Source: Dickeya chrysanthemi NCPPB 402 (GTDB taxonomy: Bacteria > Pseudomonadota > Gammaproteobacteria > Enterobacterales > Enterobacteriaceae). From it: 64,000 nt of DNA. Location: NCBI RefSeq assembly GCF_000406105.1, contig NZ_CM001974.1, positions 1,457,286 to 1,521,285 of the forward strand, written 5' to 3'. The notes under the pieces are model-generated. The model was not told where the DNA came from. It saw only the letters and a list, made by a program, of their open reading frames with translations, and did not search any database. Below, piece after piece: positions 1-64,000 of the stretch. The translations under genes and the position numbers were made by a program. Each line of letters starts with the position of its first letter. Position 1 is the stretch's first letter.

Positions 1-1517
1 GCACCACGGTGCATGCCATCGCTTCGGTGCGTGCGGTAGAGAACGCGCTTGGCCTGAACGTGCCGGTCAACGCCCAATACATCCGCAACCTGATTCTGGC
101 GGCGCACAGCATCCATGACCACATTGTGCACTTCTATCAATTGTCGGCGCTCGACTGGGTGGATGTGACTTCCGCGCTGAAAGCCGATCCGCAGAAAGCG
201 GCGGCGCTGCTCAAAGGATTATCCGACTGGCCGCTGAATACCGCCGCCGAGTTCACCAAGGTGCAGCAGAAGCTGAAAGATCTGGTCGCCAGCGGGCAGT
301 TGGGGATTTTCGCCAACGGCTACTGGGGCCACCCGGCGATGTCGCTGCCGCCGGAAGTGAACCTGATTGCCGTCGCTCACTATTTGCAGGCGCTGGAATG
401 CCAGCGTGATGCCAACCGCATCGTGGCGATTCTGGGCGGCAAATCGCCGCATATCCAGAACCTGGCGGTCGGCGGCGTGGCTAACCCGATCAATCTGGAC
501 GCGCCGAGCGTGCTCAACCTGGAACGGTTGATGTACGTGAAAAGCTTTATCGATCGGCTGGGCGATTTTATCGAGCAGGTCTACAAAGTGGATTGCGCGG
601 TGATCGCCGCCCACTACCCGCAGTGGCTGACGCTGGGACGCGGCGCCGATCACTACCTGAGCGTGCCGGAACTGCCGACCGACAACAAAAACGGCAGCTT
701 CCTGCTGGCGGGCGGGTATATCGAAAACAGCGACCTGTCGCACTACCGACCGATCACCAGCCACAGCGATAAGTTCCTGATCGACGGTATCCGTGAGAGC
801 GGTAAACACGCCTGGTATCAGGACGATCAGCCGCTGGCGCCGTGGGAAGGGCTGACCCGGCCGAATTACACCGGCTGGCATGAAGACGGCAAATACTCGT
901 GGGTGAAATCGCCGACCTTCTACGGCAAAACCGTGGAAGTGGGGCCGCTGGCCTGGTTGCTGTGCGGTTTGGCGGCGAAGCACAAAGATACGCTGGCTCA
1001 CTTCGATCAGGTAAAAGCGGCTTATCAGGCGCTCAGCGGTCATCAACTGGAAGAGAAACATCTGCACTCCACGCTGGGCCGGGTGATTGGCCGTACGGTG
1101 CACTGCTGCGTACTGAAAGATACGCTGGCGCAGCAATGGCAGGCGCTGGTGGACAACATCGGCAAAGGCGATCACCAGACCTTCATCAAGCCGGATTTTT
1201 CGCCGGATACCGAGTTTCATGGCGTCGGTTTTGGTGAAATGCCGCGCGGCATGTTGTCGCACTGGGTGGTGTTCAAGAACGGCAAGATCACCAACTATCA
1301 GGCGGTAGTGCCGTCCACCTGGACCTCCTGCCCACGTAACGGCGACGACAAGCCCGGCCCGTACGAGCAGTCGCTGGTGGGCACGCCGGTGGCGGACCCG
1401 CACAAACCGCTGGAAGTGGTGCGTACCATTCACTCGTTCGATCCGTGCATGTCCTGCGCGGTGCATGTGGTGGATACCGTCAACGGCAATGAAGTGACCC
1501 GGGTGAAGGTGCTGTGA
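1..1517 (+). CDS. hybC: Hydrogenase 2 large subunit, 5'-truncated by window edge
   Basis: C-terminal part of the NiFe-containing catalytic subunit of the uptake hydrogenase, which oxidises H2 at the membrane for quinone reduction. About 505 residues are visible; family members are about 567, so roughly 60 are outside the window. The first codons read TTVHAIASVRAVENA, which normally directly follows the N-terminal CGVC nickel-ligand motif. The second ligand motif DPCMSCAVH lies near the end (about 1438-1466). It is followed by a 15-residue tail that the HybD protease is expected to remove after the histidine. The stop overlaps the hybD start as ATGA. Upstream hybO/hybA/hybB would be expected outside the window. 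The identification is firm. Confidence 0.97.
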   Translation, partial: TTVHAIASVRAVENALGLNVPVNAQYIRNLILAAHSIHDHIVHFYQLSALDWVDVTSALKADPQKAAALLKGLSDWPLNTAAEFTKVQQKLKDLVASGQLGIFANGYWGHPAMSLPPEVNLIAVAHYLQALECQRDANRIVAILGGKSPHIQNLAVGGVANPINLDAPSVLNLERLMYVKSFIDRLGDFIEQVYKVDCAVIAAHYPQWLTLGRGADHYLSVPELPTDNKNGSFLLAGGYIENSDLSHYRPITSHSDKFLIDGIRESGKHAWYQDDQPLAPWEGLTRPNYTGWHEDGKYSWVKSPTFYGKTVEVGPLAWLLCGLAAKHKDTLAHFDQVKAAYQALSGHQLEEKHLHSTLGRVIGRTVHCCVLKDTLAQQWQALVDNIGKGDHQTFIKPDFSPDTEFHGVGFGEMPRGMLSHWVVFKNGKITNYQAVVPSTWTSCPRNGDDKPGPYEQSLVGTPVADPHKPLEVVRTIHSFDPCMSCAVHVVDTVNGNEVTRVKVL

Positions 1518-2017
1518 TGAACATACTGGTGTTGGGGATCGGCAATATTCTGCTGAGTGACGAAGGGGTTGGGGTGCGGCTGGTGGAGCGATTGGAGCAG
1601 CGGCTTGACTGTACGCCCGTCATTGACGTGGTGGACGGCGGCACCTGCGGCATGGAGCTGATGGAATGCATGGCCGGGCGCGATCACCTGATCGTCGCCG
1701 ACGCCGTGCTCACCGGCAAGGCGCCGGGCAGTGTGACGGTGCTGCGCGACCGCGAAGTCCCGGCGCTGTTTACCCGCAAGATCTCCCCGCACCAGTTAGG
1801 GTTGGCCGATGTGCTGATGGCGCTGCAACTGACCGGTGAATTTCCCCGCCAACTGACGCTGGTTGGTGTGGAGCCGGAAGTGCTCGATTCCGGTATCGGC
1901 TTGTCCGATACCGTGACCCGGGCGCTGGAGCCGGCGCTACAGCACATGATTACCGCGCTGCGTCAAAGCGGCGTGGCAGTGACGGAAAAAACAGCGCAGG
2001 AGGTGTGCGGTGACTGA
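1517..2017 (+). CDS. hybD: Hydrogenase 2 maturation endopeptidase
   Basis: Nickel-dependent endopeptidase of the HycI/HybD family (peptidase M52). It cleaves the C-terminal extension of HybC after nickel insertion. The start ATG overlaps the hybC stop; a GTG three bases upstream is also possible, but MNILVLGIGN is the family N-terminus. The protein has 166 residues, close to E. coli HybD (164). GIGNILLSDEGVGV carries the acidic nickel ligand. The conserved VVDGGTCGMEL and SPHQLGLADVL segments supply the other expected ligands (Asp and His). It is translationally coupled to both neighbours, matching its need for equimolar action on HybC. Confidence 0.96.
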   Translation: MNILVLGIGNILLSDEGVGVRLVERLEQRLDCTPVIDVVDGGTCGMELMECMAGRDHLIVADAVLTGKAPGSVTVLRDREVPALFTRKISPHQLGLADVLMALQLTGEFPRQLTLVGVEPEVLDSGIGLSDTVTRALEPALQHMITALRQSGVAVTEKTAQEVCGD

Positions 2018-2573
2018 CATTTTTTCTGCTTCGGCATACGACGGCGGCAATAATCCGCCGCTAATACCCGATGAGCGCAAAGAATTGGCGTGGATTGCGG
2101 GGCATGATCAGAATCCGGTGGCCTGGCTGGAAGCCGAGTTTAGCCGTATTGCGCAAGAGCGTATGCGGATGTTGCCGTTTTACCGTGACGGCATTCCGGT
2201 GCGGGCCTGTGGTTTTACCCTGTTTGAACAGCAGTGGTTCGGTTGCCTGCTGACGCCGTGGATGTTGAGCCTGTTGGTATTGCCGGGACCGGGGCAGCAG
2301 TGGCCCCGACGTGATCTTACCACCCGTTTGGCGCTGGAGTTGCCCTGCGGCAGCGTGAAGTTTGTGGTCAGCGAAAGTGATGACGGGCAGCAGTATCTGT
2401 CTTGCTCGCTGATGTCGCCGCTGGACCCTGCGCTCGGTGCGGAACAGGCGCTGCAACTGGCGCAGCAAAGCGCACGCATGGCGCTGTCATTGCCGGTGCA
2501 GAATGCCGATGCGCCGGAAAACCTGAGTCGCCGCGCGCTGTTCAGCCGTTATCGGAGTCAGCGGGATGCATGA
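2010..2573 (+). CDS. hybE: Hydrogenase 2 assembly chaperone HybE
   Basis: Dedicated chaperone of the HybE (rubredoxin-like) family. In E. coli HybE it holds back Tat export of the HybO-HybC dimer until cofactor insertion is complete. The GTG start lies inside the hybD end (8-bp overlap), so the genes are coupled. The conserved features seen are MLPFYRDGIPVRACGF (about residues 54-69) and the core stretch around WFGCLLTPWMLSLLVLPGPG. Length is 187 residues, a little above the usual 160 or so. The extra length is a low-conservation N-terminus and C-terminus. It is followed by hypA with another 8-bp overlap. Confidence 0.93.
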   Translation: MTDIFSASAYDGGNNPPLIPDERKELAWIAGHDQNPVAWLEAEFSRIAQERMRMLPFYRDGIPVRACGFTLFEQQWFGCLLTPWMLSLLVLPGPGQQWPRRDLTTRLALELPCGSVKFVVSESDDGQQYLSCSLMSPLDPALGAEQALQLAQQSARMALSLPVQNADAPENLSRRALFSRYRSQRDA

Positions 2574-2910
2574 AATTTCCCTGTGCTACAACGCGCTGGA
2601 GTTGATTGAGCAACAGGCGCGCCAGCATGGCGCCCGCCGGGTCACCGGCGTTTGGCTGGAGATCGGCGCGCTATCCTGTATTGAAGAAAGCGCGTTGCAG
2701 TTTTGTTTTGAGTCGGTCTGCCGTCAGACGCTGGCGGAAGGCTGCCAATTGCATCTGTCGGTGCGTCCGGCACAAGCCTGGTGTTGGGAGTGTAGCCAGC
2801 CGGTGGAAGTGACAGACCACGACAGCGGCTGCCCGCATTGCGGCAGCCATAGCCTGCGTGTCGAAAGCGGAGGCGATAGCCTGCAACTCAAGCAACTGGC
2901 GATTGAATAA
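2566..2910 (+). CDS. hypA: Hydrogenase nickel incorporation protein HypA/HybF
   Basis: Small metallochaperone that helps HypB deliver nickel to the hydrogenase large subunit. The N-terminal MHE gives the nickel-binding His2 and Glu3. Two CxxC pairs, CWEC (about residue 73) and CPHC (about residue 90), form the structural zinc site. The 114-residue length is typical. Its place inside a hyb operon is that of E. coli hybF, so it may serve hydrogenase 2 specifically. No second hypA is visible here. About 70 bp separate it from the hypB start, the first real gap in the operon. Confidence 0.95.
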   Translation: MHEISLCYNALELIEQQARQHGARRVTGVWLEIGALSCIEESALQFCFESVCRQTLAEGCQLHLSVRPAQAWCWECSQPVEVTDHDSGCPHCGSHSLRVESGGDSLQLKQLAIE

Positions 2911-2980
2911 AACACGTGGCGTTTTCAGCGCGGCGTGTCATCAGTAAAAAGCGGTCTGGTTGACCGGAGGAGTCGTATCA

Positions 2981-4195
2981 ATGTGTACCACATGCGGTTG
3001 TGGCGAGGGAGAACGCCGGATTGAGGGCGATGAACCTGCGCATTCACACCACCATCCCCATACGCACGATCACCACCACGAACATAGCCACAGTCATGAC
3101 CCTGTTCATTCGCATCCTCACCATCATGACCACCACCACGGGCATGACCATGAACATGACGAAACGTCGGCTACGCCCGGTGTGATTATTCATCATCACC
3201 ATTACTACTATCACCACGGCGACGTACACCACCATTACCACGGCGCGGCGCGTCCGTCGGCGGGCCGTCACACGCATGAACATCATGCCCATACGCACGG
3301 TTCGCATGACCACCATGACAACGAACCTCATGATCACCACCACCATGATCATGCCCATCATAGCCATGCTCATCATAGCCATGACCATCACGCGCATTCA
3401 CACGAACACCGTCAGCAAGAAGAGCGCTTTCAGCCGGTGGAGCAGGAAAATCACCTGCACTACGGGCAGGGCGCGGCGGGCACTCACGCGCCGGGTGTCG
3501 GCCAGCAACGGTTGTTGCAGATTGAAATGGATGTGCTGAGCAAAAACAATCAGCTGGCGGCGCATAACCGCGAGCATTTCGACGCTGCTCACATTCTGGC
3601 GCTGAATCTGGTGTCCAGCCCCGGTTCCGGCAAAACCACGCTGCTGACCAATACCTTGCACTTGCTGCGTGAGCGTGTGCCGTGCGCGGTGATCGAAGGC
3701 GACCAGCAAACCACCAATGATGCCGAGCGCATTCGCGCTACCGGCGTGCCGGCGATTCAGGTCAACACCGGCAAAGGCTGTCATCTGGATGCGCAGATGG
3801 TGCATGACGCCATGCACCGACTGCAACTGCCGAATCAGAGCCTGCTGTTTATCGAAAACGTCGGCAATCTGGTGTGTCCGGCCGGTTTCGATTTGGGAGA
3901 ACGGCACAAAATCGCGGTACTGTCGGTCACCGAAGGGGAAGACAAACCGCTCAAGTATCCGCATATGTTTGCCGCCGCGTCGCTGATGATCATCAACAAG
4001 ATCGATCTGCTGCCGTACCTGGATTTCGATCTGGAGGCTTGTGTTGCTAACGCGCGGCGCGTCAATCCGCAGATCGAGGTGATGGCGCTGTCGGCGCGCA
4101 CCGGCGAAGGGATGGAAGTCTGGCTGGCCTGGCTGGAAGCCCAGCTTCTGGGGGCGCAATCGCCGTCACAACCGTCACTGCTGTCAGGAGCCTAA
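2981..4195 (+). CDS. hypB: Hydrogenase nickel GTPase HypB with very long His-rich region
   Basis: GTPase that binds nickel and releases it to the hydrogenase large subunit on GTP hydrolysis. The start is the ATG giving [10 protein letters not shown], the family's N-terminal nickel motif. GGAGG lies 10 bases upstream; an in-frame start 21 bases earlier lacks such support. Residues about 21-145 are extraordinarily rich in histidine (about 59 His, mostly HH, HD and HS repeats). The SIMIBI GTPase domain follows: P-loop [11 protein letters not shown] near residue 212, ENVGNLVCP, and [11 protein letters not shown]. At 404 residues it is far longer than E. coli HypB (290). The His tract probably stores nickel, as shown for shorter tracts in rhizobial HypB. 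Confidence 0.97.
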
Positions 4196-4197
4196 TT

Positions 4198-4485
4198 ATG
4201 TGTCTGGGCGTTCCCGGAAAAGTGGTCGCCGTTGGGCCGGATCTGCATTATCCGGCGCGGGTGGATGTTTGCGGCGTGCAGCGTGAGGTAAACATTGCGC
4301 TGGTATGCGAAGGCGACCCGGCGGAGCTGGTGGGGCAGTGGGTGCTGGTGCACGTCGGTTTCGCCATGAGTTTGCTGGACGAGCAGGAAGCACAAGAGAC
4401 GCTTGCGGCGCTACAATCCATGCAGGCGGTCGGGCTGGAACTGGATGAAGTCAGGCAAACCGGAGCCATTTATGCAGTACGTTGA
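4198..4485 (+). CDS. hypC: HypC/HybG family hydrogenase maturation chaperone
   Basis: Small chaperone that, with HypD, carries the Fe(CN)2CO unit to the hydrogenase large-subunit precursor. The essential Cys2 is present in the N-terminus [25 protein letters not shown] and [15 protein letters not shown] are the conserved core of the OB-fold family. It has 95 residues, against about 82-90 usual. It starts two bases after the hypB stop and overlaps hypD by 14 bp, indicating coupled translation. Position in a hyb-type operon makes it the equivalent of hybG; HypC and HybG cannot be told apart securely here. Confidence 0.95.
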
Positions 4486-5587
4486 TGAATTTCGCGATCC
4501 CGAACTGGCGAAATCGCTGTTACAGCGCATTCAGGCGCTGGTTGACGATATGCCGCAACTGAAGACGCGTCCGCTGCAACTGATGGAGGTGTGCGGCGGG
4601 CATACTCACGCTATTTTCAAGTTCGGCATCGACCGGCTGTTGCCGCCGGAAATCGAGTTTGTGCACGGACCGGGCTGCCCGGTGTGCGTGTTGCCGATGG
4701 GGCGTATCGATGCCTGTCTGGAGATTGCCGCTCGTCCGGAGGTGATTTTCTGTACCTTTGGCGATGCCATGCGGGTGCCGGGCCGCAACGGGTCGTTGCA
4801 GGATGCCCGTCGCCACGGCGCAGATGTCCGGGTGGTCTACTCGCCGTTGGATGCGCTGGCGCTGGCGGAGCAACACCCTGATCGGCAGGTGGTGTTTTTC
4901 GGGCTGGGATTTGAAACCACCATGCCGAGTACCGCGCTGACCCTGCAACAGGCCAAACGTCGTGGTATCGGCAATTTTTCGCTGTTTTGCCAGCACATCA
5001 CCATCATTCCAACGCTGAAAAGCCTGCTGGAACAGCCGGATTTGCGTATCGACGGCTTTCTGGCGCCGGGGCACGTCAGCATGGTCATCGGTGCTTATCC
5101 TTACCAGCCATTGTGTGAGCAGTTCCATAAACCGTTTGTGGTCACTGGCTTTGAACCGCTGGATATCCTGCAGGCGTTGTTGATGCTGGTGCAGCAATTG
5201 CACGATGCGCGTTGCGAAGTGGAGAATCAGTACCGCCGCATTGTGCCGGACAGCGGCAACACGCTGGCGCAGCAGGCGATGGCCGAGGTATTTGAAACCA
5301 AAGCCAGTAGTGAATGGCGCGGGTTGGGCGAAATCGCCGATTCCGGTATGCAACTGCGGGCGGAATACGCGGAATTTGACGCCGAGCGCCGCTTTAAACC
5401 GCAGCAGCAGCGGGTGGCGGATGAGCCGCTGTCGCGTTGCGGCGATGTGCTCACCGGGCGCTGCAAGCCGGGCGATTGCCCGCTATTTGGCAAGCGTTGT
5501 TCGCCGCAAAATGCTATCGGCGCGTTGATGGTGTCTTCAGAAGGCGCCTGTGCCGCTTATTACCAGTATCGACGGGAGTGCGCCTGA
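4472..5587 (+). CDS. hypD: Hydrogenase maturation protein HypD
   Basis: Iron-sulfur scaffold on which the Fe(CN)2CO moiety is assembled. The start chosen gives [17 protein letters not shown], matching the family N-terminus. A longer reading frame upstream overlaps hypC and has no homology. Diagnostic motifs are [26 protein letters not shown] and [10 protein letters not shown]-terminal cysteine set ([21 protein letters not shown]) binds the [4Fe-4S] cluster. The 371-residue length is standard. It overlaps hypE by a shared ATGA. Confidence 0.97.
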
Positions 5588-6615
5588 TGAAGAACACGTT
5601 ATTGCCAAAAGAAATTACCCTGGCGCATGGCAGCGGTGGGCAGGCAATGCAGCAACTGATCGAAGGGCTGTTTTTGCAGGCGTTCGATAACCCGTTATTG
5701 GCTGAACGTGAGGATCAGGCGCGTTTGCCGCTGGCGGCGCTGAACGCGCAGGGTGACAGGCTGGCGTTTACCACCGACAGCTATGTTATCGACCCGATCG
5801 AGTTTCCCGGCGGCGATATCGGCAAGCTGGCGGTATGTGGTACGGCTAACGATCTGGCGGTCAGTGGTGCCGTGCCACGTTACCTCTCCTGTGGTTTTAT
5901 TCTGGAAGAGGGACTGGCGGGGGAAACGCTGCTGCGCATCGTCAATTCGATGGCGCAGACCGCCCGCGACGCGGGTATTCAGATCGTCACCGGCGATACC
6001 AAGGTGGTGCCGCGCGGCGCGGCGGACAAAATTTTCATCAATACCGCCGGCATCGGCGTGATTCCCCAGCATGTACAGTGGGGTACCGGTGAAATCCGCC
6101 CCGGCGATCGTCTGATCGTCAGCGGTACGCTGGGCGATCACGGCGCCACTATTCTGAATTTACGCGAGAAACTGGGGCTGGAAGCCGAGCTGACCAGCGA
6201 TTGCGCGGTGCTGGCGCCGCTGATTGCGCCGCTGCGCCAGATTGACGGGGTACGCGCTCTGCGCGACGCCACCCGCGGTGGGGTGACGGCGATCCTGCAT
6301 GAATTCTCCCAGGCCAGCGGCTGCGGTATGGAAGTGCAGGAGAGCGCTTTGCCGGTTAAATCGGCGGTGCGCGGCATCTGCGAACTGCTGGGGCTGGAAG
6401 CGCTCAATTTCGCCAACGAAGGCAAACTGGTGCTGGCAGTGTCGCCGGAGGCGGAAAGCCGGGTACTGGACGTATTACAGTCTCATCCGCTGGGGCGCGA
6501 TGCGGCGGTTATCGGCAGCGTCACCGACAAAAAACAGGTACGCCTGTGCGGGGTATTCGGCACCTCCCGCCTGCTGGACTTGCCCCACAGCGAGCCGATG
6601 CCGAGGATTTGCTGA
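5587..6615 (+). CDS. hypE: Hydrogenase maturation protein HypE
   Basis: AIR-synthetase-like enzyme that receives a carbamoyl group from HypF on its C-terminal cysteine and dehydrates it to thiocyanate, the cyanide donor for the NiFe site. The C-terminus PRIC is the exact functional tail. ATP-binding features include LAHGSGGQAMQQL, FTTDSYVIDP and GTANDLAVSGA. The start overlaps the hypD stop (ATGA); an upstream in-frame extension inside hypD is not used. It has 342 residues, typical. This is the last gene of the tight cluster. A 557-bp repeat-filled gap then separates it from hypF. Confidence 0.97.
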   Translation: MKNTLLPKEITLAHGSGGQAMQQLIEGLFLQAFDNPLLAEREDQARLPLAALNAQGDRLAFTTDSYVIDPIEFPGGDIGKLAVCGTANDLAVSGAVPRYLSCGFILEEGLAGETLLRIVNSMAQTARDAGIQIVTGDTKVVPRGAADKIFINTAGIGVIPQHVQWGTGEIRPGDRLIVSGTLGDHGATILNLREKLGLEAELTSDCAVLAPLIAPLRQIDGVRALRDATRGGVTAILHEFSQASGCGMEVQESALPVKSAVRGICELLGLEALNFANEGKLVLAVSPEAESRVLDVLQSHPLGRDAAVIGSVTDKKQVRLCGVFGTSRLLDLPHSEPMPRIC

Positions 6616-6649
6616 ATATTAGTGGGTTATAGGCTACTAACCAGTTCAG

Positions 6650-6955
6650 TACGTGCAGGATGGCGTTTTTCCGGCGTCAAAAACTGTGCTGAGGTGGACG
6701 GTTTCGTCGGGTGAGCCGCATGGACGCGGCGAAAGCCCGTGCCGTGCCGGACAAAAACGTCGGGAGCGTTTTTGAACAGCGTTTACGCTGGCCCGTAGGG
6801 CGAGCCCCAGGGATGGGGCGAGTAACCACGTCACGGGCGGCCCGAATAGCGAAGGCGAACGCCGAAGGAACCGCGTAGCGGCACACCATTTTGCAACGCA
6901 AAATGGAACAGCGCTTGCGCTGGCCCGCAAGGGTGAACCCGTCAGGGTTCATAGT
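6650..6955. repeat. Dispersed non-coding repeat block with internal direct repeats
   Basis: The space between hypE and hypF is filled by hairpin-rich, GC-rich sequence unlike coding DNA. It contains an internal imperfect direct repeat, GAACAGCGTTTACGCTGG (from 6774) and GAACAGCGCTTGCGCTGG (from 6906). Each copy embeds its own small palindrome and is followed by a CCCG(T/C)A(A)GGG motif. Short minus-strand reading frames exist here, but I treat them as spurious. I recall many small hypothetical proteins in Pectobacterium/Dickeya annotations derived from this kind of repeat; that is memory, not a search. Confidence 0.6.
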
Positions 6956-6972
6956 TTAGCCTCCCAGCCAGT

Positions 6973-7118
6973 GGACAAGGAGAGGCGGTGTTTGAGCCTC
7001 TCCTTGTCGTGCGTGCGATGAAATGGCAAAGAAATGATGCTGTGTATTCCGCACGAAATTATTCACTGACCAGAAAAAATTCACCGTTTGCAAGACAGCC
7101 CGATTGCTTGTTAGCAGC
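6973..7118. repeat. Dispersed hairpin repeat, copy 1 (downstream of hypE)
   Basis: Begins with a perfect 13-bp inverted repeat, GACAAGGAGAGGC (6975-6987) and its complement (6997-7009), around a 9-base loop. About 110 bp more follow that also match a second copy at 16461-16606. Shared blocks include GATGA(A/G), CAAAGAAA, CGCACGAAA, TGA(C/T)CAGA and a CGTTTGCAA / CGTTCGCAA segment. The hairpin could end transcription from hypE, but no T-run follows. Both copies lie just downstream of an operon end. Confidence 0.65.
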
Positions 7119-7172
7119 CTGGATATGCGGGATGTGACGGTGTCCATACAGCAACGTATACAGTGATAGCTC

Positions 7173-9464
7173 ATGATGTCACCACATCACAACGGAATTG
7201 AAATTCGCGTTAAAGGCAAGGTGCAGGGCGTGGGGTTTCGGCCTTATGTCTGGCAAATTGCTCACCGGCTCGGAGCCAAAGGCAGTGTGCTGAATGACGG
7301 CGCGGGGGTGTTAGTCCGGCTGTGGCCGGCGAGCGCCGAGGCGGATTTCATTGCTGCGTTATACGCCGAGTGCCCGCCGTTGGCGCAGATCGACCAGATG
7401 ACATGCCGGCCTTATCATTGGGAAACACCGCCGGACGATTTCATCATTGAGCACAGCGGCGCCGGGCAGATGGATACCCACATTGTGCCGGATGCCGCCA
7501 CCTGTGATGCCTGCCGTCAGGAGTTGTTTGATCCGCACGATCGTCGCTACCGTTATCCGTTTATCAACTGTACCCACTGTGGTCCGCGCTTTACCATTAT
7601 TCGCCGGATGCCGTACGACCGCCCGCATACCGCGATGGCGGCGTTCCCGTTTTGCCCGACGTGCCGGCAAGAGTATCAGCACCCGGCGGATCGGCGTTTT
7701 CATGCCCAGCCTAACGCCTGCCCGGCTTGCGGGCCGCGGGTGTGGCTGTGCGATGCATCTGGCGCCATCACGGACGGCGACGATGCCGTGACGCAGGCGG
7801 CCGCGGCGCTATGTGCCGGGCGGATCGTGGCGGTAAAAGGATTGGGCGGGTTTCATCTGGCCTGTGACGCCACCGACGCGCAGGCGGTGGCGCGGCTGCG
7901 CGAACGTAAGCATCGCCCGGCTAAACCACTGGCGGTGATGTTGCCGGATGCTAATTGGCTGGCGCGTTGCAGTAGCGTGGCGGAACCTGCGTCGGCGTTA
8001 CGTTTGATGCAAAGCCCGGCGTCACCGATAGTGCTGTTGCCGTTACGCCACGATGGCGAACTGGCCGCCGGGATGGCCCCCGGTCTGGATGAAGTGGGAT
8101 TGATGCTGCCTGCCAACCCATTACAGCACCTGTTATTGGCGGCGGTGGGCCGACCGCTGGTAATGACCTCCGGCAATGCCGGCGGTAAACCCCCTGCGCT
8201 GGATAATACGCAAGCGCTGAACGAGCTGGCGACTATCGCCGACCTGTGGCTGCTGCATGATCGCGACATTGTGCAGCGGGCCGACGACTCGGTAGTGAGG
8301 ATGCAGGACGAGCGGGCGGAGATGCTACGGCGCGCGCGCGGTTATGTGCCGGATGCCCTGCCGCTGCCGCCGGGGTTTCGCGAGCAGCCCGCGTTGCTGG
8401 CGATGGGGGCGGATCTCAAAAACACCTTCTGCCTGCTGCGTGATAGCTCTGCCATCGTCAGCCAGCATTTAGGCGATCTGGCGGATGACGAAGTGGAGCA
8501 GCAGTACCGGCAGGCGCAAACGCTGTTTGCCGATATCTACCGGTTTACTCCGCAGGCCATCGCGGTGGATGCACATCCGGGGTATGTCAGCCGTTGTGTG
8601 GGGCAGCAGCAGGCAGAGCGGTTGGGCATCCCCTGCATTGAGGTGCTGCACCATCACGCGCATATCGTTGCTTGTCTGGCTGAACACCGCTGGCCGCGTG
8701 ACGCCGGGGCGGTGATTGGGCTGGCGCTGGATGGCATCGGCTACGGCGGCGACAACCGCTGGTGGGGCGGCGAGTGCCTGCGGGTAGATTACAGTCAGTG
8801 TCGGCATTTGGGCGGATTGCCTGCTGTGGCGCTGCCGGGCGGCGATCTGGCGGCGCGCCAGCCGTGGCGTAATCTACTGGCGCAGTGTCTGGCGTTCGTG
8901 CCGGATTGGGCGTCTCTGCCGGAGGCGGTCGTGATCCCCGTCGGTGTGCGGCCGTTGCTGACGCGGGCTATTGAACGGGGCCTTAACGCGCCATTGGCGT
9001 CGTCCGCCGGTCGGCTGTTCGACGCGGTAGCCGCGGCTTGTGGGTTTGCCGGCGAACAGAGCTGGGAGGGGGAAGCGGCTTGCTGGCTGGAAGCACTGGC
9101 CCGGCAACATCAGAATGACCGGCCTCCGGTAACTCTGCCGCTGTCCGGCAGCCAACTGGATCTGTCCACCTTTTGGCACCAGTTTTTGGCGTATCGCGCA
9201 GCACCGGCCGACCGCGCTTTTGCGTTTCATCTGGCGCTGGCCGATGGGCTGGCGGCGTTGGTACGTCAGGCGGCGCGGGAACAGGGCATCAACACCGTCG
9301 TGTGCTCGGGCGGGGTGATGCATAACCGTTTGCTGGCTACGCTGTTACGTGATCGGCTGGCGGATTTTACCCTGCTGATGCCGTCGCGTATGCCGGCCGG
9401 CGACGGCGGGCTGGCGCTGGGGCAGGCGCTGATCGCCGCCAGTCGTCTTTCCATTCCGGAATAA
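7173..9464 (+). CDS. hypF: Carbamoyltransferase HypF
   Basis: Produces the carbamoyl group that becomes the cyanide ligands, from carbamoyl phosphate and ATP, and passes it to HypE. Domain order is visible. First is an acylphosphatase-like domain ([15 protein letters not shown], residues about 12-26). Two CxxC-x18-CxxC zinc fingers follow, starting CDACRQELF and CPTCRQEYQ. Then come a YrdC-like domain (about 200-380) and a Kae1-like C-terminal domain with [13 protein letters not shown] and a [10 protein letters not shown] motif. At 763 residues it is full length. Two consecutive ATGs (7173, 7176) leave the start uncertain by one codon. It is separated from hypE by repeats, so it probably has its own promoter. 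Confidence 0.97.
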
Positions 9465-9589
9465 CGAGATACCGAGTCAGCAGCATGTCGAGCCAACTGT
9501 TATCGCTTTTTCTCACCAGACTGTATCTGTTCTGATTTAGCGCGCCGTGCTACCGTTGCGCACCAATAAGCTGGGGGCGGAGGATCGGT

Positions 9590-10066
9590 ATGGACGAAGT
9601 GAAACGTATTTTGAATGAAGAAATCGAACGTCTGAATCGAGAAGAACGGCGTGATAACCGCATTCGTTTTAGTCGCAGGTTTATCACCAGCCACCCTTAT
9701 CTGTTTGGCGGCATGTTGGTGAGCTATGTGCCGGTGGCGCTAATTTTGTGGTATGCGCCGTACTTCGGCGCGCCTTATGTCGTGGGATTTACGTTGTTTC
9801 TGGCGCTGATGTCGCTGGCGATGTCGATGGACATTAACCCGCGCTACCGTTTTGAGGATATCGACGCGCTGGATCTTCGGGTGTGTTACAACGGCGAGTG
9901 GTACAACAGCCGCCATGTGTCGCCTCAGACGCTGGAGGCGCTGCTGCATAACCCACAGGTCGCCGCGCCGGTAAAAGAAGGGATTGCCCGCTTGTTGCAG
10001 ACCAAGGGTTACCTCTATTTTTACGATGTCTTTTCTCTGGCCTACCGCTCAGCCGTCCGGCAGTGA
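9590..10066 (+). CDS. ylaC: YlaC family inner-membrane protein
   Basis: Matches the enterobacterial YlaC family (156 residues in E. coli), whose function is not established. The N-terminal 30 residues are charged. Two hydrophobic segments follow at about 38-57 and 62-80, indicating two membrane spans. The conserved cytoplasmic signature ...NPRYRFEDIDALDLRVCYNGEWYNSR comes next (about 83-107; only part is given here as PRYRFEDID and CYNGEWYN). AGGATCGGT precedes the ATG. It has no functional link to its hydrogenase neighbours that I can see. Confidence 0.85.
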   Translation: MDEVKRILNEEIERLNREERRDNRIRFSRRFITSHPYLFGGMLVSYVPVALILWYAPYFGAPYVVGFTLFLALMSLAMSMDINPRYRFEDIDALDLRVCYNGEWYNSRHVSPQTLEALLHNPQVAAPVKEGIARLLQTKGYLYFYDVFSLAYRSAVRQ

Positions 10067-10189
10067 TGGCGTTGCCGCCGGGTGCCGGGGGGGAAAAATC
10101 AATAACATGAAGCGATGACAGGGCGTGCCTTGCGTGGTACGTTCAAAACTTATCTTGTTTACCGTCCTTCGAGGCACAAGCGACGCGCT

Positions 10190-10915
10190 ATGACCACGTT
10201 GACCCCAGATTTTTCTTCTTCATCACGACCACCTTCATTGCTCATTGTGCAGATGGGCGAACCGCCCGCACCTATCGCTACGGCTGTCGGCCAGCAGGCC
10301 GACTGGTTTAGCAGCGCGCTGGCCGATGAAGGCGTACAACTGCACGTTGTACGGCCGGATATCGGCGAGGCATTACCGCACCATAACGAACATGATGCCG
10401 CCATTATCAGCGGTTCCTGGTCGATGGTGACCGACCGGCTGGACTGGAGCGAACGCACCGCCGACTGGCTGCGCCGGAGTGTGTCGGCCGGGTTGCCGGT
10501 GCTGGGAGTGTGCTACGGTCATCAACTGTTGGCGCACGCCTTGGGCGGCACGGTGGCGGATAACCCCAACGGGCGGGAAATGGGGCTGAAAACCGTGACT
10601 CTGCATGACAATGCGGCGAACGATGCGCTGTTGACGGCGATACCGACGCAGTTTAGCGCGTATCTTAGCCATCTTCAGTCGGTGGTGACGCCGCCGCCCG
10701 GCGCACAGGTGTTGGCAGCATCGGCGCAGGATGGCTGCCAGATTATTCGTTATACGCCGCATACCTTATCATTCCAGTTCCACCCGGAAATGGATGCGGT
10801 GGTGATGAATGCCTGCCTGCGCCACTGTGCATTGCCGGAAATGACCGACGACACTGAACCGGCATGGGCGCGGCGTTTGCTGCTGGATTTTGTCCGGCAG
10901 GCGTTGTCTCGCTAA
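10190..10915 (+). CDS. Class I glutamine amidotransferase-like protein
   Basis: Stand-alone class I amidotransferase domain of the GMP-synthase-like (GATase1) type. GVCYGHQLLAHALGG carries the nucleophile cysteine. FQFHPEMD near residue 198 carries the His-Glu pair, so the catalytic triad is intact. Such proteins occur as GuaA-like amidotransferases of unknown acceptor; some act on gamma-glutamyl compounds. The start giving MTTLTPDF was chosen because the longer frame adds a non-homologous 25-residue leader; the length is then 241. No partner synthetase gene is adjacent, so the substrate is unknown. Confidence 0.8.
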   Translation: MTTLTPDFSSSSRPPSLLIVQMGEPPAPIATAVGQQADWFSSALADEGVQLHVVRPDIGEALPHHNEHDAAIISGSWSMVTDRLDWSERTADWLRRSVSAGLPVLGVCYGHQLLAHALGGTVADNPNGREMGLKTVTLHDNAANDALLTAIPTQFSAYLSHLQSVVTPPPGAQVLAASAQDGCQIIRYTPHTLSFQFHPEMDAVVMNACLRHCALPEMTDDTEPAWARRLLLDFVRQALSR

Positions 10916-11143
10916 GGAGTATGGCGCTGGCGAAATTCGAACAACTGGCCGACCAGATGAGCCAGCCGTTCGGTTCCGCGTTTCCCGATCGGCGGCACTT
11001 TCCCCAGTGTCGGTTGACTCGCTCGCTGGCGACCAGCGGTTTGCATTATTTAACACATATTCCTGTTTGGCGATAAACGGCATAACCGGCGATATCTTTC
11101 TTTATAAGAAATAACCGGATTGCGGTGGCCCGATTTGCTGATT

Positions 11144-11270
11144 TATACCCGTCATACTTCAAGTTGCAGGTGCGTTGGCTACGTTCGTTCACCCGAATCA
11201 CTTACCTGAGTAAGCTCATCGGGATTCTCTCTCTTGCCGCCTTCCTGCAACTCGAATTATTTTGGGTATA
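11144..11270 (+). repeat. ERIC element (127 bp), copy A
   Basis: Exactly 127 bp from TATACCCGTCATACTTC to TTTGGGTATA. The ends are inverted repeats, and the central core CACTTACCTGAGTAAGCTC matches the known enterobacterial repetitive intergenic consensus. It lies between the amidotransferase gene and fdoG. The second perfect-length copy at 19768-19894 is in the opposite orientation. Confidence 0.9.
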
Positions 11271-11855
11271 TTCATTTTAATCGGGGTAAGTTATTTATTT
11301 TTTTAATCAGATACCGCCGTCTGTCTGCGCCAGCTTGATTAATGAGACTCAGCTTGTCAGTAATGACTGATTAACGCTATTTCATAAATAAATTTTAATT
11401 ATTTCTTGTTGCAATAACCTGGCGCGGGTCGCTGTCTTGTGATCGTTATGTAAAAAATAACATAGCGATAGAATGACTTATTCGTTTAGATTAATGAGAA
11501 TGATTATCTTTAACTGATTAATAACGTTAAAAAACCGCTTTTCATCGATGAATTGTGATTTGTTTGTTGTTATTGAGATAATTAATTGGCGCTTTTTATT
11601 CGTCGATACATAATACATAGGTTTGGTAGGGGTTTGTGCTCGTTCCCTGCCGGCATTCATTTAAATTAATAAAGCATTAATACATAAAATACGATATTGC
11701 CCCCAATAATCAGAGTTGCAGGACAACGTGTTGGATAACGTCGTACGTTGGCCTTTCAGGGTAAGGTTTCGGTGAGCCTTGTTACGCATCCGATGGACCT
11801 GCAATTTGACGAATGACGGGTATAGCTCTGAGTGATGTCGTGCGAGGAATCTCCC
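11271..11855. other. AT-rich gene-free region upstream of fdoG
   Basis: No convincing gene is visible. The stretch is strongly AT-rich, with several TTAAT / ATTAAT runs, and must contain the fdoG promoter; I could not assign a specific -35/-10 or FNR/NarL site with confidence. The flanking piece 10916-11143, before the ERIC element, has only short open frames without family resemblance. Confidence 0.6.
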
Positions 11856-14800
11856 ATGCAGGTCAGCAGAAGGCAGTTCTTTAAAATATGCGCAGGCGGT
11901 ATGGCCGGAACGACGGTCACCGCTCTGGGCTTCTCGCCCAGTGCGGCGTTAGCCGAAACGCGGCAATACAAGCTGTTGCGCGCCAAAGAAACCCGGAATA
12001 ATTGCACCTACTGTTCAGTAGGATGCGGCATTCTGATGTACAGCCTCGGCGACGGCGCCAAAAACGCCACCGCATCCATTTATCACATCGAAGGGGATCC
12101 GGATCATCCGGTCAGCCGCGGTTCATTGTGCCCGAAAGGCGCCGGGCTGGTGGATTTTATCCATAGCGACCAGCGCCTGAAATACCCGGAATACCGCGCG
12201 CCGGGTTCCGACAAATGGCAGCGCATCAGTTGGGACGACGCGTTTGATCGCATCGCTCACCTGATGAAAAAAGACCGCGACGCCAATTTCGTCGAGAAGA
12301 ACGCCGCCGGGGTGACGGTTAACCGCTGGTTGACCACCGGGATGCTGTGTTCCTCCGCCGCCAGTAATGAAACCGGAATACTGGATCAAAAATTTGCCCG
12401 CGCACTGGGGATGATCGGCATCGATACCCAGGCGCGTCTGTGCCACGGCCCGACCGTTTCGGCGCTGGCGCCGACCTTTGGCCGCGGTGCCATGACCAAC
12501 AACTGGGTAGACATCAAAAACGCCAATGTGATTCTGGTGATGGGCGGCAACCCGGCGGAAGCGCACCCGGTCGGGTTCAAATGGGCGGTAGAAGCCAAGA
12601 TTCACAATGGCGCCAAACTGATCGTCGTCGACCCGCGCTTCAATCGTTCGGCCGCCGTGGCCGACATGTACTCGCCGATTCGCGCCGGTTCCGACATCAC
12701 CTTCCTGCTGGGCGTGGTGAATTATTTGTTGAGCCACGACAAGGTGCAGATGCCGTATGTGATGGCGTATACCAATGCCAGCCTGATCGTGCGTGACGAT
12801 TACCACTTTGATGAAGGCATTTTCAGCGGTTACGACGAAAAAGAGCGCAAGTATGACCGCACCAGTTGGCAGTATGAACTGGATGAAAACGGCTTTGCCA
12901 AACGCGACGATACCCTGAGCCATCCGCGTTGCGTCTGGAACTTGTTGAAAGAGCACGTCGGCCGTTATACGCCGGATCTGGTGACCAACGTGTGCGGTAC
13001 GCCGAAGCAGGATTTCCTGACCATTTGTGAGCAACTGGCGTCAACCTGCGTACCGGATCGTACCGCGACCATCATGTACGCCCTTGGCTGGACGCAGCAC
13101 ACCGCCGGTGCGCAAATTATCCGTACCGCGGCGATGGTACAACTGTTGTTGGGTAACGTCGGTATGGCCGGCGGCGGCGTGAACGCGCTGCGTGGTCACT
13201 CCAACATTCAGGGCTACACCGATTTGGGGTTGCTGTCGCTGAACCTGCCGGGTTATATGCCGCTGCCGTCGGAAAAACAGACCTCGCTGACGATGTATCT
13301 CGATCAGATAACGCCGAAAGCGTTGCTGGCGGATCAGGTCAACTACTGGAAGAACACGCCGAAGTTCTTTATCAGCATGATGAAGAGTTTCTGGGGCGAC
13401 AACGCGACCAAAGAGAATGACTGGGGTTACGACTGGTTGCCGAAGTGGGATAAGAGCTACGACGCGCTGGCGTACTCCCGCATGATGCTGGAAGGCAAGG
13501 TCAACGGCTATATCGTGCAGGGGTTCAACCCGATGGCGGCTTTCGCCGACTCCAACCGCGCTCGCGATGCACTGAAAAAATTGAAATACCTGGTGATTAT
13601 CGATCCGCTGTCGACGGAAACCTCCAACTTTTGGCAGAACCACGGCGAGCTCAATGATGTGGATTCGAGCCAGATTCAGACCGAGGTATTCCGCCTGCCG
13701 TCCAGTTGCTTTGCCGAGGAAAACGGCTCCATCGTTAACTCCGGGCGTTGGCTGCAATGGCACTATCAGGGTGCCGTGCCGCCGGGTGAAGCACGCCACG
13801 ACGGGGTGATTCTGGCCGGGTTGTTCCTGCGCCTGCGTGAACTCTATGCCAAAGAAGGCGGCGCCAATCCTGAGCCGGTGTTGAACATGAGCTGGAATTA
13901 CCTGGAGCCGGAAGACCCGTCCGCCGAGGAAATTACCAAAGAAGCCAACGGCCGTGCGCTGGCGGATCTGTTCGACGATAAAGGCAACCTGTTGCTGAAA
14001 AAAGGTCAGTTACTGCCGGATTTCTCCCTGTTGCGTGATGATGGCTCCACCGCCAGTTTTTGCTGGATTTACGCCGGTTCGTGGACGGAAGCGGGCAATC
14101 AGATGGCGCGTCGCGACAACGCCGACCCGTCGGGCCTGGGCTGCACGCCGGGCTGGGCCTGGTGCTGGCCGCAAAACCGCCGCATTCTTTACAACCGCGC
14201 CTCGGCAGACCCGCAGGGTAAGCCGTGGGATGCCAAACGAGAGCTGATTCGCTGGAACGGCCAGAGGTGGACGGGGATCGACGTACCGGACTTCGCCGTC
14301 ACTGTGCCGCCGGGCAGCGCCGCCGGTCCGTTCATCATGAACGCCGAAGGGTTGGGCCGCCTGTTCGCTATCGACAAGATGGCCGAAGGTCCTTTCCCTG
14401 CGCACTATGAACCGTTGGAATCGCCGTTGAAAAACAACCCGGTTTACAGCAAGGTTCAGGTTAACCCGGCAGCCCGTATTCTGCCGGCCGACCGCCCGTA
14501 TATCGGTACGGCAGAGGAGTTCCCGTTCGTCGCCACCACCTATTCCATCACCGAGTTGTTCCGCCACTGGACGAAACACGCGCGCCTTAACGCGATTGTG
14601 CAGCCGGAGCAGTTTGTAGAAATCGGCGAAGGGCTGGCGAAGCTGAAGGGTATCCAGGCTGGCGATGTGGTGAAAGTCAGCAGCAAACGAGGATATATCA
14701 AGGCGAAGGCAGTCGTCACCAAGCGTATCCGTACCCTGACGATCCAGGGCAAACCGGTGGAAACCATCGGCGTACCCTGTCACTGGGGCTTTGAAGGCAC

Positions 14801-14906
14801 CACCCAGAAAGGCTTTATGGCGAATATCCTGACGCCGCATGTCGGTGACGCCAACAGTCAGACGCCGGAATACAAGGCGTTTCTGGTTAATGTGGAAAAA
14901 GCGTAG
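11856..14906 (+). CDS. fdoG: Formate dehydrogenase-O major subunit, cysteine form
   Basis: Molybdopterin (bis-MGD) catalytic subunit of membrane-bound formate dehydrogenase, oxidising formate on the periplasmic side. The start giving MQVSRRQFFK provides a twin-arginine signal (residues 4-10). An upstream GTG would put 8 residues ahead of it. The [4Fe-4S] motif is CTYCSVGCG (Cys50, 53, 57) with a further Cys in SLCPKG. Length is 1016 residues, as in E. coli FdoG. Codon 196 (12441-12443), which is selenocysteine UGA in E. coli FdoG/FdnG, is TGC here: ARLCHGPTV. The N-terminus resembles FdoG more than FdnG. It is followed 15 bases later by fdoH. Confidence 0.96.
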   Translation: MQVSRRQFFKICAGGMAGTTVTALGFSPSAALAETRQYKLLRAKETRNNCTYCSVGCGILMYSLGDGAKNATASIYHIEGDPDHPVSRGSLCPKGAGLVDFIHSDQRLKYPEYRAPGSDKWQRISWDDAFDRIAHLMKKDRDANFVEKNAAGVTVNRWLTTGMLCSSAASNETGILDQKFARALGMIGIDTQARLCHGPTVSALAPTFGRGAMTNNWVDIKNANVILVMGGNPAEAHPVGFKWAVEAKIHNGAKLIVVDPRFNRSAAVADMYSPIRAGSDITFLLGVVNYLLSHDKVQMPYVMAYTNASLIVRDDYHFDEGIFSGYDEKERKYDRTSWQYELDENGFAKRDDTLSHPRCVWNLLKEHVGRYTPDLVTNVCGTPKQDFLTICEQLASTCVPDRTATIMYALGWTQHTAGAQIIRTAAMVQLLLGNVGMAGGGVNALRGHSNIQGYTDLGLLSLNLPGYMPLPSEKQTSLTMYLDQITPKALLADQVNYWKNTPKFFISMMKSFWGDNATKENDWGYDWLPKWDKSYDALAYSRMMLEGKVNGYIVQGFNPMAAFADSNRARDALKKLKYLVIIDPLSTETSNFWQNHGELNDVDSSQIQTEVFRLPSSCFAEENGSIVNSGRWLQWHYQGAVPPGEARHDGVILAGLFLRLRELYAKEGGANPEPVLNMSWNYLEPEDPSAEEITKEANGRALADLFDDKGNLLLKKGQLLPDFSLLRDDGSTASFCWIYAGSWTEAGNQMARRDNADPSGLGCTPGWAWCWPQNRRILYNRASADPQGKPWDAKRELIRWNGQRWTGIDVPDFAVTVPPGSAAGPFIMNAEGLGRLFAIDKMAEGPFPAHYEPLESPLKNNPVYSKVQVNPAARILPADRPYIGTAEEFPFVATTYSITELFRHWTKHARLNAIVQPEQFVEIGEGLAKLKGIQAGDVVKVSSKRGYIKAKAVVTKRIRTLTIQGKPVETIGVPCHWGFEGTTQKGFMANILTPHVGDANSQTPEYKAFLVNVEKA

Positions 14907-14921
14907 TCGCGGAGAAACACT

Positions 14922-15824
14922 ATGGCCATGCAATCACAAGATATTATCCGTCGCTCCGCGACCAACTCACTGACGCCGCCGCCGCAGGCCCGTAACCACA
15001 AAGAGCAGGTCGCTAAACTTATCGACGTGACCACCTGTATCGGCTGTAAAGCCTGTCAGGTGGCCTGTTCCGAGTGGAACGACATCCGCGACGACGTTGG
15101 GCATAACGTCGGTGTCTACGATAACCCGACCGATCTGAGCGCCAAATCCTGGACGGTCATGAAGTTTGCCGAGTTCGAGGAAAACGGCAAGCTGGAATGG
15201 CTGATCCGTAAGGACGGCTGTATGCACTGTGCCGATCCGGGCTGCCTGAAGGCGTGTCCGTCGGAAGGGGCGATCATCCAGTACGCCAACGGCATCGTTG
15301 ATTTCCAGTCCGAGCACTGCATCGGTTGCGGCTACTGTATCGCCGGCTGTCCGTTCAATGTGCCGCGGATGAACAAGGACGACAACAAGGTGTACAAATG
15401 CACCCTGTGTGTTGACCGGGTGGAAGTCGGCCAGGAGCCGTCGTGTGTGAAAACCTGCCCGACCGGCGCGATTCACTTCGGCACCAAAGACGAAATGAAA
15501 GTGCTGGCGGCTGAACGAGTAAAAGACCTGAACAGCCGGGGTTACCAGAATGCCGGTTTGTATGACCCGGCGGGCGTCGGCGGGACGCACGTGATGTACG
15601 TGCTGCACCACGCAGACCGGCCAGAGCTGTACAACGGCCTGCCGGCTAACCCGAGCATTAGCCCGGCGGTCACCTTCTGGAAAGGCATCTGGAAACCGCT
15701 GGCGGCCATCGGTTTTGCCGCCACCTTCGCGGCCAGCGTATTCCATTACGTGGGTATCGGCCCGAACCGGGTAGAAGACGATGACGACGTGCACCACGAG
15801 GGCAAGCAGCATGAAAAAGAGTAA
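14922..15824 (+). CDS. fdoH: Formate dehydrogenase-O iron-sulfur subunit
   Basis: Beta subunit transferring electrons from FdoG to the cytochrome b subunit through four [4Fe-4S] clusters. Four cysteine-rich motifs are visible: [35 protein letters not shown] and CTLCVDRV with a following CVKTC. One C-terminal transmembrane helix (about residues 256-278) anchors it to the membrane. The 300-residue length equals E. coli FdoH. It lies between fdoG (15-bp gap) and fdoI (14-bp overlap). Confidence 0.96.
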
Positions 15825-16443
15825 TCGGATTCAGCGTTACAGCGCCCCCGAGCGCATTAATCACTGGATTGTGGCGTTCTGCTTTGTGTTCGCCGCATTG
15901 AGCGGGCTGGGTTTTTTCTTCCCGTCGCTTAACTGGCTGATGAACGTGCTGGGTACGCCGCAACTGGCGCGCATTCTGCACCCGTTCGTCGGGGTGGTGA
16001 TGTTTGTCGCCTTCCTGCTGATGTTTTTACGTTACTGGAAACACAACCTGATTGAGCGCAGCGATCTGGAATGGGCGAAAAACATCCACAAGATCGCCCG
16101 TAACGAAGAAGTCGGCGATACCGGCCGGTATAACTTCGGTCAGAAGTGTGTGTTCTGGCTGGCGATTACCTGTCTGTTGTTGTTGCTGGCAAGCGGGATT
16201 GTGATTTGGCGGCCGTACTTCGCACCGTCGTTCTCTATTCCGGTGATCCGTGCGGCGCTGGTGGTGCACTCGGTCTCGGCGGTCGGTTTGATCCTGACCA
16301 TCATGGTGCATGTGTATGCCGCGTTGTGGGTGAAAGGCACCATCACCGCGATGGTGGAGGGCTGGGTGTCCAGCGCCTGGGCGAAGAAACACCACCCGCG
16401 CTGGCATCGTGAGCTGCAATCCAAAGGGCAGGATAAGCACTGA
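15811..16443 (+). CDS. fdoI: Formate dehydrogenase-O cytochrome b556 subunit
   Basis: Membrane gamma subunit holding two b hemes and the quinone site. Four transmembrane segments are apparent (about residues 20-42, 55-75, 113-135 and 150-172). Heme-ligand histidines sit in [20 protein letters not shown] and MVHVYAALW. The start giving [19 protein letters not shown] was taken; it overlaps the fdoH end by 14 bp. Length is 210, against 211 in E. coli. A repeat with a strong hairpin follows the stop. Confidence 0.95.
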
Positions 16444-16460
16444 TCCTCATTGCAAAGCAG

Positions 16461-16606
16461 GTCAAGGAGAGGCGGTATTTGAGCCTCTCCTTGTGGTACA
16501 TGCGATGAGGTAACAAAGAAACGACACCGTTTATCTCGCACGAAACGCTTCCCTGATCAGACAAACTGACTCGTTCGCAAAGCAACATGGCTGTTTGCCT
16601 ACAGCC
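16461..16606. repeat. Dispersed hairpin repeat, copy 2 (downstream of fdoI)
   Basis: Homologous to 6973-7118. It contains a perfect 11-bp stem, CAAGGAGAGGC (16463-16473) and its complement (16483-16493), around a loop almost identical to copy 1 (GGTATTTGA against GGTGTTTGA). Matching blocks then continue to near the end of the convergent transporter gene. It sits between the convergent fdoI and MFS genes, where it could act as a transcription barrier. It has no T-run. Confidence 0.65.
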
Positions 16607-16610
16607 TGAC

Positions 16611-17909
16611 TCACCGATTGACCAGCTTTGCCGGTAGCGCCAGCACCAACAGCGAACTGAGCAACAGGCAGAAAGCGAAGAACCACAGCGCGCCGCTGCC
16701 GCTGCCGGTTAGCTCCATGGCGAAGCCCATGATGGAGTTACTGACCAGACCGGCGATATTCGCCAGTGAGCAGGCCAGTGCAAAGCCGGTGGCGGCAGCG
16801 GTGCCGGAGAGGAAGGTGGCCGGCAGGCTGAAGAACACCGGTACGGCACCGATGATGGTGGCCTGCGCTACCGAGAACAGCAACACCGTCATCACGATGT
16901 TTTGAGTGAAGAAAGTGCTGGCCGCCATTGCCGCCGCGCCTAGCCAAAATGGCGCGATGATGTGCCAGCGCCGTTCGCGTAACCGGTCGGAGCTGGCGCC
17001 GAGTATGACCATTCCTGCCAGCGCCGCGATACTGGGGATTGCCGTCAACAAACCAATCTGACCGAGATCGGCCACGCCGGCTTTTTTAATGAAGGTCGGC
17101 AGCCAGAAGCCCATGGCATAAGCACACAGCAAAATCGAGAAATCGATGCCGCCCAGCATCCAGACTTTCAGGTTCAGGAAACCATCGCGAAAACGATGCT
17201 TCAGGTATGGCGCCTCACGGGTATCGATTGCCAGGTCGGCGCGCACCTGCGCTTTGTCCGTTTCATTCAGCCAGTTCGCTTGCTCAACGTTTTCCGGGAG
17301 TAGCCAAAAGGCCAGCACGCCAAGCAACACGCTGGGCAGGCCTTCCAACAGAAACATCCACTGCCAGCCGTGTAGCCCGTAAGCCAAATCAAAATGCGCC
17401 AGAATCCAGCCCGACAGCGGGCCTCCCACTACGCTGGAGAGCGGCAGGCCAATCATAAACAGCGAAATAATGCGGCCACGCCGCCAGGAGGGGAACCAAC
17501 GTGTCAGATAGAACAGTACGCCGGGCAGGAAACCGGCTTCCGCGGCACCAAGTAAAAAACGCAACACATAGAACTGCGCCGGCGTGGCGACAAACATCGT
17601 TCCGGCGGATAACAGCCCCCAACTTATCATGATGCGCGCAATCCAGATTCGGGCGCCGACACGTTGCAGAATCAGGTTGCTGGGGACTTCAAACAGAATA
17701 TAGCCGACGAAAAATAACCCGGCGCCCAGACCAAAGGCGATGTCGCTGAGCGCCAGTTGATTCGCCATCTGCAATTTCGCCAGCCCAATGTTGATGCGAT
17801 CGAGATACGCCGCGAGATAGCACAGGCATAAAAATGGAATCAATCGCCAGGCGATTTTACGGTAAGTCGCCGCGGCACCTGTGGGCGAAGGAAAATTAAC
17901 TGCGGTCAT
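16611..17909 (-). CDS. MFS transporter, anion:cation symporter family
   Basis: Major facilitator superfamily permease of the ACS type (phthalate, tartrate or hexuronate-like organic acids). About 12 hydrophobic segments are present. AAYLDRINIGLAKLQM after the first helix is the family signature, and FFVGYILFEVPSNLIL in helix 2 is diagnostic of ACS transporters. AGGAAA sits about 9 bases before the chosen ATG; an ATG 18 bases upstream also exists. Length is 432 residues. It is divergent from fdhE. The substrate cannot be told from sequence alone; an organic acid is likely. Confidence 0.85.
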   Translation of the reverse strand: MTAVNFPSPTGAAATYRKIAWRLIPFLCLCYLAAYLDRINIGLAKLQMANQLALSDIAFGLGAGLFFVGYILFEVPSNLILQRVGARIWIARIMISWGLLSAGTMFVATPAQFYVLRFLLGAAEAGFLPGVLFYLTRWFPSWRRGRIISLFMIGLPLSSVVGGPLSGWILAHFDLAYGLHGWQWMFLLEGLPSVLLGVLAFWLLPENVEQANWLNETDKAQVRADLAIDTREAPYLKHRFRDGFLNLKVWMLGGIDFSILLCAYAMGFWLPTFIKKAGVADLGQIGLLTAIPSIAALAGMVILGASSDRLRERRWHIIAPFWLGAAAMAASTFFTQNIVMTVLLFSVAQATIIGAVPVFFSLPATFLSGTAAATGFALACSLANIAGLVSNSIMGFAMELTGSGSGALWFFAFCLLLSSLLVLALPAKLVNR

Positions 17910-18242
17910 GTACGTTGTTTCCTGCATGTAGACACAATGATCGTGTACGCATTGGGATCGTGATACGCATTGGCGCTGCGCTTTATCATGCAGCGCCGGG
18001 GGCGAAAGGTGAAATGAATCGAACCCGCCGCAAGCCGTCTGCGCAGAACAGCCGAAGCATTGTGCTGTTGATGGCCGGTCCTGTCCATCCTGTTTAGCAG
18101 CGACGTTCCCGTTTGCCGTATTGGGCGGAAAATCACTCCTTATTGTAGGGAATAACCTGTTAACATGAAGGCATCAGAACGGGTCTGGCGCACGGGCGAG
18201 TGCGCGGTCTCTGCAACATGAATAAACAGGAAACATCACCTG
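17910..18242. other. Divergent intergenic region, MFS transporter / fdhE
   Basis: No gene is supported. It must hold the divergent promoters of the transporter and fdhE. I saw no obvious operator or terminator. Confidence 0.5.
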
Positions 18243-19178
18243 ATGAGTATTCGTATCGTGCCGCAGGAGCAACTGGCCGACAGTGGGAAAAGCTCAACCC
18301 TCGGCGTCATTCCTCCTTTGCTATTCGCTAACCTGAAAAGTCTCTACCGTGGCCGCGCCGAGCGTTTGCGTCAACTGGCACAGGATCACCCGTTGGCGGA
18401 TTATTTGCTGTTTGCCGCCGGGGTGGTAGATGCGCAGGAGAAAGTGCACCATGACCATCCGCTGGAGAAAGATTTAACGGATCTGGTGCGCAACAGTGCC
18501 GGCCGTCCGCCGCTGGATGCCGCGACGCTGACGCGCGATCCGCACTGGCACGCTTTGCTACAGGCTTTGATCGAAGAACTTAAGGCCAGCGCCGGCGGCC
18601 AGGTGCTGGCGACGCTGGAAAACCTGGAGAAAATGTCGGTTCAGCAATGGGATGCGCTGGCGGATGCATTGCTCAGCCAGCAATTCACGGCGGAAGACAA
18701 TGATAAAGCGCCGTTTGTCTGGGCGGCGCTGTCGTTGTATTGGGCTCAGATGGCGACGCAGTTGCCCGGGCGTGCGCAGGCCGAGCAGGGTGAACATCGC
18801 CAGTTCTGCCCGGTATGCGGCAGCATGCCGGTTTCCGGCGTAGTGCAGATTGGCACCACCAGCGGCTTGCGTTACCTGCACTGCAACCTGTGCGAGACCG
18901 AGTGGCACATGGTGCGCGTCAAGTGCAGTAATTGCGAGCAGGCCGGCAAGTTGCATTACTGGTCATTGGATGACGAGAACGCGGCGATTAAAGTAGAAAG
19001 CTGCGACGACTGTGGGACGTACCTGAAGCTGTTGTATCAGGAAAAGGATCATCGGGTGGAGGCCGTGGCGGATGACCTGGCCTCGCTGGTGCTGGATGTG
19101 AAGATGGAAGAAGAGGGCTTCTCCCGCAGTAGCATCAACCCATTCCTGTTCCCGGACAGTAGCCAACAGGCGGGATAA
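18243..19178 (+). CDS. fdhE: Formate dehydrogenase accessory protein FdhE
   Basis: Cytoplasmic rubredoxin-like protein needed for maturation of respiratory formate dehydrogenases. It binds the catalytic subunit before Tat export. The C-terminal half carries four CxxC pairs: [24 protein letters not shown] and [13 protein letters not shown] near the end is also typical. It has 311 residues (309 in E. coli). AGGA precedes the ATG by about ten bases. It sits one gene away from fdoGHI, separated by a divergent transporter, unlike the contiguous fdoGHI-fdhE of E. coli. Confidence 0.95.
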
Positions 19179-19194
19179 TTCAACCTGTCGGCAC

Positions 19195-19220
19195 GGCGCT
19201 GGTGCTCTGGAGCCAGCGCC
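19195..19220. terminator. Hairpin downstream of fdhE
   Basis: Perfect 8-bp stem GGCGCTGG (19195-19202) with CCAGCGCC (19213-19220) around a 10-base loop, 17 bases after the fdhE stop. There is no T-run after it, so termination is only a possibility. Confidence 0.4.
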
Positions 19221-19301
19221 GGCGTTGACGTTGTATCACTGACTGGTGTCAGCGCCTGCCTCGCCGCGTTACAAGAATCATAATGAGTCTTGCCGTCATG
19301 G

Positions 19302-19377
19302 GCCAACGCGCTGAGTTGTCCAAAACGCAGCGCGTTTTATTCTGCAACTTAAGTTATTTAGGGTATATTCTTTTTAA
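19302..19377. repeat. Degenerate relative of the 59819-59956 repeat
   Basis: Reads GCCAACGCG, then CCAAAACGCAGCGCG, then CTGCAACTTAAG and GGGTATA. This parallels the right half of the repeat at 59819-59956 (GCCAACGCG, CAAAACGCAACGCG, CTGCAGCTCGAA, GGGTATA). The left arm is eroded. The remaining sequence to 19767 is AT-rich without a recognisable gene. Confidence 0.5.
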
Positions 19378-19767
19378 TTCCACTTTCATTAATTAATTAC
19401 ATTTGTAATTAATTGGTTATAAGAATAAGACAATAAATAAAGAGAGGTAACGTTGTTTTTTTGTTATCTCTTTTTTATTTTTCTTTTTTAGAATAAAGCG
19501 TTTTCTTTCCGATATTTTGGCGTTCTTCCCCCTACCAACGGACAGGCCTGATTTTTTTATATTCTGAATGACAAGTATAGTGGCGTTGTTCAAAAGGTAT
19601 TATCTGAACATGTCGTCATATTTAACTTGCCGCCATGTCGGCGTTATGGCTCGGTTTATTTTACGTGTTTTTATTTTCGCTGTTATTCCGCAGTGATAAA
19701 ATCACGTGTTATTTTCCTTGCCGTAAAGAGCCGATGTATTGCGTTATTTAATGCGCAATTCGGCTGT

Positions 19768-19894
19768 TATACCCAAAATAATTCGAGTTGCAGGAAGGCG
19801 GCAAGAGAGAGAATCCCGATGAGCTTACTCAGGTAAGTGATTCGGGTGAACGAACGCAGCCAACACATCTGCAACTTGAAGTATGACGGGTATA
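19768..19894 (-). repeat. ERIC element (127 bp), copy B
   Basis: Full-length ERIC in inverted orientation relative to the copy at 11144-11270 and nearly identical to it. It starts TATACCCAAAATAATTCGAG, has the core GAGCTTACTCAGGTAAGTGA, and ends GACGGGTATA. It lies about 90 bp upstream of the hydrolase gene at 19987, so it may be transcribed as part of its leader. Confidence 0.9.
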
Positions 19895-19986
19895 TTCGGG
19901 AAATGGTGAAATATGGCTATCAGGAATTATCGCCTGACAGGCGATTGTAAAATATTTTCTCTAAATCATTTAAGGACTCATTTATT

Positions 19987-20967
19987 ATGGCTAATTCAAC
20001 CAGTGTTAATAATCTGATGGGATATACTAAAGGCGCACAGGTTATTCGTGTTAAACCAGTACGCCAACAAATTGATGCGATTAATGACATCGTTTATTCC
20101 CAGATTAAAAGTATACAAAAAGTACAGCAGTTGCAAATGTCGTTGCTTGTCCCACGTACGACGACACTTAAACCGGCGATTGTCTATTTCCCCGGTGGTG
20201 GCTTCGCTTCCGCTGCGTATGCCAAATACATTGATGTGCGTATGGCGCTTGCGGAAGCCGGTTTTGTCGTCGCGGCGGCGGAATATCGTGTGGTGGCCGA
20301 GAAATACCCGGCACTGATTGAGGATGCCAAATCGGCGGTGCGTTACTTGCGTGAACACGCAGCGGAATACGGCATTGACCCGAACCGAATTGGTGTGTTG
20401 GGTGATTCCGCCGGTGGTTATGTCGCGCAGATGACCGGTGCCACGAATGGGCTGCGTAACTTTGATAAAGGGCGCTTTCTGGATAAATCGTCGGATGTTC
20501 AGGCGGTGGTTTCGGCGTACGGCATTTCCAATTTGTTGAGCATTGGCGAAGGCCTTCCCGAAAACCTGCTCGTAGTGCATGATTCGCCGGCGGTAACGGA
20601 AGCGTTGTTGGTCAATGGCACGGCATTTGGGGATTTCCCCGGCGCCACCATTACCAGCGACCCGGTCAAAGCGCTTAATGCCAGCCCGATGGGGCATATC
20701 GACGGGAAAAAACCGCCGTATCTCATCATGCACGGCAGCGCGGATACCGTCGTTTCACCGTTGCAGAGCAAGCAACTGTATGAAGCGCTGGTAGCTGGCG
20801 GCAACAAAGCGGAGTACTTGCTGCTGGAGGGGGCCGGTCATGGTGATATTAACTGGTTCCAGCCGGTGATCATCAACAAGATCGTGAATTGGTTCAAACA
20901 AACGCTGGGTGAACCTATCACGCAAACGGCTCCGACTGGGGGTAACGGCACCGACGGTCAGCTGTAA
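19987..20967 (+). CDS. Alpha/beta hydrolase, HSL/esterase-like
   Basis: Cytoplasmic esterase/lipase-type hydrolase of 326 residues without a signal peptide. The oxyanion-hole loop reads FPGGGFAS instead of the usual HGGG. The nucleophile elbow is GDSAGGY (Ser near residue 142). The acid is probably Asp in HGSADTV, and the catalytic His lies in GAGHGDINW. An N-terminal 55 residues precede the hydrolase core. It stands alone between an ERIC element and two strong hairpins, as a single-gene unit. The natural ester substrate is unknown. Confidence 0.8.
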   Translation: MANSTSVNNLMGYTKGAQVIRVKPVRQQIDAINDIVYSQIKSIQKVQQLQMSLLVPRTTTLKPAIVYFPGGGFASAAYAKYIDVRMALAEAGFVVAAAEYRVVAEKYPALIEDAKSAVRYLREHAAEYGIDPNRIGVLGDSAGGYVAQMTGATNGLRNFDKGRFLDKSSDVQAVVSAYGISNLLSIGEGLPENLLVVHDSPAVTEALLVNGTAFGDFPGATITSDPVKALNASPMGHIDGKKPPYLIMHGSADTVVSPLQSKQLYEALVAGGNKAEYLLLEGAGHGDINWFQPVIINKIVNWFKQTLGEPITQTAPTGGNGTDGQL

Positions 20968-20972
20968 TAATC

Positions 20973-21003
20973 AACCCGGGCTGCAGGTTATGCAGCCCGG
21001 GTT
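20973..21003. terminator. Hairpin after hydrolase gene
   Basis: Perfect 13-bp inverted repeat AACCCGGGCTGCA / TGCAGCCCGGGTT with a 5-base loop, starting six bases after the hydrolase stop. No T-run follows directly; the next hairpin supplies one. Confidence 0.6.
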
Positions 21004-21012
21004 CCGGTAAAG

Positions 21013-21060
21013 AGACATCAACCTTCATAGGGCCTACCCGTGAAGGTTGATGTCTTTTTC
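21013..21060. terminator. Bidirectional intrinsic terminator
   Basis: Perfect 15-bp inverted repeat AGACATCAACCTTCA (21013-21027) and its complement (21041-21055), followed by TTTTT on the plus strand. It would end transcription of the hydrolase gene and, read from the other strand, of the convergent GH43 transcript. Confidence 0.8.
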
Positions 21061-21234
21061 ACGCAGATAATCGATACAGTTTTGACCGCACCCAGCGACG
21101 GCGGCATAACCCGGCGACGACGCCAGCAGGCCGGCGAGCAAACCGGCAAACCGGGAAATGTCTTTGCCCAGGCGTAAACCTAACGGGCCGGTTTTTGCCG
21201 GCGCAATAGGGCACGTTTCACCACCGCTCATCAC
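21034..21234 (-). CDS. Small hypothetical protein downstream of GH43
   Basis: Possible 66-residue open frame starting 15 bases after the GH43 stop on the same strand. It contains a hydrophobic stretch, FAGLLAGLLA, and two cysteines in CGQNC. Its last codons run into the terminator stem, which is unusual for a real gene. No family is recognised, and the start context is weak. It may be chance coding. Confidence 0.25.
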   Translation of the reverse strand: MMSGGETCPIAPAKTGPLGLRLGKDISRFAGLLAGLLASSPGYAAVAGCGQNCIDYLREKDINLHG

Positions 21235-21249
21235 AACGCCGTCGTGTCA

Positions 21250-22899
21250 TTAAGGCAGCGCGGTATAACGGAAGTGAGAGAAACGTACATTGCCTTCGCC
21301 CGAGGCATAGATAGCCGGTCGTAACGCCTGAAAATCGTAGCCGACGTTTTGGTTGTAGCCCGAGACTTCCATCTGTACGCCGTACTTGGTCCATTTTTCG
21401 CCATCCGGGCTGGTATAAAGCGTCAAAATGTTACGTCGGTTGACCAGTCGCAGATGCACCGCATTGCCGGTGATATCGGCAATTTTGGCGCCGTTGCGTT
21501 CCAGCCCGTAACGGTGCATGACCGTCCCGTTGGCGTTAAACGCTAAACCGGCGTACAGACGGTTACTATAAAACAACAGCAGCCCGGCTTGCGCTTTGGG
21601 TTCAAACGCTATTTCGACATCCACCTGATAAGCGAGATCGCCGGCATTAATAAACAGGGGCGTGGTGTCTTTAGGAGAGCGGCCTTTGGCGCGCAGAAGC
21701 AAGCTGCCGTTGTCAAAGCGAATCCGCGCTTTTTCATTTTCACCCGGCATATAGAAACTCCAGACGCTGTCGAACACCGCTGGCCGAAAACTGTCTGAAA
21801 AGGCCATGCCATGGGGTACGGCATGGCCGCCGACGGGGCGGGGAATCGGCTTGCCGACGTCATAACCGGCGGAGATAAACCACCCGTCCGCCGTCCATGT
21901 GATCGGCTCCAGCAGCGTCTGTCGTCCCAGCGTCATGAAGCTGTTTTCATAGCCGTGATAAACCATGTACCACTGGCCATCCATTCCTTCCACCAGCGTC
22001 GCATGGCCGCGTGACCACCACTTTTCGCTCGCGCTCTGCGTGCGGATAATCGGGTTATAGGGAGAGTTTTCCCAGGGACCGTTGATGGAGCGCGATCGTG
22101 CAGCGATGACCATATGCCCGGTGGGCGGACCGGCCGTGCCGCCTTCAGCCAGCACCATGTAGAAGTAATCGCCATGCTTGAGCATCTTTGGCCCTTCCTG
22201 CGAAAAACTTTCTACATCCCATTCCTCCGGATATTGCCAGCCGGCGTATACCGTTTTAGCGATACCGGCCTCGCCGTCGGCAACCGAGAGACCATCGTCC
22301 CGCAGTTGCACGCGAACACCGCCGGACATAAAAATGTAGCGTTTGCCGTCTTCACCGACGGCGTGGCCGGGATCGCTGGTGGCGCCGTTGCCGCCCTTAT
22401 CGTTTTTAACCACGATCTCACGTGGCGGCGTCCAGGCTCCGCGGATGTTATCGGCGGTAATCACATAGAATTTCTTGGTTTTGGCGCCGGAAACCGGGTC
22501 GGTCTTATTGGTAATAAAGTAGAGGTAGTACTTATCGTTGTGCTTCACCAGTTCCGGTGCCCAGATAGAATCTACCGGCGTCGTGACCGCCGGGCCGACC
22601 GGCTGCCAGTTAATCAGATCCTGCGAATGCCAGATAACCAGACCGGGAATGGCATCAAAAGATGAGAAGGTCATGTAATAGTCATGGCCGTCTTTCAGGA
22701 TAGTCGGGTCGGGATGATCGCCGGACATAATCGGATTGAGATAGCAGCCGTTAGCCAAATCCGCCTTGCGTTGATGTTCAATACCTTGGGCCCAGGACGC
22801 GACGGCGCTATCGCCACAAGGGGCAACGGGGCCTTCCCCATAGGCGGCCAGTGCGATGAACGCCAGTAGCCCGGCCGTACATTTCATCCAATGCCTCAT
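21250..22899 (-). CDS. Secreted glycoside hydrolase family 43 (arabinan/xylan-type)
   Basis: Exported plant cell-wall glycosidase of 549 residues. The N-terminal Sec signal is MRHWMKCTAGLLAFIALAAYG; an alternative lipoprotein signal is not supported. The five-bladed propeller catalytic domain begins at SGDHPDPTIL (catalytic base Asp). WAPELVKHNDKYYLYF holds the second acidic site. SQEGPKMLKHGDYFYM supplies the probable general-acid Glu. From about residue 365 a beta-sandwich domain (FSDSFRPAVFDSVWSF onwards) resembles the GH43_C2 accessory domain. Activity is probably arabinofuranosidase or xylosidase, consistent with a plant pathogen. The precise linkage cannot be read from sequence. Confidence 0.88.
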   Translation of the reverse strand: MRHWMKCTAGLLAFIALAAYGEGPVAPCGDSAVASWAQGIEHQRKADLANGCYLNPIMSGDHPDPTILKDGHDYYMTFSSFDAIPGLVIWHSQDLINWQPVGPAVTTPVDSIWAPELVKHNDKYYLYFITNKTDPVSGAKTKKFYVITADNIRGAWTPPREIVVKNDKGGNGATSDPGHAVGEDGKRYIFMSGGVRVQLRDDGLSVADGEAGIAKTVYAGWQYPEEWDVESFSQEGPKMLKHGDYFYMVLAEGGTAGPPTGHMVIAARSRSINGPWENSPYNPIIRTQSASEKWWSRGHATLVEGMDGQWYMVYHGYENSFMTLGRQTLLEPITWTADGWFISAGYDVGKPIPRPVGGHAVPHGMAFSDSFRPAVFDSVWSFYMPGENEKARIRFDNGSLLLRAKGRSPKDTTPLFINAGDLAYQVDVEIAFEPKAQAGLLLFYSNRLYAGLAFNANGTVMHRYGLERNGAKIADITGNAVHLRLVNRRNILTLYTSPDGEKWTKYGVQMEVSGYNQNVGYDFQALRPAIYASGEGNVRFSHFRYTALP

Positions 22900-23198
22900 A
22901 CTATCTCCCTGGCTTATGAAAATAGAGGGGGACCCCGAGCGATAGCGGGATATAGCCCGATATCCTCCAATAATATTGATGAGTTTTCCGTGACTCTGCT
23001 CGAATCAGCGGGTATTTCTTTGACGGCACTCAGGTTGAGCGCCGTGTCGGGCAAGGGCGGTACGCGTTCTCACTATGCTAAAATGGTCTACGGTTTGTCA
23101 GGCGCGGGCCTGATGAGGCAAGGGTTTTGCATGGAAAATACCCTTCATGGCGGTATGACGGCATGGTGGTATTCGATGCCGTATGGAGAGAAGAGAGA
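22900..23198. other. Divergent intergenic region, GH43 / nasR
   Basis: Promoter region for two divergent genes. I see no well-formed operator and no supported gene. Confidence 0.45.
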
Positions 23199-24488
23199 AT
23201 GATAGCGGACCCTTCAACGACAATTCGTTTTCTGATGGCATCGCGTCAGTGTGAGCTGAACAGCCTGCGCGGGCTGCTGCAAAGCGGCGAACTGGTGGGG
23301 CGCATCAGTCAACTGGTGCACATGCTGCAACGGGAACGAGGAACATCCAACCTGTTCCTGTGCTCGGATGGGCGGCTGTGTGCCGATGAGTTATCGCAAC
23401 GCGAGCAGGATGTACAACAGGCCGAATCGCAGTTTATGGCACAACTGGATGACCTGGCGCAGCGTGCCAGCCTGCTGCCGCAAGCCAGCCGGTTGTTCAG
23501 CCGTGTCGCCAGCGTGGTGTATACCCTGGGGCTGTTGCCGTCGATGCGCCAGCAGATGCGTCAGCGTGCGTTACCGCAGTCGGATGTGATGACGGTATTT
23601 AACGACAGCATTCGCCACCTGCTGACGCTGGTGTTTGAAGTGTCGGATACCGCAGCGGAGCCGATGATTGCCCGTGCGCTGGTGGCGATGTTCAGCTTTA
23701 TGCAGGGTAAGGAGCTGGCCGGGCAGGAGCGGGCGGTCGGCGCGGCGGCGTTTGCCGCCGGTGAGTTCCCGGTCAGCGTTCAGCAGACGTTGCTGGATTT
23801 GATCGACCGTCAGGAGCGTTGCTTCGATACCTTTACCCATTTTGCCGACGACGCCAGTCGGGAACGCTGGCAATCGCTGGCGACCGACCGGGAGTTTGAG
23901 CGGTTGCGCCGCGTCGCCTGCACCCGGGTGCCGGATAATCTGTCGCCGGACGGCGGTTTGCAATGGTTCGCGCTGGCGACGGCGCGAATCGATGCCATGA
24001 AACAAATAGAAGACCAACTGGCGCAGACGTTGATGCAACTGTGCCGTGATCGTATCGCCGCGGCCGAACAAGCCTGCCTTGATCAACAAGCCGACGTCGC
24101 CGGCCTGATGGCGATGCAGCAGGGAGAAGATCACAGCTATTCGGTATTTATCGCCCATTCAGAGGTGGAGCAGAGCCGGAGCGGGCAAGGCGGCTGGCTG
24201 GACAGCGACGGCGTGCGGCCACAACTGGGCCGTTCGTTGTTGTCGCTGGTGCAGCAGCAGACGCGGCGATTGCAGGCGCTGGATCATGAACTGGCGGCGA
24301 TGCGTGCGACGCTGGATGAGCGTCGCCAAATCGACCGGGCCAAAGGGTTATTGATGCAGCATCGGGGCTTGAGCGAGGAGGACGCTTATAAAACCCTGCG
24401 CCGCATGGCGATGAACCAGAACAAAAAACTCATCGAGATTGCTACCGCGATGCTGGCGGTGGCCGATGTATTTCAGGAAGGCCCCTGA
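23199..24488 (+). CDS. nasR: Nitrate/nitrite-responsive antiterminator NasR
   Basis: RNA-binding antiterminator that, on sensing nitrate or nitrite, lets transcription pass the nasF leader terminator (known in Klebsiella oxytoca). The N-terminal part to about residue 290 is a helical NIT sensor domain, with motifs LVHMLQRERGTSNLFL and FSFMQGKELAGQERAVG. The C-terminal 60 residues are an ANTAR domain, starting DERRQIDRAKGLLMQHRGLSEE and ending in a hydrophobic helix. The start MIADPSTTIRFL was chosen with a purine-rich GAGAGAAGAGAG site before it; longer frames lack one. It has 429 residues. It lies immediately upstream of its target operon. Confidence 0.95.
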   Translation: MIADPSTTIRFLMASRQCELNSLRGLLQSGELVGRISQLVHMLQRERGTSNLFLCSDGRLCADELSQREQDVQQAESQFMAQLDDLAQRASLLPQASRLFSRVASVVYTLGLLPSMRQQMRQRALPQSDVMTVFNDSIRHLLTLVFEVSDTAAEPMIARALVAMFSFMQGKELAGQERAVGAAAFAAGEFPVSVQQTLLDLIDRQERCFDTFTHFADDASRERWQSLATDREFERLRRVACTRVPDNLSPDGGLQWFALATARIDAMKQIEDQLAQTLMQLCRDRIAAAEQACLDQQADVAGLMAMQQGEDHSYSVFIAHSEVEQSRSGQGGWLDSDGVRPQLGRSLLSLVQQQTRRLQALDHELAAMRATLDERRQIDRAKGLLMQHRGLSEEDAYKTLRRMAMNQNKKLIEIATAMLAVADVFQEGP

Positions 24489-24519
24489 CGGGAGCAGCGC
24501 GACATCGTCGTGCACGGAA

Positions 24520-24536
24520 TGCACATAAAATGTGCG
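24520..24536. promoter_or_regulatory. Candidate NtrC binding site
   Basis: TGCACATAAAATGTGCG is a near-perfect inverted repeat with the spacing of the NtrC consensus (TGCAC-N7-GTGCA). It lies about 275 bp upstream of the predicted nasF start site, rather far but possible for an enhancer. A weaker half-match, TGCACTGTTCGGTCATA, lies at 24737-24753. Confidence 0.4.
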
Positions 24537-24768
24537 CCCGGTGCCAGATAACAGTGCAGTTGCAGGCGGCAACCCCGCGGCAAAGTGAGGCTCCGCTTCG
24601 ATACCCGGCTGGTTTTCCAATCTGTCGGATATCCCGGCTGAATTGATCCAGCTCAATATTTGCTACGCCGCCGGCGAGCAAAATAGCCCCATCGGGACAC
24701 GTCGGCGAGTCGGCGCGGCATGGACAGTCTACTCAATGCACTGTTCGGTCATAGGGATATCTGGCAGG

Positions 24769-24785
24769 TTGGCACATCCCTTGCT
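24769..24785 (+). promoter_or_regulatory. Sigma-54 promoter of the nasFEDCBA operon
   Basis: TTGGCACATCCCTTGCT matches the RpoN consensus TGGCAC-N5-TTGCW. GG (24771-24772) and GC (24783-24784) are separated by exactly 10 bases. The predicted transcription start is near 24796. This fits the NtrC-dependent nasF promoter known in Klebsiella. Confidence 0.85.
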
Positions 24786-24812
24786 TCATCTCCGGTAACA
24801 ATTCACTGCGGC

Positions 24813-24840
24813 TTTTCCGTGCCAATGGCGGCGCGGGAAG
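24813..24840 (+). promoter_or_regulatory. ANTAR-type leader hairpin recognised by NasR
   Basis: Stem CCGTGCC (24817-24823) pairs with GGCGCGG (24830-24836) around a six-base loop AATGGC, and the helix extends outward to about 11 pairs. The loop has A at position 1 and G at position 4, the hallmark of ANTAR-protein RNA targets. It lies between the sigma-54 promoter and the leader terminator, as expected for NasR control. Confidence 0.75.
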
Positions 24841-24850
24841 ACGCTGGGCA

Positions 24851-24905
24851 AAGGCGCCCATAAGCGTGCGATTTTTCGCATGGCTTATGGGCGCCTTTTT
24901 GTTTT
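24851..24905 (+). terminator. nasF leader intrinsic terminator (attenuator)
   Basis: Perfect 15-bp stem AAGGCGCCCATAAGC (24851-24865) with GCTTATGGGCGCCTT (24883-24897), capped by a small inner stem (TGCGA/TCGCA). It is followed by TTTGTTTTT. It ends about 35 bases before the nasF start. Without NasR and nitrate it should stop transcription here. Confidence 0.9.
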
Positions 24906-24939
24906 TGCCGCCGAAAGGCGGGTTGCCGAGGTGTCGTTG

Positions 24940-26238
24940 ATGAGTGATTCCACAACCGATAACAAAACTGATAACCCAATACCCATGTTGTCCCGTCGCC
25001 GGTTTCTGATGGGGAGCGCCGCGCTGGGCGGTGCCATGCTGCTGCCGGGAATGCCTGGGATAATGAACAGTGCCTGGGCCGCCGGTTCAGATGCTCCGGA
25101 ACAAAAAGAGGTGCGCGTCGGTTTTATTCCGCTGACGGATTGCGCTTCGGTGGTGATGGCGTCGGTCAAAGGGTTTGATAAGAAATACGGCATCACCCTT
25201 GTGCCGAGTAAGGAAGCGAGCTGGGCGGCGGTGCGCGACAAGCTGGTGTCGGGTGAACTGGACGCCGCCCACGTGCTCTATGGGTTGTTGTACGGCTTGC
25301 AGGCCGGTACGTCGGGGCCGCAGCACAACATGGCGGCGTTGATGACCCTCAACAACAACGGCCAGGCGATCACCCTGTCCAACACGCTGCGCGAAGCGGG
25401 CGTGACGGATGCCGCCAGCCTGAAAAAGTTTATATCAGCCAGTCCGGCCGGGACGTACACCTTCGCCCAGACGTTCCCCACCGGCACCCACGCCATGTGG
25501 CTCTACTACTGGCTGGGCGCCGCCGGCATCAACCCGTTTGACGACGTGCGCACCGTGGTGGTGCCGCCGCCGCAAATGGTGGTGAACATGAAGATCGGCA
25601 ACATGAGCGGTTTCTGCGTCGGCGAGCCCTGGAACCAACGCGCGATTACCGATGGCCTTGGCTTTACCGCCGCCACGTCGCAGGAGATCTGGCCGGATCA
25701 TCCGGAGAAAGTCCTCGGCACCAGCGCCGCCTGGGTAAACGCTAACCCTAACACCGCACGGGCATTGACGGCGGCAGTGCTGGAAGCTTCGCGCTGGATA
25801 GACAGCTCGGACGATAACCGGCGCGAAACCGCGCGCGTCATCGCCGGGCGGGCCTACGTCAATACCCAGGAGGAGACGATTGTCGGGCGCATGTTGGGGC
25901 AATACGACAACGGCGCCGGTAAACGCTGGCAGGATGCGCACGCCATGCGCTTCTACCACGACGGCGAAGTGAACTTCCCGTATTTGTCCGACGGGATGTG
26001 GTTTCTCACCCAGCACAAACGTTGGGGCCTGCTGACGCAGGAGCCGGATTATCAGGCGGTAGCCCGTCAGGTCAACCGCATTGATATCTACAAACAGGCG
26101 GCCGGCGCGGTCGGTAACGTGCCGTTGCCGTCCGGCGAGATGCGCAGCAGCGTATTGATTGACGGTAAGCGGTGGGACGGCAGCGATCCGGCCGGTTATG
26201 CCAACAGCTTCAGCGTGAATGTCAGCGTGAAAAAGTAA
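24940..26238 (+). CDS. nasF: Nitrate/nitrite ABC transporter substrate-binding protein
   Basis: Periplasmic nitrate-binding component (NrtA/NasF family) of an ABC importer. The N-terminus has a Tat-type signal, SRRRFLMGSAALGG, with a hydrophobic stretch to about residue 48. The mature part begins near EVRVGFIPLTDCASVV, the family's typical first strand. Later motifs TFPTGTHAMWLYYWL and GEPWNQRAI are characteristic. The start ATG at 24940 lies after the leader terminator; the frame is open further upstream, but that would place the start inside the hairpin. It has 432 residues. First gene of the operon. Confidence 0.94.
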   Translation: MSDSTTDNKTDNPIPMLSRRRFLMGSAALGGAMLLPGMPGIMNSAWAAGSDAPEQKEVRVGFIPLTDCASVVMASVKGFDKKYGITLVPSKEASWAAVRDKLVSGELDAAHVLYGLLYGLQAGTSGPQHNMAALMTLNNNGQAITLSNTLREAGVTDAASLKKFISASPAGTYTFAQTFPTGTHAMWLYYWLGAAGINPFDDVRTVVVPPPQMVVNMKIGNMSGFCVGEPWNQRAITDGLGFTAATSQEIWPDHPEKVLGTSAAWVNANPNTARALTAAVLEASRWIDSSDDNRRETARVIAGRAYVNTQEETIVGRMLGQYDNGAGKRWQDAHAMRFYHDGEVNFPYLSDGMWFLTQHKRWGLLTQEPDYQAVARQVNRIDIYKQAAGAVGNVPLPSGEMRSSVLIDGKRWDGSDPAGYANSFSVNVSVKK

Positions 26239-26250
26239 CGGAGAGCGACC

Positions 26251-27183
26251 ATGAAAACGCAAGCCCAGATTCTTTCGATCGTCCCTGACGCTGAACCGGA
26301 AAAAACAAGCGCCGCCACCGATGCCGTCGTGGTGGCGTTACCCGAAGCGGCAACCATACCGCCGGCAGATGAACCGGCGGTAACAGCGCCGCGCCCTGTC
26401 TGGCGGCAGCGCCTGAGCAACGGGCTGTCCCGGTTGCTGCCGGGAGGACTCGGTATGTTGTTGCTGTTGGCGGTCTGGCAAATCGCGGCATTGAGCAGCA
26501 AAGGTTTCCCGACGCCGTGGCAGACCTGGCTGGCAGCACAAAGCATTTTTGCCGAGCCCTTTTACGTGGCCGGGCCTAACGATCAGGGTATCGGCTGGAA
26601 CGTGCTGGCGTCGCTGGAGCGTGTCGGTATTGGTTTCGGGCTGGCGGCGCTGGTGGGCATTCCCGCCGGTTTCCTGATTGGCCGTTTCCGGTTTATGGCG
26701 GCGATGTTCAACCCGATTATTTCGCTGTTGCGTCCGGTCAGCCCATTGGCGTGGCTGCCCATCGGCCTGCTGCTGTTTCAGCGTGCCGAACCGGCATCCA
26801 GTTGGACCATTTTCATCTGCTCGATCTGGCCGATGATCCTCAACACCGCCGAAGGAGTGCGCCAGATCCCGCAGGATTACCTGAATGTAGCGCGGGTATT
26901 GAAGCTGTCCGAATTCACCATCATGCGCAAAATCCTGCTGCCGGCGGTATTGCCGAGCGTGCTGACCGGGGTGCGGTTGTCGATCGGTATCGCCTGGCTG
27001 GTGATCGTGGCGGCGGAAATGCTGACCGGCGGCATCGGCATCGGTTTTTGGATCTGGAACGAGTGGAACAACCTCAATGTGCCCAACATCATCATCGCGA
27101 TTCTGGTGATTGGCGTGGTCGGGCTGTTACTTGAGCAAGGGCTGATGTTGCTGGCCAAACGCTTCAGCTATGAAACCCGTTAA
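26251..27183 (+). CDS. nasE: Nitrate ABC transporter permease
   Basis: Inner-membrane permease (NrtB/NasE family). A 75-residue poorly conserved cytoplasmic N-terminus rich in Ala and Pro precedes six hydrophobic segments. The ABC coupling-loop region is seen as EGVRQIPQDYLNVARVLKLS. The family's C-terminal GIGIGFWIWNEWNNLNV is present. It starts 12 bases after nasF with GGAGAG as ribosome site. Its last 14 bases overlap a possible longer nasD frame, though the better nasD start is 10 bases after the stop. Confidence 0.93.
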   Translation: MKTQAQILSIVPDAEPEKTSAATDAVVVALPEAATIPPADEPAVTAPRPVWRQRLSNGLSRLLPGGLGMLLLLAVWQIAALSSKGFPTPWQTWLAAQSIFAEPFYVAGPNDQGIGWNVLASLERVGIGFGLAALVGIPAGFLIGRFRFMAAMFNPIISLLRPVSPLAWLPIGLLLFQRAEPASSWTIFICSIWPMILNTAEGVRQIPQDYLNVARVLKLSEFTIMRKILLPAVLPSVLTGVRLSIGIAWLVIVAAEMLTGGIGIGFWIWNEWNNLNVPNIIIAILVIGVVGLLLEQGLMLLAKRFSYETR

Positions 27184-27193
27184 GGAGAAAACG

Positions 27194-27988
27194 ATGCGTA
27201 ATCAACCGATTATCCGTATTCAGCAGGTGAGCCAGCGTTTCTCCACCGCCAGCGGCTCGTTCGTGGCGCTCGATAACGTGAGTTTCGATATTCATGCCGG
27301 GGAAACCCTGAGTCTGATTGGGCACTCCGGCTGCGGCAAATCGACGCTGCTCAACCTGATTGCCGGGTTAACGCTGCCGACCCGCGGCGGTCTGCTGTGC
27401 GACAACCGTGAAATCGACGGTCCGGGGCCGGAGCGGGCGGTGGTATTCCAGAACCATTCGCTGCTGCCGTGGCTCACCACCTACGACAACGTGGCGCTGG
27501 CGGTGAAACAGGTGTTTCGCGGTCAGATGGGCAAGGCCGAAATGCACGAATGGATTGTCCATAACCTCGAACTGGTGCACATGGGGCACGCGCTGAACAA
27601 GCGCCCGCACGAGATTTCCGGCGGCATGAAGCAGCGGGTGGGCATCGCTCGCGCGCTGTCGATGAAACCCAAGGTGCTGCTGATGGACGAACCGTTCGGT
27701 GCGCTGGACGCGCTGACCCGCGCCCATTTGCAGGATGCCGTCATGGATATTCAGCAGCGACTGAATACCACCATCGTGCTGATTACCCACGACGTGGATG
27801 AAGCGGTGCTGCTTTCCGACCGAGTGCTGATGATGACCAACGGCCCGGCCGCCACCGTGGGAGAAATCATGACGGTGGCGCTGGAACGACCGCGTTCCCG
27901 CGTGGCGCTGGCGGATGACCCGCGTTATCACCAGTACCGCCAGCAGGTGCTGCATTTCCTCTACGAGAAACAGCCGCACGCGGCTTGA
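27194..27988 (+). CDS. nasD: Nitrate ABC transporter ATP-binding protein
   Basis: ATPase subunit (NrtC/NrtD/NasD family). Walker A is GHSGCGKST, the Q-loop is VVFQNHSLLPW, the signature is ISGGMKQRVGIARALS, Walker B is VLLMDEPFGALDALTR, and the switch His lies in LITHDVDEAV. The start MRNQPIIRI has TAAGGAG just upstream, at the nasE stop. It has 264 residues, typical. It lacks the C-terminal NrtA-like domain of cyanobacterial NrtC. Twelve bases separate it from the nitrite reductase gene. Confidence 0.95.
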   Translation: MRNQPIIRIQQVSQRFSTASGSFVALDNVSFDIHAGETLSLIGHSGCGKSTLLNLIAGLTLPTRGGLLCDNREIDGPGPERAVVFQNHSLLPWLTTYDNVALAVKQVFRGQMGKAEMHEWIVHNLELVHMGHALNKRPHEISGGMKQRVGIARALSMKPKVLLMDEPFGALDALTRAHLQDAVMDIQQRLNTTIVLITHDVDEAVLLSDRVLMMTNGPAATVGEIMTVALERPRSRVALADDPRYHQYRQQVLHFLYEKQPHAA

Positions 27989-28000
27989 CGGGAGGAAACG

Positions 28001-31000
28001 ATGATCGCGCATCTGGTTGTCATCGGTAACGGCCTGTCCAGCGCCCGGCTGGTAAAGAAACTGGGGCAGCTTGCCGCGCAACGCTACCGCATCACCCTCA
28101 TCGATAGCGAGCCGCGCGCCAGCTATAACCGCGTGCTGCTCTCCTCGGTGCTGGGGGGCGAAAAAAAATTTGAAGAGACGCAATTGGAGTCCGCGCCCGA
28201 GGCGATGGACGTGACGGTACTGACCGGCGAGTCGGTAGCGCGTATCGACAGGGCGACACGGGAGGTCATCACCGATCGCCGCCGTCTGGCGTATGACCAG
28301 CTGGTGCTGGCGACCGGTTCACGTCCGTTGATGCCGCCGTTGCCGGGCATCAACCTGCCGGGCGTGACCGGCTTTCGCACTATGGATGACGTCGAGCGGA
28401 TGTGGGCGGCGGTAAGGCAGGGCAAGCCGGTGGTGGTGGTAGGCGGCGGATTGCTGGGTATTGAGGCTGCCGCCGCGTTGCGCTTACAAGGCGCCACGGT
28501 GACGTTGCTGCACCGCCACCCCCGGCTGATGGAGCGCCAACTTGACGATGTCGCCAGCGACCTGCTGTGCGCCCGTCTGCACGAACGCGGCATTCGTTGC
28601 CTGACCGGTGTACAGATCCAGTCGTTTATCGGTAATGAAAGGCGCGGGAGCGGCCAGGTCGAAGCGGTGGCGCTGGCGGACGGTACACGTCTTCCCGCCG
28701 GTCTGGTGGTGGTGGCGACCGGTGTACAGCCGGTATGTGAGCTGGCTCGCGACAGCGGCCTGCCGTGCGGGCGCGGCATTGTGGTGGACGGCCAGTTACG
28801 TACCACCGATGAATACATCAGCGCGTTCGGCGAATGCGCGGAGGTGAACGGGGAGACGGTAGGGTTGGTAGCGCCCTGTCTGGCGCAGGCGGATGTACTG
28901 GCTGCCAGACTGGCAGGGCAGCCGGTAGCGGATTACACGCCGACGGCACTGGCCACCCGGCTGAAAGTCACCGGGATTGACGTGGTGAGCGCAGGCGAAC
29001 TGCACCCGCAGCCGGGTGATCGGCTCCACACCTTGTCGGACCCGCTCGGCGGTCATTACCGCCGTCTGATATTCCGCGACGATCGGTTATGCGGTGCGCT
29101 GTTGTTCGGTCATGTCAGCGACAGTCCGCAACTGCTGGCGGCCATGGAGGCCAGGCTGCCATCGGCGCCGTCGTCGCTTTTGTTTGGTCTTTCTTTTCCT
29201 GAAGTAGACAGTCGGCCTGAAGCCGTAAGGATTTCTGTCATGAGTAAACCCGTATTGGTGGTAGTGGGGCACGGCATGGTCGGTCACCACTTTCTGGAGC
29301 AACTGGTGGAGCGCAACCTGCACCAACAGTATCACGTGGTGGTGTTTGGTGAGGAGCGCCACCCGGCCTATGACCGGGTACATTTGTCCGAGTATTTTGC
29401 CGGTCGCAGCGCCGAATCGCTGTCGATGGTCAGTGAAGGTTTTTTCGAGCAGAGCGGTATTGAGCTGCGTACCGGCTGTCAGGTGATGGCTGTCGATCGT
29501 CAGCGCCGCTGCGTGCGCGACGCGAACGGTCAGGAAATGCCTTACGATCGCCTGGTGCTGGCAACCGGCTCCTATGCGTTTGTACCGCCGATCAAAGGCA
29601 ATGATCGCCCCGGCTGTCTGGTCTATCGCACGTTGGACGATCTGGATGCGATTGCCGACTACGCGCGCGAATCGCGCAGCGGCGTGGTGGTCGGCGGCGG
29701 TCTGCTGGGGCTGGAAGCGGCCAATGCGCTGCGCCAACTGGGGCTGGAGACCCATGTGGTAGAGTTCGCGCCCCGGTTGATGGCGGTGCAACTGGATGAT
29801 GGCGGCGCACAGTTGCTGCGGCGCAAAATTGAAGCGTTGGGCCTGCATGTGCACACCAGCAAAGAAACGCTCGCCATTACGGCAGGTGAGCAGGCGCGTC
29901 ACCGCATGAACTTTGCCGATGGCTCGTCGCTGGAAACCGATCTGATACTGTTTTCCGCCGGTATTCGCCCACGCGTTCGGCTGGCGAGTGAGGCCGGGCT
30001 GGAGATAGGCACGCGCGGCGGCATCGTGATTGACGATCATTGCCAGACCTCGGATGACGCTATCTTCGCCATCGGCGAGTGTGCGGTATGGCAAGGGCAG
30101 ATCTTCGGGTTGGTGGCGCCGGGCTACCAGATGGCGCGCACCGTCGCCGCCCAACTGGCCCGGTCGGCGCAGCAGGAACAGCAGGAGCAGTCTTTTACCG
30201 GTGCTGACATGAGCACCAAACTCAAGCTGTTAGGGGTGGATGTGGCCTCGATCGGCGATGCGCACGGCAAGACCGAAGGCAGCCAGAGTTATCAGTGGAA
30301 CGACGAGCCGAACCAGGTTTACAAAAAAATCATCGTCTCGGCGGACGGCAAACGGCTGCTGGGCGCGGTGCTGGTGGGCGACAGCAGCGATTACAGCACG
30401 CTGTTGCAGATGAAACTCAACGACATGACGTTACCCGCGCACCCGGAAAGCCTGATTCTGCCAGCGCTGGACGGTGCCGCCCCGAAAGGGTTGGGTGTGG
30501 CGGCGCTGCCGGACAGCGCACAGATTTGCTCCTGCCACAACGTCAGTAAAGCGGATATTTTTGCGGCGGTAGACAACGGTTGCACCGATCTGGAGTCGCT
30601 GAAAGCCTGTACCAAGGCCGGCACCGGCTGCGGCGGCTGTGTACCGCTGCTCAAGCAGGTGATGGAATACCGGTTGCAGCAGTCGGGCATCGAGGTGAAA
30701 AAAGATATCTGCGAACATTTCGCTTATTCGCGTCAGGAGTTGTACCACCTGATCCGCGTTAACCGCATTCACAGTTTCGGCGAGTTGATCGCCCGTCATG
30801 GTCATGGATTAGGGTGTGAAATTTGTAAGCCGTTGGTCGGCTCGATGCTGGCATCCTGCTGGAACGACTATGTACTGAAACCTGAACACGTGCCGTTGCA
30901 GGATACCAATGACCGTTTTCTGGCCAACATCCAAAAGGACGGTACCTACTCGGTAGTGCCGCGTATCCCCGGTGGTGAGATAACCCCGCAAGGCTTGATT

Positions 31001-32179
31001 GCGATTGGGCAGGTGGCGGAACGCTATCACCTGTACACCAAAATCACCGGCGGCCAGCGGGTCGACTTGTTCGGTGCGCGACTGGAGCAATTGCCGGCTA
31101 TCTGGCAGGAACTGATCGACGCCGGCTTTGAAACCGGTCATGCCTACGGCAAGTCGCTGCGTACCGTGAAATCCTGCGTCGGTTCCACCTGGTGCCGTTA
31201 TGGCGTGCAGGATTCCACCGGGCTGGCGATTGCGCTGGAGCACCGTTACAAAGGGCTGCGCTCGCCGCACAAGCTCAAGATGGCGGTTTCCGGCTGTACT
31301 CGTGAATGCGCCGAAGCGCAGGGTAAAGACATCGGCGTGATCGCCACCGACAAGGGCTGGAACCTGTATGTGTGCGGCAATGGCGGTATGAAACCGCGTC
31401 ATGCCGACCTGTTCGCCAGTGATCTGGATACCGAGACGCTGTTCCGGTTTATCGACCGCCTGCTGATGTTTTACATCCGTACCGCGGACCGGCTCCAGCG
31501 CACCAGCGTCTGGCTGGATAATCTGGAAGGCGGCGTCGACTACCTGCGTCAGGTGGTGATCGACGACAGTCTGGGGGTTGCCGATGAGCTGGAAAGCGAG
31601 ATGCGCCATGTTATCGACAGCTACCAGTGCGAGTGGCAGACCACGCTGGCGCATGACGAAAACCGCGCATTGTTCCGCGCCTTCCTTAACAGCGATACCC
31701 CGGATGAAGCGGTGGTGATGGTGCCGGAACGCGGTCAGATTCGCCCGGCGCGCCCGGAAGAGAAAAAGCCGACCACCGCATCCGATGCGTCTGGCACCGA
31801 TGGCTGGCAGTGCGTCGGTTTCCTCAGCGATATTCCGGCGAATGCGGGGATGGCGGCGCGCGTCGGGCATCAACAGGTGGCGTTGTTCCATCTCCCGGCC
31901 GCGCAACCGGGGCAGGCGGCGCGCGTATTCGCGCTCGACAATCTGGAGCCGGGCAGTGGCGCCAACGTGCTGTCGCGCGGCATTGTCGGCGACGTGGCGG
32001 GCGAGCCGGTGGTGATTTCGCCGTTGTACAAAAAACGTCTGCGCCTGCGTGACGGCGTCAGCCCGGATGACAGCCAACTGCGGGTACGTGCCTGGCCGGT
32101 GCGCATCGTGCAGGATCGGATCTGGGTGGCCGCTGAGCCGATAAGCGTGGTCGCGGCCGACATGGCGGAGGTGTTATGA
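28001..32179 (+). CDS. nasB: Fused NasC-NirB-NirD assimilatory nitrite reductase
   Basis: One 1392-residue frame made of three usual proteins. Residues 1 to about 405 form an FAD/NAD(P)H oxidoreductase like Klebsiella NasC, the electron donor to NasA (VVIGNGLSSARLV, VVVVGGGLLGIEAAAAL). Residues 414 to about 1255 are NirB: a second FAD/NAD module (VVVGHGMVGHHFL), [2Fe-2S] BFD cysteines (CSCHNV, CGGCVPLL) and the siroheme/[4Fe-4S] sulfite-reductase core (SCVGSTWCRYG, SGCTRECAEAQGKD). The last 120 residues are a Rieske-like NirD domain, apparently without the CxH/CxxH ligands, as usual for NirD. It reduces nitrite to ammonium in the cytoplasm. An internal ATG with TAAGGA at 29240 may still start a separate NirBD. 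Confidence 0.92.
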   Translation: MIAHLVVIGNGLSSARLVKKLGQLAAQRYRITLIDSEPRASYNRVLLSSVLGGEKKFEETQLESAPEAMDVTVLTGESVARIDRATREVITDRRRLAYDQLVLATGSRPLMPPLPGINLPGVTGFRTMDDVERMWAAVRQGKPVVVVGGGLLGIEAAAALRLQGATVTLLHRHPRLMERQLDDVASDLLCARLHERGIRCLTGVQIQSFIGNERRGSGQVEAVALADGTRLPAGLVVVATGVQPVCELARDSGLPCGRGIVVDGQLRTTDEYISAFGECAEVNGETVGLVAPCLAQADVLAARLAGQPVADYTPTALATRLKVTGIDVVSAGELHPQPGDRLHTLSDPLGGHYRRLIFRDDRLCGALLFGHVSDSPQLLAAMEARLPSAPSSLLFGLSFPEVDSRPEAVRISVMSKPVLVVVGHGMVGHHFLEQLVERNLHQQYHVVVFGEERHPAYDRVHLSEYFAGRSAESLSMVSEGFFEQSGIELRTGCQVMAVDRQRRCVRDANGQEMPYDRLVLATGSYAFVPPIKGNDRPGCLVYRTLDDLDAIADYARESRSGVVVGGGLLGLEAANALRQLGLETHVVEFAPRLMAVQLDDGGAQLLRRKIEALGLHVHTSKETLAITAGEQARHRMNFADGSSLETDLILFSAGIRPRVRLASEAGLEIGTRGGIVIDDHCQTSDDAIFAIGECAVWQGQIFGLVAPGYQMARTVAAQLARSAQQEQQEQSFTGADMSTKLKLLGVDVASIGDAHGKTEGSQSYQWNDEPNQVYKKIIVSADGKRLLGAVLVGDSSDYSTLLQMKLNDMTLPAHPESLILPALDGAAPKGLGVAALPDSAQICSCHNVSKADIFAAVDNGCTDLESLKACTKAGTGCGGCVPLLKQVMEYRLQQSGIEVKKDICEHFAYSRQELYHLIRVNRIHSFGELIARHGHGLGCEICKPLVGSMLASCWNDYVLKPEHVPLQDTNDRFLANIQKDGTYSVVPRIPGGEITPQGLIAIGQVAERYHLYTKITGGQRVDLFGARLEQLPAIWQELIDAGFETGHAYGKSLRTVKSCVGSTWCRYGVQDSTGLAIALEHRYKGLRSPHKLKMAVSGCTRECAEAQGKDIGVIATDKGWNLYVCGNGGMKPRHADLFASDLDTETLFRFIDRLLMFYIRTADRLQRTSVWLDNLEGGVDYLRQVVIDDSLGVADELESEMRHVIDSYQCEWQTTLAHDENRALFRAFLNSDTPDEAVVMVPERGQIRPARPEEKKPTTASDASGTDGWQCVGFLSDIPANAGMAARVGHQQVALFHLPAAQPGQAARVFALDNLEPGSGANVLSRGIVGDVAGEPVVISPLYKKRLRLRDGVSPDDSQLRVRAWPVRIVQDRIWVAAEPISVVAADMAEVL

Positions 32180-34824
32180 GCGGCTGCCGCACCACCTGTC
32201 CTTACTGCGGCGTGGGTTGCGGAGTGATTGCCACTGCGCAACCGGACGGGAGGGTGACCATTGAAGGCGACAGCCGGCACCCGGCCAATCAAGGGCGGTT
32301 GTGCGTCAAAGGTTCGGCGCTCGGCGACACGCTGAGCCTGCAAGGGCGGCTGTTGTGGCCGCTGGTTGACGGGCATCGTGTCGGTTGGGAGCAGGCGCTG
32401 GACCGGGTCGCGCAGTCGCTCGGCGATATCATTGCGCAGCACGGCCCGCAGGCGGTGGCGTTTTACGGTTCAGGGCAGTTGCTGACTGAAGACTACTACG
32501 TCGCCAACAAGCTGATGAAAGGATTCATCGGCAGCGCCAACATGGACACCAATTCCCGGTTGTGCATGGCTTCGGCGGTTATCGGCTACAAACGGGCGCT
32601 GGGCGCCGATGCGGTGCCGTGTAACTACGAGGATATCGAGCAGGCGGATCTGGTGGTGCTGGTCGGCTCCAACACCGCCTGGGCACACCCGGTGGCGTAT
32701 CAACGGCTGATGCAGGCCAAACAGCAGCGCCCGCACATGCGGGTGGTGGTGGTGGACCCACGCTGGACCGCCACCTGCGATGCGGCGGACTTACATCTGC
32801 CGCTGGCGCCCGGCAGTGATGCCGGGTTGTTCAACGGATTGCTGCGCTGGCTGGCGCAGCAGAACGTGCCGCCGCCCGACGCGCTTAGCGGGGTGGAGGC
32901 GGCGCTGGCGGCCGCCGATGAGTGGACGCCAGAGCGGGTAGCTGAATTCTGCCGGTTACGGCACGAGGACGTGGCCTGCTTCTACCAGTGGTTCAGCGAG
33001 ACCGACAAGGTGGTGACGCTCTATTCGCAGGGCATTAACCAGTCTGCGTCCGGCAGCGACAAATGCAACGCGATTATCAACGCGCATCTGTTCAGCGGCC
33101 GTATCGGCCGGGCCGGATGCGGTCCGTTTTCGATTACCGGTCAGCCGAATGCGATGGGTGGCCGTGAAGTGGGCGGGCTGGCGAATCAACTGGCGGCGCA
33201 CATGGGGTTTAGCCCGCAAGAGGTGGCGCGGGTCGGCCGTTTCTGGGGCAGTGACCGGGTTGCGTCGGCACCGGGGCTGATGGCGGTGGATCTATTCCGT
33301 GCCATCGAAGCCGGGCAGGTGAAGGCGGTGTGGGTAATGGGCACCAACCCGGTGGTGTCTATGCCGGAAGCAGACCGGGTGCGGCAGGCGCTGTTGCGTT
33401 GCCCGTTGGTGATCGTCTCCGACGTAATGCGCCACACCGACACCACGGAATGTGCCGACATCCTATTGCCGGCGCTGGCGTGGGGGGAAAAAGACGGCAC
33501 GGTGACCAATTCTGAACGGCGTATTTCCCGCCAGCGTGCATTCCTGCCCGCGCCGGGCGAAGCGAAGGCAGACTGGTGGATTGTGTCGCAGGTCGCAACA
33601 CGTATGGGGTTCGGCGACGCATTTGATTACCGCCATCCGGCGCAGATCTTTCGTGAACACGCCGCCTTGTCCGGGTTTGAGAATCAGGGCCAGCGCGCTT
33701 TCGACATCAGCGCGCTGGCGATGCTCAGCGATGAGCAATGGCAACAACTTGCCCCGGTGCAGTGGCCGGTGACCACGCATGCCGATGGCGGTACCGCACG
33801 GTTGTATACCGACGGTCGCTGCTGGCATCCGGACGGTAAGGCGCGGCTGCTGGCAATCACCCCGCAATTGCCGGTCAATCCACCGTCGCCGGCGTATCCA
33901 CTGGTGCTCAATACCGGCCGGGTGCGTGACCAGTGGCACACCATGACCCGCACCGGCAAGGCCGCACGCCTGATGCGGCATCTGCCGGAACCTTACTGCG
34001 ACCTGCATCCGCAGGATGCACTAAACGCCGGCGTGCATGATGGCGAGCTGGTGCGCATCAGCGCCGGTTCGGGCTGGATGCTGGCGCGGGCGCAGGTCCA
34101 ACGCGGTCAGCAACTCGGCAGCATTTTTGTTCCTATGCACTGGAACCGGCAGTTCAGCACACAGGCGCGTGTCGACAGCCTGGTCGCGGCGGTGACCGAT
34201 CCCTATTCCGGGCAGCCGGAAAGCAAACAGTCGCGGGTACGCATTCAGCGCTGGCCCGCCGTCTGGTTCGGCGAGCTGTTTGTCCGCGGCGACGCGGCAA
34301 CGCCGGACTGCGGCTACTGGAGCCGGATTACCGCCGACGGGGTGTCGCATTACGTGATTGCCGGCGAACGCACGCCGGAACACTGGCTCGACTGGCTGAC
34401 CCGGCAATATGACCTGAGCGACGTTGAATTTCAGCAGGCGCAGGGGGATGACCGGTTGTTTCATGCGGTTGGCTGGCAGGGCGAGCAGGTCGCCGTGGCG
34501 CTTTATGTGGGGGCGCATCGTCCGCAACTGGCGCGTGAGGCGGTGCTGGCGGCGTTTGCCTCGCCGCCGCAACATACGCCGGACAGACTGGCATTGCTGG
34601 CAGGTTGTGCGCCGCAGGGGGAAATACCGCAGGGTGCGACCATTTGCAGCTGTTTCGCGGTTGGTGAGCAGCGCATTGTCGATGCCATCCGTCAGGGCTG
34701 TCACAGCGTGGCGCAACTGGGGGAACACCTGCAATGCGGGACCAATTGCGGGTCCTGCATACCGGAACTGAAGGCGTTGCTGCAACAGTATGCGACGCCG
34801 GATACATTGCGTCGGGCGGGCTGA
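32176..34824 (+). CDS. nasA: Assimilatory nitrate reductase catalytic subunit
   Basis: Cytoplasmic molybdopterin enzyme reducing nitrate to nitrite. The N-terminal [4Fe-4S] motif is CPYCGVGCGV with a later CVKG. The molybdenum region contains DTNSRLCMASAV, and MGTNPVVSMPEADRV and GQPNAMGGREVGG are family hallmarks. The last 60 residues add a BFD-like [2Fe-2S] domain (ICSCFAVGE, CGTNCGSCIPEL), as in Klebsiella NasA. It has 882 residues. The start ATG overlaps the nasB stop (ATGA), so the two reductases are translationally coupled. Electrons probably come from the NasC module of the upstream fusion. Confidence 0.96.
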   Translation: MSGCRTTCPYCGVGCGVIATAQPDGRVTIEGDSRHPANQGRLCVKGSALGDTLSLQGRLLWPLVDGHRVGWEQALDRVAQSLGDIIAQHGPQAVAFYGSGQLLTEDYYVANKLMKGFIGSANMDTNSRLCMASAVIGYKRALGADAVPCNYEDIEQADLVVLVGSNTAWAHPVAYQRLMQAKQQRPHMRVVVVDPRWTATCDAADLHLPLAPGSDAGLFNGLLRWLAQQNVPPPDALSGVEAALAAADEWTPERVAEFCRLRHEDVACFYQWFSETDKVVTLYSQGINQSASGSDKCNAIINAHLFSGRIGRAGCGPFSITGQPNAMGGREVGGLANQLAAHMGFSPQEVARVGRFWGSDRVASAPGLMAVDLFRAIEAGQVKAVWVMGTNPVVSMPEADRVRQALLRCPLVIVSDVMRHTDTTECADILLPALAWGEKDGTVTNSERRISRQRAFLPAPGEAKADWWIVSQVATRMGFGDAFDYRHPAQIFREHAALSGFENQGQRAFDISALAMLSDEQWQQLAPVQWPVTTHADGGTARLYTDGRCWHPDGKARLLAITPQLPVNPPSPAYPLVLNTGRVRDQWHTMTRTGKAARLMRHLPEPYCDLHPQDALNAGVHDGELVRISAGSGWMLARAQVQRGQQLGSIFVPMHWNRQFSTQARVDSLVAAVTDPYSGQPESKQSRVRIQRWPAVWFGELFVRGDAATPDCGYWSRITADGVSHYVIAGERTPEHWLDWLTRQYDLSDVEFQQAQGDDRLFHAVGWQGEQVAVALYVGAHRPQLAREAVLAAFASPPQHTPDRLALLAGCAPQGEIPQGATICSCFAVGEQRIVDAIRQGCHSVAQLGEHLQCGTNCGSCIPELKALLQQYATPDTLRRAG

Positions 34825-34851
34825 GCCGCGCCCGGATTAAGGAGTGACAAC

Positions 34852-35679
34852 ATGAACCCTACTCTGAATACGCTGATGGCGCGTGGCCATCAACGCCAGC
34901 CGCTGCTGGCAGGCGATGTCTGGCTGGTGGGGGCCGGTCCGGGCGACGCCGAATTACTGACTATCAAAGCGCTGAGGGCGATTCAGCAGGCGGATGTGGT
35001 GGTGCATGACCGGCTGGTTTCCGCCGATATCATGGCGTTGTTACAACCGGAGACCTTGCGCATCGATGTCGGCAAGCAGCAGGGCAACCACGCGCTGCCG
35101 CAACCGCAAATCAATCAACTGTTGATGGAACTGGCGCAAGCCGGGCAACGCGTCGTGCGCTTAAAAGGCGGCGACCCGTTTATTTTCGGGCGCGGCGGCG
35201 AGGAGATGGATTATCTGCATCGGCAGGGCGTCCGTTGCCATGTGGTGCCGGGGATTACTGCCGCCACCGGTTGTGCGGCGGCGGTAGGGTTGCCGTTGAC
35301 GCACCGGGATTGTGCCCAGTCGGTACGATTTATCACCGGCCATGCCCGTGACGGCGAGCCGCAACTGGACTGGGAAACGCTCGGCGCAGGCCAGCAAACG
35401 CTGGTGTTTTATATGGGGCTGAGTCATGCCAGCCGTCTGTGCCAGAAGCTCATGGCTCATGGCCTGCCCGCCGGTACGCCGCTGGCGATTATCGAGCGGG
35501 GGACGCAGCCGGAACAACGCGTGATGACCGCGACGCTCGCGACCTTGCCCGCGCTGATGGCACGTTATCAACCGCAGTCGCCCAGTTTGCTGGTGGTGGG
35601 GGAAGTGGTGCGTTTTTGTCGCTATCCGGCGCTGACGGTGGCCAGCGAAGCGCTGATGAAGGTGGGAACGGCGGCATAA
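34852..35679 (+). CDS. cobA: Uroporphyrinogen-III C-methyltransferase
   Basis: SAM-dependent enzyme making precorrin-2 for siroheme, the cofactor of the upstream nitrite reductase. Tetrapyrrole methylase motifs are [42 protein letters not shown] and [19 protein letters not shown]. It has 275 residues and lacks the N-terminal oxidase/ferrochelatase half of CysG, so it needs a separate CysG or Met8-type enzyme to finish siroheme. AAGGAGTGACA precedes the ATG, 27 bases after nasA. It is the last gene of the nas operon; an imperfect hairpin (35684-35708) follows. Confidence 0.93.
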
Positions 35680-35724
35680 GCGACTGCCGCCCGACAGTGG
35701 GCGGTAGCCTGATGAAAGGATGTG

Positions 35725-36270
35725 TTATCTTCTGAGCCCGATCTCATCGACCAGCGCATTCATTTGCCCGGCGATCAGAACGGTGATGTTTTCATCTTTC
35801 AGGTTGCCTTGCTCGTCGAAACCACCGGCAAAGGCGTTAGCGAAGACTTCCGGCTTGTTCAACACATGAATATTCAGGTAGACGCAACTCTGGCGTAAAT
35901 GATACTGCGCCCGCGAGGTGCCCATACCGCCGCCGGCTCCCATCAGCGCTGCCGGTTTGCCGCTCAGAATGGTGGTATCCGGCAGGCGGGATAACCAGTC
36001 CAGAATATTTTTCAGTGCCGGCGCCATCGAATAATTGTATTCAGTACAGGCAAACACGAAGCCATCCGCCTCACTGGCTTGATTGGCGATGCGTTGTACA
36101 GACTCAGGTACTTCGGTCAAATCGGCGTTATAAAACGGTACATCCAGCAGGTCGGCAATCTCCAGCGTGGCATACGCGGGCAGTACCGACTGCGCGGCAC
36201 GCAACAATCCCCGGTTGGCAGAGGCTTTGCGCAGGCTGCCGACAATACCTAATAATTTTATTTGATTCAT
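35725..36270 (-). CDS. NADPH-dependent FMN reductase
   Basis: Flavodoxin-fold NAD(P)H:FMN/quinone reductase (YieF/ChrR-like). The FMN phosphate loop is GSLRKASANRGLL near the N-terminus, and EYNYSMAPALKNILDWLSR is the family signature. AAGGACAACACC before the ATG supports the start at MNQIKLLGIVGS; a longer frame upstream has no ribosome site. It has 181 residues. It converges with the nas operon and has no clear functional link to it. Probable role: quinone or xenobiotic reduction. Confidence 0.88.
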   Translation of the reverse strand: MNQIKLLGIVGSLRKASANRGLLRAAQSVLPAYATLEIADLLDVPFYNADLTEVPESVQRIANQASEADGFVFACTEYNYSMAPALKNILDWLSRLPDTTILSGKPAALMGAGGGMGTSRAQYHLRQSCVYLNIHVLNKPEVFANAFAGGFDEQGNLKDENITVLIAGQMNALVDEIGLRR

Positions 36271-36460
36271 GGTGTTGTCCTTTTTGTGTGAAAAGAAAAT
36301 CACCAGGATAACGTCGGCGCGCACTGCGTCGTCGTTTGTCCCTGACTCGTCATAGCATAGAGCGTGGGGGGAAAATTGCCATGTCAATAATGTGAGGTTG
36401 CACTTAATATGATGCCCTTACTGGAGCAATCGACTTGTTATAAGGGCATGATTAAGCGGA

Positions 36461-37468
36461 TCAGTCAAATAGCGGTATAGGATGAAAATTATCAATAACC
36501 AATGAGGAACTTATTTTCATTTCATTCAGTATACGAGTAGCTAACGCAATATCCAGCATACCCATACCAAAGGGTGAATATATCCTTGGGCGCTGATAAT
36601 TCGGTATGACTGATCCTTTGATCAAGTCGGCAATATTACCTTTTATGAAGTCGGTTCTCCCGCTAGCTTCTTGTGCTATATGTAAAGACGTTTTTGCCTT
36701 TACAGCATGATTGTGATCATCAACATAATTGTCAGCATTCAAAATAACATTTTCACCCAGATCCCTGAGTGAAATATGTAACAGTGTTGGGTTGTGAGAG
36801 AATAGGTTATGATCGTGGATATGTGGCGCCACTGCTGATGTAGCAAAAACAATCATATCCGAGCGTGTAATAGTATTGGCTATTGTTGCTGACTCAACGG
36901 GTATATTGGTCATTGACTGGCATTTATCTATAAAGGATGAGCACTTATCGTGAGAAGTATCATTAACGAGAATGTTTTTAATACTCCATCCTGAGTTCAG
37001 AAAGTACTCCAGAATATGAAAAGAGATAAGGCCAGTTCCAATGATACCGAGACGCTCGATATGATTTTTCTTATCATGCAGATATTCAGCTCCGGCAACT
37101 GCAGATGCTGCGGTTCTGATGGCGCTTATTTGGCTGCCTTCGATGCATGCGATAGGATACCCTGTTTTCCTATCATTCAGGATAATAACGGCCGAAGCCC
37201 GATTCAGCCCATCTTTAAGGTTCTCTGGGAAACTGCTTATCCATTTGATACCACAACTGCCTTCATCGGTGTTGATGGATGCTGGTAAAGCTATGATTCT
37301 GTTTTTTTCACTATCAGGGAATCGAAGGAAATAGCTGTCAGGGTTGGTTATTTTTCCATCATGAAATAAACAGTAACTTTCTTTCACGATAGTTGATATT
37401 TCTTTTTTGTTTTTTGATAGCCATGAGTGTACATCAGCTGATGTGATGACATAAAAATCATTTTTCAT
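36461..37468 (-). CDS. sbnB: 2,3-diaminopropionate biosynthesis protein SbnB-like
   Basis: Ornithine cyclodeaminase/mu-crystallin family protein of the SbnB type. In Staphylococcus, SbnB oxidatively cleaves N-(1-amino-1-carboxy-2-ethyl)-glutamate to L-2,3-diaminopropionate and 2-oxoglutarate with NAD. Seen here are GIKWISSFPENL, ACIEGSQISAIRTAASAVAG, the Rossmann motif IIGTGLISFHILEYF and SLRDLGENV. It has 335 residues. It begins 7 bases after the sbnA stop with GAGGT as ribosome site, so the two are translationally coupled. Composition is clearly more AT-rich than the nas genes, suggesting horizontal acquisition. Confidence 0.85.
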   Translation of the reverse strand: MKNDFYVITSADVHSWLSKNKKEISTIVKESYCLFHDGKITNPDSYFLRFPDSEKNRIIALPASINTDEGSCGIKWISSFPENLKDGLNRASAVIILNDRKTGYPIACIEGSQISAIRTAASAVAGAEYLHDKKNHIERLGIIGTGLISFHILEYFLNSGWSIKNILVNDTSHDKCSSFIDKCQSMTNIPVESATIANTITRSDMIVFATSAVAPHIHDHNLFSHNPTLLHISLRDLGENVILNADNYVDDHNHAVKAKTSLHIAQEASGRTDFIKGNIADLIKGSVIPNYQRPRIYSPFGMGMLDIALATRILNEMKISSSLVIDNFHPIPLFD

Positions 37469-37475
37469 TTTTACC

Positions 37476-38410
37476 TCATTGGTAATATTGGTTTACCCAG
37501 TCAGGGTTATATATTGTGTCAAGATATTTATCTCCCATATCAGGAGATATAGCCACCACTGTATCCCCCGGATTTATCCGGTCTTGCATTAAGCGAATGG
37601 CAGCCAATACGGTTCCAGTTGATCCACCTAAAAGTAACCCATGCCTGGAAAGGTCATGGCATGCTTGTATAGTAGCGGCTTCATCTACATAGATTAACTC
37701 ATCAAATACTGAGTATCTTCGAATATCAGGTGGATAGCTTGTACCCAATCCCGGGATCCTTCTTTTTGCACTGCAACCACCAAATGTAATAGAGCCATAT
37801 GTGTCAACGGCGATTATTTTTGTTGATGGCGAATGTTCTTTTAAATAGCGGGATACTCCACCCAATGTTCCGGTGGTACCCGCTCCGATAAAAACATAAT
37901 CGGGATTTGATATTTTCTGAAGAATATGCCTTCCAGTTGTATAATAATGGGCGTTAACATTATTTTTGTTTTCATACTGATTTATCCAAATAATATTACT
38001 ATCGTTTTTTATTTTTCTTTTATATGGGCTATTCTGGTCCCAAGATAACCGCCTTGGTTATCTCTCTCGGTTACCGTAATCAGCTCTCCACCATAAGCTG
38101 CTATAGTTTTTGCTGCAACAGGAGACATATTGGGATCTCCGACGCAAATGAAAGTATACCCTTTCCATGCACAAATCATACTTAATGCAATGCCAAGATT
38201 TCCTGATGAACTTTCGATAATTTTATTGCCCTTCTTTAATATCCCTCTACGTTCAAGCTCTTCAAGCATATAAAGTGCCGGCTTGATTTTAATCGATCCG
38301 CTAACAGATAACCCTTCTATTTTTAAAATGATATCTCTGTCATTTATCCATTCTTTTAATGTCAAAAAGCAATCGTCTTGAATAAGAGGTGATATGTCAT
38401 TAAAGAGCAT
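37476..38410 (-). pseudogene. sbnA: SbnA-like 2,3-diaminopropionate synthase, one-base frameshift
   Basis: PLP-dependent cysteine-synthase-fold enzyme that joins O-phosphoserine and glutamate in diaminopropionate synthesis. Frame 1 (38410 down to 38009) contains the PLP lysine region GSIKIKPALYMLEEL and ESSSGNLGIALSM, and ends prematurely after RIAHIKEK. The protein continues in another frame through NIIWINQYENKNNVNAHYYTTG, VFIGAGTTGTLGGV and AVDTYGSITFGG to 37476. Adding one A to the A5 run at 38012-38016 restores one frame of about 311 residues. So it is either recently inactivated or a sequencing deletion. No start-to-stop intact copy is present. Confidence 0.85.
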
Positions 38411-38681
38411 AAATTATTGTTCCAGCAGTAGTTAAGTGAGTAATTTATTCATCTAATAGAATTAGTACTCGTAAAAGAGTGATGATTCAAATTAAACGTA
38501 ATATCTTTTATCTATAAACGAATTTAAAATTATTTAATTTTAGAATAAGTATTTTAATCAATGGCTTATTTTTTATTTTTAAATTGAAATGCAGTTGTTT
38601 ATATGTAATTTTGTTTTTAGATATAAATTATTGTCATAAGTTATTTATATTTCAAAACTATTATTTTTTGGTGGGTATAAT
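38411..38681. promoter_or_regulatory. AT-rich divergent promoter region of the sbn/formyltransferase islet
   Basis: The 271 bp between sbnA and the formyltransferase gene are very AT-rich and must carry both divergent promoters. I looked for a Fur-box-like 19-bp palindrome, since sbnAB often serve siderophores, and saw none. TATAAT occurs directly before the formyltransferase ATG, within its ribosome-site region. Confidence 0.4.
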
Positions 38682-39494
38682 ATGTATGCTTGTTTAACGG
38701 AAACTTTTTTCCATACCAGCTTTCTTTGTGATAAGTTATTCTCACATGGAATGTGTTGGATCGTGAGGAATGTAAGAGGATTAGATTTTCAGGAGGTTAA
38801 TGCTATCCACAGTAAACTATGTAGAATGAAAAATTTAACGGAAAAAGATCTTCAGGATTTGTCAGTAGCATACAAGGGATTGAGTGAGTCAGAAATATAC
38901 CTTGCCAGACATTATGGTGTACCTGAGCGACATGCACTGGCTGTGTCTGATCGCGTGGAGGTAGCCGATTTTTCAGATCTGGCTTTGGAAAGGATTCATG
39001 ATCGTATCAGGGAGAACAATGTATTTGGGGCGGTGATTTTTCTTGATGCGATATTAAGTGATACATGGTTGGACTTTTTTCATCATCGTGTTGTCAATGC
39101 ACATTCTGCGGTACTACCTTATGCAAGAGGCATGTATGCCATTGAACAACTGGCTATTTGTGGTAAAACGGATAAAATGCAGGAAGCAGCAGGCGCAACC
39201 CTCCACTATGTTGATTCCGGCATTGATACGGGAAAAATTATTCATATAGAGAGATTAAGCCGGTTATGGGAAATGGAATCGATATGGGCGGTAAAAGGAG
39301 AGTCTTATTTGCTGGCGTTTGATTTGTTAAAAAAATATCTCGATTCTGAAAGAAAATTCTCTCAGGTAGATACAATCTCCTCTCCGACGGCCCATGAAAG
39401 TCCATTATTCCTTAGCCGCGATTTCACCGAAGAGCGAAAAAAATTATCAGAAAAAACATTTCTCTTAATGAAAGAGGCAATAAACCATGCTTGA
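38682..39494 (+). CDS. Formyltransferase-domain protein
   Basis: Member of the 10-formyltetrahydrofolate-dependent formyltransferase superfamily (Fmt/PurN fold), 270 residues. The catalytic Asn-x-His is in VVNAHSAVLPYARGM, and the Asp is in HYVDSGIDTGKII, so the active site appears intact. Its N-terminus is atypical, and it lacks the Fmt C-terminal tRNA-binding domain, so it is not the housekeeping Met-tRNA formyltransferase. It resembles sugar- or amino-acid-N-formylating enzymes. It overlaps the exporter gene by 8 bp and is divergent from sbnAB. A plausible acceptor is an amine made by SbnA/SbnB; that is inference. Confidence 0.8.
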   Translation: MYACLTETFFHTSFLCDKLFSHGMCWIVRNVRGLDFQEVNAIHSKLCRMKNLTEKDLQDLSVAYKGLSESEIYLARHYGVPERHALAVSDRVEVADFSDLALERIHDRIRENNVFGAVIFLDAILSDTWLDFFHHRVVNAHSAVLPYARGMYAIEQLAICGKTDKMQEAAGATLHYVDSGIDTGKIIHIERLSRLWEMESIWAVKGESYLLAFDLLKKYLDSERKFSQVDTISSPTAHESPLFLSRDFTEERKKLSEKTFLLMKEAINHA

Positions 39495-40124
39495 TGTTAA
39501 CTGGCTATTATTCTTTGCGGCAAGTTTGACTATTAACGCTATACCAGGGGCAGATGTAGTGTATGTTACTGGAAACTACCATCGTTCCGGTTGGCCTGCT
39601 GCCTCGTTGTCTGCCTTGGGGCTGGCGTTGGGTTACTACTTTTACGTATTTATTACATGGCTTGGAGTAACAGCCGTAATTTTTTCTTTTCCCGCATTTT
39701 ACACGCTGATTCAATTGGCCGGTGCAATATATTTATTATGGATGGGATATGATATTTATCGATCCAGACCTTCAGGTGTCCGTGGTGATAGTGAAAGTCA
39801 AGTGATCGGTAATGCTCGTTCTTTTTTGATGAATGGATTGGTCATCAGCATACTTAATCCTAAAGTCGGCGTATTTTTTGTCTCTTTTTTCCTCAATTTA
39901 TCAATAAAAGCAGCCCAAGTTATCTGATCCTGATATTGGGGACGGTTTTTTGTCTGGGTGCGACATTTTTCAATATCTTCTACTGTTTTCTTACGGCACA
40001 ATTAAAAAGACTATCCACAGGGCGTGTGGATTTTCTTTTGGGTACAGTACCGGGGGGGATTCTGATGTTACTGGGAGGCTGGATGATCTATGGTGCATTA
40101 AGCAGTTATATGAGCCGGTTGTGA
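39487..40124 (+). pseudogene. LysE/RhtB family amino-acid exporter, one-base frameshift
   Basis: Inner-membrane exporter of the LysE superfamily. The N-terminal part has SLTINAIPGADVVYVTGN and LAGAIYLLWMGYDIYRS, typical RhtB features. After NPKVGVFFVSFFLNLSIK the frame runs into a stop at 39925-39927. The continuation SSPSYLILILGTVFCLGATFF to SSYMSRL is in another frame, ending 40124. Adding one A to the AAAA run at 39906-39909 rejoins them to about 212 residues, the normal family length. It is translationally coupled to the formyltransferase by an 8-bp overlap. Presumed role is export of the islet's product; it is disrupted as written. Confidence 0.82.
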
Positions 40125-40213
40125 AAAATCAATTTATCTGGCGGGATAAATATCAGGAGGTTTTGCCGGTGTGAGCAATACTCTAAGGCTCTTGTTTATC
40201 AATACCGTTAAAA

Positions 40214-40250
40214 ACAAAGCCCGTGCCACCTGGCACGGGCTTTGTCGTTT
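40214..40250. terminator. Bidirectional intrinsic terminator
   Basis: Perfect 14-bp inverted repeat ACAAAGCCCGTGCC (40214-40227) with its complement (40232-40245) and a 4-base loop. On the minus strand it is followed by TTTTTAACGG, so it ends the binding-protein transcript. On the plus strand it closes the lysE side. Confidence 0.9.
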
Positions 40251-40292
40251 CTTTATCATCGTTCCGGTTGCTGTAGCCGCGAGAAGCGGCGA

Positions 40293-41069
40293 TTATTGCA
40301 CCCGCACGTCGAAGCCGGGGAAGTATTGCTTCGCCAGTTTCTCGACGGTGCCGTCGTCTTTCACCTGTTTGATGGCTTTGTCCAGTTCGGCTTTCAATGC
40401 GGCGTCGCTTTTACGCAGGCCGAAACCGATGCCGCTGCCCAGAATCGCGGTGTCTTCCACCGGCCCGCCGATAAAGGCGAAACCTTTGCCTTCCGGCTTA
40501 TCCAGAAAACCGGATTGGCCTGCCGCCGCCATCACCAGCGTACCGTCCAGACGGCCTGCCGCCAGATCGTCATAGGCCAGATTTTGATCTTTGTAGCTCG
40601 TCACCGTCACGCCTTTCGATTCCCAGTGCGCCTTGGCATACACTTCCTGAATCGAACCCTGCAACACACCGATATTTTTGCCTTTCAGTGCTTCGGCCGT
40701 CGGTGCCAGACCGGTATTCGGTTTGCCGACTAATTGGGTGGGAATACGGTAAATCGGCTGGGTGAAGTCGATCGCTTCTTTACGCTTTTCCGTGATGTTC
40801 ATTGCGGAGTTGATGGCGTCGAACTTTTTGGCTTGCAGTGCCGGGATCAGCGCGTCAAAGGAGGCTTCTACCCAACTGCACGTGAAGTTGCCGGCCTTAC
40901 AAATGGCGTTGCCCAGATCGATATCGAACCCTTCCAGTTGCCCTTTGGCATTTTTGCTTTCAAACGGCGGATATTCCGCTTCCAGACCAAAACGCAATTC
41001 GCTTTGCGCCAGTGCAACGGAAGAGGACAACAACCCTAGTGACAACATCAACATGCTTAGTTTTTTCAT
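40293..41069 (-). CDS. Periplasmic amino-acid ABC substrate-binding protein (ArgT/HisJ-like)
   Basis: Type 3 solute-binding protein for basic amino acids. A Sec signal ends near SSVALAQ. The mature N-terminus reads ELRFGLEAEYPPFESKN. The family motif GFDIDLGNAICK follows, then SFDALIPALQAKKFDAINSAMNIT, with the ligand-contacting region FTQPIY. It has 258 residues. No permease or ATPase gene is adjacent, so it probably works with a transporter encoded elsewhere. Lysine, arginine, ornithine or histidine are the likely ligands. Confidence 0.88.
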   Translation of the reverse strand: MKKLSMLMLSLGLLSSSVALAQSELRFGLEAEYPPFESKNAKGQLEGFDIDLGNAICKAGNFTCSWVEASFDALIPALQAKKFDAINSAMNITEKRKEAIDFTQPIYRIPTQLVGKPNTGLAPTAEALKGKNIGVLQGSIQEVYAKAHWESKGVTVTSYKDQNLAYDDLAAGRLDGTLVMAAAGQSGFLDKPEGKGFAFIGGPVEDTAILGSGIGFGLRKSDAALKAELDKAIKQVKDDGTVEKLAKQYFPGFDVRVQ

Positions 41070-41207
41070 AGTGGGAACGATCTCCGGTAAATCAATCAGT
41101 AGTGTTCAAACGTTATCATCAAACAACCGTAGTCCTCGGGGGCCAATCAGGTACGGCATCGTTATTCGCAATACGCACTCATATTCGCAATGATCACACA
41201 ACGCCGA

Positions 41208-42383
41208 TTAACGGTGCGAGCCCGTTACCTGACATAAGGCTTTTGCGCCCGCCAGTAGCGTAGCGTCATCTTTAGAGAATGAAAGACGGATCAGCTTATT
41301 GTCGGTGCCATCGGTGTAAAACGCCGAGAGCGGAATGGTCGCCACACCGTGGTCGACGATCAGGCGTTTAACCATGTCGCCGTCGCTCTCATCGCTGAAG
41401 TGCGCGAAGCTGGCCAGTATGAAGAAGGAACCGGCGGAGGGTAGCAGCTCAAAGGGGCTGCCCTGCAACGCCTGCGTGAGCAGATCGCGTTTTTGTTGAT
41501 AGAACTGGCCCAGCGACAGATAGGTCGCCGGGTCCGCCATGTATTCGGCAAAGGCGTATTGCATCGGCGTATCGGCGGAAAACATCATAAACTGGTGGAT
41601 TTTGAGGATCTCATCCATCAGCGCTGCCGGAGCCAGGCAGTAACCGACGCGCCAGCCGGTAACGTGAAACGTCTTGCCAAACGACGAAACGATAACGCTG
41701 CGCGCCGCCAGCTCGCTGTGGGTTGCCATGCTGTGGTGGCGTTGCCCGTCAAAGACCACGTGTTCGTAGACTTCGTCGGACAGGATCACGATATCGGTGT
41801 TGCGCGTCAGGCGCGCCAGTTGCGCCAGGTCATCGGCGCTCAACACCTGACCACTCGGGTTATGGGGCGAGTTAATGATAATCATGCGGGTGCGCGGCGT
41901 GATGGCGGCCTGCACTTCGTCCCAATCGATGTTAAACCCCGGTACCGCCAGTTTCAGCGCAACCGGGGTTGCGCCTTGCAACCGTACAATCGGCGCGTAG
42001 CTGTCAAAGGAGGGTTCGAAATAAATCACCTCATCACCCGGATGCACCAGCGCAGAAATGGCGGAATAGAGCCCTTCGCTGGCACTGGCGGTGATCGTCA
42101 CTTCCTGCCCGGCGTCATAATGCTGGCCGTACAAACGCCGCACTTTTTCCGCCACCACTTCTTTTAGCGATACCAGCCCGGACATCGGGGCATATTGATT
42201 ATGACCTTCGGTCATGGCGCGGGTCACCCCGGCGATCAACTCAGGGGAACACGGAAAACTGGGCGCGCCTTGCGACAGATTGATGGCATGATGCTGACTG
42301 GATAACTGGCCAATAACGGTGAAAATGGTGGTTCCGACATCCGGTAATTTGGAACTAAACCGCACCGGGGTGTGAATCGGCAT
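41208..42383 (-). CDS. ybdL: Methionine aminotransferase (YbdL family)
   Basis: PLP-dependent class I/II aminotransferase. In E. coli YbdL uses methionine, histidine and phenylalanine, and it may salvage 2-oxo-4-methylthiobutyrate. Motifs seen are LSQGAPSFPCSPEL, NQYAPMSGLVSLKE, INSPHNPSGQVL and SDEVYEHVVFDG. The Schiff-base lysine lies in SSFGKTFHVTGWRVGY. The start MPIHTPVRFSSK has CGGAGAT upstream. It has 391 residues (386 in E. coli). A run of MetJ-like boxes lies just upstream, which would suit a methionine-metabolism gene. Confidence 0.9.
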   Translation of the reverse strand: MPIHTPVRFSSKLPDVGTTIFTVIGQLSSQHHAINLSQGAPSFPCSPELIAGVTRAMTEGHNQYAPMSGLVSLKEVVAEKVRRLYGQHYDAGQEVTITASASEGLYSAISALVHPGDEVIYFEPSFDSYAPIVRLQGATPVALKLAVPGFNIDWDEVQAAITPRTRMIIINSPHNPSGQVLSADDLAQLARLTRNTDIVILSDEVYEHVVFDGQRHHSMATHSELAARSVIVSSFGKTFHVTGWRVGYCLAPAALMDEILKIHQFMMFSADTPMQYAFAEYMADPATYLSLGQFYQQKRDLLTQALQGSPFELLPSAGSFFILASFAHFSDESDGDMVKRLIVDHGVATIPLSAFYTDGTDNKLIRLSFSKDDATLLAGAKALCQVTGSHR

Positions 42384-42415
42384 ACGTGATCTCCGTGGGT
42401 TGCCGTTAATACACA

Positions 42416-42479
42416 AGACGTTAGTAACACAGTACGTCAAAACGTAATAAATGAATAACTATTCATGTATTAGACGTTG
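42416..42479. promoter_or_regulatory. Candidate MetJ operator array upstream of ybdL
   Basis: Four 8-bp boxes with an ACGT core stand in the same 8-bp register: AGACGTTA (42416), GTACGTCA (42432), AAACGTAA (42440) and AGACGTTG (42472). The MetJ consensus is tandem AGACGTCT. They lie 33-96 bp upstream of the ybdL start codon. The rest of the gap up to the LysR gene at 42729 holds a small palindrome (ATGAATA-AC-TATTCAT, 42451-42466) and nothing else recognised. Confidence 0.5.
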
Positions 42480-42728
42480 CCGGTAGTAGTACCACAATCG
42501 AATTGTTGTCATAATAGCCATGAGAAAAATGCATGGCTTGAGGCTGTTCCTGGTGATTTTATCCTCTGTCAGCGATAAGTTGCTGTGATGATGAGCCGCA
42601 TGTCTGATGAAATGAGCGGCCGTTAGCATCAGTAATGCAGGATTAACCGGTCAATGGCAGTGCCCATTTTTTTGCATAGTTATGTAATCAATTTACTTAT
42701 GGCTACCCGCCGGAGGGTATGGCTGAAC

Positions 42729-43613
42729 ATGAATAAACGTATCCCGCCGCTGAATGCGCTGCACGCGTTTGTGATCACCGCTCGTCATCTCAATTTCACC
42801 CGCGCGGCGGAGGAGCTGTTTGTGACTCAGGGCGCGGTGAGCCGGCAAATCGCCTCGCTGGAAGCGTGGCTGGGGTTTGCGTTATTTCAGCGCCACGCCC
42901 GCGGCTTGCGCCTGACTCCGCAGGGAAGTCGGCTCCTGCCGGAGGTCAGCGAGGTGTTCGAGCAACTGTTTCGGGTAACCGACCGGGTACGGGAAGGACG
43001 CTCGATCCGCATGAAAGCGCCGACCTGCGCCATGCGCTGGCTGGTGTCGCACCTGATGATGCTGGAACAGTCACGACCGGATCTCCATGTTGCCCTGACC
43101 ACCACCACCGAGCACGGTGTCGATTTTCGCCATGAAGATTTCGATGTGGCGGTGGTGTTTGCGCCAGAGCGCGCACCCACACAGCATGACGGCAAATTGT
43201 TCGACGAGGTACTGTCGCCCGTGCTGGCGCCGCACTTGTTGTTAGCCGGGCAGGCGGCATTGGTGCCGGAACAACTGGCCCGGCTGACGTTGCTGCATCC
43301 CACCCATGATCAGCGCGACTGGAAATTGTGGCTAAAAACGCAGGGCATCAGTGAGCAGGTAATGCGCCGCAATCAGCAGTTCGACACCATGGATTTGGCG
43401 ATCAGCGCGGCGATTCAGGGGTTTGGGATTGCTATAGCCGATGTGACGCTGGTGGCGGAAGATCTTCGCCGCCAGCGATTGACGATGCCGTTTGTCGGCA
43501 CGGTGAGAACCGGCGCGGCCTATTATCTGGTGCACCGGCCCGGCACTCAGCCGGAATGGCTGACGGATTTTCTGACCAGCTTCACCGCCTGTTTATCGAC
43601 GGATCAAGGCTGA
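42729..43613 (+). CDS. LysR family regulator, GcvA-like
   Basis: LysR-type transcription factor, 294 residues. The winged helix-turn-helix is in LNALHAFVITARHLNFTRAAEELFVTQGAVSRQIASLE (residues about 7-45; only part is given here: LNFTRAAEELFVTQGAVSRQ). The effector domain contains RWLVSHL and a GFGIAIADVTLV region typical of the GcvA/AmpR branch. The start MNKRIPPLNALHAF was preferred to an in-frame ATG 75 bases upstream. It is divergent from ybdL and overlaps a decayed carboxypeptidase gene at its end. Target genes are unknown; self or ybdL regulation is possible. Confidence 0.87.
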   Translation: MNKRIPPLNALHAFVITARHLNFTRAAEELFVTQGAVSRQIASLEAWLGFALFQRHARGLRLTPQGSRLLPEVSEVFEQLFRVTDRVREGRSIRMKAPTCAMRWLVSHLMMLEQSRPDLHVALTTTTEHGVDFRHEDFDVAVVFAPERAPTQHDGKLFDEVLSPVLAPHLLLAGQAALVPEQLARLTLLHPTHDQRDWKLWLKTQGISEQVMRRNQQFDTMDLAISAAIQGFGIAIADVTLVAEDLRRQRLTMPFVGTVRTGAAYYLVHRPGTQPEWLTDFLTSFTACLSTDQG

Positions 43614-43905
43614 TGCAGCCAGGGTTCACACAGCCTGACCTGGCCTGCGTCGAAATCGACGCTCACACCGATGCCGAGCGGTAGGGTCAACATCGGGTGG
43701 GTGTGGCAACAGTCGAAATCCGCCAGTACCGGCAACGGTTGCCCGTCAGCGCACCGGCGCGCAGCCGATAACCGTGCTGTTCAAGAAAGGTTTTTGCCCG
43801 GTCAAACCGTGCCGGGGCAAAGTGTGTCGCTGGTGAGGAGGGCGAAAAGAAACCGATCGTGTCGCCCGGGCGCACCGGTGCAGGCAGTAACAGAGTATGA
43901 AACAT
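43604..43905 (-). pseudogene. S66 LD-carboxypeptidase/MccF-like gene with large internal deletion
   Basis: The N-terminal 50 residues read MFHTLLLPAPVRPGDTIGFF...SPATHFAPARFDRAKTFLEQHGY, typical of the S66 family (LdcA/MccF). Directly after ALTGN the homology jumps, in another frame, to the family's last 45 residues (PVLADFDCCHTHP, MLTLPLGIGVSVDFD, ending EPWLHQP). About 200 codons, including the catalytic Ser, Glu and His, are missing. So this is a deletion remnant that cannot encode an active enzyme. MccF-type members protect against microcin C, so the loss may matter for peptide-nucleotide sensitivity; that is speculative. Confidence 0.8.
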
Positions 43906-44285
43906 AAATTTCTTTCTCCGAACAGGTGTCACAAAGGGTGATATTCAATCATAAGAATTTCTTTTTAATTAGCGGCCACGATAAAAAATAATTACTGACG
44001 TTTTTTTATAAATGGCTGACTTCAATAACATCAATAACGTTTCTCATGCGAAAAGTGGGTTACCGCCATGCAATTCTTCTTTTGAAACGCTATTCCATTC
44101 TATTTTGTGCGCCGGCTAAGAAAATTGCTAACCTTCTGTCATTACAAGGTTTTATATATAGTTCATTTCCTGTTTTCGTACAGACAACGCAAAAATACGC
44201 CGCCCGGCCTGGCGAATGCGGGATAACGGTATTGTCACTCGAAACATAACAACAGACGACATTACACAGCACAGGGTTAGTAGCC
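43906..44285. other. AT-rich region upstream of the chemoreceptor gene
   Basis: No supported gene. It should carry the chemoreceptor promoter. I looked for a flagellar sigma-28 promoter (TAAA-N15-GCCGATAA) and did not find a good match. Confidence 0.45.
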
Positions 44286-45884
44286 ATGAAGATTTCGACA
44301 CGATTATGGAGTTTCACCGGAATGCTATCGTTAGGCATTCTGATTATGGGCGCTATTGGTCTTTTTACTGCTGAAAAAGCTAATCAGTCGCTCAAAACCG
44401 TCTATGAAGATCGCACGGTGGTGCTGGCGCAGTTGGAAAAACTGGAATGGCTGGTGCAGCGTAACCGGGTATTGATCATGGATATGCTGTTATTACCGAA
44501 TGCACTTAACAAACAACAACGTATTGATGAATTAAACCAGAATATGTCCCATATCGGCCAGGTATGGGCCGAGTACCGTGCGACCTACCTGACGCCGGAA
44601 GAAACGCGCCTGGCGGACCAGCTTGCCGAAAACCTGCAACGTTATCACCGGGAGGGCGTACAGCCGACGGATGCGGCAATCCGGGCGGGGCAAACCGATC
44701 TGGCGCTACGTCTTTACGACGACAAGGTCAGCGCGCTGGAAAAGCAGGGTCACGCACTGCTGAGTCAACTGGTGACGCTGCAGGTTGAGGTTGCCAGAGA
44801 CGAGTACACCAGCTCGGTGCAACGTTATCAGTGGCTGAAAACGCTGGCTATTCTGGCGGTACTGGCGGGCATCGGCGGTGCCGCGGTGTTCGGCTGGTTG
44901 ATGGTGCGCGGTATTGTCCGCAGCCTGTCGCAGGCGCAGGCGGCGGCCGAAGCGGTAGCGAATGGCGATTTAACCTATCCCATCAATGCCCGTGGGCGCG
45001 ATGAGATTACTACGCTACTGAACACCCTGTCGCATATGCAGGAAAGTCTGGGCCGCATAGTCACGCAGGTGCGGCATGGCGCTGAATCGGTGAGGATGGC
45101 CAGCGGCGAAATTGCACACGGTAACCATGACTTGTCTGCCCGTACGGAATCTCAGGCCAGTGCGCTGGAGCAAACGGCGGCTTCCATGGAGCAATTGTCC
45201 GCGACGGTGAAACAAAATGCGGATAACGCCCGTCAGGCTAACCAATTAGCCCAGACGGCCAGCCAGGTGGCAGAACAGGGGGGAAGCGTGGTCACGCAAG
45301 TGGTCGACACCATGCGCGACATCAATGACAGCGCCCAGCGCATCGCCGATATCATCGGTGTGATCGACGGTATTGCGTTTCAAACCAATATTCTGGCGCT
45401 GAATGCGGCAGTGGAAGCGGCACGTGCCGGCGAGCAGGGACGCGGGTTCTCGGTCGTGGCTGGCGAAGTGCGGGCATTGGCGCAGCGCAGCGCAGAGTCG
45501 GCGCGGGAGATCAAAACGCTGATTTCCAACAGCGTGGAGCGGATCGAAAGCGGTAGCGCCCTGGCGGATAATGCCGGCCATACTATGCAGGATGTGGTGA
45601 ATAGTATCCGCCGGGTGACGGATATTATGGGTGAGATCAGCTCCGCCAGCCATGAACAGAGCAGTGGGGTATCGCAAATCGGCGAAGCGGTGGTGAGTAT
45701 GGAGCGTACTACCCAGCAAAACGCGGCGCTGGTTGAAGAGATGGCGGCCGCGGCGGGAAGCTTGAGCAGTCAGTCCGAGGAATTGGTGCAGGCGGTCGGG
45801 GTATTTCGGTTATCGGATCGGGCATCCGGCGCGCGGCCGGACACCCGTGTTGCAGAACAAGAGCTATTGCTGGGGTATCAGTAA
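44286..45884 (+). CDS. Methyl-accepting chemotaxis protein (4HB sensor)
   Basis: Inner-membrane chemoreceptor of 532 residues. TM1 is about residues 8-30. A periplasmic four-helix-bundle-like sensor spans about 31-188, and TM2 about 189-211. A HAMP domain follows (about 212-265, with [15 protein letters not shown]). The cytoplasmic signalling helices carry the hairpin tip [20 protein letters not shown]. Methylation-type Gln/Glu repeats flank it. There is no NWETF-like CheR-docking pentapeptide at the C-terminus (ends LLLGYQ), so methylation may depend on other receptors. Dickeya-type bacteria have many such receptors. The ligand is unknown. Confidence 0.92.
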
Positions 45885-47641
45885 CCGATGGCGGCGCCAG
45901 CCGGTCGACGTGAATCGTTGGCGCCGTACAGATAACCTTCGCGTACCTTGCCGGAAACCGCCGAGTCGTTGCCGGAGTTGGCGGGGATAACGCCTTCCAC
46001 ACCGGGCAACCCGACCATGATCAGTTCAGTCGCGCCCCATGGTGTCTGTTCCACCATCTTATAGCCACGCTCTTTCAGCAGCGCGAGCGTATCGGCGGAC
46101 AAGCCGCGCTGTTCATAGTACACCTCGTCCGGCAACCATTGATGGTGGATGCGTGGTGCGTCCACCGCTTCTTGCGGCAGCATACCGAAATCGAGAATAT
46201 TCAGCGCGCTTTGCAGCGTGATGCTGATAATGCGCGACCCACCCGGCGAGCCGATCACCAGGAAGATCTTGCCGTCTTTGGTCACCAGCGACGGGCTCAT
46301 TGATGACAGCGGGCGTTTGCCGGGCGCAATAGCATTGCGCTCACCCTGGACCAGTCCGTACAGGTTTTTTTCGCCGACTTTGACGGTGAAGTCATCCATC
46401 TCGTCGTTCAGGAAGAAGCCGGTGCCGGGGGCTATCACCACCGCGCCGAAACGGCCGTTCACCGTATAGGTGGTAGAGACGGCATTACCCTGACTGTCGA
46501 CAATCGAGTAGTGGGTGGTTTCCGGTTTTTCATGCGGCTCCATACCGGGCTTGACCTGTTCGGACGGCGTGGCTTTGGTGTCGTCGATTTTTTTGCGGAT
46601 CTCGGCGGCATACTCTTTGCTCAACAATCGGTCGGTGGGATTTTTGACAAACGCCGGGTCGCCCAGATAGGTGTTGCGATCCATGTAGGCGTGGCGCATG
46701 GCTTCGGTCATGACATGGATGGCTTGCGCCGAGTTGAACCCCATGCTCTTCAGGTCGTAGCCTTCGAGAATGTTCAGCGTTTCACACATCGTAATCCCGC
46801 CCGAGCTGGGGGGCGGTGACGAGATGAACTGGTAACCACGATAGTTGCAGGTGATGGGTTTGGTTTCGGTAACCCGGTAGTTGGCGAAGTCGGCGGCAGT
46901 CAGGATGCCGCCGCCTTTTTTGGCGGCGTCTTCGATTATCTGGGGGATTTTACCCTGGTAGAACGCATCCGGGCCTTTATCCGATATCGCCTGCAATGTG
47001 TTGGCTAAATCGGCCTGTACCAGCCGGTCGCCCGGCTGTAAGGCAGAACCGTCCGGGCGCAGGAAAATGCGCGCAGACTCCGGGTCTTGCTTAAACCGTT
47101 TGACGGTAGTGTCGAGGATATCGGTGTCGCCGCGGGTCAACACAAAGCCTTCCTGCGCCAGCCTGATGGCGGGCGCCATCACCTGAGCGCGAGTCAGCTT
47201 GCCGTACTTTTCGCGTGCGGTTTCCAGCCCCAGCACCGTGCCGGGAACACCCGCCGCCAGATAACCATACAGGCTGGCGTCTTTTTTGACTTTGCCGTCG
47301 GCATCCAGATACATGTTGGCAGAGGCGGCGGCCGGCGCGGTTTCACGGAAGTTGATAAATGTGTCCTGACCATCCGCCAGGTGAATCGTCATAAACCCGC
47401 CGCCGCCAATGTTGCCGCAACAGGGATTGACGACCGCCTGCGCGTAACCGACGGCGACTGCCGCATCAATGGCGTTGCCGCCCATTTTCAGAATATCGAC
47501 ACCGACTTGTGATGCCAGATGCTGTGAAGTCACCACCATCCCGTTCTTTGCTTCCACTGCGGGTATGGAAACTGCGTGGACGGCACCGCTGACCAGTAAT
47601 GCCGCCAGACTTAACGGTAGCCGCCATTTTCCTGATGCCAT
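45878..47641 (-). CDS. ggt: Gamma-glutamyltranspeptidase
   Basis: Periplasmic Ntn-hydrolase that hydrolyses glutathione or transfers its gamma-glutamyl group. The signal peptide [19 protein letters not shown]... ends near AVHA. The N-terminal half has [17 protein letters not shown] and [12 protein letters not shown]. The autocatalytic cleavage site precedes Thr in [19 protein letters not shown], giving large and small subunits. Substrate residues [10 protein letters not shown] and GSPGGSRI are present. AAGGGGG precedes the chosen ATG; an ATG 63 bases upstream gives a longer polar leader. It has 587 residues. It overlaps the convergent chemoreceptor gene by 7 bases. Confidence 0.95.
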
Positions 47642-47810
47642 AGAACCCCCTTGTTGTTTTATTGGCGTTGTTGTTAGTGCTGTGTTGGTTGTGTGTTCAG
47701 TCATGCATGTCGTATGCCATTTTTACGTTGAACAACATGGCGTTATCAGTGTAACCGCGGCGGCATGTCATGCCCGGAAAATCTTCAGGAATGTGATCGG
47801 ACAAAATCTT

Positions 47811-48098
47811 ATGCCGTTTCGCATCGAGCGTGATCTCCGTCAGGAGCGTGTTGCTCAGAAGCTGGAGCCGTTGCACACGGTGATGCTGCGTGTTCGCCTG
47901 CCCGGCGGCATTATCACGCCGCGCCAGTGGCTGGGCATCGACGCGTTTGCCCGCGACCATACCCAGTACGGCAGTATCCGTATTACCAACCGGCAAACGA
48001 TACAATTGCGCGCTGTTCTGAAGAACGACATCAAACCGGTGCACCCACTGTTGCACCATCTTGGGTTGGACTCGCGAGCCACGGCAGGCGATGGCTGA
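47811..48098 (+). pseudogene. cysI: cysI fragment (sulfite reductase hemoprotein N-terminal part)
   Basis: Encodes [21 protein letters not shown] followed by [22 protein letters not shown], then [20 protein letters not shown] and VKPVH-like [19 protein letters not shown]. This matches CysI from roughly residue 60 to 150 in E. coli numbering. The siroheme/[4Fe-4S] part is absent and there is no plausible CysI N-terminus, so the piece is a truncated relic. It is placed between ggt and a glycosyltransferase, unlinked to cysJ/cysH. It probably marks a recombination boundary of the accessory region to the right. Confidence 0.85.
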
Positions 48099-48158
48099 CC
48101 TTTGTCAGGCATCGCCTTCGTGTTAACCGCAAGCTATGTGAGCAGACAAGCGTTCGCG

Positions 48159-49406
48159 CTAGCTTCGGGCCATGTGTCGGGTGTAGGCATCGTGCACGGT
48201 GGTGACGATCTGCTCGCAGACGGCCTGAGTAGGAACACATTGCTGCCGGGTACGTCGACAATTTTCCGCAATATCGGGATCGTCCAGGATCTGGCGTAAT
48301 TTCTCATCCAGGTTGTCGATATCGCTGTCTTTAAGCCATGTTCCGCATTTCATGGCGGTGACCCGGCGAGCGTTGTCGAACTGATCAAAGGCACTGGGAA
48401 TAACCAGTTGAGGGATGCCGGCCGCGAAAGATTGCGCCATGGTGCCAATGCCGCCATGATGGAGAATGGCGGCGCACTGATGCAGGTATTGACTCAGGTT
48501 GATATGTCGCTCGACACGAATGCCGTCATCGTCGGCTAAATGGTGGTCTAGTTGGCTGATGATCAGACATTGATAACCTCGTTGGCGGGTTTTTTTGACC
48601 AGAGAGACGATCAATTCCCGCTTAGTGCTCAATGCCCAGCTCGGCATGAAAATCACGGTAGGCGCACGTGCAATGAAGCGTGCCAACTCATCATCTTGCT
48701 GGTTATCCAGCAAATTAAATAATGGAAAACCCACCTGACGGACATGAGCCGGCCAGTCTGGCAACGGGGAGGCAAACCATTCCGGGAACAGGCATAGCAA
48801 AGCCGAATCTGAATGATGCGTCCATGATGTCAGAATGCGTTCGATACGCGGTAACTGTAGCTGGCTTCTGAAGTTGTTGATAAAGGGCGCCAGTGTACGG
48901 TCAACCAGGTATTTCTCGACAAAATACAAAAACAGGCGGCGCAGACTTATCGGCAGTCGCCGACTCCATGCCAACTGACGATGCTGGGGCGGATCGTAAC
49001 TGGAGATAAATGTTGAAGGTGTAACACGGACGGGAATGACGCAGCAGCCATGGGTTTCACTGAACATCTTAGCGGAGAACGACCACAGTGATGTGAGGAT
49101 GACTGAAGAGCTGTCTACCCATGGTTCCAGCGCGTCATAGGCCGGTTTTTGCTGCGCATTCATGTAATTAACCATTTCATTGAAGGCGGAGCGTTGATGC
49201 CATAATCGTTGTGAATTAACCGTACGTAAATACTCTTCGCTACTGCCAACCGGAATAAAATGAAGCCCTCTTTCCTTTGCCGTTTTCTCAAAATATGGAT
49301 TAGTACAAAGGTAAACCTCTAATCCTGCATTCTTTAATGCTTCTCCTATTAAGATGAATGGATAAACATCTCCGGCAGAGCCAAGTGTGGATAAAAATAT
49401 CCTCAT
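48159..49406 (-). CDS. Glycosyltransferase, UGT/GT1-like (RhlB or MGT type)
   Basis: GT-B fold glycosyltransferase of 415 residues. The N-terminus MRIFLSTLGSAGDVYPFILIG is the acceptor-domain signature of the GT1/GT28-like UGT superfamily. The C-terminal donor-site region reads AAILHHGGIGTMAQSFAAGIPQLVIPSAFDQFDNA, split here as HHGGIGTMAQSFAAG and PQLVIPSAFDQFDNA. GGAGGG lies five bases before the start. Relatives include rhamnosyltransferase RhlB and macrolide or carotenoid glucosyltransferases. No lipid or polyketide genes are beside it, so acceptor and donor remain unknown. It is flanked by a cysI relic and an AT-rich gap. Confidence 0.82.
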   Translation of the reverse strand: MRIFLSTLGSAGDVYPFILIGEALKNAGLEVYLCTNPYFEKTAKERGLHFIPVGSSEEYLRTVNSQRLWHQRSAFNEMVNYMNAQQKPAYDALEPWVDSSSVILTSLWSFSAKMFSETHGCCVIPVRVTPSTFISSYDPPQHRQLAWSRRLPISLRRLFLYFVEKYLVDRTLAPFINNFRSQLQLPRIERILTSWTHHSDSALLCLFPEWFASPLPDWPAHVRQVGFPLFNLLDNQQDDELARFIARAPTVIFMPSWALSTKRELIVSLVKKTRQRGYQCLIISQLDHHLADDDGIRVERHINLSQYLHQCAAILHHGGIGTMAQSFAAGIPQLVIPSAFDQFDNARRVTAMKCGTWLKDSDIDNLDEKLRQILDDPDIAENCRRTRQQCVPTQAVCEQIVTTVHDAYTRHMARS

Positions 49407-49957
49407 GATTCCCTCCTGTTCGCCAGTATTTCCGACGCATATCTTCCTTGATGTGTAATTTATTACCGTAATTAATCATGACATGGACAATTACGTTTTC
49501 ACGGATCTCAGCGTTTTTCCTTTACCCCGCATGAGGCTGGTTTGCTGAGGATAGGGCGTCTCGCCTGTTCTGGTAAGACGTCATACCGTAACGGTTACGC
49601 TGGGCCGCGATAATAACAATCGACGGGTCAACGTGTTGTCGCGAGTATAGGGGAGGTAGTGTAAGGCTGTACAGGTATTATTTCGGCAGAGGGTTTTAAT
49701 AGTGATTACACATTGATTTGTTTTTTATATATAAAAATAAAATAGCAAAAAAAGAGATAACAAAATTAAATAATCACGACTTTTTAGGTGTTGAAGAGAT
49801 TGCGTAATGCTCTGATTAATATTTTATTGATTGATTATCAACCTAAGCGAAAAAAGCAGCTAACTCGTTTCATTTTTGCATTAATTCGGTTGTGATGATG
49901 ACTATGTTGATCGTGAGTTATGCATTGTTCAGCGAAGATGCCTGACGGGTAACAGCG
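49407..49957. other. AT-rich gene-free region
   Basis: About 550 bp with no supported gene. The second half is particularly AT-rich (runs of TTTT/AAAA). It is the left border of a GC-rich imported block and probably includes the glycosyltransferase promoter. Confidence 0.5.
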
Positions 49958-50158
49958 TCAGGGAGATGCATACCCGACAAAAGAAAATGCCTCGCAACTT
50001 TTGTTCCAACTGGCGCGAAGCGCGTTCAAGAGTGCCCCCTTGGGCTGAGCACCGGACAACTGCGTTCCATCCTCAAGAACGAAGAACGGGACACCGCGAA
50101 TTCCCTGGACCTCGGCCTGCGCTTCTTCACACCTGTCACCGTGTGCCAGAGGCAGCAT
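49958..50158 (-). pseudogene. DsbA/FrnE-type thioredoxin-fold fragment
   Basis: C-terminal piece only: DRCEEAQAEVQGIRGVPFFVLEDG and LSGAQPKGALLNALR match the end of DsbA-family oxidoreductases (FrnE / 2-hydroxychromene-2-carboxylate isomerase-like). The cis-Pro loop GVPFF is present. The active-site CxxC half is not found upstream in any frame, where 370 bp of unassigned DNA follow. It is a relic, with base composition like the GC-rich genes to its right. Confidence 0.7.
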
Positions 50159-50529
50159 GCGAAACGCCTGTTTTCCTTAGGTCATGGCTCGCTGGATCGA
50201 ATCACGCCGCTTTCAATGGCAACATCGGCTCGCGACTGGCTGGATGCCAAGAGCGGCAAGGTTTCCCTGCACACCTATTCAGCCGCAGGGCGAGATCGTG
50301 AAGCAGGAAGTCCACGATCTCGCCCTGTGGCTGTGCGACTGCTTGGCAAAAGTTGGCTAAGGGGGCGAGTGTGGCCCCTACTGAAAGTTTCTTGTCAGTC
50401 TGGAATCTTTTCAGCTAAATGACGCTACCGCGGGCTATCTGCGCTTTAGGTGGACTGCGCTGCTCACTCAGCTCAGTGCAAGTGCAAAAGAACGGGCACT
50501 CTCCTCTCTGGAGAGTGCGCCTTGGATGA
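50159..50529. other. Unassigned GC-rich stretch with a 15-bp inverted repeat
   Basis: No family is recognisable in any frame. It contains a perfect 15-bp inverted repeat, CAGGGCGAGATCGTG (50286-50300) with its complement (50313-50327) around 12 bases. It is probably debris between the DsbA relic and the next operon. Confidence 0.5.
50496..50518 (-). terminator. Probable terminator of the NADP-oxidoreductase gene
   Basis: Perfect 9-bp stem GCACTCTCC / GGAGAGTGC with a 5-base loop, 12 bases beyond the gene's stop. On the minus strand it is followed by CCGTTCTTTTG, a weak T-run. Confidence 0.6.
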
Positions 50530-51174
50530 TCAGATCTTGATGAAGTTGGCACCCGACAGGGGGCCGAACGGAAGCTGAGCCAGGCGACCGCCGACATCCA
50601 GCGATCCCAGATCGACAGAGAAGTAGCCGATGGCATCCAGGATCTTCTTCACTTCCGCTTTCGCGGCCACGTCGTCGCCGGAGTAGAACTGCACGCGCCG
50701 CCCACCGGAGACCTCGGGCTGTCCCAGCACGTTCACATCCAGATGGTTCAGCGCCTTGACCACGCGGGCACCCGGCACGAAATCACGGAAGACTTCGCTG
50801 GAGTACTTGCCACCGAGATCGATGGGCTTGATGCCATAGGCAGCCAACGGATTGCTCGCATCGTTGCGTTCGGGCGAATCCAGGTCGAGGAAGGCGACGG
50901 GGTTGGTGCCATCGATGACGATGCGCCCATTCCAGTCAGGCAGGTCGGCCAGCGCCTGGCCCAAGTCCACCCAACGCACCGCTATGAGGACGACGTCTGC
51001 TGCTGCGGCCTCTGCTACCGTACCCGCCTTGATGGAGGGACCCAGCTCAGCGACCAACGATGCGAGCGACTCCGGACCGCGTCGGGTCGAGATAATGGCT
51101 GACTGGCCGCTTTTTGCCAGGGCGCGTGCCACGTTGGAGCCGAGACCGCCTGAGCCAATGATGCCGATAGTCAT
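50530..51174 (-). CDS. NADP-dependent F420-reductase-like oxidoreductase
   Basis: Rossmann-fold protein of the F420H2:NADP oxidoreductase-like / NAD(P)-binding family, 214 residues. The nucleotide loop is GIIGSGGLGSNVARALAKSG. The second conserved region is VVLIAVRW, and RVVKALNHLDVNVLG follows. In bacteria without F420 such proteins are of uncertain substrate. The start MTIGIIGSGG was chosen with an AAGGAA site; the longer frame adds 23 residues without homology. It follows the pirin gene in the same direction, about 115 bp away. Codon use is GC-rich, pseudomonad- or Burkholderia-like. Confidence 0.8.
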   Translation of the reverse strand: MTIGIIGSGGLGSNVARALAKSGQSAIISTRRGPESLASLVAELGPSIKAGTVAEAAAADVVLIAVRWVDLGQALADLPDWNGRIVIDGTNPVAFLDLDSPERNDASNPLAAYGIKPIDLGGKYSSEVFRDFVPGARVVKALNHLDVNVLGQPEVSGGRRVQFYSGDDVAAKAEVKKILDAIGYFSVDLGSLDVGGRLAQLPFGPLSGANFIKI

Positions 51175-51288
51175 GATTCTTTCCTTATTTGATAAGAGGC
51201 CCGGGCACGAATCGCTCGGCACCTGAAATGTTTGATTGAACACTAACGCCCCGACTTGAACGCGCAGGGCGGCCGAACGAGGTGGACT

Positions 51289-52128
51289 TTAGGAAAGCCG
51301 CCCCGCCTTTTGCAACTCCTGCCTTATGCGTTGGATCCCGGTCTCGCCGCGAACCAGAGCCTCCTTGCTGGTGTGCACTGAGTAGTACCCCAACACCAGA
51401 TCATGGGGATGAGGCACGGCCGACCCGAGCACAAAACTCGTATCTTCCTGCGCGACGAAGTCGATGGTCTCGCCGGAAGGTTCAAACCCCACGAGCTCGC
51501 CGGCCTCCATCGACTCGTCTGTAGTCAAACGCCCGGTCGCTAACGCTACCCACGTCACGGTATGGCCTTGCGGCGGCGTGTACGACCACTGTTCGCCCTT
51601 GCGCAGACGAACACCCAGATAGGTCATGCCTGCAGGCAGTTCCGCGGCACTGTGCGCCCCGCCATATTCGCCAACCAGTACACGCGCTGGCCCCACCTGA
51701 GGCACTTGCGTCGGCGCGAGGTATTGGCTGCGCGCTGGCCCGTTTTCTTGCGCGGCAGGCAGCGCCACCCAGAGCTGAAAACCGCGCCCCATCTTCCCGC
51801 CGACTGGTGCGCCGGTATGCCATACCCCACCGCCCGCTACCATCACTTCGACGCCGCCAGCGGGCAGTACGCCGGCTTCGCCTGTTGAGTCCTCGTAGCG
51901 AATGTCCCCTTCGTCCATGAAGGTCACAGTCGCGATGCCGGAGTGCGGATGCATTGCGAAATTCTGGTTGGTGCCATCGGGGCGGAAGTGCACCAGGTCC
52001 AGGAATACGAAAGGTTTCAGGTGCCGTCCCAGATCCGAGGGGGTCATCAGGCGCGTGACGGGACCGTGCGTGGAGCCACGGGTACGGTGCATGACCGAGC
52101 GCCCCCGAGTTGCGAGTACGGCGCTCAT
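51289..52128 (-). CDS. Pirin family protein
   Basis: Bicupin of the pirin family (279 residues); some members are quercetin dioxygenases, others redox co-regulators. The N-terminal cupin shows the metal-ligand pattern HPHSGIATVTF with GDIRYEDSTGE. VWHTGAPV follows, and a second cupin holds the C-terminal half. The start MSAVLATRG overlaps the stop of the upstream FMN reductase (ATGA), so the pair is translationally coupled. This pairing of pirin with an FMN reductase under a divergent LysR gene is common in proteobacteria and suggests a quinone or redox-stress role. Confidence 0.85.
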   Translation of the reverse strand: MSAVLATRGRSVMHRTRGSTHGPVTRLMTPSDLGRHLKPFVFLDLVHFRPDGTNQNFAMHPHSGIATVTFMDEGDIRYEDSTGEAGVLPAGGVEVMVAGGGVWHTGAPVGGKMGRGFQLWVALPAAQENGPARSQYLAPTQVPQVGPARVLVGEYGGAHSAAELPAGMTYLGVRLRKGEQWSYTPPQGHTVTWVALATGRLTTDESMEAGELVGFEPSGETIDFVAQEDTSFVLGSAVPHPHDLVLGYYSVHTSKEALVRGETGIQRIRQELQKAGRLS

Positions 52129-52709
52129 GCCGTGATCCTTGCGGACTTGAGTGCCTTGGCCCACCAGGCCAGGTCGTCCAGCATGTCGCCGGCTGCTTGC
52201 GCAAGATGCGGGAAGTCCCCGAACTGCTGGCTCTGCTGCCAGACGCCCATGAACTCCACCATGCCGATATGCACGGCATTGCGCACCGGTACCATCTGCA
52301 ACTCGACCGCGACCAGTCGCAGTTGTTCAACGGCTCGCGCAGCGCCCACGCTGCCATAGCCGACGAAGGCGATCGGCTTGCGGGCGAATTCCTTGTACGC
52401 ATAGTCGAAGGCATTCTTCAGCACTGCGGTCGGACCGTGGTTGTACTCTGGGGTCACGACGATCAGGCCATCGAAGGTATCAAGCTTCTGCGCCCAGCGT
52501 TGCGCTTCCTCGTTGCTCACCGGGCCCCAGGCAGGAGACACCGACTCCGCAAAATACGGTAGCGGATGGTCGCGCAAATCGACCAGCTCAACGCTCAGGT
52601 CTGTGCGTTGTTTGGCGATGTTGTGAATCCACTGCGCGGGCTTGTCGCCAAAACGGCCCTCTCGCGTAGAACCGATGATGATGCCGATACGGGGTTGAGC
52701 AGCACTCAT
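52125..52709 (-). CDS. NADPH-dependent FMN reductase, YieF/azoreductase-like
   Basis: Flavodoxin-fold reductase, 194 residues. The FMN phosphate-binding loop is IIGSTREGRFGDKPAQW, and VTPEYNHGPTAVLKNAFDYAY is the family signature around the flavin. Distinct from the 35725-36270 homologue in sequence and in its higher GC content. First gene of a three-gene minus-strand set (FMN reductase, pirin, NADP oxidoreductase). A LysR gene is divergent 107 bp away and probably controls it. Confidence 0.88.
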   Translation of the reverse strand: MSAAQPRIGIIIGSTREGRFGDKPAQWIHNIAKQRTDLSVELVDLRDHPLPYFAESVSPAWGPVSNEEAQRWAQKLDTFDGLIVVTPEYNHGPTAVLKNAFDYAYKEFARKPIAFVGYGSVGAARAVEQLRLVAVELQMVPVRNAVHIGMVEFMGVWQQSQQFGDFPHLAQAAGDMLDDLAWWAKALKSARITA

Positions 52710-52816
52710 GACAAAGTCTCCAGTGGTTGACGATGTATGTACTTTATTCCTGCTCGCATTGATTGAATAGATGGTTTAATGTGAGTGAACTCGTCCATAT
52801 TTATAACTAATCATCG

Positions 52817-53734
52817 ATGCTAGACCTTAACCATGTAGCTATATTCGTCCACGTTGTGCATTGCGGCAGCTTTGCCGAGGCCTCACGGCGCCTGGGCGTG
52901 CCACCCAACACCCTCAGCCGCCGCGTACAGCAGTTGGAAGAACAACTGGGCACGCGCCTGATGCAACGCACGACCCGCCACCTGGCGCTCACGGCTGCGG
53001 GGCAGGCGTTCCATGACCGCTGCGCCAATGCTGTGGATGGGCTGTTCGACGCCGGCCGGGAGTTGACCTCTGGCAACGACGAGCCCAGTGGCCTGGTTCG
53101 GGTGGCCGCGCCAGCCGACTTTTTCGATTTCTTCCCCATGGAATGGATGAACGAGTTCATGGCCGCGTATCCACGGGTGCGCCTGGACTTCGTACTCAGC
53201 GACGGCAGGGCTGACTTGATCGCCGAGCGCATCGACGTGGCCGTCCGGGGAGGGATACTGGAGGATTCAAGCTTCTTTGCGCGCAAGGTTTTTGACGAGG
53301 GGACGGATGGGTTGGTGGCCAGCCCGGCGTATCTAGCCGCACGTGGTACGCCTCAAACGCTGCAGGAGTTAGCCGACCATGATTGCCTGTTCTTCAGCCA
53401 CCCCAGTGGCCAGGGTGTTTGGCGCTTGACAGCGGCAGACGGAAGCGAGAGCGAGGTGCATGTGGCGGGACGCTTCAGCGCCAATACGGCGCAGGCTTTG
53501 CGCAAAGCGGCGCTGTCTGGCTTCGGTATTGCACTGCTTCCGTCTACCATAACCATAGACGGCCTCAAGTCCGGCGCGCTCACGCGTGTGTTGCCCCAGT
53601 ACTCCCGGAAGGGCCACTGTCTGAATCTCGTGTACCCCAGTCGACATCATCTGCCACCGGCGGTCTCCGCATTCATCGACATGGTCGCGAACAAGTTGGT
53701 GAGCAGCGCCATGCTGACCCGAATGTCTCTCTGA
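52817..53734 (+). CDS. LysR family regulator of the FMN reductase-pirin operon
   Basis: LysR-type regulator, 305 residues. The N-terminal HTH is FVHVVHCGSFAEASRRLGVP with NTLSRRVQQLEEQLG. The C-terminal substrate-binding domain has RIDVAVRGG and GFGIALLPSTI. Adjacent and divergent to the FMN reductase operon, the standard arrangement for autoregulated LysR control. The spacer 52710-52816 contains a partly palindromic AT-rich stretch suited to a T-N11-A operator. The effector is likely a quinone or aromatic compound by context; unproven. Confidence 0.9.
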   Translation: MLDLNHVAIFVHVVHCGSFAEASRRLGVPPNTLSRRVQQLEEQLGTRLMQRTTRHLALTAAGQAFHDRCANAVDGLFDAGRELTSGNDEPSGLVRVAAPADFFDFFPMEWMNEFMAAYPRVRLDFVLSDGRADLIAERIDVAVRGGILEDSSFFARKVFDEGTDGLVASPAYLAARGTPQTLQELADHDCLFFSHPSGQGVWRLTAADGSESEVHVAGRFSANTAQALRKAALSGFGIALLPSTITIDGLKSGALTRVLPQYSRKGHCLNLVYPSRHHLPPAVSAFIDMVANKLVSSAMLTRMSL

Positions 53735-53752
53735 ACGCGATTTTTGCGGACT

Positions 53753-54262
53753 GAAATGTGCAGATGTCACCAACGCCCGTGGCAGGAATGGCTGGAAGAG
53801 CAGCGTAAAAATAGTAATTACAATGCCCGGCAGCTATGGCGAGAAATGGTTGAAGCTGGCTTTACCGGCAGTGACACGACCGTCAGGGATGTTGTCGCTA
53901 AGTGGCGTAAACAAGTTGACGGCTCGGTTACCGCGCCGGGACGCCTTCCCTCTGCATCCCGGGTCAGTCGCTGGTTGATGCCCTGGCGAATGGTCAAAGG
54001 AGAAGAAAACTGTGCGTCCCGGTTCATCAGGTCAATGTGCGAAAAAGAACCGCAACTTAAAATGGCGCAACAGCTGTCACTCGACTTCTACCAGATGCTG
54101 AAAACGAAGAATAAATCCCAGTTAAATCAGTGATTCGCTGACGTCAGTCAGAGTGGGCTCATTGACCTTCAGCGCGTTGCGGCCGGGATGGAGGCTGATG
54201 CAACAGCAATACGCGAAGCGATAAGCAGCAGATGGAGTAACGGCGTATTCTGTAAAACGTAG
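53753..54262 (+). pseudogene. ISL3-family transposase remnant
   Basis: C-terminal part of an ISL3-type transposase. It shows RPWQEWLEEQRKNSNYNARQ, LWREMVEAGFTGSDTTVRDVV and SASRVSRWL, then MAQQLSLDFYQML. After a stop at about 54133 the homology resumes in another frame as SGLIDLQRVAAGMEADATAI and SSRWSNGVFCKT. The first stop and frameshift, the missing N-terminal DDE region and the abrupt loss after WSNG show an inactive fragment. No terminal inverted repeats were found. It marks the right edge of the LysR/pirin block and suggests how it arrived. Confidence 0.75.
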
Positions 54263-54298
54263 TTTCATCTATCGAGACATATCCTGAACCCTGTAAGC

Positions 54299-54364
54299 TC
54301 AAATCGGTGTGAGCAGCAGGATGTGGTTGCCTGATTGAGTGAGTTGTCGCGCTTTAAAAGGCAT
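54299..54364 (-). pseudogene. Possible truncated 5' end of a lost gene
   Basis: A 21-codon frame, MPFKARQLTQSGNHILLLTPI, with a very good ribosome site (AGGAGATAAATC) directly upstream, then a stop. It looks like the start of a gene whose body was removed at the ISL3 junction. The family is not recognised. Confidence 0.3.
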
Positions 54365-54502
54365 GATTTATCTCCTGTCTGTTGGTGCATTTAGCGGATA
54401 TCACAAATATTAATGTAATGAATATAGTCACTTGTAATATCGCGACACCGAACCGCAACATGTTTTTTTATGATGATGATTAAAATCAAAAATACGACAT
54501 CT

Positions 54503-54522
54503 TTGATTATGAGTGACATCAA
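54503..54522. promoter_or_regulatory. Operator site 1 (TTGAT-N10-ATCAA), TetR gene promoter
   Basis: TTGATTATGAGTGACATCAA, 46 bp upstream of the TetR regulator start. It shares TTGATTATG...ATCAA with sites at 55488, 57026 and 57060, so it is the likely autoregulatory operator. Confidence 0.7.
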
Positions 54523-54568
54523 TGTAGAATATAGGGCTGAGTATTTACGCATAGAGGGGATGGCTAAC

Positions 54569-55138
54569 ATGAAAGTCACCAAAGCACAGGTGCAGGCGAA
54601 CAGAGCACATATCGTCGAAACAGCTTCGATGTTATTCCGGGAAAAAGGCTACGACGGCGTAGGCGTGGCGGATCTCATGGCGGCGGCGGGCTTCACCCAT
54701 GGCGGATTTTACAAACATTTCGACTCCAAAGCCGATCTGATGGCGGAAGCGGCTGCATGCGGTTTTTCACAATCCGAAATAAAAATGGATGGGGTAGAGA
54801 TTGTCGATTTCGTCAAGCATTATCTTTCGCGGGAACACCGGGATGGACGAAATAAAGGCTGTACTATGGCCGCTTTGTGTAGTGATGCCGCTCGTCAGAA
54901 TGAAACGATTAAAGCGACATTTGCTGAAGGTATAGAAAGCCAACTCTCTCTGTTAGGTGGTGGAAATGTCGCTGATGGCAATGTGGATATGCGGACAAAA
55001 ATTATCAACACATTAGCTCATTCAGTAGGTGCAGTCATTTTGTCACGATCCTGTCCTGATGACTCGCCACTGGCAGACGAAATTCTGGACGTTTGTTGCC
55101 GGGAGATTCTTTCGCGGTTGGCATCAAAAGATAGCTAA
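54569..55138 (+). CDS. TetR/AcrR family regulator
   Basis: TetR-type repressor, 189 residues. The HTH is in IVETASMLFREKGYDGVGVADL with AGFTHGGFYKHFDSKADLM. The C-terminal ligand domain ends in CCREILSRLAS and contains NKGCTMAALCSDAARQ, like YcdC/NemR-related regulators of electrophile responses. AGGGG lies nine bases before the chosen ATG; an ATG nine bases earlier sits on that site. The predicted operator recurs before the downstream quinone oxidoreductase and OYE genes, so it probably represses them and itself until a reactive electrophile is present. Confidence 0.87.
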   Translation: MKVTKAQVQANRAHIVETASMLFREKGYDGVGVADLMAAAGFTHGGFYKHFDSKADLMAEAAACGFSQSEIKMDGVEIVDFVKHYLSREHRDGRNKGCTMAALCSDAARQNETIKATFAEGIESQLSLLGGGNVADGNVDMRTKIINTLAHSVGAVILSRSCPDDSPLADEILDVCCREILSRLASKDS

Positions 55139-55487
55139 TTAGAAAAAGCGATATTGCGCGCTCACTCCGATAAATCCCATTGACGGCACCGGCTTTTGAC
55201 CGGTGTGCGCAGTCCCTGATGAGTCATTTCTTGTAGTTATAAAGAGACTGTGTTGAGGTGGATATTGATGCATTAAGCGCGCTACTGTTATCTGGAACGT
55301 TCGCAATTAGCCCTGCATGTCCACTCGCCATAAAGACGACAAAAAATAATTAATTTAAAATAAAACAAAGAGTAAGCTTTCTCTTTCGTTCTCGTTGAGG
55401 GCGTACTAGCGACTTCGTCTCTGCTGGTATTTTCCGTGGTTAACCAAAGTAAAGATGACGGTCATCATTTTATTTTTTTACGACAGT
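55139..55487. other. Gene-free spacer between TetR gene and operator 2
   Basis: No supported gene. It contains short hairpins (ACCGGCTTTTGACCGGT near 55188 as a possible terminator of the TetR gene) and a palindrome GATGACGGTCATC at 55454-55466 close to operator 2. Confidence 0.45.
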
Positions 55488-55507
55488 TTGATTATGATCG
55501 ACATCAA
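55488..55507. promoter_or_regulatory. Operator site 2 (TTGAT-N10-ATCAA), quinone oxidoreductase promoter
   Basis: TTGATTATGATCGACATCAA, same motif as sites 1 and 3. It lies 158 bp upstream of the quinone oxidoreductase start, so the leader would be long or the promoter displaced. Confidence 0.65.
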
Positions 55508-55665
55508 TGTATAGTGATGATACGACCTGAACGCAGCAGCATTAAATGAACATCCTGGTGATTAGCATGTCTCGGCGTTGTTCAACTGACTCCATATTGA
55601 TTGCATACAAAAATTGTGTTTATGCAGCATAAGGTTAACCAAAATCCCTATAGGTGATGACGAAT

Positions 55666-56667
55666 ATGAAAGCACTCATGTTCAAGGAATATGGCAAGGC
55701 CGATAGCATTACATTCTACGAAATTCCGGTTCCTGAAATTCAGCCGAACGACATTCTTGTGAAGGTTCACGCGGTAGGGCTAAACCCAATCGATTACATG
55801 ATCCCAAAAGGAACATTTAAGCCGGTGCTTAAGTTTGCTCTCCCCGCCACAGTTGGCAGCGATCTTGCGGGAGTGGTTGAATCAGTTGGCAGCCGTGTAA
55901 CTCGTTTCAAACCGGGAGACGCCGTTTTTGCCAGCATCTTCGATATGGGTATAGGGGCACTGGCAGACTTTGCTGTTGTTCCCGAAAGGGCGGCAGCGCA
56001 CAAACCCGTAAACCTCGACTTTGTGCAGGCTGCTTCCATTCCCATGGTAGGACTCACATCATGGCAGGCGTTAAAAGAACGTGCACACCTGAAGCCAGGG
56101 CAAAAGGTTTTCATACCAGCGGGTTCAGGTGGGATTGGATCGTTTGCTATTCAACTGGCTAAACAACTTGGTGCAACGGTAGGTACAACGACAAGTACGG
56201 GCAATCTGGAGATGGTTCGGCGTTTGGGAGCGGATGAAATAATAGATTATAAGAAGCAGGAGTTTGAGGATATTTTACAAGGTTATGATGTAGTGCTTGG
56301 GACGGTGAGAGGCGACCATATTCAGAAGTCGCTCAATATATTAAAACCCCATGGCCGTGTTGTATCGCTAATCGGTCCTCTTGATGCAGCCTTTGCCCAT
56401 GCACGAGACATGAATTTTCTGATGAAATTTATCTTTAAGCTGATGAGTTGGAAAATTATCCGTCTCGCTAAAAAGCGGGACATACAGTATTCATTCCTGT
56501 TTGTACATACTGATGGTATGCAGCTCGAAGAGATCTCTGAATTTCTTGAGGCAGGAAAGATTCATCCTGTAATTGATAAGGTATTTTCATTTGAGGATGC
56601 CAAACAGGCGCTGGCGTATCTTGAAACTGGTCGGGCCAAGGGAAAGGTGGTCGTTAAACTGATATGA
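55666..56667 (+). CDS. Zinc-independent quinone oxidoreductase (MDR family)
   Basis: NADPH-dependent medium-chain reductase of the quinone oxidoreductase type, 333 residues, reducing quinones or activated alkenes. The N-terminal GroES-like domain has VHAVGLNPIDYMIPKG and LPATVGSDLAGVVESVG. The Rossmann motif is FIPAGSGGIGSFAIQLAKQLGA. No catalytic or structural zinc cysteines are present. The start MKALMFKEYG has AGGTGA eight bases upstream. It lies downstream of the TetR gene, with a shared operator motif. A terminator-like hairpin follows at 56737-56757. Confidence 0.9.
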   Translation: MKALMFKEYGKADSITFYEIPVPEIQPNDILVKVHAVGLNPIDYMIPKGTFKPVLKFALPATVGSDLAGVVESVGSRVTRFKPGDAVFASIFDMGIGALADFAVVPERAAAHKPVNLDFVQAASIPMVGLTSWQALKERAHLKPGQKVFIPAGSGGIGSFAIQLAKQLGATVGTTTSTGNLEMVRRLGADEIIDYKKQEFEDILQGYDVVLGTVRGDHIQKSLNILKPHGRVVSLIGPLDAAFAHARDMNFLMKFIFKLMSWKIIRLAKKRDIQYSFLFVHTDGMQLEEISEFLEAGKIHPVIDKVFSFEDAKQALAYLETGRAKGKVVVKLI

Positions 56668-56736
56668 AACATTATTCATGAATATATCTTTTAAATAAAA
56701 ATAGACCTCAACTCATTCGAATTTTGGAAAAAAGTG

Positions 56737-56760
56737 CGAGCCGTTTTGAACGGCTCGTTT
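56737..56760 (+). terminator. Terminator-like hairpin after quinone oxidoreductase gene
   Basis: Perfect 9-bp stem CGAGCCGTT / AACGGCTCG with a 3-base loop, followed by TTT. The rest of the gap to 57025 has no supported gene. Confidence 0.65.
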
Positions 56761-57025
56761 GGTATGGCGCAACCGCTAAAGCGGAGCGTTAAGCGAATTC
56801 GCTGTATCAGTAAGCTATTCAAATAGCGTCGGCCTAATTAAACAGGCTGACGCCTCTCATCTCATTCTGACATATTCAGAAACCTGCCTTTGCATTGAAA
56901 AGTACTTTTTGAAGGAAAGTTTACGCGGGCTCTCGCCGTGCTTTAACCATATCCAGGCGCTAAATTGTGTGTTGTTTATTTTATAAATAATTGATTTTAA
57001 AGTTTAAATTATCGTAAACAATTTA

Positions 57026-57079
57026 TTGATTATGATTGTAATCAATGATGTTGACTTTATTGATTATGGTTGTCATCAT
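57026..57079. promoter_or_regulatory. Operator sites 3 and 4 at the OYE promoter
   Basis: Two motif copies 34 bp apart: TTGATTATGATTGTAATCAA (57026-57045, perfect outer palindrome) and TTGATTATGGTTGTCATCAT (57060-57079). TTGACT at 57051-57056 lies between them as a possible -35 box, so repressor binding would cover the promoter. The OYE start codon is 33 bp further. Confidence 0.75.
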
Positions 57080-57112
57080 AAATGAACGATACAAAACAGG
57101 AAGGAAAGTAAA

Positions 57113-58203
57113 ATGACAGATAACAGTTTATTTCAGCCTTACAAACTGGGTTCTCTGATATTAACGAATCATATTGTAATGGCTCCGCTTACACGTAACC
57201 GTGCCGGTTCAGGCCTTGTTCCCGGTGAATTTGCTGCGACTTACTATGCGCAACGCGCTTCCGCAGGCTTGTTAATTACTGAGGCGACACAGATTTCGGC
57301 ACAGGCTCAGGGGTATCAGGATACACCCGGCCTTTATACAGAGGAGCAAATCAAGGGGTGGCGCAAAGTCACTGATGCGGTTCGTGCCAAAGGCGGACGG
57401 ATATTTGTGCAGTTGTGGCATGTAGGACGGGTTTCCCACGTTGATCTGCAACCTAAAGGTGCTGCGCCAGTTGCGCCTTCAGCTATTCGTGCCGAGACAA
57501 AAGTTTTTGTTAACAATGGTTTTCCGAGGCATCAGAGCCGCGTGCTCTGGAGCTTGATGAGATCCGGTCCATCGTCGAGGATTTTCGTAAGGCGGCATCC
57601 AACGCCATGGCTGCCGGTTTTGACGGCGTAGAGATTCACGGTGCTAATGGCTATTTGCTTGAACAGTTTATTAAAGATGGTGCTAACAAGCGTACAGATA
57701 CCTACGGGGGATCAATCGCTAATCGTGCCCGGCTATTACTGGAGGTGACAGCCGCTGTTGCTAAAGAGATTGGTGCAGAACGCACTGGTGTGCGTATTTC
57801 ACCTGTTTCTCAGGTTAATGGGATTTCCATCAGTGACTCTCAAGAGCAGTACGATTACATCGTAGATCAGCTTAATACTCTGGGTATCGTATACATTCAT
57901 GTTGTTGAAGGCGCGACAGGCGGCTCTCGCGAGAATATTCCGTTCAATTACGACTCTCTGCGTCAGCGGTTTAAGAATACCTATATAGGCAATAACGGCT
58001 ATGATCTGGATTTGGCCAAAAAACAGTTCGCCGAAGGTAAGGTTGACCTCTTTGCCTTCGGGCGTCCTTTCATTGCTAATCCGGATTTGGTTGAACGTTT
58101 AAAAACCGGTGCGCCTTTGGCACCAATTAACCCTGCAACACTTTATGGCGGGGGAGCCGAAGGGTATACCGATTATCCTTCCTTAGTTAATACCGATATC
58201 TGA
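57113..58203 (+). pseudogene. nemA: Old Yellow Enzyme (NemA-like) alkene reductase, one-base frameshift
   Basis: FMN-dependent reductase of alpha,beta-unsaturated carbonyls, maleimides and nitro compounds. The N-terminal frame has NHIVMAPLTRNRAGSG, ITEATQISAQAQGY and FVQLWHVGRVSH, through AETKVFVNNGF. Then the frame is lost at about 57523. The remainder continues one frame over with EPRALELDEIRSIVEDFRKA, GVEIHGANGYLLEQF and FGRPFIANPDLV, ending LVNTDI. Inserting one G (GGTTTT-G-CCGAGG) restores a normal 364-residue enzyme. The active-site motif HGANGYL is intact. Either a recent mutation or a sequencing deletion. It has a strong AGGAAGG ribosome site. Confidence 0.87.
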
Positions 58204-58283
58204 TAACAGCGAGTATTTTGATACTAATTTGCTGTGAAATATTACTTATACCAAATTCATTTCAATATTAGAGAGATATAAAT

Positions 58284-59066
58284 ATGACAACCAAGTCTTC
58301 TGTTTTGATCACCGGCGCTTCCACTGGGATTGGCGCGACCTATGCAGAGCGCTTTGCCCAACGCGGCCATGATTTAGTGTTGGTTGCACGTGATAAAGCC
58401 CGGATGGAAGCTCTTGCTACTCGTTTAAACCAGGAATATGGGGTTGTTGTCGACGTTCTTCCTGCTGATCTGACTCAATCTGATGAACTGGCGATAGTCG
58501 AAGAACGCCTGAAAGCTGATTCAAAAATCGAAACTCTTATTAATAATGCCGGAATAGCACAATCGGGATATTTTCTTGATCAGACTCCAGACTCTATTAA
58601 CAGGCTTATTGCTCTTAATATAACTGCTCTGACACGCCTCTCCAGCGCCATTTCTCCACGCTTAGTACAAAATGGTAAAGGAGCAATCGTTAATATCAGC
58701 TCGGTAGTCGGTCTGGCACCTGAATTCAATATGTCAGTATATGGCGCAACCAAAGCCTTTGTCCTCTTTCTTTCTCAGGGAATGAACCTGGAATTGTCAC
58801 CCAAAGGGGTTTATGTGCAGGCGGTTCTTCCCGCCGGAACCTATACCGAGATCTGGGAGCGCGCAGGCGTCGATATCAGTTCCTTCGCCAAGATGATGGA
58901 AGTCGGTGCTCTGGTGGATGCTGCGTTGGTCGGCTTTGATCGTCGAGAACTTGTAACAATTCCGCCCCTGCAAAATGATGAATACTGGAAAGCGCTTGAT
59001 CAAGCACGACAGGCGTTGGTTTCTGACATCCGGCAGGCTGACGTTGCAGAACGGTATCGAGCCTAA
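58284..59066 (+). CDS. Short-chain dehydrogenase/reductase
   Basis: Classical SDR, 260 residues. The NAD(P) loop is LITGASTGIGATYAERF. NNAGIAQSG follows, with catalytic Ser in VNISSVVGLAPE and the YxxxK motif in YGATK. The C-terminus contains an extra YWKALDQARQAL helix. It follows the OYE gene by 80 bp in the same direction without its own operator motif, so it is probably in the same transcript. The substrate is unknown; carbonyl reduction alongside OYE would fit electrophile detoxification. Confidence 0.9.
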   Translation: MTTKSSVLITGASTGIGATYAERFAQRGHDLVLVARDKARMEALATRLNQEYGVVVDVLPADLTQSDELAIVEERLKADSKIETLINNAGIAQSGYFLDQTPDSINRLIALNITALTRLSSAISPRLVQNGKGAIVNISSVVGLAPEFNMSVYGATKAFVLFLSQGMNLELSPKGVYVQAVLPAGTYTEIWERAGVDISSFAKMMEVGALVDAALVGFDRRELVTIPPLQNDEYWKALDQARQALVSDIRQADVAERYRA

Positions 59067-59219
59067 CTGTAAGAGTGTAGTGGGGCTTAGCAGCCAGGCG
59101 GAAATTTGATCAAACTGCTGAGATGAAATGAGAAAAGATGGGGAATCAGATGTTTTCGTTTAAGCGAAACGCTGCCTGCTGACGTACTACCAATTGACTC
59201 CTGCATGGTTTTTTTAAAG

Positions 59220-59246
59220 ATTTCGTGCGCCCACTGCGCACGAAAT
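59220..59246. terminator. Perfect hairpin downstream of the SDR gene
   Basis: 11-bp perfect stem ATTTCGTGCGC / GCGCACGAAAT with a 5-base loop. The T-run (TTTTTTT at 59209-59215) lies upstream, so on the minus strand the hairpin precedes... A-rich/T-rich order suited to a minus-strand terminator; on the plus strand it is only a structure. Confidence 0.4.
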
Positions 59247-59259
59247 TACAAGCCAACCA

Positions 59260-59772
59260 GTGCTTATGGCTAGGGTCAGCTCAATCTGCGAGTTGATCCG
59301 GCTAATATCCAACAGTCACGGGCGCATTTTTTATCGTAACTTTCCCTCACAGGAAATATTAGTGATGGAGGTTTATCGCTATGAGATGTTGCAGGTCGCA
59401 AAATTTGCTGAGCACTTGCTCCAGACTCGTCAGCCAGACCAGGCATTGAGGGAGTGGATAAATCGCCTTGCCGAGTACGCCATAACCAAAGCTGGCTTGG
59501 CCAATGCAATTCGTGAGGTATCACTCACGCAGGACTGTCCGGGAAATGCGGGCTATGCCCCGATAATCGCTGCAGCGCAATTACTACTCGATGCAAATAA
59601 GAAGGCTGGAACAATCCACGCCGGCGTTACCACTGGCGACTTTTTCCTTGCAATTGCAGGGATCTGGCAGCTCGATTTTAATGACGATTGGAAACCACGG
59701 CTAACCTGGCTCATCGATATCGTTATGACGGGACTGTGCGCGGGAGCGCCACTTCGTGATGTTTCTCAGTAG
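59260..59772 (+). pseudogene. TetR-family regulator lacking its N-terminal HTH
   Basis: From about 59311 the frame reads GRIFYRNFPSQEILVMEVYRYEM, matching the end of a TetR HTH and the first ligand-domain helix. About 140 residues of a C-terminal regulatory domain then follow (LREWINRLAEYAITKAG, GTIHAGVTTGDFFLAIAGIW). The first 35-40 residues of the DNA-binding domain are replaced by unrelated sequence. So DNA binding is lost, and this is a relic. It may once have controlled an adjacent SDR or reductase gene. Confidence 0.75.
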
Positions 59773-59818
59773 ATATTACTTCCGGTAACGTAGCAGAAGC
59801 CTCACGCCTCATGGGATG

Positions 59819-59956
59819 CTCGTCATACTTCACGTTGCAGGTGCGTTGGCTTTCTTACTCGGCCCATCAATGGGCCTCGCCCTACGAGCCAACGCGTTGC
59901 GTTATTCAAAACGCAACGCGTGGTGTTGTCCTGCAGCTCGAATTATTTTGGGTATA
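59819..59956. repeat. ERIC-like element with a different core
   Basis: The ends match ERIC arms (CGTCATACTTCACGTTGCAGGTGCG at left; CTGCAGCTCGAATTATTTTG then GGTATA at right). The core is not the ERIC core: it contains GGCCCATCAATGGGCC and ACGCGTTGCG...CGCAACGCGT palindromes. About 138 bp. A decayed relative is at 19302-19377. Confidence 0.7.
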
Positions 59957-59969
59957 ATTGTGATAAGAG

Positions 59970-60863
59970 TTATTGAGCTAAAAACTTAGCGGAGGCTCTT
60001 TCTACGCTAAAGAAAAGCTCTGCATCTGGATATTTTATTTTCATGCGGTTTTGAAATTCGGCGCGACTGCTTGATTTGGAAAGTTCTTCTTCAAAAACCA
60101 AAAGATATTGTTTTGTGAAATAAATTGCACTGTAGGCGTCAAGTTTTTTATTCGGAAAATTATGCCCTGGAATAACGATTTTAGGGTTTTGTTTTGCAAG
60201 CGCATCGAGATTTTGAACCCAGCGTTTTCGGCTCTCAGGCGTCGTTTCGACGGTATAGACGTGCATTTGGTCATAGGCCATGTCACCGACTACCGCGACA
60301 CGCTCTTTTGGGAACCAAAGGTAGGAGTTCTCATCGGTATCCCCCTGAAGATGTTTATGAATCTCGATTTTTGTACCTTCAATACTGAGTTGGTCTCCAT
60401 CGTATCTGGTTATGGGAATTTCACGGGTAGCAGCCTTTGACGACAGTATCCCATGCCACTTTTCAAGCTTGGCCTTGTATACCTCATCTATACGGCTCGC
60501 GACCTTAGGGTTAGCTAAAATCTCCACTTGTGGAAAAGCGTCCTTGAAGACCTCCAACCCCAAAAAATGATCAGCATGTTCGTGAGTGATATAAATCTGC
60601 TTAAGATTCTTTTTGAGCGATCGTATCAAATCGAGGACTTTAAGCGCATTCGCTCGAGTAAGTTGCGCATCAATCAGCAGGAGTTCTTTATCCCCCTCAA
60701 CAATCACCGAGTTATCAAAAAAGCCATCGTCTTCTGAAGTGAATACATGAAAAGTCAGATCGGAAACGTTGACTGATTGGCTGGCGAAAACTGTTCCAGC
60801 TGTGAGAGTAAGGGTGCAAAGCATCAGGAGGTTTTTTATAATTCCATTTATTTTCATATACAT
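59970..60863 (-). CDS. Secreted MBL-fold metallo-hydrolase
   Basis: Metallo-beta-lactamase-fold protein, 297 residues, with a Sec signal (hydrophobic LLMLCTLTLTAGTVFA, cleavage near ASQ). The zinc-binding motif is THEHADHFLG, with later ligands in GDMAYDQ (Asp) and VIPGHNFP (His). An insertion between strands contains HKHLQGDTDENSYLWF. Relatives are periplasmic MBL proteins near quinoprotein or SoxH-like systems; not a typical beta-lactamase. AGGA lies seven bases before the first of two possible ATGs. More AT-rich than the flanking GC-rich blocks, so of separate origin. Confidence 0.83.
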   Translation of the reverse strand: MYMKINGIIKNLLMLCTLTLTAGTVFASQSVNVSDLTFHVFTSEDDGFFDNSVIVEGDKELLLIDAQLTRANALKVLDLIRSLKKNLKQIYITHEHADHFLGLEVFKDAFPQVEILANPKVASRIDEVYKAKLEKWHGILSSKAATREIPITRYDGDQLSIEGTKIEIHKHLQGDTDENSYLWFPKERVAVVGDMAYDQMHVYTVETTPESRKRWVQNLDALAKQNPKIVIPGHNFPNKKLDAYSAIYFTKQYLLVFEEELSKSSSRAEFQNRMKIKYPDAELFFSVERASAKFLAQ

Positions 60864-61242
60864 ATAACGTTCCTATAGAATTGTTTTCACAAGGTCATCA
60901 TGGAACGATAAGTACAAGATGTCAAGATCTTTGGCCTGTTGCCGATTCCATAACTGATTAACATGGGCGAAGCTGTCGAATCGGCGGTATCGTATATCGC
61001 ATCCTGCAGGGAAAAGCGGCAGGGTCGAGTGAACCATCTCTGAAGACGGAGATTCAGGGTTGGCCCTGCCGTTGTGGGGGCCAGATGGTAGATCCGTTGT
61101 GGCTGTCAAATCAGAAGTGAGCGGTGTCGGATCGGAGCCACATGAGCCCCACGCCGGAGAAACGCACGAGACATCCGTTTCAAGTCAACTTCGCGGCCTC
61201 GTTTCCAGGAACTGGGCCGCTTCGTCTTTCTTACTTGTTTAC
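60864..61242. other. Unassigned region, probable gene debris
   Basis: Open frames exist on both strands but none matches a family I recognise or has a good start. Composition changes from AT-rich to GC-rich here, marking a junction between imported pieces. Confidence 0.45.
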
Positions 61243-61359
61243 TCAGGGCATAGAAAGGTTGATGTCAGAGACCAGCTTTCCACCGCCGAAGCTCATGCTC
61301 TCCAGGGGAATAGCCTGCATTATAAGGGTGACATCGTCCTGGCTGACGCCAGCCTTTTC
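61243..61359 (-). pseudogene. C-terminal fragment of a tautomerase (4-OT family)
   Basis: Encodes EKAGVSQDDVTLIMQAIPLE followed by SMSFGGGKLVSDINLSMP and a stop. This fits the end of small 4-oxalocrotonate-tautomerase family proteins (consensus GV-x-x-D-VTV-x-x-x-E-x-P-x-E-x-W-x-x-GG). The Pro1 half is missing. It abuts, in another frame, the N-terminal fragment described next. Confidence 0.6.
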
Positions 61360-61498
61360 TACTGACATCCTGAACCAGTCCCTTCAGCGCCCACAGTGCG
61401 CTACCCGTCACGATAGCGGTGCTGAGCGTTTCATGCCTTTTCTTCCAGCGCGCCAATCCCCCATTCGCCTCGACCACCCGTGTCAGCAATTCGGGCAT
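61360..61498 (-). pseudogene. N-terminal fragment of an unknown gene
   Basis: Starts MPELLTRVVEANGGLARWKK and continues TLSTAIVTGSALWALKGLVQ. It resembles the beginning of uncharacterised proteobacterial proteins with an EAHGG-x-x-RW motif (memory). Homology stops at about 61365, where the tautomerase fragment begins out of frame. So the original gene lost its body in a deletion or recombination. Confidence 0.5.
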
Positions 61499-61530
61499 GT
61501 TCCGCTCCCTGACAGGGCTTGCGTGGCGGA

Positions 61531-62319
61531 TCAATAGCCCTTGAATTCGAGCATCGGGCGCGGCGTGCCGGCCTTTAGGGCTTTGATAGCCGAAGCAAGC
61601 CCGTCCTTCACGTCTTCCGTCTCGAACAAGGGCATGGCGATGTTGAACATCACATCGTCGGCCGTCTGGACACCGCCGTTAGCCCAGGCGCGCAGCAAGG
61701 CCTTGTGGGCGGCGTGGGCGCGTGTCGGGCCGTGCACGAACTTCGCGGCGAAGGCATGCGCCTCTGCAAGCAGCTCGGCATCGGCGACGACGCGGTTGAT
61801 CACGCCGAAGCGCTCCATCGTCGCGGCAGGGACGCGCTCGGAAGTCAGCGCCCATTCCATGGCACGTGCGCGTCCTGCGCGTTCGGCGACGCGATAGATG
61901 CCGCCCAGCAGGGTCACGAGGGCAAGCGACTGTTCCGGATGGCAGAACGTTGCGCTTTCGGCGGCAAAGATGACATCGGCGCGCAACGCCAGTTCAAAAC
62001 CACCGCCGGCACATAAGCCGTGCACCACCGCAATGACAGGCAAGGGCAGGCGTTCGAAGCGATTGAAGACATCCATGTAACCCTCGAAGCGCGCACGCAA
62101 CTGGCGGGGGGTGTCGTCGGGCCAGGGCATGATGTCGCCGCCAAAGCTGAAGTTCTCGCCTTCGGCGCGCACCAGTACGACGCGTGCATCACTGCGTTCG
62201 ATCGCATTGATCGCTGTAGCCAGTTCGTCAACCATCTGGTCGCCGATGCGGTTTTGCGGCGAGCGAGCGAGAATGATCGTGGCAATGCCATGATCGATGG
62301 TATGGGTGAGATGAGACAT
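61531..62319 (-). CDS. Enoyl-CoA hydratase/isomerase family protein
   Basis: Crotonase-fold enzyme, 262 residues, acting on an acyl-CoA. The oxyanion-hole segment is VHGLCAGGGFELALRADVIFA, and FHPEQ-like CHPEQSLALVTLLGG lies in the region of the catalytic Glu. The N-terminal RAEGENFSFGGDI is the first CoA-binding loop. AGGAG lies six bases before the ATG. It is followed by truncated debris and preceded by an alpha/beta hydrolase gene in the same direction (30-bp gap), so they form an operon with the flavin reductase. High GC suggests a Burkholderia-like donor. The acyl substrate is unknown. Confidence 0.88.
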   Translation of the reverse strand: MSHLTHTIDHGIATIILARSPQNRIGDQMVDELATAINAIERSDARVVLVRAEGENFSFGGDIMPWPDDTPRQLRARFEGYMDVFNRFERLPLPVIAVVHGLCAGGGFELALRADVIFAAESATFCHPEQSLALVTLLGGIYRVAERAGRARAMEWALTSERVPAATMERFGVINRVVADAELLAEAHAFAAKFVHGPTRAHAAHKALLRAWANGGVQTADDVMFNIAMPLFETEDVKDGLASAIKALKAGTPRPMLEFKGY

Positions 62320-62349
62320 GCCGGACTCCTGTGTTGTCGTAAGTTGAGG

Positions 62350-63246
62350 TTACGCGAGGTGTTCCTTGAACCAGTCCAGCGCGGCGGCACTGGATTGATC
62401 GAATCTGGTGGTGTACGGATCGAAGTGGCCGCCGGGGATCGTCACGAGGCGCTTCGGCTCAAGGGCGCGCTCGTAGGCGGCCAGCTCGAGATCGGTCAGC
62501 GTGATCGTGTCCTGCAGCGCGACGATCATCAGCAGCGGCGTGGGAGACACGCGCGCAATCCACGTGCCCGGTTCGTACATGCGCGCGGCGCGCGTCGAGC
62601 GCACCGTGACGCTGTTTTCCCAGACGCCGTCGGGCACGGGCTGCAGATAGAACTCGACGGCATCCTTGGCGCGGTACGAAGCAGGGATGGTAGGATCGGC
62701 GCTGACGATCGTCTGTCGGTGCGGCGACTCACCGCGTGCTTGCGCGCGCTCGTCCGCCGCGAAGGCGTCTTCAATGGCGGCAACGGCGTCGGGCGGAATA
62801 CGGCGCAGTCCTTGCTCGAAGCCGCTGATCGTCGGCACCTGCGCGACGACCGCGCGCAAGCGGCGTTCGGTTGCGCCAAGCACGAGCGCGTGACCGCCGG
62901 AATAGCTCGTGCCCCACAAGCCGATGCGCTTCGCGTCGACGACGTCCTGATGTTCCAGGAAGCTGATCGCGCGCCGCCAATCGGCGATCTGGCGCCATGG
63001 GTCGATATCCTGGCGCGGCGTGCCATCGCTGGCACCGAAGTTGCGGTGATCGTGCAGGAGGACGACAAAGCCATTCGAGGCGAATTTCTCGGCGAATCGC
63101 TCCAGGCCGTGCTCCTTCACGCCGGCATAGCCATGCGCCATGGTGATGGCGGGATAAGGGCCGGTACCGCCGGTGGGCACATAGAGCCAGCCGCGTAGTG
63201 TGACACCGCCCTCGGCTTCAAATGAGATATCGGTACGTTGAAACAT
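62350..63246 (-). CDS. Alpha/beta hydrolase (dienelactone hydrolase/YcjY-like)
   Basis: Alpha/beta hydrolase, 298 residues, without a signal peptide. The opening TLRGWLYVPTGGTGPYPAITMAHG holds the oxyanion region (HGYAG). The nucleophile elbow is GTSYSGGHAL. The acid is probably Asp in VALQDTITL, and the His lies in IPGGHFDPY. This is the YcjY-like/dienelactone hydrolase branch acting on small esters. AGGAG lies seven bases before the ATG. It lies between flavin reductase and enoyl-CoA hydratase genes on the same strand, which suggests a short catabolic operon for an aromatic or ester compound. Confidence 0.85.
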   Translation of the reverse strand: MFQRTDISFEAEGGVTLRGWLYVPTGGTGPYPAITMAHGYAGVKEHGLERFAEKFASNGFVVLLHDHRNFGASDGTPRQDIDPWRQIADWRRAISFLEHQDVVDAKRIGLWGTSYSGGHALVLGATERRLRAVVAQVPTISGFEQGLRRIPPDAVAAIEDAFAADERAQARGESPHRQTIVSADPTIPASYRAKDAVEFYLQPVPDGVWENSVTVRSTRAARMYEPGTWIARVSPTPLLMIVALQDTITLTDLELAAYERALEPKRLVTIPGGHFDPYTTRFDQSSAAALDWFKEHLA

Positions 63247-63403
63247 GGGAGTTCTCCTTGTAGAAAAATGTCAGGCGGCGCCGTAAAAGTGACTGGCATC
63301 GACCTTGCCTTGCTGGCGGCGACCGAGTTTCGCGGAAAATTTCCGGACGCCATCGAGCGGCCGGTGATGAATCTCTGTATGCACGATCTTGCTCGGCGCC
63401 GGG

Positions 63404-64000
63404 TCAATCAACCGGTCGCTCAAGCCTGAAAAGCTGCTCCGCGCTGATTTCGAAGTAGTCGGCCGGCCCACCGCCGCGCAGGATCGGGCGCGCCTGCGCA
63501 GTCTGGTACACGCCGTCCTTGATCAACTTCCGGTCGATGTGGATCGCTACTGCTTCGCCCAACACCAGCCACGCCGGCAGCGCCGCGCCGCCCTGCGCCT
63601 CAAGCTGCACGATCTGGGTAACCACGCACTCGAACTGCACCGGGCTAGCCGCAACGCGCGATGGCCGCACTTTGGCAGAAGGCAGACTCTCCAGCCCGGC
63701 TAACCCGAACTCATCGACGTGTGCTGGCACCATCGCCGCGGAGGCGTTCATCGTCTCGACGAGCTCTCTCGTCACCAGGTTCCATACGAACTCGCCGGTG
63801 TCGCGCGCGTTGGCGAGCGAGTCCTTCGCACCCAGCGAGCAAAAGCCGATGATCGGCGGTTTGTAACTGAACAGGTTGAAGAAGCTGTAGGGGGCAAGGT
63901 TGCGCACGCCATCGTTAGAGACTGTGCTGATCCAGCCGATCGGTCGCGGAGCGACGATGGCGTTGAGCGGATCGTGACGCAGGGAATGCCCCTGCGCCGG
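63404..64000 (-). CDS. Flavin reductase family protein, 5' end beyond window
   Basis: Flavin reductase-like (FMN-binding split barrel) protein; the gene starts outside the window on the minus strand. About 198 residues are visible. The family core is APRPIGWISTVSNDGVRNLAPYS, then PPIIGFCSLGAKDSLANARDTGEF, and the C-terminus is ADYFEISAEQLFRLERPVD. Members either supply reduced flavin to a monooxygenase or act alone. About 157 bp without a clear gene separate it from the hydrolase gene. A partner monooxygenase may lie further upstream, outside the window. Confidence 0.88.
   Translation of the reverse strand, partial: PAQGHSLRHDPLNAIVAPRPIGWISTVSNDGVRNLAPYSFFNLFSYKPPIIGFCSLGAKDSLANARDTGEFVWNLVTRELVETMNASAAMVPAHVDEFGLAGLESLPSAKVRPSRVAASPVQFECVVTQIVQLEAQGGAALPAWLVLGEAVAIHIDRKLIKDGVYQTAQARPILRGGGPADYFEISAEQLFRLERPVD

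What the first reader, a model, noticed from the sequence alone, without database searches (positions are those of the whole stretch)
36461..40124. Candidate undescribed small-molecule islet: sbnA-sbnB divergent from formyltransferase-LysE exporter
Seen: two AT-rich divergent pairs share one 271-bp promoter region. sbnA/sbnB are coupled, and formyltransferase/lysE overlap by 8 bp. Known: SbnA and SbnB together make L-2,3-diaminopropionate in Staphylococcus. LysE-type proteins export amino acids, and formyltransferases of this fold formylate amines from 10-formyl-THF. Inference: the islet could make and export an N-formylated diaminopropionate or similar amino-acid antimetabolite or signal. There is no NRPS or siderophore synthetase nearby, which separates it from the known siderophore and antibiotic uses of sbnAB.
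Basis: partly seen in the sequence, partly recalled or inferred. Interest (0 to 1): 0.75.

Follow-up and report, generated by a model that had tools for sequence, protein, structure and literature searches.

The report
Broken copy of formyl-amino-acid cassette
A small set of genes that looks able to build an unusual amino acid (2,3-diaminopropionate), add a formyl group to it and pump it out recurs in unrelated bacteria, but in this strain two of its four genes are frame-broken.

Summary
Layout as described: sbnB and sbnA diverge from a formyltransferase (FT)-lysE pair across a 271-bp, 19% GC gap. Intact forms exist in Dickeya records. The combination is real: of 20 named FT loci examined, 5 have sbnA and sbnB nearby: Xenorhabdus bovienii and X. 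stockiae (same divergent layout), two Pseudoalteromonas, Brevibacillus laterosporus. Among eight loci compared, only these genes and, in five, a serine-kinase-like (SerK/SbnI) gene recur. SbnA beside this FT comes from more than one SbnA lineage (p-AU 2.5e-9, group chosen after a first tree), suggesting re-pairing. Best reading: a self-contained route from phosphoserine to DAP, N-formyl-DAP and export, working like the last two steps of the FVG (gvg) cluster. Product and formylation site are inferred. Against: 14 of 20 FT loci lack both sbn genes; four of nine whole genomes searched have FT but no SbnB, one of them with FT-lysE. The site is a swap locus: empty in one congener, a decayed islet in another, a different FT-plus-exporter islet in two. 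Five literature searches aimed at the cassette or product found no description (open-licence papers only).

The parts
36461..37468 (-). sbnB, NAD-dependent dehydrogenase that releases DAP from the SbnA product, 335 aa, open frame
   Evidence: TIGR03944 364.8 bits over cut-off 326.9; best PDB match 4m54, E 7.6e-29 (that 4m54 is S. aureus SbnB is recalled)
37476..38057 (-). sbnA, C-terminal piece in its own frame (gene broken)
   Evidence: TIGR03945 232.1 bits, profile 129-304
38009..38410 (-). sbnA, N-terminal piece in another frame (gene broken)
   Evidence: TIGR03945 138.8 bits, profile 3-129; intact database form P0060, 311 aa
38411..38681 (.). 271-bp shared divergent intergenic region, 19% GC
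   Evidence: promoter-like hits in 36380-40260 are no more than in shuffles
38682..39494 (+). small-molecule formyltransferase, 270 aa, open; N139/H141/D182 invariant in the 24 rows of A1 (window plus 23 of 58 hits)
   Evidence: PF00551; alignment A1; A1 profile is best in PDB with PurN 3p9x, E 3.8e-14
39487..39927 (+). lysE, N-terminal piece (gene broken)
   Evidence: PF01810 4.4e-20, profile 2-125
39864..40124 (+). lysE, C-terminal piece in another frame
   Evidence: 93% to the C part of intact D. oryzae LysE P0181; no family hit on its own
40214..40245 (+). terminator-like hairpin at the right flank
36384..40209 (.). extent of the islet by comparison with the empty site in congener G007 (L137)
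   Evidence: flanks 34800-36383 and 40210-41112 match L137 with about 120 bp between them

Best explanation
The islet is a decayed copy of a small accessory pathway. As inferred for intact copies: O-phosphoserine (from serine biosynthesis, or made by a free serine kinase encoded in some cassettes) is joined to glutamate by SbnA; SbnB oxidises the adduct to L-2,3-diaminopropionate (DAP); the FT moves a formyl group from 10-formyl-THF to an amine of DAP, most likely the side-chain amine; LysE exports the product, which also protects the producer. N-beta-formyl-DAP would be a glutamine analogue close to albizziine. Shown by sequence here: gene families, the conserved N-H-D columns of the FT, linkage, a serine-kinase-like gene in several cassettes, and the frame breaks in this strain's sequence. 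Inferred: substrate, formylation site, product, export, biological role.
For: FT with sbnA and sbnB nearby in 5 of 20 named FT loci (L002, L003, L006, L007, L009), plus part of sbnA in a MAG (L018). The SbnA proteins scanned (6 of 6) and SbnB proteins scanned from other loci (3 of 3) pass their curated cut-offs. Among eight loci compared (ORFs of 90 aa or more, E 1e-8), only FT, LysE, SbnA, SbnB and the kinase-like gene recur, apart from one ABC-type ORF family in three of them. The five kinase-like proteins, as one profile, match SbnI (2.8e-14 to 4.3e-14) and free serine kinase (9.1e-13 to 1.8e-11) structures; one of them alone matches free serine kinase at 1.1e-5 but SbnI only at 0.33. FT and lysE are within 4 bp or overlap in six genomes. 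A clade of Dickeya, X. bovienii and X. stockiae-type SbnA is rejected (p-AU 2.5e-9), so FT-LysE seems to have been re-associated with SbnAB. FVG precedent: GvgI formyltransferase is postulated as the last step, and at least one of the LysE proteins GvgJ/K is required for export and survival (passages of PMC8067088).
Against: No biochemical data. FT occurs with no SbnB match in whole genomes of X. szentirmaii, L. quercina NCCB 100490, L. iberica and G356; in G356 FT-lysE stands without sbnAB. 14 of 20 FT loci have neither sbnA nor sbnB in the stretch held; 11 of the 14 are distant FTs (31-37%) and some contigs are short. In the FT tree, sbnAB linkage needs 3 changes over 12 labelled rows, and 93 of 500 shuffles do as well. 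The AU group was chosen after a first tree, and unlabelled SbnA rows may themselves be FT-linked. Brevibacillus and the MAG are divergent. Three of four kinase-like proteins had no Pfam match and the fourth only ParB_N; none was seen in the X. bovienii stretch or the window genome (a search without a positive control).
Confidence: 0.52

Rival explanations
1. The FT acts on a different amine, or on a product built from DAP by unlinked enzymes; DAP is only one building block and LysE exports that other product.
For: FT without SbnB in 4 of 9 whole genomes. Related FTs sit in other settings: beside NRPS-like genes (read by eye) in Solihabitans (L012) and beside other genes in cyanobacteria.
Against: Among eight loci compared only the cassette genes recur, so no further linked partner is seen; SbnA seems to have been re-paired with FT-LysE.
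Confidence: 0.25
2. Formylation is self-protection: the active exported compound is DAP itself, and the FT masks intracellular DAP.
For: LysE-type proteins export amino acids (established knowledge). That free DAP is harmful to cells is recalled; one search listed no paper that I read on it.
Against: FT and lysE are the coupled pair and diverge from sbnAB, which fits formylation followed by export; FVG precedent.
Confidence: 0.1
3. The islet in the window strain is intact and the two frame breaks are sequencing errors in AT-rich runs.
For: Both breaks lie in T-rich stretches of the sequence as read by eye. Database protein P0060 matches the two sbnA pieces at 100% and 99.4%.
Against: None of 19 orthologous backbone ORFs (18 genes) in the compared stretch is broken, although they are richer in GC. 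A congener (G002) holds a plainly decayed remnant at the same site, so decay does happen here.
Confidence: 0.35
4. Chance neighbours: sbnAB and FT-lysE are independent islet cargo.
For: SbnAB is common without FT: 217 of 72,556 plasmid records match SbnB and none matches the FT; sbnAB beside NRPS-like genes in L139-L141 (by eye). FT-lysE without sbnAB in G356.
Against: Adjacency in three gammaproteobacterial genera in two layouts, and FT-sbnA-sbnB in a Bacillota species.
Confidence: 0.06

Closest known systems
FVG (4-formylaminooxyvinylglycine) gvg cluster, Pseudomonas fluorescens WH6 / Pantoea ananatis BRT175
   Same: Small pathway for a free, exported non-protein amino acid; formyltransferase (gvgI) followed by LysE exporters (gvgJ, gvgK); formylation is postulated as the last step (passages of PMC8067088 and PMC8064604)
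   Different: gvg has a regulator, carbamoyltransferase, aminotransferase, amidinotransferase, esterase-like and haem-oxygenase-like genes, and no SbnA/SbnB in the part of the gene table seen. GvgI sequence was not compared here
Staphyloferrin B sbnA-sbnB(-sbnI)
   Same: SbnA, SbnB and, in several cassettes, a SerK/SbnI-like protein
   Different: No siderophore synthetase recurs among the loci compared; FT and LysE instead
NRPS-type DAP clusters (here L139-L141; dapdiamide-like is my reading of L139)
   Same: SbnA/SbnB homologues (39-46% identity)
   Different: Neighbours read by eye as ATP-grasp, adenylation, amidotransferase-like or NRPS genes; no FT or LysE match within the stretches
PurN, glycinamide ribonucleotide formyltransferase
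   Same: Catalytic region and N-H-D columns align
   Different: 41.9 bits against a cut-off of 150.1, with the match confined to residues 124-190; the genome has its own PurN at 255.6 bits

Membership tests
SbnB (TIGR03944) | whole protein over curated cut-off | tested here: met
   364.8 vs 326.9 bits
SbnA (TIGR03945) | whole protein over curated cut-off, as encoded in the window | tested here: not met
   two pieces, 138.8 and 232.1 bits against 349.95; the intact database form P0060 passes at 384.6
LysE translocator (PF01810) | domain over gathering score and full-length open frame | tested here: inconclusive
   N piece 72.4 bits over 25.6, but the gene is in two frames
Formyl_trans_N superfamily (PF00551) | domain over gathering score; catalytic Asn-His-Asp | tested here: met
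   40.9 vs 26.1 bits; N139, H141, D182 in 24 of 24 rows of A1; that these are the catalytic triad is recalled and fits the PurN alignment
PurN (TIGR00639) | score over cut-off | tested here: not met
   41.9 vs 150.1 bits
Sugar N-formyltransferase (NF005755) | score over cut-off; O-antigen locus | tested here: not met
   22.8 vs 238 bits; by eye the neighbours are nitrate/nitrite assimilation, a siroheme-type methyltransferase, an FMN reductase and a solute-binding protein
gvg/FVG-type pathway | gvgI orthologue with carbamoyl- and aminotransferase genes | tested here: inconclusive
   no such genes are among those that recur between cassettes; GvgI itself was not compared
Staphyloferrin B-type siderophore cluster | NIS synthetase with sbnAB | tested here: not met
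   no such gene recurs among eight loci and none was noticed by eye in translations near the islet; no dedicated NIS model search was run
N-formyl-DAP pathway | FT formylates DAP; product exported | not testable with these tools
   needs enzymology and LC-MS

The most novel reading that the evidence does not exclude
A minimal, NRPS-free natural-product pathway (in its fullest form serine kinase, SbnA, SbnB, formyltransferase and LysE) makes and exports free N-beta-formyl-2,3-diaminopropionate, a glutamine-mimicking antimetabolite or signal. It is shared by plant-associated Dickeya and Lonsdalea, insect-associated Xenorhabdus and Pseudoalteromonas, with a Brevibacillus version. The DAP-making half has been swapped under a constant FT-LysE half.
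Probability: 0.42. Interest if true: 0.75.

Novelty: new variant of a known kind. Interest (0 to 1): 0.57.

Why it matters
If the reading holds, it adds a small class of free amino-acid metabolites, with a predictable product, that genome-mining built around NRPS or siderophore synthetases could overlook. It would also make the FT-LysE pair a usable search handle for similar antimetabolite cassettes, and give DAP a fate outside peptides and siderophores. In Dickeya it shows a chromosomal site where different islets come and go, two kinds of which carry a formyltransferase and an exporter.

Tried and rejected
Structure prediction of the FT (alignment A1) was tried 12 times and always met a busy machine, so no fold comparison exists. 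No Rfam match at gathering threshold in 35500-41500. Promoter-like sites are not above shuffles (11 against a mean of 14.6). The FT has no match in 72,556 plasmid records at E 1e-5. I dropped the ideas that the FT is PurN or a sugar formyltransferase and that the islet is a siderophore or NRPS remnant. A first frame-shift control that started from the window's own long ORFs is biased towards unbroken genes; I replaced it with the reverse comparison. Of 9 answered paper searches, 5 were aimed at the cassette or its product and gave no description in their listings; one search returned 0 papers for five spellings of formyl-DAP. The other 4 were for FVG, SbnI, albizziine and DAP toxicity. The library holds open-licence papers only, and one cassette-aimed hit (PMC12858407) was checked by passages and concerns NRPS clusters.
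Full report
What is there. The window lies in a 4.70-Mb genome of 21 contigs whose nearest database relatives in the islet are Dickeya (FT 88% to a D. zeae record; intact SbnA and LysE records named D. zeae, D. dianthicola and D. oryzae). The four genes are 38-42% GC in a window of 56%.

sbnA lies in two frames: its pieces hit adjoining parts of the SbnA model, 3-129 and 129-304. lysE is split as well (pieces matched to an intact LysE). sbnB and the FT are open. Intact forms exist in the databases: P0060 (311 aa, matching the two sbnA pieces at 100% over 133 and 99.4% over 181 residues), P0061 of D. zeae, and LysE P0180 and P0181 of D. dianthicola and D. oryzae. P0060 is listed without a source, the tool's sign for a protein that the window encodes, yet the window as given does not encode it in one frame. 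As a control, 22 ORFs of at least 180 aa from the matching stretch of a congener were compared with the window: 20 matched; one of these is a paralogue; the other 19 (18 genes, one cut in two by my fetch boundary) lie in one frame, one of them running off the window edge. So breaks concentrate in the islet, but its AT-rich runs leave sequencing error possible.

The site. In 9 of 9 genomes of the genus the neighbouring methyltransferase gene is present; the FT is in 1 of 9 and SbnB in 2 of 9, the window's and G002. At the same site, G007 (L137) has the flanks with about 120 bp between them. G002 (L136) keeps a broken part of sbnB and short traces of sbnA and lysE. G005 and G006 (L131, L132) hold a different AT-rich islet. 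G008 and G003 (L133, L134) hold other genes between the same flanks, and G004 and G001 (L135, L138) hold other genes next to the left flank, the right flank not being found in the 9 kb fetched. The islet was therefore present in at least two species of the genus and is being lost or swapped.

The set elsewhere. Of 20 named FT loci with tblastn E of 2e-27 or better (L002-L021), 5 have both sbnA and sbnB in the stretch held: Xenorhabdus bovienii and X. stockiae (same divergent layout), Pseudoalteromonas sp. CIP111854 and P. luteoviolacea (co-directional FT-lysE-kinase-sbnA-sbnB) and Brevibacillus laterosporus (kinase-FT-sbnA-sbnB, with an EamA-like exporter, read by eye, on the other strand). 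One, a Burkholderiales MAG (L018), has a partial sbnA directly followed by the end of an FT, and a lysE further on. 14 have neither. In a family sample, SbnB matched in 6 of 391 genomes at E of 1e-30 or better: G000, the remnant in G002, G377 (same contig as the genome behind L002), and G020, G022 and G065. The FT matched in 41 of 391 at E 0.001, but only 6 below 1e-60: G000, G377, G356, G227, G124 and G297. Among eight loci compared (window 26001-52000, L002, L003, L006, L007, L009, L018, L111) only the four genes and the kinase-like gene recur, apart from an ABC-type ORF family in three of them.

The kinase. Small ParB-fold proteins in the X. stockiae, two Pseudoalteromonas, MAG and Brevibacillus loci, aligned together, match SbnI (5uje 2.8e-14) and free serine kinase (5x0b 9.1e-13) structures. 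Alone, the L006 protein matches free serine kinase at 1.1e-5 and SbnI only at 0.33; in Pfam, of four tested, one hit ParB_N and three nothing. SbnI makes O-phosphoserine for staphyloferrin B (title seen in the reference list of PMC12704722). That is the substrate of SbnA (established knowledge), which supports DAP synthesis as the function of these cassettes. The window genome shows no match to the Pseudoalteromonas kinase (without a positive control).

Evolution. In the FT tree the enterobacterial FTs, including Dickeya, Xenorhabdus and Lonsdalea, form one group (21 rows, 100/99); sbnAB linkage needs 3 changes over 12 labelled rows, and 93 of 500 shuffles do as well. In the SbnA tree, Dickeya and X. 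bovienii SbnA are sisters (99/97), while X. stockiae SbnA lies among other SbnA proteins; holding these together is rejected (p-AU 2.5e-9). That tree used 52 of the 128 rows, and both rows and test group were chosen after seeing that tree. Two rows (P0138, P0162) are called FT-linked only because their contig lengths equal those of FT records, and the linkage of unlabelled rows is unknown. The simplest reading is that the DAP-making half was exchanged while FT-LysE stayed.

Results against. FT occurs without an SbnB match in whole genomes of X. szentirmaii, L. quercina NCCB 100490, L. iberica and G356 (4 of 9 genomes searched); in G356 FT-lysE stands without sbnAB. Of 72,556 plasmid records 217 match SbnB and none the FT, so SbnAB does not imply FT. 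An L. quercina record set (P0004 FT, P0182 LysE, P0162 SbnA) shares a longest-contig length of 378207, which suggests, but does not show, linkage there.

Mechanism. By established knowledge SbnA and SbnB turn O-phosphoserine and glutamate into DAP. The FT keeps N139, H141 and D182 in the 24 rows of A1 (the window plus 23 of the 58 hits) in the region that aligns with PurN, but scores far below the PurN and sugar-formyltransferase cut-offs; the genome has a separate PurN. FT and lysE are within 4 bp or overlap in six genomes. In the FVG cluster the formyltransferase is postulated as the last step, and at least one of two LysE proteins is required for export and survival (passages of PMC8067088; PMC8064604). 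I therefore infer N-formyl-DAP as product, likely on the side-chain amine, exported by LysE. Its likeness to glutamine and to albizziine (carbamoyl-DAP) is a structural argument from general knowledge (albizziine papers seen as listings only).

Verdict. A real, conserved small cassette, frame-broken in this strain; product unproven. Papers: passages seen in PMC8064604, PMC12704722, PMC11350110, PMC12858407 and PMC8067088; all others as search listings only. The searches aimed at the cassette or product listed no description of it.

Noticed in passing
L131:1384-6368 and L132:2720-7799 (congeners G005, G006), same site as the islet: A different AT-rich islet: DUF84 NTPase, HAD hydrolase, amidohydrolase, a full-length PurN-like formyltransferase and an MFS exporter (Pfam on the L131 genes), next to a partial second copy of the solute-binding-protein gene. 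A second formyltransferase-plus-exporter islet at one site.
   Followed up: partly
L133:4746-7264, L134:3726-7445, L135:1831-3015, L138:1801-8999: Genes for proteins of about 290-490 aa, several beginning alike with a signal-like stretch, lie at or beside the same site in four other congeners; the one scanned (L133:6089-7264) had no Pfam match.
   Followed up: no
L018:6818-7617: In a Burkholderiales MAG the N part of SbnA is directly followed by the C part of an FT, as if the middle of the cassette were deleted; lysE lies further on.
   Followed up: no
L017:235-5474 and L021:6287-10483: Two cyanobacterial relatives of the FT follow the same three genes, the first read by eye as amidinotransferase-like (L017 has one more gene before the FT); possibly another small-molecule pathway.
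   Followed up: no
window 54470-60863: Another stretch of low GC (42-50%) with a TetR-type regulator, zinc alcohol dehydrogenase, short-chain dehydrogenase and a metallo-beta-lactamase-fold protein.
   Followed up: partly
window 48159-49406: A glycosyltransferase of the EryCIII/GT28 type at the edge of a low-GC stretch.
   Followed up: no
window 43687-43932: A short ORF that reads like the start of an LD-carboxypeptidase, possibly broken (judged by eye).
   Followed up: no
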